From Deltaproteobacteria bacterium (GTDB lineage Bacteria > Desulfobacterota > Binatia > UBA9968): a stretch of DNA of 32,509 bases. The position numbers and the translations under genes were made by a program. Below, in pieces: positions 1-32,509 of this stretch (the first letter of the stretch is position 1; every line of letters begins with the position of its first letter). The notes beneath the pieces are model-generated. The model did no database searches, was not told the DNA's origin, and worked only from the letters and a program-made list of their open reading frames with translations. Location: positions 1-32,509 of the forward strand of contig JACPSE010000112.1 in assembly GCA_016193465.1 (NCBI GenBank), in the 5' to 3' direction.

Positions 1-668
1 AACGCCCCAGCCATGGCCAACTCATCAACGCCGAACGGAAAAGGCGCCACGGTAGCGGCATAAATAACCGGATCCATCCCTAACACAATCGCCACAGGCA
101 AGGAGCGCCCCTGAGCATGGGCCTTTTCAAAGTGATGGCGAACATGCCTGTAAGGAGCAGCCAAGATCCCCACCGTCTTCTCATCATGCAGCATCGTCCG
201 ATACATGCCCGCATTGCGCACGCCAGTCTCAGGATCCCTGCTGATGTAACAAGGAAACGTAATGTAGCGGCCCCCGTCCCTATCATTCCATAAAGGGATG
301 GGGAGCTGAAACAGGTCCACCTCTTTGCCAACGCGAACCACCTCCTTGCAAGGCCCATCCTTAACAATACTCGGCTCGATAGAACTCTGCGTGCGGCGAA
401 TCCACTCCCGGTGAACCTCGTCCGGGTTGCACTCCAGCGCCAGGCAGAACCTTTTGCGGGTAGATAAAAGATTCACCAGTAGAGGATGCGGGTGACCCTT
501 GGGACGAGAAAAATAGAGCGCCTTGTTCCGCTCTGTGCCTCCTCGATCAAGAGCAAGACGACAGACCGCCCCGATCTCATACGTCAGATCCACCTCCGCT
601 TCCACTCTCAAAAGCTCTCCCTCTCCCTCCAACCGCTCCAAAAATGCCCTCAAGTCACGGTAAGGCAT
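1..668 (-). CDS. UbiD-family decarboxylase, N-terminal part (runs off the left edge)
   Basis: This reading frame starts with ATG at 668-666 after a strong AGGAGG ribosome site and stays open to the window edge, giving 222 residues of a protein that should be about 450-500 long. The start MPYRDLRAFLERLEGEGELL is the usual UbiD opening. The stretch around residues 138-160, with N152 and R157 in a VRNAGMYR context, matches the prenylated-FMN binding region. The carboxy-terminal half with the catalytic glutamates is outside the window. UbiD enzymes reversibly decarboxylate aromatic, heteroaromatic or alpha,beta-unsaturated acids in the cytoplasm and need prFMN from UbiX; no UbiX gene is seen here. 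It is the third gene of a minus-strand operon behind another UbiD and a zinc-ribbon protein. The substrate cannot be told. Confidence 0.9.
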   Translation of the reverse strand, partial: MPYRDLRAFLERLEGEGELLRVEAEVDLTYEIGAVCRLALDRGGTERNKALYFSRPKGHPHPLLVNLLSTRKRFCLALECNPDEVHREWIRRTQSSIEPSIVKDGPCKEVVRVGKEVDLFQLPIPLWNDRDGGRYITFPCYISRDPETGVRNAGMYRTMLHDEKTVGILAAPYRHVRHHFEKAHAQGRSLPVAIVLGMDPVIYAATVAPFPFGVDELAMAGA

Positions 669-693
669 AAAGACCTCCTGCTCATCTAATGCC

Positions 694-763
694 GAACGGC
701 TTAAACGATTTAAACGGCTTGAACTGCTCCCAGGGTTCAAAACGTTCAAACGGTTCGAGACGG
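694..763. repeat. degenerate TTCAAACGTT-type decamer repeat, copy 1
   Basis: The gap between the zinc-ribbon gene and the second UbiD gene is filled with units of about ten bases related to TTTAAACGRTT and GTTCAAACGGT. The repeat extends into the last codons of the zinc-ribbon gene and supplies its TGA stop. The same sequence style recurs at 933-996 and 14916-14975. No other element was seen in this gap. Confidence 0.6.
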
Positions 764-925
764 TCCGGGCCTGACGGAATCTGCACGCTCCTGTTCCCGA
801 TACACGGAAAATTCATTCTCACAGTACGGGCAGTGACAATAGGCCCCCGCGATAGAAAAGAACTCCGGGCCTACACAGAATTTCCCCTGGCATTGAGGAC
901 AGGCCACGTAACTTAGCTGGGCCAT
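746..925 (-). CDS. small zinc-ribbon protein between two UbiD genes
   Basis: A 59-residue frame opens with MAQLSYVACPQC. Two cysteine pairs, C9/C12 and C32/C35 (CPQC and CPYC, with C30 also close), form a typical zinc-ribbon knuckle. No membrane segment or signal is present. The gene lies 82 bases after one UbiD gene and 77 before the next, on the same strand, so it may be an accessory subunit of a UbiD-type decarboxylase. Small zinc-ribbon subunits are known in some hydroxyarylic acid decarboxylases, but this sequence is not clearly the known D subunit. No convincing ribosome site precedes the ATG; the upstream bases are TTCAA-type repeat. The last codons and the TGA stop also lie in such repeat sequence. 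The function is inferred only from position. Confidence 0.7.
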   Translation of the reverse strand: MAQLSYVACPQCQGKFCVGPEFFSIAGAYCHCPYCENEFSVYREQERADSVRPGPSRTV

Positions 926-932
926 GTTTATG

Positions 933-996
933 GTTTGAAACGTTCAAGATGTTCAAGACGATTTGAACGTCTTGAACGCCTTGCGCTGTTTGAACG
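933..996. repeat. degenerate TTCAAACGTT-type decamer repeat, copy 2, with hairpin
   Basis: Units of about ten bases (GTTTGAAACG, TTCAAGATG, TTCAAGACG, TTTGAACG and so on) fill the space between the first UbiD gene and the zinc-ribbon gene. Within them, GTTCAAGACG at 951-960 and CGTCTTGAAC at 968-977 form a perfect 10-bp stem with a 7-base loop. It sits between cotranscribed genes, so it could protect or partly terminate the transcript, but there is no clear U-tract. Confidence 0.6.
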
Positions 997-1007
997 TCCG
1001 CTCCTGT

Positions 1008-2417
1008 CTAAAAGTTTTCCTCTGGGATCTTCTCCCAGGGAAGCGCTTGGAGAATATCCTTTAACTGTTTTCTCTCCTTGACCTCATCGGGAACATCCAC
1101 CTTTTTGGCAAATGGCTGGCCCAGCGGCTTGGTGCAGTCAAACCCCACCTTGGCCCCTACCACGCCGGCAGCGCTCGGATCCAGGGCCGGACCCGTCAGG
1201 CCCGGCAGAACCAGCAGATCCCTGTCCCCCTGAAAGCGAGTTGCCAGGGCATGGAGAACTTCCCTTTCATCAAAGATGTCAACATCCTCGTCAAAAACAA
1301 AGGCGTGTTTGATAAGATAATGAGACATTAGACCTGCCACAAGCGCTGCCCGGCTCGATCCCTCAACCGAGTTCTTGATCTGGATGTAGAGATGAAAAAC
1401 GCCGCAACCTGACATCGGCACATAAACACTCTGCACCGTAGGGACCACCCTATGGATTGCCTCAAAAGCCATTCCTTCCCTGGCTACTGACGAAAGCCAG
1501 TGGGTATGGCCCACAGGGATGCTCTCCCAGTACGCCTCTCGCCTGTGGGTTATGGCCGTAACCCTTATAAACGGATTCCACTTTTGCGGTCCTGAGTAGC
1601 GGGTGTATTCCCCGAATGGCCCCTCTGGCTTCCTCTGTCCATGAGGAATGATGCCTTCGATCACCACCTCGGCATCTGCCGGAACCAAGAAATCCTTTCC
1701 CAGTGTCTCAGAGGAGGTCAGGCGCAACGGCTCTCCGATAAAACCTCCGGCAGTCGCATAGTGGCTGTCCCCATATGGAATCGCTGCCTCGCAGCCCAGT
1801 ACAACCAGAGGATGATGGCCAATCCAGTAAGCCGCCTTCATATCCTGCCCTCGTTCCTCATGCTTGGCAAAGATGAGGGCATTGTGGGTGGCGGGCGTCA
1901 TATAGACGCGGATTTCATCTCTCCCCCTGATCCATCCCCGGTGAATGGCGGAATTTTCTATTCCGGTGTCCGGGTCATAGCAGGTGAGAAAGCCGGCGGT
2001 GATATAAGGCCCCGGATCCATCGCATGATGGATCGGCGCAGGAAAGATGTTGAGGTCCACCTCTGCCCCGGTCTTGATTATCTGTTTAACCGGGGCCTTT
2101 TCCTTCGGCGCCACAACCGGCTGAATTCTCTTTTGCAGGCGATCGTTATAAGCATTTCCGATGCGCTGGGGGACCGTGTCTAAAAGAGCGGCGATTCGCC
2201 TTCGACTCGAATGAATAAAAGTGATTAGGTTGAAAGGAAATCTCGTGCCATCACTGCAAACATTATCAAAGATGATGACGGGAAACCTATTTGCCCTCTC
2301 CATCTCGCCGCTAAAGGCGGTGATCTCGTACGCCCGCTCTATCCGTTGCTTGACGCGAACTACCTCCCCAGGAGAAGAGGCTTCATAGGCTTCAAGGAAA
2401 CTTCCCAGGTCCGCCAT
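1008..2417 (-). CDS. UbiD-family prFMN-dependent decarboxylase
   Basis: The product is 469 residues when started at the ATG at 2417-2415 (MADLGSFLEAYEAS). An upstream in-frame ATG at 2549 would add 44 residues but lies upstream of the sigma-54-type promoter at 2462-2477, and its extension is not UbiD-like. R160 (in SAIHRG) and the EGPFGE motif with E265 and E270 match the Arg-Glu-Glu catalytic network of UbiD/Fdc1. The enzyme would catalyse non-oxidative decarboxylation or carboxylation of an unsaturated or aromatic acid using prenylated FMN in the cytoplasm. It is the first gene of a minus-strand operon with a zinc-ribbon protein and a second UbiD. Two different UbiD paralogues in one operon suggest either two successive reactions or a heteromeric enzyme. 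The exact substrate is not readable. Confidence 0.93.
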   Translation of the reverse strand: MADLGSFLEAYEASSPGEVVRVKQRIERAYEITAFSGEMERANRFPVIIFDNVCSDGTRFPFNLITFIHSSRRRIAALLDTVPQRIGNAYNDRLQKRIQPVVAPKEKAPVKQIIKTGAEVDLNIFPAPIHHAMDPGPYITAGFLTCYDPDTGIENSAIHRGWIRGRDEIRVYMTPATHNALIFAKHEERGQDMKAAYWIGHHPLVVLGCEAAIPYGDSHYATAGGFIGEPLRLTSSETLGKDFLVPADAEVVIEGIIPHGQRKPEGPFGEYTRYSGPQKWNPFIRVTAITHRREAYWESIPVGHTHWLSSVAREGMAFEAIHRVVPTVQSVYVPMSGCGVFHLYIQIKNSVEGSSRAALVAGLMSHYLIKHAFVFDEDVDIFDEREVLHALATRFQGDRDLLVLPGLTGPALDPSAAGVVGAKVGFDCTKPLGQPFAKKVDVPDEVKERKQLKDILQALPWEKIPEENF

Positions 2418-2461
2418 TTCATTTTCTCGACGAAGCTCAAATATCGCCTTGGATAAAACGA

Positions 2462-2477
2462 AGCAATAAACGGGCCA
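2462..2477 (-). promoter_or_regulatory. sigma-54-type promoter of the UbiD operon
   Basis: Read on the minus strand the sequence is TGGCCCGTTTATTGCT. It matches the -24/-12 consensus TGGCACG-N4-TTGCW with one change, and the GG and GC pairs are ten bases apart as required. The predicted transcript start near 2451 leaves a leader of about 34 bases before the ATG at 2417, which supports that start codon. Confidence 0.6.
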
Positions 2478-2581
2478 GACTAAGAACGGCCATTTGAGCT
2501 TATCTATCAGCCGTATGCCCGAAGCAAGCACTGAACTTTGATGGCTCATTGCTATCCAACGATTGGGTATTGGCAGTCTCT

Positions 2582-2601
2582 TTTTCCCATATTTGGGAAA
2601 A
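2582..2601. promoter_or_regulatory. palindromic candidate upstream activator site
   Basis: TTTTCCCA at 2582-2589 and TGGGAAAA at 2594-2601 are perfect inverted repeats around TATT. The centre lies about 107 bases upstream of the predicted plus-strand start and about 140 upstream of the minus-strand start, a usual distance for a sigma-54 enhancer site. A version with one change in 17 bases recurs at 7639-7655 before the nitrogenase-like operon. Confidence 0.55.
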
Positions 2602-2672
2602 CTGAACTATATGGCAGTTCACCACATCTTCGTAATGCGCCCGGCTCCTCGGAAAAAAAGAGACAAATGGAT

Positions 2673-2688
2673 TGGCATTTAACTTGCA
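2673..2688 (+). promoter_or_regulatory. sigma-54-type promoter of the aldehyde dehydrogenase/ABC operon
   Basis: TGGCATTTAACTTGCA fits TGGCAYR-N4-TTGCW with one change, with the required ten bases between GG and GC. The predicted start near 2699 gives a 27-base leader holding the GGAG ribosome site at 2716-2719, which is a well-formed arrangement for the ATG at 2726. Confidence 0.65.
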
Positions 2689-2725
2689 CAAATATACTAG
2701 CTAAAACTAATATCTGGAGTTGCTT

Positions 2726-4204
2726 ATGGAAGATTATCGCGACAGGATCCAGGGGCTCCTACAGGGTAAGGAGTCGATGCTGATCAGAGGAGAATGGGCC
2801 AAAAGTCGATCCGGCCAATGCTTGTCGACGGATAACCCGGCCACGGAGGAGAAGCTCTGCGAGGTCTCCCTGGCATCGGAGGAAGATGTCGAGTTGGCCG
2901 TTGACGCCGCTGCCAGAGCTTTTCCTGGATGGCGTCAGGTTGATCCTTTCGAAAGGGCACAGAGAGTTTCAGCCCTGGCCAACGCGCTACGGCAGCATGC
3001 CGAGGATTTTGCCTTGCTTGATGCGATAGACTCCGGCAATCCTCTAACGGCTATGAAGGGGGATGTTCTGATGACCGCCGGGATCATGGACTATTTCGCA
3101 GCGCTTGCCGGCGAGCTTAAAGGACAGATCCTGCCTGGCAAACCCGGGATGCTGCACACTGTTTTCCAAGAGCCTTACGGAGTCGTGGTGCGGATCATTC
3201 CCTTCAATCACCCGATTTTTTTCGCCGCCTGCAAGATCGCGGCGCCGCTTGTTGCCGGCAACACAGTGATCCTCAAGCCCGCCGAGCAGACCCCCCTCTC
3301 CGCTCTGGAGATGGGAAAGTATGTCAAGGAATTTTTTCCTCCTGGAGTGGTGAACATCGTCACCGGCGATGGCCCAATAACCGGGTCTGCTTTGGTGCGG
3401 CATCCCAAGACCAGGCGCATCGCCCTCACCGGCGGAGTAGACACTGGCCGCGCGGTGCTGAAGCTCGCGGCGGAGGGGGGCATCAAAAATGTGACCTTGG
3501 AATTGGGCGGCAAAAACCCCATGATCGTTTTCCCGGACGCGGACATGGAAAAGGCAGTGGAGTCCGCGGTCGTGGGAATGAACTTTCATTGGTGCCAGGG
3601 GCAATCCTGCGGTTCGACCTCGCGCCTCTTCCTCCACAAGAAGATCCACGACGAGTTTCTCGACCGTTTGATTCAGCGCACCGGCCGCATAAGAATCGGT
3701 CTTCCCCTTGATTCCCGGACTGAGATGGGCTGTCTCGTCTCCAAAGATCAGTACGATAAGACCTTCCGATATATTGAACTGGGTAAAAAAGAGGGGGCTA
3801 AGCTGGTAGCCGGCGGTTCCAGGCCAGAGGGTGAGATCTTTTCAAAGGGGTACTTTGTCAAGCCCACGATCTTCGATCGCGTGGAGATGTCCATGCGCAT
3901 TGCCCGCGAGGAGATCTTTGGCCCGGTGCTTTCCGTTCTTGTCTGGGAGGACTATGAAGAGGTCGTCGAGAAGGCCAATAGCGTTGACTACGGACTCACC
4001 GCCAGCGTCTGGAGCCGAGACCTCCGGCTGGCCTATCAAACAGCGGAACGCTTGGAGGCAGGATATCTGTGGATCAACGGTTCGAGCCGCCATTTTCTGG
4101 GTGTGCCCTTTGGCGGGTTCAAGCAAAGCGGGATTGGCCGCGAGGAATCCGTCGAAGAGCTCTTAAGTTATACTCAGGTGAAGGCGGTGAATACGGCCCT
4201 TTAG
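2726..4204 (+). CDS. NAD(P)-dependent aldehyde dehydrogenase
   Basis: The 492-residue product oxidises an aldehyde to its carboxylate with NAD(P). The start ATG at 2726 has GGAG six bases upstream; a TTG two codons earlier is less likely. Family landmarks are the NPATEE motif near residue 37, the catalytic-site Asn N161 in PFNHP, the general-base Glu E259 in LELGGK and the nucleophile Cys C295 in GQSCGS. The length is normal for the betaine aldehyde/hydroxymuconic semialdehyde branch. It is the first gene behind a sigma-54-type promoter and is followed 51 bases later by an ABC importer, so its aldehyde may derive from the imported compound. The substrate is unknown. A second paralogue lies at 13438. 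Confidence 0.93.
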   Translation: MEDYRDRIQGLLQGKESMLIRGEWAKSRSGQCLSTDNPATEEKLCEVSLASEEDVELAVDAAARAFPGWRQVDPFERAQRVSALANALRQHAEDFALLDAIDSGNPLTAMKGDVLMTAGIMDYFAALAGELKGQILPGKPGMLHTVFQEPYGVVVRIIPFNHPIFFAACKIAAPLVAGNTVILKPAEQTPLSALEMGKYVKEFFPPGVVNIVTGDGPITGSALVRHPKTRRIALTGGVDTGRAVLKLAAEGGIKNVTLELGGKNPMIVFPDADMEKAVESAVVGMNFHWCQGQSCGSTSRLFLHKKIHDEFLDRLIQRTGRIRIGLPLDSRTEMGCLVSKDQYDKTFRYIELGKKEGAKLVAGGSRPEGEIFSKGYFVKPTIFDRVEMSMRIAREEIFGPVLSVLVWEDYEEVVEKANSVDYGLTASVWSRDLRLAYQTAERLEAGYLWINGSSRHFLGVPFGGFKQSGIGREESVEELLSYTQVKAVNTAL

Positions 4205-4255
4205 AAACAGCCGGCAGTTCGAGCGCCTAGCCCTGAGCAAAAAAAGAAGGAGCTT

Positions 4256-5230
4256 ATGGCAAGAGGAAGATACGTTTTCGCTTTTTCGATCTATCTCCCC
4301 GTGATTCTAGCTCTCTTGTTGATTGCCGCTCCCAACTCAAACGGTCAACTCCAAACCCTGCGGCTGGCCATTCCGCAGAAGGGACTCTTCGACACGACCC
4401 TCCCCACTCTTATGGCCGACAAAAAAGGATTTTTGAGAGAAGAAGGGATCCAAGCGGAAATATTCTGGACCAGCGGGGGCGCGGAGACCGTTCGGGTGGT
4501 CACGGCCGGGAGCGCTGACATAGGACTTGCCACCGGCACCGAGTCGGTCGTCACAGCGTTCATGAAAGGCTCCCCTGTGAAAATTGTATCTGCCGAGATC
4601 ACTGGCTCGCCCGATCTATTCTGGATTGTCCGCGCTGATTCGCCATATAAAACTATCAAGGACTTAGATGGCAAGTCCGTAGGTTACAGCAGGGCAGGGT
4701 CATCGACCCACATGATCATTCAGCTTGCGACGGAGCACTACAAGATCAAGCCAAACCTCGTCGCAGTGGGCGGCGTCCCTGATTCTTTTACTGCGGTCAT
4801 GACGAAACAGGTCGACGCCGGGTGGTCGTCGCCGCCAAATTTCCTCGACAGGATTGAAAAGGGAGAAATTAGGATAGTTTTTAAGGCTGCCGAACTGGAA
4901 ACCACAAAAGATGTAACTCTACGGGTGAACTTTGCCAATGCTGTTTTCTATGAGAAAAATGCGAGATTGGTCAGGGGCTTTGTTCGAGCGCTGAAGAAAG
5001 TCCTCGATTACATGTATAACAATCCAAGGGAGACCATTGCATTTTTTGCCGAGGTTAATAAATTCCCCCTTTCGATGGCAGAGGCGGGATTTAAATTTTT
5101 TCCGAAGGAATCGTTGGTCCTGTCTCCCTTGAGCAGGGTTGATTTTTCCGTTGATCTTGCGCTAAAGCTGAAAATGATAACCAAAGCTCCGACCCCGGAA
5201 GAGCTGAAAAAGCTCATCGCTGTGGAGTGA
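4256..5230 (+). CDS. ABC importer substrate-binding protein, NMT1/SsuA type
   Basis: The 324-residue product has a signal peptide (residues 1-30: a short basic start, a hydrophobic core, then a likely cut near SNG/QL), so it is exported and binds substrate outside the membrane. The segment LRLAIPQKGLFDTTLPTLMA, the GFLREEGI motif and the following GSADIGLATG are typical of the NMT1/THI5-like and SsuA/TauA families that bind sulfonates, pyrimidines or aromatic acids. AAGGAG precedes the ATG by three bases. Two permeases and an ATPase follow directly, giving a complete importer. In catabolic islands such proteins often bind organic acids, but the ligand cannot be read from sequence. Confidence 0.92.
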   Translation: MARGRYVFAFSIYLPVILALLLIAAPNSNGQLQTLRLAIPQKGLFDTTLPTLMADKKGFLREEGIQAEIFWTSGGAETVRVVTAGSADIGLATGTESVVTAFMKGSPVKIVSAEITGSPDLFWIVRADSPYKTIKDLDGKSVGYSRAGSSTHMIIQLATEHYKIKPNLVAVGGVPDSFTAVMTKQVDAGWSSPPNFLDRIEKGEIRIVFKAAELETTKDVTLRVNFANAVFYEKNARLVRGFVRALKKVLDYMYNNPRETIAFFAEVNKFPLSMAEAGFKFFPKESLVLSPLSRVDFSVDLALKLKMITKAPTPEELKKLIAVE

Positions 5231-5236
5231 GCCGTC

Positions 5237-5983
5237 TTGAAAGGTTTGCCGGAGAAAATCCTAAGATGGATTTTTATAGCCACCGTTCTTACAACTATTG
5301 AAGTCCTAGTCAGATTTAACCTCGTTGACAGGATATTTCTAACATCGCCATCTCTGATTGCCGCGGCGGCATGGCAGAGCCTTTTTGCCGGCGACCTGAT
5401 AAGCCTGTCTTTGAAAACCGTCTCTGCGGTCGGAATGGCCTTTGTGATCGCCGCCGGTATTGGATTATCTGCCGGCTATGTCTTATGGAGATATCCCCTG
5501 TTCGGAAGAGCCTACGATGAGCTCCTAGGCGCTCTTTTTGCCTCCCCCTTAATCCTCCTCTACCCTATCTCCCTCGTCATTTTGGGCAGGGGGATAAACG
5601 CCATTATAGCCATGGCCTTCCTCCCTGGAATGATTCCCATCGCGCTGAATACTCATCAGGGCCTAAGGGACGTCAATCCGACCTACCTCAAGGCGGGAAG
5701 AGGCATGAGACTGACCGAGCGGCAGATCATGAGGCATGTCCTCCTCCCCGCGGCCTCGCCCCTCATATTCGGCGGTTTGAAGCTGGGGCTCACTTATATC
5801 CTCATTTCTGTTATTGCTCTTGAGTTTTTGGTCGAAATAGGTGGCATAGGCACCCTCGCCTCCAAGGGATATTTCTGGTTCAACACGGAGGAGCTTTACG
5901 TGGGCGTAGCCGGCGCTATCTTTCTGTCGATTATCTTCGTTTATTTATTAGGCAAGGCTGAGTCACGGCTCTTTAGCTCATGA
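5237..5983 (+). CDS. ABC importer permease, SsuC/TauC type (first)
   Basis: The 248-residue membrane protein has about six hydrophobic segments. The cytoplasmic coupling loop around residues 155-175 (YLKAGRGMRLTERQIMRHV then LLPAASP) is the EAA-type loop that docks on the ATPase. The start is a TTG at 5237, nine bases after GGAG, because no in-frame ATG lies near the expected amino terminus. It overlaps the next permease gene by four bases (ATGA), so the two are translationally coupled. With the neighbouring permease it would form a heterodimeric channel. Confidence 0.92.
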   Translation: MKGLPEKILRWIFIATVLTTIEVLVRFNLVDRIFLTSPSLIAAAAWQSLFAGDLISLSLKTVSAVGMAFVIAAGIGLSAGYVLWRYPLFGRAYDELLGALFASPLILLYPISLVILGRGINAIIAMAFLPGMIPIALNTHQGLRDVNPTYLKAGRGMRLTERQIMRHVLLPAASPLIFGGLKLGLTYILISVIALEFLVEIGGIGTLASKGYFWFNTEELYVGVAGAIFLSIIFVYLLGKAESRLFSS

Positions 5984-6735
5984 ACAGGGTCACGAAACCT
6001 TTTCTGATCCAGGCAGGCACCGTGCTGCTCTGCATGATGATCTGGGAGGCAATCGTAGAGAGCAGGCTTCTCTTCGAAGGAATCGTGCCAAGCATCTTTG
6101 AGATTATGAAGGCGGCTTGGTTGCAGATTTCAACGGGCTTCATATTCCCGCACCTCCTCGTGACGATGTATGAGGCCTTTGTCGGGTTTGCGTTGGCCGC
6201 GTGTCTGGGAATAGCCATAGGCATCGCCCTTGGCGTGGAGCCGTTTTTAAGGAGGGTTTTCGAACCGCTGATTCTCTATTTTGCGGCGACGCCAAAAATC
6301 ATCCTGTACCCAATTTTTCTCATGATGCTCGGCGCCAAGTTCGAATCGAAGATGGCAATGGCCGGGGTATCAGCCTTTTTCCCGATCGTGATCAATGCCA
6401 CCGTAGCAGCGGCAGGTATCGACAGGATTTTTATCAAGGTAGCCAAATCGGTCGGCGCCTCAAGCTTCCAGACCTTTACGAGGGTCTACCTGCCATCTAC
6501 GTTGCTGCCGGTATTCACAGGAATGAGACTCGGAATGGGCGCCGCCTTCGTGGGCGCCATTCTCGGCGAACTCAAGGTCTCGAATGCAGGACTCGGGTTC
6601 ATCATTATCCAGGCATTCAATCACTTTAGAATCCCTGAGATGTATGCCAGCATCCTGCTGACATTTTTTCTTGCCGCTTCCGTCAATTTTGCTATGACGC
6701 TGATGTCGGCGCGCTTGAGAAGATTTGCCTACTAG
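5980..6735 (+). CDS. ABC importer permease, SsuC/TauC type (second)
   Basis: The 251-residue integral membrane protein also has about six hydrophobic segments. Its coupling loop (FIKVAKSVGASSFQTFTRVY followed by LPSTLLP) matches the EAA motif of this permease family. The ATG overlaps the stop of the preceding permease gene. The two permeases are similar in size but clearly different in sequence, as expected for a heterodimer rather than a recent duplication. It belongs to the importer encoded by 4256-7535. Confidence 0.92.
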   Translation: MNRVTKPFLIQAGTVLLCMMIWEAIVESRLLFEGIVPSIFEIMKAAWLQISTGFIFPHLLVTMYEAFVGFALAACLGIAIGIALGVEPFLRRVFEPLILYFAATPKIILYPIFLMMLGAKFESKMAMAGVSAFFPIVINATVAAAGIDRIFIKVAKSVGASSFQTFTRVYLPSTLLPVFTGMRLGMGAAFVGAILGELKVSNAGLGFIIIQAFNHFRIPEMYASILLTFFLAASVNFAMTLMSARLRRFAY

Positions 6736-6749
6736 CCAGCACCCCTCTC

Positions 6750-7535
6750 ATGAAAGACTCCGCGCCGATTCTTGAGATCAGAAACATCTCCAAAGAGTAC
6801 CCGGGTGTCACAGCTATCGACAACGTGAGCCTGAAGGTTCATCAGCATGAATTTGTCTCCATCATCGGGCCAAGCGGATGCGGCAAATCGACCCTCCTTG
6901 AAATCATAGCTGGCCTCCTCGCCAAGACATCCGGGGAGGTGTTCATCAAAGGTCATGCCGTAAAGAATACCCACGCATCAATAGGCATCGTATTTCAGCA
7001 GGAATCGATTTTCCCTTGGCGCAGCACTCTGGAGAACATAGAATTCGGCTTGGAGATGCACGGCGTATCCAAACAGGAGCGGCGAAACAAATCACGCCGG
7101 ATGATCGAGATCGTAGGTCTCCAGGGCTTTGAGGATCGCTATCCCGGTGAGCTCTCCGGCGGGATGAAGCAGAGGGTGGCCATCGCCCGCGCCCTCGTGA
7201 TGGAGCCGGAAATCCTCCTCATGGACGAACCCTTCGGCGCCCTTGACGAGCAGACAAGGATCATATTAGGCGAGGAGCTCTTGAGGATTCAGCAGGAGAT
7301 AGGTCAGACCATATTATTCGTCACCCACAACATCCATGAGGCTGTCCAGCTATCGGATAGGGTCGTGGTCATAACTGCCAGACCGGGCAAGATCAAGGCT
7401 ACGATCAGCGTAGACATTGAGCGCCCACGAACCTCAGAAGTTATCGCTTTGGAAAAATTCGGCAAGCTCGTCGGCAAGATATGGATGTTGCTTCGAGAGG
7501 AATCGCTCAAGGGCTTCAAACAGACAGCGCTGTAA
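6750..7535 (+). CDS. ABC importer ATPase, SsuB/TauB type
   Basis: The 261-residue cytoplasmic ATPase has all the expected motifs: Walker A GPSGCGKST (residues 40-48), a Q-loop near 83-84 (VFQQES), signature LSGGMKQR (135-142), Walker B ILLMDE (155-160) and the switch histidine H193. It would power the importer formed with the two preceding permeases. It is the last gene of its operon. A 282-base gap then separates it from the nitrogenase-like operon. No sharp terminator hairpin was found after its stop codon. Confidence 0.95.
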   Translation: MKDSAPILEIRNISKEYPGVTAIDNVSLKVHQHEFVSIIGPSGCGKSTLLEIIAGLLAKTSGEVFIKGHAVKNTHASIGIVFQQESIFPWRSTLENIEFGLEMHGVSKQERRNKSRRMIEIVGLQGFEDRYPGELSGGMKQRVAIARALVMEPEILLMDEPFGALDEQTRIILGEELLRIQQEIGQTILFVTHNIHEAVQLSDRVVVITARPGKIKATISVDIERPRTSEVIALEKFGKLVGKIWMLLREESLKGFKQTAL

Positions 7536-7638
7536 GGCTCTCTCGCCAAAGACGCCCTTTGCTCAATCGAGGAGTGCATGTCCAATCGTGAATCCTATGG
7601 TTTGAAGTGACAAGGTAGCCAGCCGACCGTCCTCGCCG

Positions 7639-7655
7639 TTTCCAATATTTGGGAA
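7639..7655. promoter_or_regulatory. candidate upstream activator site, second copy
   Basis: TTTCCAATATTTGGGAA differs at one position in 17 from the palindrome in the divergent region at 2582-2601. Its centre is about 168 bases before the transcript start predicted from the -24/-12 element at 7789. Two further perfect palindromes lie between them, TACCTAGGTA (7716-7725) and CCGGAGCTCTCCGG (7758-7771); their roles are unknown. The rest of the 7536-7817 gap shows no gene. Confidence 0.5.
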
Positions 7656-7788
7656 TTTACCGCTAACTCTTTATACGATTTAGGAAACGATCCCATTTTT
7701 TCCCTGGCCCTTGCCTACCTAGGTAAAGCCTCTGTCGGTCCCTTAAGGCGTTTTCTGCCGGAGCTCTCCGGATATCTTTCAATTAGGC

Positions 7789-7804
7789 TGGCATATATCT
7801 TGCT
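7789..7804 (+). promoter_or_regulatory. sigma-54-type promoter of the nitrogenase-like operon
   Basis: TGGCATATATCTTGCT is a full match to TGGCAYR-N4-TTGCW with ten bases between GG and GC. The predicted transcript start near 7815 is only about three bases before the ATG at 7818, so the message would be nearly leaderless; no Shine-Dalgarno sequence is visible before that ATG. Confidence 0.65.
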
Positions 7805-7817
7805 GCCCCGACTTGTT

Positions 7818-9341
7818 ATGTCGAAACTCAAATCGAAAGGTTATCGTTGGCTTCCTCTCAGGGAGGCATGGGAGTCGCTCCCTGAGATCGATACTGCCGA
7901 GTTTAATGAACTCTCTCCTGGCTACGAAGGAGTCTGGTGCCGTTACCTTTGGACCACCACCTACTTCCAGCAATTCTTTCGTGACGTGGTCGTTGTCACG
8001 CATGGCCCGCTTTCGTGTGTTGCGGCCGTAAAGAACTTTAAGCAGACCCATTACTCTCTTCACTCGGCCCTTCCTTTTGCCCATTCCCCTTGCAGCAACA
8101 TGGATGAGAATGCCGTCATCATGGGGGGAACCGACATTTTGGCCGATACCTTGAGGCGGGTGGACCGGGAGTACCGTCCTAAGCTCATTATCATTACGGA
8201 TACGTGCGCCTCGTACATGATTCACGATGACGTCGACGCGGTGATTGTAGAGATTACCCCTGAGGTCGACGCAAAAATCGTTTATACCCCAAGCCCAGGC
8301 TTCGCCGGGGTACAGTGCGGCAAGGCGGTGGAGGCGATGGGTCCCTTGGTGGCCTCGCTTATGGATCCGCCCGGCGAAGTCGACCCAGAGGGGGTCAACG
8401 TGCTGGGCCTCTACTATGATACCCGCTTCACAGAAGCTGAGGGACGGAAGCACGGGGGCAACACTGAAGCTTATCGCCATTTGATCGAGGGTATCGGCCT
8501 CAAACTCCACCGGATTATGAACGCGGGTGACCACGATTATCTGCGCACTGCCCCAAATGCCCGGGTCAATGCAATTCATACCGCCATGTGGGGCTATCCG
8601 GTGGCGCGGGCGATGGAGGAACAATTCGGCACTCCTTGGCTCAAAAGGCAACTCCCTATGGGACTTGACGGAATCCGGGCCTGGGTCATGGAGTTGGCTG
8701 AGTTCATGGGCCGGGAAGAAGAAGCAGAGAAGTTTGTCCGATCCGAGGAGGACAAGCTCACTTCCCTGTTTGAAGAGACCAAGAAATGGGTAGAGGGAAA
8801 ATTCCTTCTCGTGGAATGTTCCAGAAATTCTCAGGCAAAGTATGGGGAGATGGTCGCTTACGCTCGTCTTGGCGAAGAGCTAGGGATGAAGCCTTATGTC
8901 TATAGCCTCCATCCCATGGAGTTTAAGTCCCAGACGGATGATCTGTTCGCCGTTGCTGACGTGGAGGGTTTTAACCCACCGGTTTTGGTCGGCCCCTATC
9001 CATACCACGAACCAGTCAACGTAGAAGACGTGATGGCGGATCTCGGAGTGGATCAGGATCAATGTCTCTATATTTACGACGATGTATTCCCATATGCCAA
9101 GAGCGGTAGCTTCGACCCATGTAATGTCCCCCGTTACACGACCTCGTCACAGATGAAGCGTGTCAAGGGATCATCCTTTCTCGGAGTGGGCTATGCCGGC
9201 ACGGCAGCCACCTATCGAGGGTTTATAGAAGCCGTGAAGGTATCACGGCGAAAATCGAGCCCAACCTTCTATGGCCGGGTATGGTCCTCCACCCCATTTG
9301 AATTCCAGTTCGCCAGCCAAAAGGAGAGAACCGCCTCATGA
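7818..9341 (+). CDS. nitrogenase component 1-type oxidoreductase, NifD-like subunit
   Basis: The 507-residue protein aligns by eye with NifD. Cysteines C41 (GVWC), C67 (GPLSC) and C130 (TDTC) sit where NifD has C62, C88 and C154, with the same 26-residue first spacing, and would bind an Fe-S cluster at the subunit interface. The FeMo-cofactor ligands are gone: in the segment NAIHTAMWGYPVARAMEEQF the position of C275 is T255, and near GVGYAG the position of H442 is L455. So it is not an N2-fixing enzyme but a DPOR/COR/CfbD-type reductase with an open active site. The ATG at 7818 is chosen; a TTG at 7800 falls inside the promoter. It overlaps the NifK-like gene by four bases. The substrate is unknown. 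Confidence 0.9.
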   Translation: MSKLKSKGYRWLPLREAWESLPEIDTAEFNELSPGYEGVWCRYLWTTTYFQQFFRDVVVVTHGPLSCVAAVKNFKQTHYSLHSALPFAHSPCSNMDENAVIMGGTDILADTLRRVDREYRPKLIIITDTCASYMIHDDVDAVIVEITPEVDAKIVYTPSPGFAGVQCGKAVEAMGPLVASLMDPPGEVDPEGVNVLGLYYDTRFTEAEGRKHGGNTEAYRHLIEGIGLKLHRIMNAGDHDYLRTAPNARVNAIHTAMWGYPVARAMEEQFGTPWLKRQLPMGLDGIRAWVMELAEFMGREEEAEKFVRSEEDKLTSLFEETKKWVEGKFLLVECSRNSQAKYGEMVAYARLGEELGMKPYVYSLHPMEFKSQTDDLFAVADVEGFNPPVLVGPYPYHEPVNVEDVMADLGVDQDQCLYIYDDVFPYAKSGSFDPCNVPRYTTSSQMKRVKGSSFLGVGYAGTAATYRGFIEAVKVSRRKSSPTFYGRVWSSTPFEFQFASQKERTAS

Positions 9342-10723
9342 TGGAAGTTGTTCCGCTCGCAAGCGACACAAAAATGCGCGACCAGTTTCAACCGGGAGCA
9401 TTTATCGGCTCCATCTTCATCACCAGCGGTATTCTCGACACGGTCAATGTGTATCACGGCGTCTCAGGCTGCAATGCCATGGCGCAGCATTTCCGCGGCG
9501 ACCTGGTGCCTAACGGGGGTTATGTCCCAATTGTCGCAACCGGGTTTTTGGAGACCGAGGCGATCATGGGAGGGGCCACCAAACTGGAGAAGACCCTCAG
9601 AGACATAGTGGATGGCAAGTTAGGGAGAAAGCTGCCCCAATGTATCTGGATCTCCATGAGCGACTGCCCGGCTATAGGCGGGGAAGATATTGAAGGCGTA
9701 GCGCGGGGAATCGCGGCAGAAACAGGAACAAGAATCGTCGCCATCGAAAATGCCGGATTCAAGGGAGGGTTGGCGCGCGGGGCGGAGCTGGCCCTGTGCA
9801 AGATCCTCGATGAGGTGGTCGAACCCTACGACGGGAAGCGGCAAGGGATCAACATGATTGCCCCCTTTCTGATGGGAAGCGCCAATTGGCCTTTTGACAT
9901 CGATCACATGGTGGAACTCCTGCAAGCAGCGGGTGTGAAGGTTAATCTCGTCCTCTCACGCAACATGTCGTTTTCCGATCTGCAGCGTTTCCCCGCCGCC
10001 GAGGCTAACCTGCTCCTCACCTATGACGAGATGCCGGACTTCCAAAAGAGGAGCGAGTCTCTCGGTGTGCCCACCATAACGGATGACCCGGTATTGCCCT
10101 ATGGGATCGGTAATACCGAAAAATGGCTCCTTAATCTCGCGGAGCGTTTTGGCGACGCAGAGAAGGCGAAGCGCTATTTGGTCGAAGCGATGGGCGATGT
10201 GAAGAGAATCCTCTACCGCAACTTCAATTTTAGCTGGATGGCAAGCTTCCTGAGCGACAAATACGCGGCGGTTTGCGGCTATGCCCCCTTTGCCGTGGCC
10301 ATGACCCGCTACCTCTTCCACGACCTCAATATCAGGGTCAAGGTCGTAGGCTTGTGGAGCGAGACCGAGGCCGGGCTCAAGAAAGGCGTGAGCCTGCTGG
10401 AGCCTCTTGGAGATTCGCTGGACTTTACCGTTTTGGAAAATCCTACTTACTTCCAGTTGGGCGAGGCAGTCAAAGAGGCGAAGGTCGACTTCGTCATCGG
10501 CTCCATGCAGGATAAACCCCTTTTCAAGGGTCTCGGCGCGGCCCATCTGAATCTGGCTGGCTTCTACTACTTTAATAACTACAACTTCGTGCCCTGGCCT
10601 TTAGTGGGAGTCAAAGGCTCGCTCAGACTCTTCTCTGAGATCTCCAGGGTGGTGGAGGATGCTTTCTATGAGAGCGAGGCGTGGAAGAAACTAGCCTTTA
10701 TTCCGGGAGACGGAAGGGTTTGA
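9338..10723 (+). CDS. nitrogenase component 1-type oxidoreductase, NifK-like subunit
   Basis: The 461-residue product is the partner of the preceding NifD-like subunit; the ATG overlaps that stop codon (ATGATG) and GGAG lies upstream. C45 (GVSGC) and C110 (MSDC) match NifK C95 and C153. The NifK C70 position (CQPLGA) appears as FQPGAF here, so that ligand is missing. With three cysteines from the partner, five of the six P-cluster ligands remain, which favours a [4Fe-4S]-type cluster over the 8Fe P-cluster. The protein has no membrane or export signal. The heterotetramer would receive electrons from the tandem NifH-like protein encoded at 11597. A CoA-thioester dehydrogenase gene follows after seven bases. 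Confidence 0.9.
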   Translation: MMEVVPLASDTKMRDQFQPGAFIGSIFITSGILDTVNVYHGVSGCNAMAQHFRGDLVPNGGYVPIVATGFLETEAIMGGATKLEKTLRDIVDGKLGRKLPQCIWISMSDCPAIGGEDIEGVARGIAAETGTRIVAIENAGFKGGLARGAELALCKILDEVVEPYDGKRQGINMIAPFLMGSANWPFDIDHMVELLQAAGVKVNLVLSRNMSFSDLQRFPAAEANLLLTYDEMPDFQKRSESLGVPTITDDPVLPYGIGNTEKWLLNLAERFGDAEKAKRYLVEAMGDVKRILYRNFNFSWMASFLSDKYAAVCGYAPFAVAMTRYLFHDLNIRVKVVGLWSETEAGLKKGVSLLEPLGDSLDFTVLENPTYFQLGEAVKEAKVDFVIGSMQDKPLFKGLGAAHLNLAGFYYFNNYNFVPWPLVGVKGSLRLFSEISRVVEDAFYESEAWKKLAFIPGDGRV

Positions 10724-10730
10724 GCAGGAT

Positions 10731-11597
10731 ATGGAAAAGGTTGGCATTATCGGCAGCGGACTCATGGGCACTGGAATCGCCTTTGTGGTGGCGCGGCAGA
10801 TAGAAGGCGAGACCGTAGTCGTCGACGTGGATGAAAAGATCCTGGAGAAGAGCCGGCGCACGGTGGAAGGCCTTGCCGCTCGCGCGGTGGAGAAAGGCCA
10901 GGCCACGCAGGAGGAGGCCGGAAAATGGCTCAAGCGGCTCAACCACACGACCGACAGAAGCGACCTCAAGGGCGCCGCGTTCATCATTGAGGCGGTGCCC
11001 GAAGATCTGGCGCTCAAGTGCCGGCTTTTTACGGAACTCAGCGAAATCTGCGCGCAGGAAACCATCCTCGCCAGCAATACCAGTGGACTTCCAATAACCC
11101 AGATAGCCGCGGGCGCGCGCCATCCTGAGCGGGTTATCGGCACCCACTTTTTCAATCCCGCCCCGGTGATGAAACTGGTGGAGATCGTGCGTGGCTACGC
11201 CACCAGCGAAACAACCATCCAAAAGACGAGAGGGTTTTGTTCTCGCCTGGGAAAAGAGTCCATCCTCGTGGAGAAAGACTACCCAGGCTTCATTACCACG
11301 CGAATCGGGAACGGTTACCTGGCAGAGGCCCTGCGCTGCCTTGAAGAAGGCGTGGGCTCAGCCGGAGATATCGACAAGGGTTGTCGGCTAGCCTACAACT
11401 ACCCCATGGGGCCGTTTGAGCTGATGGATCTGGTCGGCCTGGATACGGTCTTACGGGTCTTCGAATCTCTCCATCAGGTGTACGGAGAGAGATTTCGCCC
11501 CTCCCCCCTGCTCCGTCAGATGGTGTCTGCAGGTCGGCTGGGCAGGAAATCCGGCTCAGGCTTCTACAATTACGCTAAAAAGGAGAAAGGCGCCTGA
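10731..11597 (+). CDS. 3-hydroxyacyl-CoA dehydrogenase family protein inside the nitrogenase-like operon
   Basis: The 288-residue protein has the NAD-binding motif GSGLMGTG (residues 8-15), E87 in the IEAVPE motif, S118 (SNTSG), H139 (THFFNP) and E151, matching the substrate and catalytic residues of 3-hydroxybutyryl-CoA dehydrogenase; the 21-residue Ser-His and 12-residue His-Glu spacings are conserved. The usual Asn of the PGF-x-x-NR motif is Thr (PGFITTR, about residue 190), so the substrate may differ. It would oxidise a 3-hydroxyacyl-CoA with NAD, or act in reverse. It lies seven bases after the NifK-like gene and shares one base with the tandem NifH-like gene, so it is firmly part of the operon. 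This ties the reductase to CoA-thioester chemistry. Confidence 0.9.
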   Translation: MEKVGIIGSGLMGTGIAFVVARQIEGETVVVDVDEKILEKSRRTVEGLAARAVEKGQATQEEAGKWLKRLNHTTDRSDLKGAAFIIEAVPEDLALKCRLFTELSEICAQETILASNTSGLPITQIAAGARHPERVIGTHFFNPAPVMKLVEIVRGYATSETTIQKTRGFCSRLGKESILVEKDYPGFITTRIGNGYLAEALRCLEEGVGSAGDIDKGCRLAYNYPMGPFELMDLVGLDTVLRVFESLHQVYGERFRPSPLLRQMVSAGRLGRKSGSGFYNYAKKEKGA

Positions 11598-13351
11598 TGG
11601 AACAGCCGAGTCGTCAACGTTATCTCATTGTCTATGGCAAGGGGGGTATCGGAAAGACTTCAGTAGCAACCAATCTCGGTGAGGCGCTTGCCCACGAGCA
11701 AGGGCGAAAGGTCATGCTTGTTGGCTGTTCGCCCAAGACCAGTCTCATTGACCTTTACGACCTCACCGGCAACGTCCTCCCCATCCTCGATCTGAAGCGC
11801 AAAGAAGGGGTCAGCGGCCAAAATATCGGCAAGGCGGTATGGCATAGTCCCGAAGGAATTATTTTAACGGAGACCGGCGGACCGGAGCCGGGCATCGGCT
11901 GTGCCGGCGTGGGTTTGCCAACCGCTTTTGGCGAGATAAAGAAATACAAAGGACAGATCGAAGACTTCGATAAGGTGGAGTACAGCATTTATGACCTCAT
12001 TGGTGATGTGGTCTGCGGCGGATTTTCCACTCCGCTGCGCGGCGGGGGGCGAGAGGTGCTCATTATCATCAGCGGTGAGTTGATGGCCATCTACGCCGGC
12101 AACAATATCCTCAGGGCAGTGAAGGCGGTGGGCGGCGACCTGAGGGTTTTGGGATACGTTGTCAACATGCGCGGCGTCCATCGCGAGCAAGAAATCGTTG
12201 ACGCCTTTGCCGCCAGAACGGGAGTGCCCATTCTGGCCTCTATCAAACGGGATCCCATCACTTTCAAAGAGGCCGAGCGGCTCGGCGGACCCGTGGTCCG
12301 CACCGTTTCTGACTCAGAGATCGCCGCCACGTTTCGCGAGCTCGCGCAAAAGGTGGAGCAAGGTCCACCCAAGACGGATCCCCGTCCCATCGACAGCTAT
12401 GATGATCTGTTCCATATGTTCCTAAGTTTTCAGAGCCTCCAGGAAGAGGCGGGAAAAGAGGGGCGGAAAGCCTACAAAAGCAACATCCCGACCAAGCCTG
12501 TAGAACGGGAAAAGTCGCTCAGGATCTCCGTCTATGGGACAGGCGGCATCGGCAAATCGACTGTCTCCGCCAATGTGAGCGCCGCTCTGGTACTGATGGG
12601 AGAAAAGGTCTTTCAGATCGGCTGCGACCCGAAACATGATTCCATTGCCAATCTCTGCGGCGGGCTGAAGCCCACGATCTTGGACGAGATTCAAAAGCGG
12701 GGAGGCGCGCGGGCCATGAACCGCGAGATCCTCAAGCAGTTGATTTTCCCCGGCGTCAACCACAACAGCCATCTCTTTGGGAGTGAGTGCGGCGGCCCGG
12801 TGCCCGGCAAGGGGTGCGCGGGAAAGGGCGTGGATCTGGCCTTAAAGCTGTTTGAAGATCACGGGATCATGGAGGAGTATCAGTTCACGCTTATCCTCTA
12901 CGACGTCCTGGGAGACACTGTCTGCGGCGGATTTGCCCGTCCGTTGAAGTACACCCCGCAGGCTTACATTGTCGCCAACGGGGAGGCGGCCTCTCTGACT
13001 CAGGCAATGAAGATCGCTCAGAGCATCCAGGCGGCAGGCCGGCGTGGTGTGGACGTCGGCATTGGCGGGGTCATCAACAACATGCGCGGCGTTCCACATG
13101 AAGAGGCGATAGTGGAGGAGGCCTTTGGCGCGGTCGGTGTCCCGGTCATCCATCATATTCCCCGCTCCGAGTTGGTCCAGACGGCGGAAAACTTGAGAAC
13201 CACGGTGGTGGAGTCCTTTCCAGAGTCCGAGCAGGCGCAACGCTATATAGAGCTGGCTCGAAAGCTGCGCGAGAACACGCAACGGCACTCCCTCACCCGC
13301 GACGTTCTTTCAAGCCGGGAGATTGTGGCGATTGTGAATAAATACACTTAA
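11597..13351 (+). CDS. tandem NifH-like reductase: two nitrogenase iron-protein domains in one chain
   Basis: The 584-residue protein contains two full NifH-like ATPase domains (about 8-255 and 307-565) joined by a charged 50-residue linker. Each has a P-loop (GKGGIGKTS at 14-22; GTGGIGKST at 314-322), two cluster cysteines (C102 and C140; C407 and C443) and the DxxGD switch (D133/D137; D436/D440). NifH, BchL, BchX and CfbC normally form homodimers holding one [4Fe-4S] cluster, so this chain could fold into a one-chain pseudo-dimer. The halves are unequal: the first keeps the signature Lys (K15) but has CSPK where D39 should be, while the second keeps CDPK (D344, D348) but has T315 at the signature Lys. 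The ADP-ribosylation Arg100 is V105 and K410. It should pass electrons to the NifDK-like pair at the cost of ATP. Confidence 0.92.
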   Translation: MEQPSRQRYLIVYGKGGIGKTSVATNLGEALAHEQGRKVMLVGCSPKTSLIDLYDLTGNVLPILDLKRKEGVSGQNIGKAVWHSPEGIILTETGGPEPGIGCAGVGLPTAFGEIKKYKGQIEDFDKVEYSIYDLIGDVVCGGFSTPLRGGGREVLIIISGELMAIYAGNNILRAVKAVGGDLRVLGYVVNMRGVHREQEIVDAFAARTGVPILASIKRDPITFKEAERLGGPVVRTVSDSEIAATFRELAQKVEQGPPKTDPRPIDSYDDLFHMFLSFQSLQEEAGKEGRKAYKSNIPTKPVEREKSLRISVYGTGGIGKSTVSANVSAALVLMGEKVFQIGCDPKHDSIANLCGGLKPTILDEIQKRGGARAMNREILKQLIFPGVNHNSHLFGSECGGPVPGKGCAGKGVDLALKLFEDHGIMEEYQFTLILYDVLGDTVCGGFARPLKYTPQAYIVANGEAASLTQAMKIAQSIQAAGRRGVDVGIGGVINNMRGVPHEEAIVEEAFGAVGVPVIHHIPRSELVQTAENLRTTVVESFPESEQAQRYIELARKLRENTQRHSLTRDVLSSREIVAIVNKYT

Positions 13352-13360
13352 GAGCCGAAG

Positions 13361-13418
13361 GCAGAATGCAAAATTAAAAACTTTGCATTTTGCAATCTGC
13401 AATTTGCACTTTGCAATG
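13361..13418. repeat. TTTGCA-type intergenic repeat with hairpin
   Basis: The gap between the tandem NifH-like gene and the next aldehyde dehydrogenase is made of TTTGCAATTTGCA-like units. Bases 13361-13372 pair with 13382-13393 to give a 12-bp stem with one G-U pair and a 9-base loop. It could mark the end of the nitrogenase-like transcript or reduce read-through. There is no clean U-tract, so a terminator is not proven. Confidence 0.5.
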
Positions 13419-13437
13419 AGATCTGAGGGGAGAAACC

Positions 13438-14901
13438 ATGGAGCCGGCAAAAAAAGTTGCAGGCGAGAGAAAAGAGCTTTTCATTGATGGCCAGTGGGTG
13501 AAACCCGCTACCGGCCAATACTTCACGCCGATCAACCCGGCAACGGAGGAGGGCATTACAGAGGTGCCCTTGGCGGGCGAGCGGGAAACGGATCTGGCGG
13601 TCACGGCGGCCCGGCGGGCCTTCGAAGAGGGACCCTGGTCCACGATAAAACCGCTGGAGCGGGGCAAGAAAATCTTCCGCATCGCCGAGGTCATGGAACA
13701 GCAGGCAGAGGAGCTGAGCCTGATCGAAAGCCTGGATACGGGAAAACCGCTTTCCTTTACCCGCACGCGAGACGTGCCGTTTGCAATTGATCTACTGCGT
13801 TATTACGCCGGCTGGGCCAACAAGGTTTACGGAACGACCCTTCCTACAGATGAAACCGCTCTTGCCTGCACCGTGAGAGAGCCGGTCGGTGTGGTGGCTA
13901 TCATCACTCCCTGGAACTCTCCTCTCATTCTCTCTTTGATGAAGATCGCACCCGCCCTGGCGATGGGTAACACGCTTATCCACAAGCCGGCCAGTTGGAC
14001 TCCGCTTTCGGCCCTGAAGTTTGCCGAGATCTGTCAGGCAGCGGAGTTGCCGGAAGGTGTCTACAATGTGATCACTGGTCCGGGCGATACAGTGGGAACC
14101 CGGCTGGTCACCCATTCTGACGTAAACAAAGTCTCCTTTACCGGCGAGACCGTGACCGGCAAGGTGATCATGGAAAAGGCCGCCGGGACGCTCAAACGGG
14201 TCTCCTTAGAGCTGGGCGGCAAGTCTCCCCACATCGTCTTCGCCGATGGGGATTTGGAGGCGGCAGCCACCTTTGCCGCCAAAGGGTTCTGTCTAAACCA
14301 GGGCCAGATCTGCTGGGCCGGCTCGCGCCTATTCGTGGATGAAAAGGTTCACGAGCAGTTCCTTGACAAGCTTCTCCGCCATGTCCGGGAAGACTGGACC
14401 GTGGGAGATCCTATGGACGCGAACACGCGCGTCGGGCCATTGATCTCTCGCTCTCACCTCCAGCAGGTTCTCGGCTACATCGAAGACGGGAAAAAAGAGG
14501 GGGCGAAACTGATTTTGGGCGGCGACCGTCCTCCCATGAAGAAAGGTTACTATTTAAATCCGACGGTCTTTGATCAGGTGGACAATCGCATGAAGATCGC
14601 CCGGGAAGAGATCTTTGGACCGGTCCTGGCCGTGATCCCTTTTAAAGAATTCGGTGAAGTTATAGAGAAAGCGAATGATAGCTTCTACGGCCTGGCCGCC
14701 GGCATCTGGACCAAGGACATGAAAAAGGGCTACCAGGCGGCCCGGCGCCTCAAGGCAGGAAGCGTTTGGATCAACTGTTACGGCGCCCTGGATATTATGG
14801 CGCCGTTTGGAGGTTTTAAGCAAAGCGGCTTCGGCCGCGAATTCGGCCAGGAGGTGCTTCCTCTCTTTACCGAGACGAAAACGGTATGGTTCCAGATGTA
14901 A
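13438..14901 (+). CDS. NAD(P)-dependent aldehyde dehydrogenase (second paralogue)
   Basis: The 487-residue enzyme has the motif NPATEE (33-38), catalytic-site N160 (PWNSP), K183 (HKPAS), general base E258 (LELGGK) and nucleophile C292 (GQICWAG), all in normal spacing for the betaine/hydroxymuconic semialdehyde dehydrogenase group. The ATG is preceded by AGGGGAG six bases away. It follows the nitrogenase-like operon after an 86-base repeat-rich gap and may or may not be cotranscribed. It shares layout and motifs with the protein encoded at 2726 but is clearly a separate paralogue. The aldehyde substrate cannot be told. Confidence 0.93.
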   Translation: MEPAKKVAGERKELFIDGQWVKPATGQYFTPINPATEEGITEVPLAGERETDLAVTAARRAFEEGPWSTIKPLERGKKIFRIAEVMEQQAEELSLIESLDTGKPLSFTRTRDVPFAIDLLRYYAGWANKVYGTTLPTDETALACTVREPVGVVAIITPWNSPLILSLMKIAPALAMGNTLIHKPASWTPLSALKFAEICQAAELPEGVYNVITGPGDTVGTRLVTHSDVNKVSFTGETVTGKVIMEKAAGTLKRVSLELGGKSPHIVFADGDLEAAATFAAKGFCLNQGQICWAGSRLFVDEKVHEQFLDKLLRHVREDWTVGDPMDANTRVGPLISRSHLQQVLGYIEDGKKEGAKLILGGDRPPMKKGYYLNPTVFDQVDNRMKIAREEIFGPVLAVIPFKEFGEVIEKANDSFYGLAAGIWTKDMKKGYQAARRLKAGSVWINCYGALDIMAPFGGFKQSGFGREFGQEVLPLFTETKTVWFQM

Positions 14902-14915
14902 GAAGTCTCCGGCAA

Positions 14916-14975
14916 GAACCGTTCAAGCTGTTCAAACTGTTTAAAACGTTTTGAACTATTTGAACGATTTGAACC
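14916..14975. repeat. degenerate TTCAAACGTT-type decamer repeat, copy 3
   Basis: This gap between the aldehyde dehydrogenase and the CoA ligase holds about six units of the TTCAAACTGT/TTTGAACGAT kind seen at 694-763 and 933-996. Bases 14921-14940 are an imperfect inverted repeat of 14946-14965, able to form a stem-loop. A weak terminator or processing site is possible. Confidence 0.6.
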
Positions 14976-15012
14976 ACGGAGCGAGCGATAGCCGATTACC
15001 GAAGACCAAAAT

Positions 15013-16365
15013 ATGATCCGACCCGTTTACAGCCAAAGGGCCATGAAAAGCCCCTATTGGAACGAGGCATTGGAGACGATGCCCCGGCAAGAGCTAGATG
15101 CCCTGCATCTCAGGCGGCTACAGTCGCTCATCAAATACGCCTACCAGAATATCCCGATGTACCGGGAAATTTATGATGAAGCTGGCGTCCGACCTGAAGA
15201 GATCCGCACCCTGGACGATTACGTTGAAAAACTCCCCGCTATCGACAAACAGCATGTGCTGAAATACCAGCTCCAGGCAAAAGCGGCAGTTCCTGGAGCC
15301 GAGGAGTACATCTCCTTTCTCTACCAAACTTCCGGAACCACGGGGAAGCCCCTTATGGAGCCAGGACACTTCCCGGACATCATCAACATGTGGACCTACC
15401 AATGGTGGGCACATGGAATCCGGCCTCGGGATGTTTTTTACTTCGCCTTTCCCTTCGGGACTTTCATGGCTTTCTGGTCCGCCTATTTCGACGCCCATCT
15501 TTTGGGGGCTCAGGTAATCAGCGGCGGCGGCGTGGACAGCAAAGCGCGCATTTATCAGATCCAACAGTTCCGCCCCACGGTGCTGATCTCCACCCCAACC
15601 TACGCCTTAAGGCTGGCAGAAGTGGCGACGGAAATGGGGGCCGATAGTCGCGCCACTTCCATTCGGTTCATCAGCACTGCCGGAGAGCCCGGCTCCATGG
15701 TGCCTGGACTCCGAAGGGCCATGGAGCAGGCCTGGAATGCCAAGGCAATCGATCTCTACGGCATCTCCGAGCTATGGGGCTCTACCAGTTGGGAATGCCC
15801 CCTGCATACAGACCGGATGCATCTCGGTGAAAGCACTGCTCATGGCATCGTGGTGGATGACAAGGGGAGGCTTGTGCCGAACGGTGGAAAAGGGGAGTTT
15901 GTCCTTACCAACTATGAGGCGACCATCCAGCCTCTCATCAAGTACCGCACTCACGATGTGGTGGAATGGCACAAGGAGCCCTGCGACTGCGGCCGGAGTT
16001 GGCTCTGGCTGAGGGGAGGCGTCCTGGCGCGCACCGATCAGATGGTGACGATCAAAGGAACCAACGTTTATCCCACCTCGGTTCAAGCGTTGCTTGGAGA
16101 GGTCAAAGGACTATCAGAACGAATGGAGATTCATATTGACCGGGAGGAGGGAAACGGCGTCTTTGATCGAGTCTGTGTAAAGGTCGAACCTTCTCCTGAG
16201 GTAGACGCCGGGAAATGTTCCGCGCTCAAGGTCGAAGCCGAGGGGCTGCTGCGGGCAAGAGTCGGTGTGAGTATTCCGGTCGAGGTCGTGCCCCCCATGA
16301 GCCTGCCACGCTATGAGTTGAAAGCGAAGCTAGTCTTCGACCACCGCTCAAAGGGGGTCGGCTAA
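15013..16365 (+). CDS. phenylacetate-CoA ligase-family acyl-CoA synthetase (PaaK-like)
   Basis: The 450-residue protein is an adenylate-forming ligase: an acid plus ATP and CoA gives an acyl-CoA, AMP and pyrophosphate. The P-loop-like motif YQTSGTTGKP (about residues 109-118), the motif YGISELWG near 250, IKYRTHDVV near 312 and the carboxy-terminal RYELK with its lysine near residue 440 match PaaK-type ligases; length and order are normal. No strong ribosome site precedes the ATG. The ferredoxin subunit gene of the Mo oxidoreductase begins one base after its stop, so substrate activation and that oxidoreductase are probably coexpressed. The acid is likely aromatic, but this is family inference only. 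Confidence 0.88.
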   Translation: MIRPVYSQRAMKSPYWNEALETMPRQELDALHLRRLQSLIKYAYQNIPMYREIYDEAGVRPEEIRTLDDYVEKLPAIDKQHVLKYQLQAKAAVPGAEEYISFLYQTSGTTGKPLMEPGHFPDIINMWTYQWWAHGIRPRDVFYFAFPFGTFMAFWSAYFDAHLLGAQVISGGGVDSKARIYQIQQFRPTVLISTPTYALRLAEVATEMGADSRATSIRFISTAGEPGSMVPGLRRAMEQAWNAKAIDLYGISELWGSTSWECPLHTDRMHLGESTAHGIVVDDKGRLVPNGGKGEFVLTNYEATIQPLIKYRTHDVVEWHKEPCDCGRSWLWLRGGVLARTDQMVTIKGTNVYPTSVQALLGEVKGLSERMEIHIDREEGNGVFDRVCVKVEPSPEVDAGKCSALKVEAEGLLRARVGVSIPVEVVPPMSLPRYELKAKLVFDHRSKGVG

Positions 16366-16366
16366 A

Positions 16367-17212
16367 TTGAATAGAAAAGAGCGAGAAGCGGTGCTGCAAG
16401 ATCTGGCCACGATTCGGAAGCTCGCCGGCAAGCTCCGAGAGCGCTCTGGAATCCCGGTTGTCGAAAGCTGCGCCAGATGGTGTGAGACCTATACCCAGGT
16501 AGCCCAATGGTCTCTTGGCGAGGGGGAGCGCTTTGAATTCATGCCCGCTCAGGAGGAGACAGCGATGGAAACAAATAAAAAGACGGTCGCCGGCAAAAAC
16601 GGCCGGCCTCCCAGGTGGGGGATGGTGATAGATCTAAAGCGCTGCATTGGCTGTCAAAGCTGCACGATAGCTTGTAAGGTAGAGAACGGCACTCCCCCCG
16701 GCATCTTCTGGATGAGGGTCTTGGAGAAGGAGGAGGGGAAATATCCTCTAGCGCGCAAGCTCTTTTTGCCTGTCCGCTGCAATCATTGCAGCGATCCGCC
16801 CTGTGTCCCCGTCTGTCCGACAGGGGCAAGCTATAAGCGAGAAAAAGACAACCTCGTGTTGATCAATCAGGATAAATGCATCGGCTGTCGCGCCTGTATT
16901 GTAGCCTGCCCGTACCAGGTTCGTTTCCTTGCGGAAGACTCCAACGGATACTACGGTGAAGAGCTCACTCCCTACGAGGCCAAAAGCTACCAGAAATGGC
17001 AGCCCCGGACCGTGCAAAAGTGCACCTTCTGTGTCGACCGAATTGACGGCGGCTTGGAGCCCGCGTGTGTTCAGACCTGCCCGACCAGGGCGCTGGTCTT
17101 CGGCGATCTTAATGATCCAGAGAGTGAGCTGTCCAAGCTCGTGAGAGAGAGATCCCACTTTCAGCCGCGCGCTGAACTGGGGACGGATCCCTCTCTCTAC
17201 TATGTCACGTAA
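16367..17212 (+). CDS. four-cluster ferredoxin subunit of a molybdopterin oxidoreductase (DmsB/PsrB-like)
   Basis: Sixteen cysteines in four groups (CIGCQSCTIAC starting at C93, then CNHCSDPPCVPVC, CIGCRACIVAC and CTFC...CVQTC) would bind four [4Fe-4S] clusters and pass electrons between the catalytic and membrane subunits. The frame is open from a TTG at 16367, one base after the ligase stop, giving 281 residues. An ATG at 16565 with AGGAG six bases upstream would give 215 residues, starting METNKKTV, and fits the family length better. The 66 extra codons look coding and include C35 and C39, so either the subunit has an extra amino-terminal segment or translation starts twice. The NrfD-like and catalytic subunit genes follow. 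Confidence 0.88.
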   Translation: MNRKEREAVLQDLATIRKLAGKLRERSGIPVVESCARWCETYTQVAQWSLGEGERFEFMPAQEETAMETNKKTVAGKNGRPPRWGMVIDLKRCIGCQSCTIACKVENGTPPGIFWMRVLEKEEGKYPLARKLFLPVRCNHCSDPPCVPVCPTGASYKREKDNLVLINQDKCIGCRACIVACPYQVRFLAEDSNGYYGEELTPYEAKSYQKWQPRTVQKCTFCVDRIDGGLEPACVQTCPTRALVFGDLNDPESELSKLVRERSHFQPRAELGTDPSLYYVT

Positions 17213-17233
17213 TATGAAAGCTTTCAGCGGTCA

Positions 17234-17288
17234 GCTTCCTAGCTTCCCAGCCTTCCAGCCGGGCTAGGACGCTAGAAGGCTAGGAGGC
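17234..17288. repeat. imperfect 27-base inverted repeat
   Basis: Bases 17234-17260 and 17262-17288 are inverted repeats with 20 of 27 positions matching and one base between, built of CTAGCTTCCCAGC-like units. It lies between the ferredoxin and NrfD-like genes. It could form a long hairpin in the message and set the ratio of the two subunits. Confidence 0.55.
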
Positions 17289-17306
17289 AGAAAGGCCTGG
17301 TGCTGT

Positions 17307-18164
17307 ATGATGCATGAGTTCAACATGGAGCTGAGCAGCCAAGAGGAGTGGTCTTGGCTTGTGGCGATCGACCTATTTCTCGGCGGCCTGGGTGGAGGCC
17401 TTTTCCTGCTCTTTCAAAATCTTGACCTCCCACCTGTTACTGGCCTTTTGTCCCTCGGGCTGGTGATCCTTGGAGGCCTGGTCCTGTTAGCCGAGTTAGG
17501 ACATCCCTTGAGGGCGTGGCGCGCCCTGGCGAGGCCGCAGACCTCCTGGATTAGCCGGGGGATGATCTCTGTTTTTGTCTTTATCATTGCCGGGCTTCTC
17601 TATATTGCCCCATCGTTTTCTGTTTTCTCTTGGTTGCCGTGGAGCCCCACCAGTTCGGGCGGGAGGGCCCTCGGGGTCGTTGCGGGAATCTGCGCCTTCC
17701 TAGTTACTCTTTATCCGGGTTTTGTCCTTTCCGCCTCGCCCTCTATACCCTTCTGGAACAGCCCGCTGTTGCCGGTGCTATTTTTCTCCCAATCCCTTCT
17801 AGGGGCAAGCGGCTTAGTGCTTTTGCTTTCTCCATTCGGGTTTGACGGCCAGGCTCTTCAGGGCTTTTTCTCCCTGGCGGCGCTTCTCATAGTAGCCAAT
17901 TTCATCTTGATGACGATTCATCTTTGGACTTTGAAGCGCTCAGGACTTGCAGCCCGGGAAGCGGTAAGTCTTTTCAATCGCGGTTCGTTTGGCTGGACCT
18001 TCAGGGCTGGAGTCGTTCTGATAGGAATGATTCTTCCCTTCATAGTAGTAGTATGGGTTCCATCCGCGGTGGTGTTAGCCGGCGCTTTCATTCTCGTCGG
18101 CAGCCTCCTGTTCCGCTACTGCGTGTTGAAGGCCGGGGTCTATGTTCCCTTTGCCTTAATATGA
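17307..18164 (+). CDS. NrfD/PsrC-like membrane subunit
   Basis: The 285-residue protein is mostly hydrophobic, with about eight membrane segments, and carries the ELGHPLRAWRALARPQTSW motif near residues 70-90 that is typical of NrfD/PsrC quinone-interacting subunits. It would anchor the ferredoxin and molybdopterin subunits at the membrane and exchange electrons with quinone. The start could be either ATG of the pair at 17307/17310. The ribosome site is weak. This arrangement of subunits resembles polysulfide, thiosulfate and phenylacetyl-CoA oxidoreductases (PsrABC, PadBCD). Confidence 0.85.
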   Translation: MMHEFNMELSSQEEWSWLVAIDLFLGGLGGGLFLLFQNLDLPPVTGLLSLGLVILGGLVLLAELGHPLRAWRALARPQTSWISRGMISVFVFIIAGLLYIAPSFSVFSWLPWSPTSSGGRALGVVAGICAFLVTLYPGFVLSASPSIPFWNSPLLPVLFFSQSLLGASGLVLLLSPFGFDGQALQGFFSLAALLIVANFILMTIHLWTLKRSGLAAREAVSLFNRGSFGWTFRAGVVLIGMILPFIVVVWVPSAVVLAGAFILVGSLLFRYCVLKAGVYVPFALI

Positions 18165-18170
18165 GCGGCG

Positions 18171-18506
18171 ATGGCGCAGCCAAACCAGGAAGAGAACTTC
18201 ATGGAAGAGGGCAACGTAGCCATCATTAACGTCAAGTTCATGGGCGATCTGCGGGCTCTGCTCCAGCAGAGGGCCATCACGCTTGCTTTGCCTCCGGGAA
18301 GCACCGTGGGAGACCTCTTCGCATCGCTCTGCAACAGCTATGGTGAACCCTTCACCAGCCGGGTCTTCAGCGGCTCAGGAGCGCTCCAACACTATATTCT
18401 TGTTTTCCTAGACGGTCAGAATATTAAAGAGCTGGGTGGCCTGGGGGCAAGGCTGGGAAATGGCGAGGTAGAGATCGTCATGCTCCCCATGTTTGAAGGA
18501 GGATAA
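18171..18506 (+). CDS. MoaD/ThiS-family sulfur-carrier protein
   Basis: The 111-residue product (101 if started at the ATG at 18201, which has an AGGAAGAG sequence before it) has the beta-grasp pattern (VKFMGDLRALL, LALPPGSTVGDLFASL, ILVFLDGQNI) and ends in Gly-Gly (MFEGG), the thiocarboxylation site of MoaD and ThiS. MoaD supplies sulfur for the dithiolene of molybdopterin. The gene stands between the NrfD-like and the catalytic subunit genes and ends two bases before the latter, so it may be a dedicated cofactor-synthesis partner. No other molybdopterin synthesis gene is present in the window. Confidence 0.85.
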   Translation: MAQPNQEENFMEEGNVAIINVKFMGDLRALLQQRAITLALPPGSTVGDLFASLCNSYGEPFTSRVFSGSGALQHYILVFLDGQNIKELGGLGARLGNGEVEIVMLPMFEGG

Positions 18507-18508
18507 CT

Positions 18509-21031
18509 ATGGCCTCAAAATGGGTTCCGACAGCCTGCGGCATGTGTTACGTGGGATGCGGCATTCGGGTTCTAGTGGAAGATGGCGTAGCGGTAAGCAT
18601 CGAGGGCGATCCGAATAACCCGCAGAATCAGGGGGTGATGTGCGCCAAGGGGAAGGCTGGGATCATGAACCTCTATAACCCGCATCGGATCAAGGTGCCC
18701 CTCAAGCGCACCAACCCGAAAAGGGGACTCCACGAAGATCCCGGCTGGAAAGAGATCTCGTGGGACGAAGCGCTAACCACGATAGCAGCGAAGCTCGACG
18801 GTATCCGCGACGACCCCAAGAAACTCTACGTCCAGGCGTGGGAGGTAACAGGTGATTGTTTCTATTGGCTATTAGCCTTGGGCAGCGCCTTCGGCACTCC
18901 CCATCTCATGGGGAATGCCTCGGCCACGTGCGGCAAGGTGATCCATCCGGTGGAGTTTTTCTCCGGCGGTGGTTTTCATCAGCAACCCGACCTCCATTAT
19001 TGCAACTACTGTATTTTGATAGGAACCCAATTTGGCCTTGGAGCCAGGGGCGCCTTCAACCACATTACCCTGGACATGGCTGAGGCCCGCGCGCGCGGCA
19101 TGAAAGTCGTGGTCATTGACCCGGTGGGCTCTTACGCCGCCAGCAAGGCTAATGAATGGATCCCTATCCGGCCGGGAACTGACACGGCCTTTGCATTGAG
19201 CATGCTCCACGTTCTTTTGAACGAGCTAGGAATTTACGACGCCAGGTTCCTCAAACACAAAACCAACGCCCCCTATCTGGTCGGATCCAACGGCCGATAC
19301 ATCCGAGAGCCCGGCTCTGGCAAGCCATTGGTCTTCGATGCGACAGACCAAAGGGTCAAAACCCACGACGATCCAACTGCCAGTGATCCAGCGATCACTG
19401 GAGCCGGCGAAGGTGGACGTCCGGCCTTTGAGCTCCTTAGGGAACATGTCGCTAAATATCCGCCCGAGAAGACCGAAGAGATCACTACCATCCCTGCCGC
19501 AACTCTCAGACGGCTGGCACAGGAATTCGGCGAGGCGGCCAGCGTGGGCGCTACCATGACGATTGATGGTGTGACGCTCCCCTATCGGCCCGCATGCGTT
19601 GATTGGGCCAAAGGGCCGCAGGGCCACAAGCACGGCTTTCACCAGTCCTGGCCTCTCAAGCTTCTGAATATAGTAATGGGAGCCGTCAATGTTCCTGGAG
19701 GAATCCTGAGCACGGCGGCGGCGGGCAAAAGACCGCACCGCTGGTGGCCTGAAGGGGGCACTGACGGCCTGCTGGAAGAAGGGGGACACGTATTACCCCT
19801 GCCCCACCCCAAGGCTTTTCCCGGCCGCACTCCAACCAAACCCTTTCGCATGGATCTCGCGGAGCTTTTCCCCCTGGCCCCGCATTTTCACACTCTGTTG
19901 CCCATCACATGCCAGGATCGGGAGCGCTACGGCCTTTCTTATGGAATTGAAATGATGCTCCACGCCCCCACCAACTCTCTTCTCGGCTCCTTTGGCGATC
20001 TTAAGATGGTGGAGAGCTTCTACCAATCGATACCTTTCATCGCCGGCTTCGCGGTGGAAATCAACGAGACAAACCTCTTCGACGATATCGTCCTTCCCTT
20101 TCCCAGCTATCTGGAGCGGTCCGATTTTGTGGCCGGGACCAACCTGCTTATCCCGCACTGCGGCAAAGACGACTGGCTCTGGCAGATAAGACAGTCTGTG
20201 GTGGAGCCCCCGGCCGGGATGAGACAGCCCCAGGAGGTCATCATGGAGATCGCCGATAGGTTGGGCCTCCTGGGCGATTTCTACCGCCTCCTCAACCACG
20301 CTTTCCGGCTCAAAGAGCCCTATGCTTTACAGCCAGGCCAGCGCTACCCCATCACCGAGGTCATAGACCGGATGGCTCGCTCCTGGTTTGGCGAGGAGCA
20401 TGACTTGGGGTGGTTCCGAGAGCACGGCGTGATCCGAATCCCTAGAGACGTGGAGGAAGCCTATATAGGCCCCTTCCTCGAGGCCAGACTCCCTATCTAT
20501 CTCGAGCATTTTCTCCAGCGCGGGGAGGAGCTGAAAGAGGTGATCAGCCAGATGGGGCTGGAGTGGGATCTCTCGGACTATAGGCCACTTTCTGACTGGA
20601 TGCCCTGCCCTTCATACAACGCGATTCGGAACGGGAGATACGACCTGATCGCGGTCCACTACAAACTGCCTTATGTTTACGGCAGCTTCGGCAACGAAAA
20701 CCCCTGGATCAATGAAATCTGCGAGCGCACGCCTTACGCCTATAATGTCCTCGTCAACGAAGACGTGGCCAAAGCGAAGGGGATTAGCGATGGTGACGAG
20801 GTGTGGCTGGAATCACCGGCAACTAAGGTGCGGGCGAAGGCCAAGCTTACCCAGTGCATTCACCCCCAGGTGGTGGGCGTGGCGGGCCACTTCGGTCATT
20901 GGTCACCAGGCATGCCCATTGCTCGGGGAAAGGGGATAAATTTCAATTCCCTCTTACCTACGGACCTTGAGCACATCGACAAGATCTCCACGGCCCTGGA
21001 TCATTGCGTCGAGGTGAGGCTGTATAAATGA
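18509..21031 (+). CDS. molybdopterin oxidoreductase catalytic subunit (DMSO reductase superfamily)
   Basis: The 840-residue protein opens with a [4Fe-4S] site (C10, C13, C17 and C45) followed by a bis-molybdopterin-guanine-dinucleotide fold. C141 in the motif NASATCGK is the likely Mo or W ligand. The carboxy-terminal part, with GDEVWLESPATKV, is the usual cofactor-binding beta-barrel. There is no twin-arginine signal, so the active site should face the cytoplasm. AGGAGG stands six bases before the ATG. Together with the upstream ferredoxin and NrfD-like subunits it forms a membrane oxidoreductase. The subunit composition and the CoA-ligase neighbour recall phenylacetyl-CoA:acceptor oxidoreductase (PadBCD), but the substrate is not proven; thiosulfate or polysulfide reductase is an alternative. 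Confidence 0.9.
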   Translation: MASKWVPTACGMCYVGCGIRVLVEDGVAVSIEGDPNNPQNQGVMCAKGKAGIMNLYNPHRIKVPLKRTNPKRGLHEDPGWKEISWDEALTTIAAKLDGIRDDPKKLYVQAWEVTGDCFYWLLALGSAFGTPHLMGNASATCGKVIHPVEFFSGGGFHQQPDLHYCNYCILIGTQFGLGARGAFNHITLDMAEARARGMKVVVIDPVGSYAASKANEWIPIRPGTDTAFALSMLHVLLNELGIYDARFLKHKTNAPYLVGSNGRYIREPGSGKPLVFDATDQRVKTHDDPTASDPAITGAGEGGRPAFELLREHVAKYPPEKTEEITTIPAATLRRLAQEFGEAASVGATMTIDGVTLPYRPACVDWAKGPQGHKHGFHQSWPLKLLNIVMGAVNVPGGILSTAAAGKRPHRWWPEGGTDGLLEEGGHVLPLPHPKAFPGRTPTKPFRMDLAELFPLAPHFHTLLPITCQDRERYGLSYGIEMMLHAPTNSLLGSFGDLKMVESFYQSIPFIAGFAVEINETNLFDDIVLPFPSYLERSDFVAGTNLLIPHCGKDDWLWQIRQSVVEPPAGMRQPQEVIMEIADRLGLLGDFYRLLNHAFRLKEPYALQPGQRYPITEVIDRMARSWFGEEHDLGWFREHGVIRIPRDVEEAYIGPFLEARLPIYLEHFLQRGEELKEVISQMGLEWDLSDYRPLSDWMPCPSYNAIRNGRYDLIAVHYKLPYVYGSFGNENPWINEICERTPYAYNVLVNEDVAKAKGISDGDEVWLESPATKVRAKAKLTQCIHPQVVGVAGHFGHWSPGMPIARGKGINFNSLLPTDLEHIDKISTALDHCVEVRLYK

Positions 21032-21085
21032 GGCACTTAGGACATCACAGGATGCAAAGCTAAATCCTCTACGAGTTAAACGGAT

Positions 21086-21478
21086 ATGAAGATCCCTCAG
21101 AGACTAAAAGATTTTGTTTCTCGCCGCGATGTGGCCAAGGTGCTGGCCACAGTGAACTCGGACGGCTCCCCAAACGTGGGACCCAAGGCCTCGACGCAGG
21201 TCTTTGACGACGAGAGCCTTGTTTACGGAGAGTTCGTTGGAAAGCGCCACTTCGAGAACGTGCAGCGGGAGCAACGCATCTCTATTGCAGTTATGGATTG
21301 GGAGAAAAGAGAGGGCTATCGCTTCGTGGGGCAGGCGGAAGTGCACAAATCGGGTCCAACCTATGAAAACGTCGTGGCACGGCTGCCCGGCCCGCCCAGG
21401 GCCGTTGTCCGTCTCCTTGTGGAGCGCATCGATATCCTCTCGCCGAAACAAGCGGGAGAGACACTTCCACCCGAATAA
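21086..21478 (+). CDS. pyridoxamine 5'-phosphate oxidase-like flavin-binding split-barrel protein
   Basis: The 130-residue protein has the split-barrel pattern of the PNPOx-like family (VAKVLATVNSDGSPNVGPKA at the start, and a later AVMDWEKREGYRFVGQAEV strand pair), which binds FMN or F420. Members include flavin reductases and small oxidoreductases; no precise role can be given. It lies 54 bases after the Mo enzyme gene and 118 bases before an ABC binding-protein gene. It could serve either neighbour or be independent. Confidence 0.75.
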   Translation: MKIPQRLKDFVSRRDVAKVLATVNSDGSPNVGPKASTQVFDDESLVYGEFVGKRHFENVQREQRISIAVMDWEKREGYRFVGQAEVHKSGPTYENVVARLPGPPRAVVRLLVERIDILSPKQAGETLPPE

Positions 21479-21523
21479 GCAATACGTGCCATATCAGGGA
21501 CGAGCTAAGCTTACCCCCATGAG

Positions 21524-21552
21524 TTGACAGGTCTTACCGTGCCTGTTAAAGC
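21524..21552 (+). promoter_or_regulatory. possible sigma-70 promoter with inverted repeat
   Basis: TTGACA at 21524-21529 is a perfect -35 box. A weak -10 (TAAAGC, 21547-21552) follows after 17 bases. ACAGG at 21527-21531 and CCTGT at 21542-21546 form an inverted repeat across the spacer, as an operator would. It stands before the ABC binding-protein gene at 21597. The -10 box matches only three of six positions, so confidence is low. Confidence 0.3.
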
Positions 21553-21596
21553 TCACCTTCAGGATTTTCCCCGTTGGGAAAGAAAGGAAAAAGACG

Positions 21597-22691
21597 ATGA
21601 GAAAAAAAATAATTTTTCAATTTATTCTTGGAGCCCTCGGCCTATTGGTGATTCTGCCATCGCTTTCCAGCGCGAAAACCGTGGAAGAGATTCTGGCCGA
21701 TATCAACAAACTTCCCCCGGCAGAGAGAAACAAGCAGCTCGAGGCAGGGGCCAAAAAAGAAGGGGTGCTGAAGTTCGCCTCCAACGAGAATATAGAGCTT
21801 ATCACGCTATACCATAACGCCTTTGCGGCTAAGTATCCCTTTCTCAAAGTGGAGTCATGGAGGGCAAGTGGGGCCAAGGGAGTGGAAAGGGTCGTCATGG
21901 AGCATCGGGCAGGAAAGCTCGACACCGATGTGGTTGCCGTTCCCTTTGAGATTGTTGGATATGTCAAGAAACAAGGGGTCTGGGGCCGTTATCTTTCCCC
22001 TGAGCTCAACCACTATTCAGACCAGTTTAAGGACAGGGACGGTTACTGGGCCACCAACCACTACAACATCGCCGTCATCGGCTACAACACAAATTTGGTC
22101 AAGACCGGCGAAGCCCCAAAGGACTATCCGGATCTCCTCAACCCCAAGTGGAAAGGCGAGATCTCCATCGATGTGGAGCCGGATCGAGCGGTTCAGGGCT
22201 GGCTCATTGCCTGGGGAGAAGAAAGGACACGTGAGTACATGAAGGCCCTCATGCACAATGGGGCTACGGTCCGGCGCGGGCACACCCTCCAGACTCAGCT
22301 TCTCTGTAGTGGGGAGCTTAAAGTCGCGGTCGAGGTTTATGCCTACCGAGTCGCCCAGTTAAGGCATGAAAAAAATTGTCCCTTGGGTATGAGTTTCCCT
22401 AATCCTACCCCGGGATCTACGGGGAGCGAGATCGGTGTCAACAAAAACGCCCCCCATCCCCATGCCGCGGCCCTCTTTGTCGACTTCGTTCTGGGTACGG
22501 AAGGCTCTAAGATCCTAGCCGGCACGGGAAGAATCCCGGCACGCAGGGGAGTCAAGGGGCTCTATGAGGAAGTCTCTAACCTGGAAGAGAAAGGGGTCAA
22601 TCTCCTTATGATCCCGGTGGAGCAGGCAGGGCGTTTAGACCCTCTAGCCAAAAAATTGATCGAGGAGATTCTCATCCGCAGGCAGTTTTGA
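21597..22691 (+). CDS. ABC importer substrate-binding protein, Fe3+/thiamine (FbpA) type
   Basis: The 364-residue protein has a clear signal peptide (MRKKIIFQFILG followed by a hydrophobic stretch to about residue 26, cut near SSA/KT). The mature protein resembles family 1 solute-binding proteins of the FbpA/PotD superclass, with motifs such as GVLKFASNENIE, VIGYNTNLV, LLNPKWKGEISID and a late GTGRIPARRG. Members bind ferric iron, thiamine, sulfate or organic acids. It overlaps the neighbourhood of the two-domain permease that follows. No ATPase gene is present. The ligand is unknown. Confidence 0.88.
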   Translation: MRKKIIFQFILGALGLLVILPSLSSAKTVEEILADINKLPPAERNKQLEAGAKKEGVLKFASNENIELITLYHNAFAAKYPFLKVESWRASGAKGVERVVMEHRAGKLDTDVVAVPFEIVGYVKKQGVWGRYLSPELNHYSDQFKDRDGYWATNHYNIAVIGYNTNLVKTGEAPKDYPDLLNPKWKGEISIDVEPDRAVQGWLIAWGEERTREYMKALMHNGATVRRGHTLQTQLLCSGELKVAVEVYAYRVAQLRHEKNCPLGMSFPNPTPGSTGSEIGVNKNAPHPHAAALFVDFVLGTEGSKILAGTGRIPARRGVKGLYEEVSNLEEKGVNLLMIPVEQAGRLDPLAKKLIEEILIRRQF

Positions 22692-22699
22692 GGCACCGC

Positions 22700-24379
22700 A
22701 TGCGAAAAGAGAGCTTTTTCTTTCTCATCATCGTCGCCCTCGTTGCCTACTTAACCTTGGTCCCGCTGGCGATGCTGCTTTATGGGAGTTTTAAGAGCAC
22801 TCCCCCAGGAGTCGCGGGTCCCTTGACTCTGGCCCACTACGCGGAGCTTTTTAAAGGATGGGAGATGGCCATCTCCTTTAAAAACTCCCTGATTTTCAGT
22901 TTCTGGTCCAGCCTCTTAGCCTTTCTCGGAGGAGTCTATTTAGCCTGGATGACGGAACGAACTAACATGGCCTCTAAGAGGCTGGTCTATGCCTGCATCG
23001 TCGTGCCCCTGATTGTGCCGGGGATTCTCACTACGGTCGGCTGGATCATGCTTTTTGGCCGGCGCACGGGAATCATCAACCTCCTCGCCCGTAACGTTTT
23101 CGGCATCGAACAGCCGATAGACATCTACAATATGCCCGGGATGATCTGGGTCTTCGGATCGGATCACATCGCTCTGTCATTTCTCCTTCTTGTAGCCGCC
23201 TTTCGCTCCATGGATCCTGCTCTGGAAGAGGCAGCCATTGTCGCAGGGGCAGGTATTATTCGGACCACACGCAACATAACTCTCAGGATTCTTCTGCCCG
23301 CGACCCTGGCGGTATGGATCATCAATTTCGTCCGCGCCATAGAGAACTTCGAGGTTCCAGCGCTGATCGGTATCCCTGCGGGGATTTTGGTTTTTGCCAC
23401 GGAGGTCTACCTGGCGACTCATAAGGTCCCAACGGATTTTGGCCAGGCGAGCACTTTCGCCACAGTCTATCTGATCCTAACCGCCGTAGGAGTCTCCATC
23501 TATCTGAAGGCGACGGCTGCCTCCGAGCGCTTCACCACGATCACGGGCAAGGGCTACCGCCCTGCAGCCTTTGACTTAGGGGGCTGGAAATACCTTCTAT
23601 CGCTTCTCACGTTGCTCGTCTGCTTTGTGATCTTTATCCTTCCTGTCTTGACCGTCATCTGGTCCTCTTTTCTCCCCTTTTATATGGCCCCTTCGTTAGA
23701 GGCATTGCAGAGCCTCACCTTAGATAACTACAAGTCGCTTTACAGCTTGCCCCTGATCAAACGGGCCTTTTGGAACAGTTTTATTCTGGGGATCAGCAGC
23801 TCCACCATTGTGATGATCCTCACGGCCGTAGCGGCCTGGATAGTCGTGCGGACCCGTTGGCGTGGCAAAGGGCTCCTCGATTTTCTTGCTTTTAGCCCTA
23901 TCGCCGTACCTGGACTGGTCCTCGGCATGGCCATGATATGGACTTATCTCACCCTTCCCATCCCCATCTATGGCACGATCTGGATTTTGCTCATAGCCTA
24001 TACCATCAAATACCTTCCTTACGGCATGCGGGCCAGCTCTTTTTCCATGCATCAAATCCACAAGGAATTGGAGGAGGCATCCGAGACCTGCGGTTCTTCC
24101 TGGTCCACCACCTTCTTCCGCATCGTCCTTCCCCTCCTGCTTCCGGGCTTCGTCGCTGGATGGATCTATGTGATCACCCATTCCTTCAGAGAGCTTTCCA
24201 CCTCGATTCTCCTCTACCGCAGCGGGACAGAGGTCCTTTCTGTGGTCATCTTCGAGCTCTGGGATGCGGGACGATACCCGGAACTCAGCGCTCTAGGCAT
24301 GACCCTGGTTGCGGTCCTGATAACTATCAGCGGGCTGGCCAAATGGGTGGGAGGCAGGTTTGCCGTGCAGACGGTATAA
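22700..24379 (+). CDS. two-domain ABC importer permease, FbpB/ThiP type
   Basis: The 559-residue protein contains two permease modules in one chain, each with about six membrane segments and an EAA loop (EEAAIVAGAGI near residue 178, EEASETCGSS near residue 458), as in the ferric iron and thiamine importers FbpB and ThiP. I chose the ATG at 22700, with GAGG six bases upstream; a TTG at 22688 overlaps the previous stop codon. It would import the ligand of the preceding binding protein. The partner ATPase gene is not adjacent; the next gene is a CoA ligase. Confidence 0.9.
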   Translation: MRKESFFFLIIVALVAYLTLVPLAMLLYGSFKSTPPGVAGPLTLAHYAELFKGWEMAISFKNSLIFSFWSSLLAFLGGVYLAWMTERTNMASKRLVYACIVVPLIVPGILTTVGWIMLFGRRTGIINLLARNVFGIEQPIDIYNMPGMIWVFGSDHIALSFLLLVAAFRSMDPALEEAAIVAGAGIIRTTRNITLRILLPATLAVWIINFVRAIENFEVPALIGIPAGILVFATEVYLATHKVPTDFGQASTFATVYLILTAVGVSIYLKATAASERFTTITGKGYRPAAFDLGGWKYLLSLLTLLVCFVIFILPVLTVIWSSFLPFYMAPSLEALQSLTLDNYKSLYSLPLIKRAFWNSFILGISSSTIVMILTAVAAWIVVRTRWRGKGLLDFLAFSPIAVPGLVLGMAMIWTYLTLPIPIYGTIWILLIAYTIKYLPYGMRASSFSMHQIHKELEEASETCGSSWSTTFFRIVLPLLLPGFVAGWIYVITHSFRELSTSILLYRSGTEVLSVVIFELWDAGRYPELSALGMTLVAVLITISGLAKWVGGRFAVQTV

Positions 24380-24406
24380 GAGATTCGGAACAAAAGGGAG
24401 GGTTTT

Positions 24407-25822
24407 ATGACTCGCCAAGTTAAATATCTCTGGAGCGATGGCGTGGTAGGCGAACGGCTGGGGCCTGAGATCCCTGAGGAGGGGGATCGTTCAAGACCGG
24501 CCTCCGACTCCTTTTGGTGCGGAGTGGAGACTCTTTCCCTCGAACGATTAAAGGAGATCCAGCTCCACAGGTTGAGGTTTCTCCTTTCTTTTACCTACGA
24601 GCGCTCCCGGTTTTACCGCCAGCTATGGGATAGCAAGAAGGTCCGGCCCTCGGACGTGAAGAGCTTGGAGGATCTGCCCAAGCTTCCCATCGTGACCAAG
24701 TACGATTTTGAAAAGGACCAGGCGGCCCATCCTCCCTTTGGCACGGCTCCTACGAGGCCTCCCAACCAGCAGCTTAAATACTGGCAGACCTCCGGCACGA
24801 CAGCGCGGCCCAGGATCTGGATGGAAACGCGACAGGACTGGGAAAACGGCATCCTGCTCTACACTCGCTCCCTTTATGGCCACGGCGTGCGCCCCGGGTG
24901 GCGCGGCTTTTTTGCCTTTGGCTTCCCGCCGTTCATCGGTTTCTGGCTGTGCTTCGCGGCCACAGAGGCCATGGGCTGTCAGGTGGTGCCCAAGGGAACG
25001 CTCCCCACAACGGCCTGGATTCAGCTCATGCGGCACATTGCGGGGACCGCGCCTTCTTTTCTTTGCTCCACTCCGACCTATGCCATCCGTCAGATGGAGG
25101 CGGCGAAGGAGCTGGGGATTGATCCCACCGCTCTTGGAATGAACATCCTAACGCTTGCCGCCGAGCCGGGGGCCTGCGTGCCGGCCACCAATCGTCTCTT
25201 GTCCCAGGGCTGGAATGCGAAGATTCACGATATTCTGGGTGTTACTGAGACTAGCGGCCCGATCCTCTTTAGCTGCAACCGGCAGGCTGAGATGACCCCG
25301 GTCTCGGACCACATCAACATCGACTATTTCATCGTAGAACTACTCGACCCGGATACCCTTGAGCCTGTTCCCAGAGGCGCCCCGGGAACCACCTGCGTGA
25401 CCGCGCTGGGCCGCTACGGTATGCCGGCGGTCCGGTTCCTGGTCGGAGACTATCTCCAGATCGACGAGCATCCAGGCTGTCCCTGCGGGCGGGCGCTTCC
25501 TCTGGCGGTGGGCGGCGCCGCAGGTAGGGCGGATGATGTTCTTTTTGTGAAAGGCATCAAGCTCTATCCTTCTTTGGTGGAGACCTCGGTACGGAGCATC
25601 CCAGGCCTGGGGGTGGAGTACAAGCTTCAAAGAAAAGGCGACCAGGTGGTAGTTCTGGTCGAGGCCGAGCCCGGCGTGCCGGAGAAGGAATATCCCGAGC
25701 TCGCTCAGAAGCTGCAGCAGGATCTCAGGCTCAAGGCCACTCTGACTCTGCCGGTTGAAGTTCACCCGGCGGGAACCTTCCCCCGCGCTGAGATGAAAAC
25801 GCCGCGGATCATCAAAGGCTAG
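24407..25822 (+). CDS. phenylacetate-CoA ligase-family acyl-CoA synthetase (PaaK-like, second)
   Basis: The 471-residue adenylate-forming enzyme has the motif YWQTSGTTARP (about 125-135), DILGVTETSG near 280, the VRFLVGDYL motif near 345 and a carboxy-terminal FPRAEMKTPR whose lysine near 467 is in the position of the PaaK catalytic lysine. It differs strongly from the ligase at 15013, so they are separate paralogues rather than a recent copy, and may activate two acids or two intermediates. GGGAGG precedes the ATG. It lies two bases before a xanthine dehydrogenase-family operon, suggesting the CoA ester it makes is the substrate of that hydroxylase or reductase. Confidence 0.88.
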   Translation: MTRQVKYLWSDGVVGERLGPEIPEEGDRSRPASDSFWCGVETLSLERLKEIQLHRLRFLLSFTYERSRFYRQLWDSKKVRPSDVKSLEDLPKLPIVTKYDFEKDQAAHPPFGTAPTRPPNQQLKYWQTSGTTARPRIWMETRQDWENGILLYTRSLYGHGVRPGWRGFFAFGFPPFIGFWLCFAATEAMGCQVVPKGTLPTTAWIQLMRHIAGTAPSFLCSTPTYAIRQMEAAKELGIDPTALGMNILTLAAEPGACVPATNRLLSQGWNAKIHDILGVTETSGPILFSCNRQAEMTPVSDHINIDYFIVELLDPDTLEPVPRGAPGTTCVTALGRYGMPAVRFLVGDYLQIDEHPGCPCGRALPLAVGGAAGRADDVLFVKGIKLYPSLVETSVRSIPGLGVEYKLQRKGDQVVVLVEAEPGVPEKEYPELAQKLQQDLRLKATLTLPVEVHPAGTFPRAEMKTPRIIKG

Positions 25823-25824
25823 AG

Positions 25825-26736
25825 ATGGGCTATCTCAGGCGCCTGCCCAGATTTGAGTACCTCGCGCCCCGCAGCGTCGTCGCGGTCTGTGACGCCCTGG
25901 CCGAGTATCCGGGAGAAGCGCGGCTGCTCGCAGGTGGGACCGACCTGATCCTTCAGATGCGCCGGCGAGAAGTAGCGCCCCGCTACATTATTGGCTTAAA
26001 AGGTCTCTCAGAATTGGCCTTCATACGGCCACAAGAAAACGGGGGCGTGACCATAGGCGCCATGACCACTGTCCGGACCATCGAATCCTCACCTCTCATC
26101 CGGGAGAGGTATGGCCTGCTTTGCCGGACCGCAGCCGAGATGGGAAGTCCTGAAATCCGCCAGTCGGCCACCATCGGAGGCAACCTTGCCGGCGCCTTAC
26201 CCTGCGCCGATTTTCCTCCAGCGCTGATAACTCTGGGCGCTCAGGTGAAGCTCAAGAGTCAGCAGGGTGAAAGGCTGCTGCCCTTGGAAGAGTTTTTCCT
26301 CGGACCTGAGCAGACGGTTGTGGGTCCCAGCGACCTCGTGACGGAAATTCAACTTCCGGCGCCAAGCCCATTAAGCGACGGCGCTTATGTGAAATTTCAC
26401 GATCGCCATGCAATGGACATGACCACCACAGGAGTCAGTGCCTTTGTGACTCTAGACCAAGAGCGAAGGCGTTTTTGTGATGTCAAGATCGCCCTGGCCA
26501 GCAGCGCTCCCACTCCCCTGCGGGCCAAGAACGCGGAGGCGGCTCTGCGCGGCCAGGCCTTCACCGAGAAGGCTGTGGAAAAGGCCGCCGCACTCGCCTG
26601 TCAAGAGGCTCAGCCTCGCTCCTCATGGCGGGCCAGCAGAGACCTCCGCCTGGAGCTGATAAAGAGCCTCACCAAACGGGCTATCAGGCAGGCATGGGAA
26701 AAGGCCAAGGCGCCACCTGATGGAGGAAGGCCGTGA
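25825..26736 (+). CDS. xanthine dehydrogenase-family FAD subunit (CoxM-like)
   Basis: The 303-residue protein has the FAD-binding motifs ARLLAGGTDLILQMR (about 33-47) and ATIGGNLAGALPC (about 116-128) of the FAD subunit of heterotrimeric molybdenum hydroxylases. The 4Fe-4S loop that marks the beta subunit of 4-hydroxybenzoyl-CoA reductase is absent, as no extra cysteine cluster is seen after the second FAD motif. It starts two bases after the ligase stop and overlaps the 2Fe-2S subunit gene by four bases. It would pass electrons from the iron-sulfur subunit to an acceptor. Confidence 0.92.
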   Translation: MGYLRRLPRFEYLAPRSVVAVCDALAEYPGEARLLAGGTDLILQMRRREVAPRYIIGLKGLSELAFIRPQENGGVTIGAMTTVRTIESSPLIRERYGLLCRTAAEMGSPEIRQSATIGGNLAGALPCADFPPALITLGAQVKLKSQQGERLLPLEEFFLGPEQTVVGPSDLVTEIQLPAPSPLSDGAYVKFHDRHAMDMTTTGVSAFVTLDQERRRFCDVKIALASSAPTPLRAKNAEAALRGQAFTEKAVEKAAALACQEAQPRSSWRASRDLRLELIKSLTKRAIRQAWEKAKAPPDGGRP

Positions 26737-27233
26737 AACATCTCCTGCCCGTTTCTCTGCGGGTCAATGGCGAGCCTTACGATCTCCTTATCCCCCCTTG
26801 GCGCACCCTCCTGGAGGTGCTGCGCGAGAATCTCAGCCTGACGGGAGCCAAACGCTCTTGTCAGGAAGGCCAATGCGGCACCTGCACGGTGCTCATAGAT
26901 CGCAAACCGATCAACTCCTGTCTTTACCTTGCGGTGGAAGCGCAAGACAAAGAGATCCTGACCATCGAGGGGTTAGCCAGAAGCGCTGAAGTCTTGCATC
27001 CTCTCCAAAGAGCCTTTGCGGAAAGGGGAGCGATCCAGTGCGGCTTCTGCACCCCAGGCCTCATCCTGGCCGCAAAAGCTTTTTTGGAAGAAAATCCCAA
27101 CCCCAGCGAGGATGAGATCCGCAGAGCCGTTGTCGGGCACCTCTGCCGCTGCACGGGTTATTTCCAGATCATAGAGGCTATCCTTGCCGCGGCGCGCGAG
27201 ATGGCCGGGAAGGGAGCACAGGTTGGCCATTGA
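26733..27233 (+). CDS. xanthine dehydrogenase-family [2Fe-2S] subunit (CoxS-like)
   Basis: The 166-residue protein carries both cluster-binding domains: the plant-type ferredoxin motif CQEGQCGTCTVLIDRKPINSC (starts near residue 44) and the helical domain motif QCGFCTPG with CRCTGY near residue 136. The GTG start at 26733 has GGAGGAAGG upstream and overlaps the FAD-subunit gene by four bases. It connects the Mo site to the FAD site. Its length is normal. Confidence 0.94.
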   Translation: MKHLLPVSLRVNGEPYDLLIPPWRTLLEVLRENLSLTGAKRSCQEGQCGTCTVLIDRKPINSCLYLAVEAQDKEILTIEGLARSAEVLHPLQRAFAERGAIQCGFCTPGLILAAKAFLEENPNPSEDEIRRAVVGHLCRCTGYFQIIEAILAAAREMAGKGAQVGH

Positions 27234-27237
27234 GACC

Positions 27238-29553
27238 ATGCAAGAGCACAGCATAATTGGCCGGCCCGTGCCGAAGAAGGACGCCTGGCTCAAGGCCACC
27301 GGTGAAGCAAAATATGCCGATGATCACTCCCTGCCAGGGATGCTCTACGGCAAGCTCCTGCGCAGCCCTCATCCCCACGCCAGGATCCTCCATATCGACA
27401 CCAGCAAAGCCGAAAGACTGCCGGGTGTTCGGGCTGTCGCCACTGGCAAGGACTTCCCGGGGATCAAATACGGCAACCTGCCTCAGACCCGAGACTACCT
27501 TCCGCTGGCACTAGAGAAGGTCCGCTACATCGGCGATGAGGTGGCAGCAGTAGCAGCGATCGATGAGGATATGGCCGAGGAGGCATTGGATCTTATCCAG
27601 GTGGAATACGAGATCCTCCCGGCGGTTTTTGATCCCGAAGAGGCCATGCAACCCGGCGCGCCTCAACTCCACGATCACGCCCCCGATAACATCTCCTCAC
27701 AGAGCGCTTTTCATTTTGGAGATGCAGATAGGGGATTCGCTGATTCCGACCTCATCCAGGAAGATATCTTCGAGACTCAGCCGGTCAAGCAGGGAATGCT
27801 GGAGCCGCACGCTTGCATCGGCCTGTGGGACAACACTGGCAAGATAACGCTCTGGGCCTCTAAGCAGAGCCCGTACGTCGTTTGGAGACAATTGGCCATG
27901 GGCCTCGGCATTGAGCCGGGCAAGATACGCCTCGTTCAAACCTACATAGGGGGAGGCTTCTCGGGGGGGAAGCAGGAGGCCATGCCCATGGACTTCTGCG
28001 CTGTTCTTCTATCTAAAAAGAGCGGACGGCCGGTGAAATTCGTCCACACCATGGACGAGGTCCTCACCATCGGCCATTTGCGCCATCCAATAAAGATCTG
28101 GCTCAAGACCGGGATCAAGAAAGACGGAACGCTCTTGGCGCAGCACTGCAAGATCATCGCCAACGGCGGCGCCTACTCGAGCATTGGCCAGCTCAGCATG
28201 TACATCCCTGGAGCCATGCTCAACCTTCCTTACCGTCTCCCCAATGTAAAATATGAAGCTTATCGGATCTATACCAACAACGGCTTCTGTGGGGCGATGC
28301 GCGGCCACACCCTCCCGCAAATCTGCTTCGCCCGGGATTCCCAACTGGACATTATCGCCGCAAAGCTGGGAGTGGACCCGATTGAAATACGGCTCAAGAA
28401 CGCCGCTCAGCCGGGCGAGGTGACTCCTAATGGTTTCCGCCTGACCACCTTCGGCTTCACCGAGTGCCTGCAGAGGGTCGTGGAGGCGTCGCAATGGCGC
28501 GAGAAGCACGGCAAGCTACCCAGATACAGGGGCATCGGCATTGGCTGCGGCTCGCTGGTCAGCGGCGCGCGCCTCATGGGCCACTCCAGCTCAACCGCCG
28601 AGATCAAGGTCCAGGAGGATGGAACCGTATTGCTCGTCACGGGTTCGACCGATGTGGGCCAGGGGGCGGATACTGTTCTATCAATGATAGCTGCGGAGGT
28701 CCTGGGTGTGCAGTTGGACGATGTCCGCTTTGCTATGGTGGACACGGACATTACGCCTGTGGACCCGGGTACCTTTAGCTCCCGCGTCACCTTCTGGACA
28801 GGCAATGCTGTGAAGCTCGCCGCTGAGGATGCGCGAAGGCAGCTCGCGGAGATCGCGGCTCAAAAGTTAGAGGCCAATCCCGAAGACCTCATCTTCCGGG
28901 ACCGGCAGGTCTATCTCCGGCAACAGCCTCAACGCGGTCTCAGCTTCGGGGAACTGGTGCGGCTGGCCGAGTACCGTCTGGGACGAATCATCATGGGCAA
29001 AGGGAGCTATACCAGCGGCGAGGAGCTGATCGACTTTCGCACGGGCTATGGAAACATGTCTCCCGCCTACACCCCTTCGGCCTGTGTAGTGGAGGTGGAG
29101 GTAGACCCGGAAACCGGGCAGGTAACCGTGACCGGGATCTGGGGGGCCCATGACTGCGGGTTCCCTTTGAATCCCATGCTGGTCAGGGGCCAGGTCCTGG
29201 GGGCTAGTGTTATGTGTATCGGACAGGCGCTTTACGAGAATCTCATCCGAACTCAGGGCAAAGTTATGAACCCCTCCTTCCGGGACTATAAGATGCCCCT
29301 GGCAACGGATGTGCCCAAGCTGGCCAATGTCGAGCACATCAACATTATAACGAGAGATCCCTCCGGCCCTTTCGGAGCCAAAGAGGCAGGCGAGGGGGCC
29401 GCGACCGGGGTCATTGCGGCCGTGGCCAACGCCGTCTACCACGCCACAGGAGTCAGAATCAAGAGCCTCCCGATATCGCCGGGTAAGGTTCTCTTTGGGC
29501 TCAAGGAGATGCAAGGGAAAGGGAACAAGCCGGCAAATCTAGTGAAAGGATAA
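27238..29553 (+). CDS. xanthine dehydrogenase-family molybdopterin subunit (CoxL/XdhB-type)
   Basis: The 771-residue catalytic subunit hydroxylates or reduces its substrate at a Mo-cytosine-dinucleotide site. Motifs include PVPKKDAWLKATGEAKYADD at the start, GGGFSGGKQE in the Mo region, GAMRGHTLPQ near residue 362 (where CO dehydrogenase has its S-selanyl-cysteine loop, absent here), DVGQGADT near 475 and the conserved Glu E719 in KEAGEGA. I chose the ATG at 27238 because it matches the family start; an upstream ATG at 27184 lies inside the 2Fe-2S gene. With its two partners it forms a heterotrimer. Substrates of relatives include aromatic CoA esters, purines, aldehydes and N-heterocycles. 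Confidence 0.93.
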   Translation: MQEHSIIGRPVPKKDAWLKATGEAKYADDHSLPGMLYGKLLRSPHPHARILHIDTSKAERLPGVRAVATGKDFPGIKYGNLPQTRDYLPLALEKVRYIGDEVAAVAAIDEDMAEEALDLIQVEYEILPAVFDPEEAMQPGAPQLHDHAPDNISSQSAFHFGDADRGFADSDLIQEDIFETQPVKQGMLEPHACIGLWDNTGKITLWASKQSPYVVWRQLAMGLGIEPGKIRLVQTYIGGGFSGGKQEAMPMDFCAVLLSKKSGRPVKFVHTMDEVLTIGHLRHPIKIWLKTGIKKDGTLLAQHCKIIANGGAYSSIGQLSMYIPGAMLNLPYRLPNVKYEAYRIYTNNGFCGAMRGHTLPQICFARDSQLDIIAAKLGVDPIEIRLKNAAQPGEVTPNGFRLTTFGFTECLQRVVEASQWREKHGKLPRYRGIGIGCGSLVSGARLMGHSSSTAEIKVQEDGTVLLVTGSTDVGQGADTVLSMIAAEVLGVQLDDVRFAMVDTDITPVDPGTFSSRVTFWTGNAVKLAAEDARRQLAEIAAQKLEANPEDLIFRDRQVYLRQQPQRGLSFGELVRLAEYRLGRIIMGKGSYTSGEELIDFRTGYGNMSPAYTPSACVVEVEVDPETGQVTVTGIWGAHDCGFPLNPMLVRGQVLGASVMCIGQALYENLIRTQGKVMNPSFRDYKMPLATDVPKLANVEHINIITRDPSGPFGAKEAGEGAATGVIAAVANAVYHATGVRIKSLPISPGKVLFGLKEMQGKGNKPANLVKG

Positions 29554-29557
29554 CGCT

Positions 29558-30406
29558 ATGAAAGCCATTGATGTCCATGCCCATTTAAACACAAAAGAGA
29601 TGATGGAAGTCTCCCTCGGAAAATACAACGAGGCGATGCAAAAATACTACAAGTTTGATCTCAAGACCAAAACCCCGGAAGAGATGGCCAAGGATTTTAT
29701 CCAGGCGGATGTTAAGGGGATCCTTATGGGCTGGGACGCGGAGAGCGCCTCCGGCCTGCCCAGGCTCAGCAACGATGAATTGGCCCGGATCGTCAAGCAA
29801 TTCCCCGCAGCCTTCGTCGGCGGCTTCGCTGGCGTGGATCCCTGGAAAGGAGAGATGGCAATCAAGGAAGCGGAACGGGCCATTAAGGAGTTGGGACTTA
29901 TGGGATTAAAATTTCAGCCCGCCGTCCAGGCATTCTACCCCAATGACCATCGCTTCTATCCTCTCTGGGAAAAGTGCGTCGAACTGAAAGCGCCGGTGCA
30001 GTTTCACACGGGGACGACGGGCATCGGCGCGGGACTCCCCGGAGGCATGGGGATCAAGCTTGCCTACTGCCAGCCGATTTACCTGGACATGGTGGCGGCC
30101 GATTTCCCGGACCTCACCATCATCGCCTGCCATCCCTCCTGGCCCTGGCAAGAAGAGATGATCGCGGTCCTGCTTCACAAGGCTAACGTATACAACGAGC
30201 TCTCCGGATGGTCGCCGAAGTTTTTCAGCGACTCTTTGAAGAGAGAAATCAACGGCAGGCTGCAAGACAAGTTTATGTTTGGCTCGGACTACCCGGCCCT
30301 GACTCACGAGCGCCTGTTCAAGGATTGGGACGCCTTAGGTTTTAAAGCGGAGGTGCTGGAAAAGGTTTTCTACAAGAACGCCCAAAGAATCCTTGGTCTC
30401 CAATAG
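29558..30406 (+). CDS. amidohydrolase-family protein (COG2159/ACMSD-like)
   Basis: The 282-residue protein has the metal-binding HAH motif at H7/H9 (DVHAHLN), a later FHTG histidine, the ACHPSW histidine near 193 and the FGSDYP aspartate near 246: the usual (beta/alpha)8 metal-site residues of the 2-amino-3-carboxymuconate semialdehyde decarboxylase-like group. Members include decarboxylases and hydrolases of aromatic or ring-cleavage products. AAAGGA overlaps the preceding stop codon, four bases before the ATG, so it is cotranscribed with the Mo hydroxylase. A decarboxylation or C-C hydrolysis step is likely but not shown. Confidence 0.87.
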   Translation: MKAIDVHAHLNTKEMMEVSLGKYNEAMQKYYKFDLKTKTPEEMAKDFIQADVKGILMGWDAESASGLPRLSNDELARIVKQFPAAFVGGFAGVDPWKGEMAIKEAERAIKELGLMGLKFQPAVQAFYPNDHRFYPLWEKCVELKAPVQFHTGTTGIGAGLPGGMGIKLAYCQPIYLDMVAADFPDLTIIACHPSWPWQEEMIAVLLHKANVYNELSGWSPKFFSDSLKREINGRLQDKFMFGSDYPALTHERLFKDWDALGFKAEVLEKVFYKNAQRILGLQ

Positions 30407-30408
30407 AA

Positions 30409-30455
30409 GAGACCGAGGACCGGGGACTGTTGACCGGTCTTCTGTCTCCGGTCTC
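30409..30455. repeat. GAGACCGG-type intergenic repeat
   Basis: The 75-base gap between the amidohydrolase and acyl-CoA dehydrogenase genes holds GAGACCG, GACCGG, GACCGGTC and CCGGTCTC words in both orientations, which can fold into an imperfect hairpin. It is a fourth type of intergenic repeat in the window. The role is unknown. Confidence 0.5.
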
Positions 30456-30481
30456 CCGTCGCTTTTGAGGATTACACGGAC

Positions 30482-31594
30482 ATGGATTTTCGCCTTTCCC
30501 CAGAACAGGCCCTGCTGAAGAGCACAGCGCGCAAGCTGGCCCAAGAGCAGTTTCGCGCCGCTGCCTTCAAGTGGAAGGGGGAGTATCCTCAGGCCAACGA
30601 GAAGGTCCTTCGAGAGCAAGGCTTTTTCGGCGTCAGTCTGCCCCAGCAATACGGCGGTGGCGGGCTCACCCTTCTGGAAGAGCTGCTGATTCTGGAGGAG
30701 ATTGGCAGGGTCTGCCCGGACACAGCCTTTGCTCTGACGATGGCGGGGCCTCCGCGAATTATTGCGGAGATCGGCTCGGAGGATATCAAGCGCAACTACC
30801 TTCCCGCTTTTTGCCGCGACGGACAAAAAATCGGCATTGCTATCTCTGAGGCCGAGGCGGGATCCGCGGTAACCGAACTCAGAACAAAGGCAAAGATCGA
30901 AGGAGACAAGGTCATCTTGGACGGGGGAAAAATCTTCATCAGCCATGCCGATATCTGCGCCGCGTTTTTGACCTTTGTCAGGTTCGACGAGGGGATTGGC
31001 GCGGTAATCGTGGACCAGGGAACGCCCGGATTGCAGCTCGGCAAGCCCGACATCAATATGGCTGGCCATCGCCACTACACCCTATTTTTCGACGGCTGTG
31101 CGATCTCCACAGAAAAGGTCCTGGTGCGGGGCAAGGACGCCTTTAAAAAACTGATACAAGCCTTCAATGCTGAGAGGTGTCTGAGCGCCACCTGGGCCGT
31201 GTCTATCGCCCTTTGCGCCTTCGATCTCGCCCTGGAATACGCCCGGCAGAGGAGGCAGTTCGGCCGCCAAATCGGAGATTTTCAAGGCATCCGGTGGATG
31301 CTGGCGGAGATGGCGATGAAGATTGAGGCCGCCAGACTACTCAGTTACCAGGCCGCGGCCGAGCCCACCCGCTTGAAGAGTTCTATGGCAAAGGCAACGG
31401 CCAGCGAGATGGTGGAAAAGGTCACGAGCGATGCCTTGCAGATCTTCGGCGGCTATGGGTACATGAGAGAGCATCCCATCGAGTACCTTTACCGCCTGGC
31501 ACGGGGACGGAGGATCGCGGGTGGGACGGTAGAAATTCAGAAGAACATGATGGCAGAAGAACTGCTAAGGAGAGGACTACATAGGGAGGAATAA
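30482..31594 (+). CDS. acyl-CoA dehydrogenase family protein
   Basis: The 370-residue FAD enzyme has the expected three-domain layout, the motif GIAISEAEAGS (about 118-128) and YARQRRQFGRQIGDFQ near 255-268. The usual catalytic Glu of the carboxy-terminal IYEGT motif is Gly here (IAGGT, G347). E231 in the AFNAERC segment lies where isovaleryl- and long-chain acyl-CoA dehydrogenases place their base, so it may replace it. The protein would desaturate an acyl-CoA or, in other members, reduce or dehydrogenate cyclic or branched acids. It begins 75 bases after the amidohydrolase and ends two bases before the enoyl-CoA hydratase gene. Confidence 0.9.
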   Translation: MDFRLSPEQALLKSTARKLAQEQFRAAAFKWKGEYPQANEKVLREQGFFGVSLPQQYGGGGLTLLEELLILEEIGRVCPDTAFALTMAGPPRIIAEIGSEDIKRNYLPAFCRDGQKIGIAISEAEAGSAVTELRTKAKIEGDKVILDGGKIFISHADICAAFLTFVRFDEGIGAVIVDQGTPGLQLGKPDINMAGHRHYTLFFDGCAISTEKVLVRGKDAFKKLIQAFNAERCLSATWAVSIALCAFDLALEYARQRRQFGRQIGDFQGIRWMLAEMAMKIEAARLLSYQAAAEPTRLKSSMAKATASEMVEKVTSDALQIFGGYGYMREHPIEYLYRLARGRRIAGGTVEIQKNMMAEELLRRGLHREE

Positions 31595-31596
31595 AA

Positions 31597-32376
31597 ATGG
31601 GTGAAGCTGATCCAATCTTGTTAGAAAAAAAAGGGGCGGTGGCCAGGATTACCATCAATCGGCCTGAGAAGCGCAATGCAATCAGCAAAGGGGTCATCCA
31701 GGGAATGATCTCGGCGCTGAAGCAGATCGAAAACGACGCCAGCATCAAGGTCGTGACCACCACGGGCGCAGGGAAGATCGCCTGGTCGGCCGGTTACGAC
31801 ATGGACTATCTGTCAGGACTGATCCACGGAGACCCGGCCAACCCGGATGAGTCCGGGCTGGAGCTCAACGAGATGATTCGAAATTCATCCAAAGTAACCA
31901 TCGCGGTGGTGAACGGTTTTTGCCTCGGAGGAGCCGTGACCCTGCTGCTCTCGCACGATCTAGCCATCGCCTCCGACAAGGCGCAGATCGGGCTGCCGGA
32001 GATCTTCAGGGGATTCCCCCCACGTTATGTGGTCGCTGCTCTCGTCCGCGCCATTCCCATAAAGCCGGCGATGGAGATGCTCCTTACCGGACGGAATCTC
32101 AGCGCGGCGGAATCCCAGCAAATCGGCCTGATCAATCGGGTGGTTTCCGATAGCGAGCTTGCCGAGGCGGGCCGACGCTGGGCAGAGGAGACGGGGCGCT
32201 ACGACGGGATCACGCTCGCCTATTGTAAGAAGTCAGCGTACCAATGTATGGATCAAGCCACTTATCGGCAGGCGTTGCAGACCAACATCACGATTCACGA
32301 CGCGCACAACCGGGTCAATCCCAACGTTGCCAAGGGCCTGGAAGAACGCAGGAAAGCGCGGACCAACAAAAAATGA
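31597..32376 (+). CDS. enoyl-CoA hydratase/isomerase family protein
   Basis: The 259-residue crotonase-fold protein has the first oxyanion-hole segment (WSAGYDMDYL, about 63-72) and the GG of the second (GFCLGGAV, 107-114). Of the two catalytic glutamates of rat enoyl-CoA hydratase, E164 is kept as E135 (LPEI) but E144 is T115. Such proteins are often isomerases, hydrolases or other crotonase-family enzymes, so hydratase function is uncertain. The ATG has GGAGG seven bases upstream. It shares an operon with the acyl-CoA dehydrogenase and closes the plus-strand gene row. Confidence 0.9.
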   Translation: MGEADPILLEKKGAVARITINRPEKRNAISKGVIQGMISALKQIENDASIKVVTTTGAGKIAWSAGYDMDYLSGLIHGDPANPDESGLELNEMIRNSSKVTIAVVNGFCLGGAVTLLLSHDLAIASDKAQIGLPEIFRGFPPRYVVAALVRAIPIKPAMEMLLTGRNLSAAESQQIGLINRVVSDSELAEAGRRWAEETGRYDGITLAYCKKSAYQCMDQATYRQALQTNITIHDAHNRVNPNVAKGLEERRKARTNKK

Positions 32377-32410
32377 AGAGCCCCTTCAGAATGAAATCCC
32401 TAGCCCATAA

Positions 32411-32429
32411 TCCGTAAGTAAGATACGGA
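32411..32429 (+). terminator. weak hairpin after the last gene
   Basis: TCCGTA (32411-32416) and TACGGA (32424-32429) form a 6-bp stem with a 7-base loop 35 bases after the enoyl-CoA hydratase-family gene. It is followed by AAAA rather than a U-tract, so termination is doubtful. No gene is seen from 32377 to the window end. Confidence 0.25.
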
Positions 32430-32509
32430 AAAGTCCATTTAACGTGCTAGCGAAGAGCCTATTCATGGTGAGGGAGCTAGCGAGGCAGCCGAAGGAATAA
32501 ACTCTACCT

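Follow-up and report, generated by a model that had tools for sequence, protein, structure and literature searches.

A predicted two-way sigma-54 control region between a UbiD operon and an aldehyde dehydrogenase/ABC transporter operon, with a putative shared tandem enhancer and a probable wider regulon

Two operons transcribed away from each other across a short spacer raise the question of whether they are switched separately or together and, if together, by which protein and alongside which other genes. The window, the whole stretch of 32,509 nucleotides analysed here, is contig C50 in full, from a metagenome bin of 4.5 Mb estimated to be 100% complete, and in it a putative two-way control region of 308 bp separates a UbiD gene from an aldehyde dehydrogenase gene. 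To the left, on the minus strand, lie a UbiD-family decarboxylase of 469 aa (1008..2417; Pfam UbiD_N/UbiD/UbiD_C) and, downstream in the same operon, a second UbiD-family gene, an open frame cut by the contig end (1..668, minus strand) that by eye resembles the second UbiD gene following the first one in both L099 and L100. To the right, on the plus strand, the aldehyde dehydrogenase gene (2726..4204; Pfam Aldedh, E 1.8e-156), preceded by a TGGAG ribosome site, opens an operon that continues with an NMT1/SsuA-type ABC transporter (4256..7535), whose binding protein (4256-5230) is assigned by Pfam NMT1 and whose two permeases (5237-5983 and 5980-6735) and ATPase (6750-7535) are named from their translations.

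Predicted promoters of the two operons

Sigma-54 promoters share the consensus TGGCAYN5TTGCW, with GG at -24, GC at -12 and 10 bp between, and their transcripts start about 12 nt past the -12 box. Two such elements, each with GG-N10-GC, lie in the spacer exactly as an earlier note on this DNA had claimed: TGGCCCGTTTATTGCT before the UbiD operon (2462..2477, minus strand; TGGCCCG-TTTA-TTGCT read from 2477 to 2462), with a predicted start near 2451, and TGGCATTTAACTTGCA before the aldehyde dehydrogenase/ABC operon (2673..2688, plus strand; TGGCATT-TAAC-TTGCA), with a predicted start near 2699. When both strands of the 32.5-kb window were ranked with a sigma-54 matrix trained on 32 promoters, none of them from C50, these sites scored 18.1 and 18.0 bits, behind a plus-strand site at 7789 (22.2 bits); the fourth-best position reached 12.8 bits only, and none of 20 shuffled windows scanned with the matrix held a site as good as either. 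The two predicted promoters thus match the claim exactly and stand far above chance. The host, on whose rpoN the earlier note had made its reading depend, carries a single such gene (one match, E 1.9e-61), identified, like the activator genes discussed below, in a metagenome bin. No sigma-70-like promoter was found in the control region, and IHF-like one-mismatch matches occur at 2505 and 2553, their counts in the window being those expected by chance.

The leftward promoter had also been used to choose 2417 over 2549 as the UbiD start codon. The nearest UbiD orthologues (75-76% identity) belong to the closest orthologous loci, in the Deltaproteobacteria-named bins RIFCSPLOWO2_12_FULL_60_19 (G006) and NC_groundwater_1447 (G010); in the open reading frame listing of both, the codon equivalent to 2417 is the first in-frame start after a stop, and the choice of 2417 is settled because the orthologues begin there.

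A predicted paired enhancer and its conservation

Upstream activating sequences are palindromes some 80-200 bp upstream of the start, often paired at helical spacing. The palindrome between the two promoters, here called UAS1 and taken as the primary enhancer site (TTTTCCCATATTTGGGAAAA; 2582..2601), has perfect 8-bp arms, TTTTCCCA-TATT-TGGGAAAA, and its distances of about 140 and 107 bases from the predicted starts at 2451 and 2699 had been given correctly. The perfect palindrome occurs once in the genome. A matrix made from sites upstream of the candidate activator's gene in other genomes ranks UAS1 as the best motif site of the window, at 21.6 bits; the next reaches 11.2 bits, and the maximum over 20 shuffled windows was 17.3. 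The description of the site as one palindrome nevertheless needs amendment, since a weaker conserved inverted repeat, CTATCCAACGATTGGGTATT (UAS2, the secondary enhancer site; 2552..2571), had been overlooked 30 bp away. UAS2 scores poorly alone (<9 bits) and is kept at the same 30-bp distance from UAS1 in both G006 and G010. As UAS2 is conserved together with the promoters and the palindrome in two other genera, the predicted enhancer is a tandem pair, UAS1 plus UAS2. The centres of UAS2 and UAS1 lie near -110 and -140 from the UbiD start and near -138 and -108 from the dehydrogenase start, and both these positions and the 30-bp spacing fit what is expected of upstream activating sequences.

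Conservation across the three genera picks out exactly the elements proposed, namely sigma-54 promoters on both sides and a shared enhancer between them. What the spacers of this genome, G006 and G010 have in common is chiefly the start codons, both -24/-12 elements, the palindrome GTTTtCcCAAATaTgGGAAAA and the second repeat ATTCcCAAtcGTTGGATG; the rest is mostly unalignable. The palindrome scores 18.4 bits in G006 and 18.5 bits in G010, and none of the 1000 shuffles made for each came up to these values. G006 retains the divergent arrangement of UbiD and aldehyde dehydrogenase, and in G010 a binding-protein gene sits between the control region and the dehydrogenase. The leftward sigma-54 element is conserved in both, at -59 from the UbiD start. 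In neither does the enhancer stand evenly between the two starts, and the more distant UbiD homologues (33-60% identity) are without such a control region.

The rightward element bears on the improbable alternative that the palindrome serves one promoter only, the other being a relic or answering to a different activator. A single enhancer need not drive both directions, and in G010 the rightward element is weaker (TGGCATTTCTCTTGCG), with a -12 box that ends in G and a different binding protein as the first gene; in G006, however, both promoters are conserved with good boxes (rightward, TGGCATTCAACTTGCA), and no second strong motif copy lies between the promoters in any of the three genomes. 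We infer that one enhancer-binding protein could switch both operons, as the earlier note had suggested. Still less weight, next to none, falls on the reading that these are chance matches without functional promoters: the -24/-12 consensus is short, and the strict pattern TGGCNYN5TTGCW has 74 matches in the whole genome against 38 for the reversed control, so that about half of them are expected by chance, but every element is conserved in three genera, the rank of the promoters in the window is unmatched in shuffles, and the enhancer motif recurs.

Recurrence of the motif and a candidate activator

Recurrence begins on the contig itself, with a third sigma-54 promoter that the earlier note, right about the other two, had overlooked together with its own motif copies. 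This promoter, TGGCATATATCTTGCT (7789..7804, plus strand), precedes a nitrogenase-like operon (7818-13351) with two Oxidored_nitro subunits (7818-9341 and 9338-10723) and a 3-hydroxyacyl-CoA dehydrogenase-like gene (10731-11597). Upstream of it lie an enhancer-motif copy, GTTTCCAATATTTGGGAATT (7638..7657; 14.9 bits), and, about 31 bp downstream of that copy, a partner repeat (7669-7688); the tandem pair aligns with G006 and G008, in which the promoter element is also conserved.

Several features of these neighboring genes can be recorded separately. The nitrogenase-like operon includes a 584-aa protein of two fused NifH domains, with P-loop and cysteine motifs in both. Close NifD-like relatives (84-87%) occur in only three of 34 other genomes of the order, and the NifD-like orthologue in G010:C20 (L195) has one in-frame TAA within the match, possibly the mark of a decayed copy or an assembly error. 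Farther along, 16367-21031 encodes an Fe-S protein, a membrane subunit and a molybdopterin oxidoreductase of the thiosulfate/arsenate-reductase-like superfamily, with an adjoining CoA-ligase gene; the oxidoreductase reached no specific-enzyme family cut-off.

Across the genome the enhancer motif reads TTTYNCA-N4-TGNRAAA and is mostly paired about 31 bp apart, the palindrome of the window being its strongest copy. In the regions around the 74 strict sigma-54 matches, a matrix derived from the candidate activator's upstream sites in other genomes places a motif of at least 12 bits upstream of 21 sites and downstream of one, the shuffled expectation being 1.6; for 15 of the 20 best sites, the second-best is 29-32 bp away. 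Such counts come out inflated when the matrix is trained on the same promoters, and no matrix of that kind enters the final numbers. Seed-free searches for gapped palindromes recovered the same half-sites separately in the promoter set and in the activator set: TTCGCA, TTCTCA and TTCCCA followed by N4 occurred 15, 14 and 14 times at the 74 promoters versus at most 8 in shuffles, and TTCTCA-N4-TGAGAA stood in the candidate activator's upstream region in eight of nine other genomes versus at most 3. Arm permutation was tried and set aside: at least 12 of 16 positions matched at 17 promoters, where permuted arms gave 2.1 on average, yet the permuted maximum was also 17, because permuted arms can recreate the motif, and the claim was therefore rested on the other-genome matrix and the seed-free search. 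Loose copies of the palindrome show no genome-wide excess over the reversed control (48 vs 49 per strand) and are thus informative only through their association with sigma-54 sites.

The shared-enhancer reading gains from this recurrence at other sigma-54 promoters, where the motif copies stand upstream and are paired at a spacing of about 31 bp. About 20 such promoters carry the motif, so the UbiD/dehydrogenase switch probably belongs to a regulon of roughly that size, the nitrogenase-like operon of C50 included, and is not private to two operons; this regulon is probably lineage-wide. The genes behind motif-bearing promoters include two for 2-hydroxyglutaryl-CoA dehydratase D-components (benzoyl-CoA reductase-like), another UbiD, a 2-oxoacid:ferredoxin oxidoreductase, Fe-S and multihaem cytochrome proteins, an OsmC protein, a TctC receptor and GntR regulators. 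The same distribution makes it very improbable that the palindrome binds a repressor or other factor and stands between sigma-54 promoters incidentally. Many regulators typically recognize symmetric palindromes with A/T flanks, and at the candidate activator's own gene the motif stands on the downstream side of the promoter, in a repressing position; genome-wide, however, the enrichment is upstream of sigma-54 sites, not downstream, and mostly in 29-32 bp pairs.

Which protein would read the shared enhancer is suggested by the activators' own upstream regions. Genes for enhancer-binding proteins number about 20 in this genome, several being incomplete at contig ends, and none was found on C50. 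When the upstream regions of 17 activator genes were scored, none exceeded 11.9 bits except that of C185:6642-7991, where a strong motif stands at -39 (TTTTCGCAATTATGAGAAAT; 21.5 bits). The product of this gene, a candidate two-component activator, resembles NtrC-family proteins in having a receiver, a Sigma54_activat AAA+ domain with a GAFTGA loop and a Fis-type HTH, and NtrC1 and ZraR are among its closest solved structures; a GAF/PAS histidine kinase gene adjoins it (C185:8188-10239). Orthologues across the family are 72-91% identical, and all 12 readable C185-type genes, this genome's included, carry, between a sigma-54-like element and the start, motif copies that score 12.7-21.5 bits, usually as a pair 30-33 bp apart; upstream of a 64% relative, L172, no such motif was found (7.3 bits). 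The presence of the same motif and a sigma-54-like element before the gene suggests autoregulation of the C185 activator and its orthologues, and the position of the sites downstream of the activator's own promoter would make that autoregulation negative. From the sharing of the motif we infer that C185:6642-7991 is the best candidate reader of the enhancer. The step is partly circular, since the orthologue sites in the matrix behind the count of 21 of 74 were picked with the motif learned in this genome; the seed-free search is exempt.

Two further observations concern contig C185 and the activator paralogues. Near the candidate activator on C185, a motif pair at 12616 and 12646 (L103 12413-12906) marks another divergent arrangement, flanked by a cytochrome c/COX1-type oxidase pair and a universal stress protein gene. 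A second, receiver-less activator type of about 316-345 aa occurs across the family (G000:C14, G006:C154 and others), and the C14 gene has its own palindrome variant, CCTCTCAAAGTTGAGG, upstream.

An appreciable minority of our confidence goes to a real shared enhancer that is read by some other protein, such as the receiver-less C14-type paralogue, or by several related activators. With about 20 activator genes there is no shortage of possible readers, the C14-type and C185 activators share about 60% identity over AAA+ and Fis and a similar recognition helix, and the site variants TTCCCA, TTCTCA and TTCGCA could mean more than one; against this, only a weak, different palindrome (6.5-7.9 bits) stands upstream of the C14-type gene, and only at the C185 type did the gene's own upstream region show a strong site with the motif's TTTT flanks. 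We return to the reading that C185 is the best candidate and posit that sigma-54 RNA polymerase would sit closed at the two oppositely directed -24/-12 promoters, that one AAA+ enhancer-binding protein would bind the tandem palindromic pair, loop the DNA and open both, and that this activator, encoded off the contig and most plausibly by C185:6642-7991 with its kinase, probably controls its own gene too. The reading as a whole, a two-way sigma-54 region with a shared tandem enhancer, an off-contig activator and a wider regulon, is in our judgment likely on the sequence evidence.

Known arrangements and the possible reach of the regulon

A shared enhancer for divergent sigma-54 operons is an already known arrangement, of which the present case is a further member. 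In Desulfovibrio vulgaris Hildenborough, the divergent sigma-54 operons orp1 and orp2 have one palindrome set between them and one activator, DVU2106, with negative autoregulation established (PMC3897727). Our locus likewise has palindromes between two divergent sigma-54 operons, with dependence on a common activator predicted from sequence; it differs in that DVU2106 is under sigma-70 control whereas the candidate's own gene here has a sigma-54-like element, in that IHF sites were shown there whereas the IHF-like matches here are at chance level, and in that our contig has no activator gene and other genes are predicted to be controlled as well. A second parallel comes from type III secretion in D. 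vulgaris (PMC4641369), where two divergent sigma-54 operons have a common upstream region with one activator motif, the DVUA0100 sites predicted by comparative genomics; there, in contrast, the activator gene lies inside one of the operons, and the genes differ. The literature searched yielded neither a signal nor a DNA motif for the C185-type clade, nor any match to the motif as a letter string.

Of more interest than the arrangement are the genes in the predicted regulon and its breadth. Tentatively, and at somewhat less than even confidence, we propose that the C185-type two-component activator, self-controlling and conserved in this family of Deltaproteobacteria-named genomes from uncultured bacteria, regulates anaerobic and redox metabolism broadly and that it would reach, by way of one tandem enhancer of about 31-bp spacing, UbiD decarboxylases, 2-hydroxyacyl-CoA dehydratase/benzoyl-CoA reductase-like enzymes, the double-NifH nitrogenase-like operon, a 2-oxoacid oxidoreductase, cytochromes and transporters. 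In the records found, the lineage is known only from metagenome bins, so sequence is what its regulation has to be read from. With a motif, a named candidate activator, about 20 promoters and three operons on a single contig, the predicted regulon is concrete and testable, and it may help to tell when the nitrogenase-like enzyme and the UbiD-type decarboxylases are switched on.

Follow-up and report, generated by a model that had tools for sequence, protein, structure and literature searches.

A deep-branching nitrogenase-like operon linked to acyl-CoA catabolism genes in a Binatia genome encodes a candidate two-component reductase with a fused Fe protein

The DNA that was analyzed (hereafter, the window) is a stretch of 32,509 nucleotides from a Deltaproteobacteria bacterium affiliated with the Binatia. 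It encodes a four-gene operon on the forward strand that comprises, in order, a NifD-like subunit (D; 507 aa; 7818..9341), a NifK-like subunit (K; 461 aa; 9338..10723), a dedicated 3-hydroxyacyl-CoA dehydrogenase (HADH; 288 aa; 10731..11597), and a tandem NifH, which is a single-chain fused Fe protein (HH; 11597..13351). D and K overlap by 4 bases, 7 bases separate K from HADH, and HADH and HH overlap by 1 base. D and K match PF00148 (E values of 5e-49 and 1.7e-48, respectively), HADH matches PF02737 and PF00725, and HH contains two copies of PF00142 (E value of 5e-125). The coordinates and Pfam assignments thus bear out a first-pass annotation of the window, which had described a four-gene operon with 1-4 base overlaps or 7-base spacing. 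The alternative D start (TTG 7800) overlaps a sigma-54 promoter that is conserved in four genomes, and ATG 7818 is therefore the better start.

This promoter motif (-24/-12; TGGCATATATCTTGCT; 7789..7804, + strand) lies 29 bp 5' of the D start, and the motif TGGCAT-N5-TTGC was identified 29-33 bp 5' of D in 4/4 genomes, within surrounding DNA that is divergent. A second site that matches the motif (TGGCATTTAACTTGCA; 2673..2688, + strand) precedes a unit comprising an aldehyde dehydrogenase (ALDH1) and an ABC transporter. The sigma-54 pattern was observed 2 times in the window versus 0.08 expected, and genome-wide at 41 sites versus 11 for a reversed control; RpoN is encoded in the same genome. 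A sigma-54 site with the identical 16 bases precedes an operon on another contig (contig 115) that encodes BcrC-like and BcrB-like proteins, an acyl-CoA dehydrogenase (ACAD), an HADH, a thiolase, and a UbiD. This identity suggests that the D/K operon and the BcrC/BcrB-like operon may belong to one programme for anaerobic metabolism of aromatic or alicyclic acyl-CoA.

Both aldehyde dehydrogenases, the PaaK-type ligases, the UbiD enzymes, and the molybdenum oxidoreductases that had been claimed for the flanks are present. To the left, on the reverse strand, are a UbiD-family decarboxylase that is cut by the window edge (3..749; 78% identical to the UbiD of related genome G008) and a second one (1008..2549; 264 bits to TIGR00148, above cut-off), followed on the forward strand by ALDH1 (2720..4204). 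All genes to the right of the operon are on the forward strand. ALDH2 (13438..14901), which is also the next gene after HH in genomes G006 and G010, is followed by a PaaK-type acyl/aryl-CoA ligase (PaaK1; 15013..16365), a 4Fe-4S electron-transfer subunit (16367..17212), an NrfD-type membrane subunit (17307..18164), a MoaD/SAMP1-like small protein (18171..18506; NCBIfam matches below cut-off of 40.8 bits for SAMP1 and 34.1 bits for MoaD), and an 840 aa molybdoenzyme (or tungsten enzyme) of the DMSO-reductase family (18509..21031). Further to the right are a second PaaK-type ligase (PaaK2; 24407..25822; 84-87% identical in G006 and G010), a three-subunit molybdenum hydroxylase of the xanthine-oxidase family (25825..29553), an amidohydrolase-2 protein (PF04909; 29558..30406), an ACAD (30482..31594), and an enoyl-CoA hydratase (ECH; 31597..32376).

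The molybdenum hydroxylase comprises FAD (25825-26736), 2Fe2S (26733-27233), and Mo (27184-29553) subunits. Its Mo subunit is closest to the alpha subunit of 4-hydroxybenzoyl-CoA reductase (544 bits to PDB 1rm6, with the next family at 286) and scores 770.6 bits against TIGR03194 (cut-off of 994.55). The FAD subunit has five Cys only, and its match to the beta model of 4-hydroxybenzoyl-CoA reductase is split in two, with the gap in the middle, at the expected place of the 4Fe-4S insertion in that reductase. The chemistry of this 4-hydroxybenzoyl-CoA reductase (HCR)-like enzyme is uncertain because of these features of its FAD subunit. Collectively, the PaaK-type ligases, the HCR-like enzyme, ACAD, ECH, HADH, and UbiD suggest that an aromatic or heteroaromatic acid is degraded by a CoA-linked pathway.

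Full-length D at 84-87% identity was identified in 4/148 genomes of the class, all from one family (25 genomes sampled) and each from another genus. Searching 395 genomes of the phylum with D recovered distant relatives only (best identity of 31%), and a scan of named genomes recovered three close relatives and nothing further. The records of these named relatives are Deltaproteobacteria metagenome-assembled genomes from groundwater and the subsurface, which we take to belong to the Binatia group. The host of the window is itself a soil or groundwater bacterium, and cytochrome oxidase genes are also present in its genome.

The D-K-HADH-HH order is kept in 4/4 genomes; the same order, for which the annotation had proposed a search, was therefore recovered in three further genera of one family. 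Orthologs of HADH (71-77% identity) occur in exactly the four D-bearing genomes among the 25, with the next best paralog at 51%. As far as the contigs extend, the right flank mostly retains ALDH2, the MoaD-like gene, the Mo enzyme, PaaK2, and the HCR-like enzyme; the MoaD/SAMP1-like gene is conserved in G006 and G010, and G006 also keeps the amidohydrolase, ACAD, and ECH. G010 lacks the ferredoxin-like and NrfD genes, PaaK1 is found in the window only, being absent at the corresponding place in G006 and G010, and most of ALDH2 has been lost in G008, where fragments remain. Left flanks differ among the four genomes with the exception of the UbiD gene, which is divergent from D in both the window and G008.

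Estimates of dN/dS (NG86; three genomes) for D, K, HADH, HH, ALDH2, and PaaK2 range from 0.02 to 0.16, indicating purifying selection, and dS for the same genes is high to saturated. This suggests that the shared gene order does not simply reflect recent descent, although linkage is tested here at limited depth since all four genomes belong to one family. Homologs in the other genomes are thus linked to genes of CoA metabolism, with HADH, ALDH, PaaK, the HCR-like enzyme, ACAD, and ECH kept, as would be expected from the annotation. Operon structure, conservation, and co-occurrence support a tie between the D/K operon and CoA-thioester catabolism.

The family search of D and K that had been suggested as a check places both in PF00148, and Pfam and NCBIfam alike assign them to the nitrogenase component 1 family. 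The combination of NifD/K-type subunits and a NifH-type Fe protein (PF00148 and PF00142) affiliates the system with the nitrogenase superfamily, and the operon genes fall in PF00148, PF02737, and PF00142 rather than to the families of class I or class II benzoyl-CoA reductases (BcrABCD or BamB). Both D and K score far below all named equivalog cut-offs, the best being NifE (89 bits versus 505). Careful trees of D and K, which contained no Isr, Nfa, or CfbD sequences, place the focus proteins in deep clades of their own on long stems (1.7-2.2 changes per site), and all placements are limited by these long branches. The nearest relatives are a VnfE/VnfN-type pair, with support of 98/96 for D and 85/85 for K, the latter not being decisive. 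Grouping of focus D with the Nif/Vnf D clade was rejected (AU p of 1.4e-5), as was membership of the methylthio-alkane reductase (MarDK) subclade (1.5e-4 for D and 1.7e-5 for K). A sister relationship to the wider Mar-like group was weakly rejected for D (0.028) and was not rejected for K (0.11).

A quick tree put Bch proteins outside the focus clade, though support was weak and branches were long, and the scores of D and K against Bch models (64.6 and 75 bits, respectively) are far below the cut-off of 490 for BchB. Against CfbD (TIGR03282; cut-off of 268.4), D scores 35 bits, and a K partner is present, neither of which suits CfbCD. The annotation had named BchYZ, CfbD, and MarDK as clades into which D/K might fall; their exclusion comes from an AU test for Mar, from a quick tree for Bch, and, at the level of an HMM score and the K partner, for CfbD. 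As judged from these sequence comparisons, DK is an unnamed nitrogenase relative outside those named nitrogenase-like clades that could be tested.

The three interface cluster cysteines of the D side are all retained in the residue table (Cys41, Cys67, and Cys130). In K, Cys45 aligns with NifK Cys95 and is retained, the equivalent of NifK Cys70 is lost, and Cys110 is at the position of NifK Cys153 or one residue off, depending on the alignment. Nitrogenases (Nif/Vnf/Anf) are characterized by the NifD FeMo-co ligands Cys275 and His442, together with NifE, NifN, and NifB. Thr occupies the position of the Cys anchor of FeMo-co or [Fe8S9C] in 4/4 focus D proteins; this position is Cys in all aligned Nif, NifE, Vnf, VnfE, and Mar-like proteins and non-Cys in BchN and BchY. 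The genome of the window, to which the search was limited, encodes neither NifB nor any PF00148 (NifD/K/E/N) protein beyond D and K, and a FeMo-co or [Fe8S9C] carbide cluster is very unlikely to be present in DK because of these absences. These features set DK apart from nitrogenases and correspond to the ligand set of dark-operative protochlorophyllide reductase (DPOR) and COR (group V), with three D-side Cys, one K-side ligand, and no FeMo-co site. The predicted structure of D aligns best with BchB (Z of 27.9) and MarD (Z of 27.3). Together, the Cys to Thr replacement and the lack of NifB and other NifD/K/E/N proteins in the genome suggest that DK would work as DPOR/COR do, through a relay cluster that is probably [4Fe-4S] and an organic substrate bound in the D pocket, which is the best-supported mechanism.

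The two halves of HH (about residues 1-300 and 301-584) are different NifH-type paralogs that are not sisters (AU p of 0.017). Genome G171 encodes two separate NifH proteins in neighboring genes; in the tree, the C half clusters with the second of them (99/97) and the N half, less firmly, with the first (84/84). The D/K pair of G171 is a basal Mar-like one, with a NifB of its own nearby. In 4/4 focus proteins, Thr replaces the signature Lys10 of the C half and Ser replaces both Asp39 and Asp43 of the N half. In NifH/MinD-type ATPases, the signature Lys of one half acts on the nucleotide bound by the other. If this holds for HH, the complementary losses would leave one composite ATP site intact, the other having lost both partners. 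This reading of the active site is drawn from the sequence, with the structure model of HH having a mean pLDDT of 48.8. No description of a fused NifH pair was found in the literature. The long-standing question of how two ATP sites share one electron transfer could be tested directly with a natural Fe protein fusion that has one site intact.

We propose that D, K, and HH make up a two-component reductase of the nitrogenase type that represents a new deep clade and would most likely act on an unsaturated or (hetero)aromatic acyl-CoA, a reading to which we assign a probability of roughly one half. We infer the cluster type, the electron flow, the CoA-ester substrate, and the direction of the reaction as follows. 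HH would accept electrons from ferredoxin and would bind and hydrolyze ATP. Single electrons would then pass via a [4Fe-4S] cluster held by Cys41, Cys67, and Cys130 of D and Cys45 of K (perhaps also Cys110) to an organic substrate in the D pocket beside the cluster, in a manner similar to DPOR, where a conjugated or aromatic C=C would be reduced. The substrate would most likely be the unsaturated or (hetero)aromatic acyl-CoA formed by a flanking PaaK-type ligase, and its product could then proceed through beta-oxidation-like steps catalyzed by the adjacent ECH, the dedicated HADH, and ACAD. Reduction of a CoA ester by DK and HH, as put forward from the sequence alone in the annotation, is thus plausible. 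The pathway neighbors may catalyze steps that precede or follow that of the reductase and need not share its substrate.

The annotation had also noted that no Bcr/Bam benzoyl-CoA reductase genes are present in the window. This is correct for the window, but the argument from absence fails, and we dropped it as support for a CoA-ester role: BcrA/BcrD-like and BcrB/BcrC-like genes, with ferredoxin-reducing oxidoreductases, are encoded elsewhere in the genome, at scores below equivalog cut-offs. Because the genome has these BcrABCD-like genes, benzoyl-CoA itself does not call for a nitrogenase-like enzyme, and DK more likely acts on a different ring or on a later double bond. A more specific and tentative proposal, which we regard as possible but doubtful, is that the operon represents a third route to ATP-driven (hetero)aromatic acyl-CoA reduction that combines a cofactor-less nitrogenase fold with an asymmetric Fe protein having one intact composite ATP site.

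It is somewhat unlikely that DK instead acts on a non-CoA substrate (a free heteroaromatic acid, sulfonate, thioether, or C-N compound), with C-S/C-N cleavage or ring reduction preceding CoA ligation in the manner of methylthio-alkane reductase (Mar) or isethionate reductase (Isr). Organosulfur compounds are the substrates of Mar and Isr, the two group IV enzymes of known function (PMC12552129, PMC11423573), Mar-like pairs of the Desulfobacterota often adjoin SsuABC/NMT1-type transporters and cysteine synthase, and an SsuABC/NMT1-type ABC transporter ends 282 bp 5' of D. However, the genome has 82 NMT1-family binding-protein matches, so one such transporter nearby is uninformative and was rejected as a clue to a sulfonate, and the transporter is not conserved 5' of D in the other genomes. 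Moreover, Mar requires [Fe8S9C] and MarB, both of which are missing here, and HADH lies within the operon in 4/4 genomes.

Biosynthesis of a cofactor or pigment by a reductase with a tetrapyrrole-like substrate, as in DPOR, COR, and CfbCD, is improbable. The cluster ligands resemble those of DPOR/COR and not those of Mar or nitrogenase, and BchB and MarD tie as the best structural matches of the D model, but 0/4 genomes have a tetrapyrrole gene nearby, and the patchy occurrence (4/25 in the family) and sigma-54 promoter suit a conditional catabolic pathway. BchXYZ is also reported to be absent from Binatota (PMC8262859). That D/K form a VnfEN-like metallocluster scaffold with no enzyme activity is very improbable despite the proximity of VnfE/VnfN-type proteins in the trees, given a genome without the nitrogenase and NifB with which VnfEN works in the same cell, the loss from D of the cluster-holding Cys that VnfE keeps, and an operon that carries a metabolic enzyme.

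The preferred reading remains that of a reductase acting on an acyl-CoA. To our knowledge, the substrates of nitrogenase-like enzymes have so far been limited to N2, tetrapyrroles, nickel sirohydrochlorin, thioethers, or isethionate, and we found no literature that joins these enzymes with benzoyl-CoA reductase or dearomatization. If true, a link of such an enzyme to acyl-CoA catabolism would extend the range of reactions known for the fold.

Among known systems, the closest by BLAST and tree is VnfE/VnfN, the scaffold pair beside vnfDGK on plasmid p057_H of Nostoc sp. C057 and in genome G160, with identities of 27-30% for D and 25-27% for K and a supported D-side pairing. The two are nonetheless separated by long branches, and VnfE differs from focus D at the cofactor Cys. 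DPOR and COR (BchNB/BchL and BchYZ/BchX) share with DK the three D-side Cys, the loss of the K Cys70 equivalent, and the lack of a FeMo-co Cys. Their Fe protein, however, is a homodimer whereas HH is a fused heterodimer, and no tetrapyrrole genes are near the focus operon. MarHDK likewise has heteromeric D/K, an Fe protein, and a similar fold, but the focus proteins are without the equivalent of Cys270, which holds [Fe8S9C] in MarD, and without MarB/NifB. Isethionate reductase (IsrHDK), which was compared by residues and was outside the trees, keeps one of the three D-side Cys (PMC11423573), whereas focus D keeps all three. Finally, class I benzoyl-CoA reductase (BcrABCD) would share with the proposed enzyme an ATP-driven low-potential reduction beside PaaK-type ligases, although it is built from other protein families (PF01869 and HgdD-type).

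In all four genomes that encode the NifD-like protein (D), no more than about 14-18 bases separate the D start from the -12 element of the preceding sigma-54 site (window 7789-7820), and the D mRNA may therefore be nearly leaderless. A site sharing 16 identical bases with that of D heads a gene run on another contig of the window's own genome (L119, G000:C115, 4180-17852), which comprises BcrC/BcrB-like, CoA-transferase, ACAD, HADH, SDR, PaaK, thiolase, and UbiD genes. BcrA/BcrD-like subunits are encoded in tandem on a further contig of this genome (L092, G000:C90, 5293-13670), adjoining a BcrB-like fragment and genes for Por/Kor-type ferredoxin oxidoreductase; this contig also encodes cytochrome oxidase. 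The whole genome yielded 82 matches to NMT1-family binding proteins in 4.5 Mb, an unusual expansion.

Within the operon, the 3-hydroxyacyl-CoA dehydrogenase (window 10731-11597) carries Thr-Thr-Arg at the position of the active-site Asn, where many such enzymes have Val-Asn-Arg. This substitution suggests that its specificity is altered. A gene for a MoaD/SAMP1-like small protein (window 18171-18506), located between those of NrfD and the DMSO-reductase-family Mo enzyme, is conserved in two of the related genomes (G006 and G010). In the third (G008), only the first and last parts of the aldehyde dehydrogenase ALDH2 remain (L015, 3770-4028), owing to either a deletion or a misassembly.

Among nitrogenase-like systems elsewhere, genome G171 encodes a Mar-like D-K pair followed by two separate, adjoining NifH genes (L056, G171:C27, 6129-10969). 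Nearby genes encode a NifB that exceeds the cut-off, a PreA-like protein, agmatinase, nitrilase, and AOR; the substrate of this nitrogenase-like system is possibly a nitrogenous compound. VnfE/VnfN-type pairs adjoining vnfDK in Nostoc sp. C057 (L032, 17893-21157) and in genome G160 (L053, 1904-4746) branch outside NifDKEN, adjacent to the Mar-like group.
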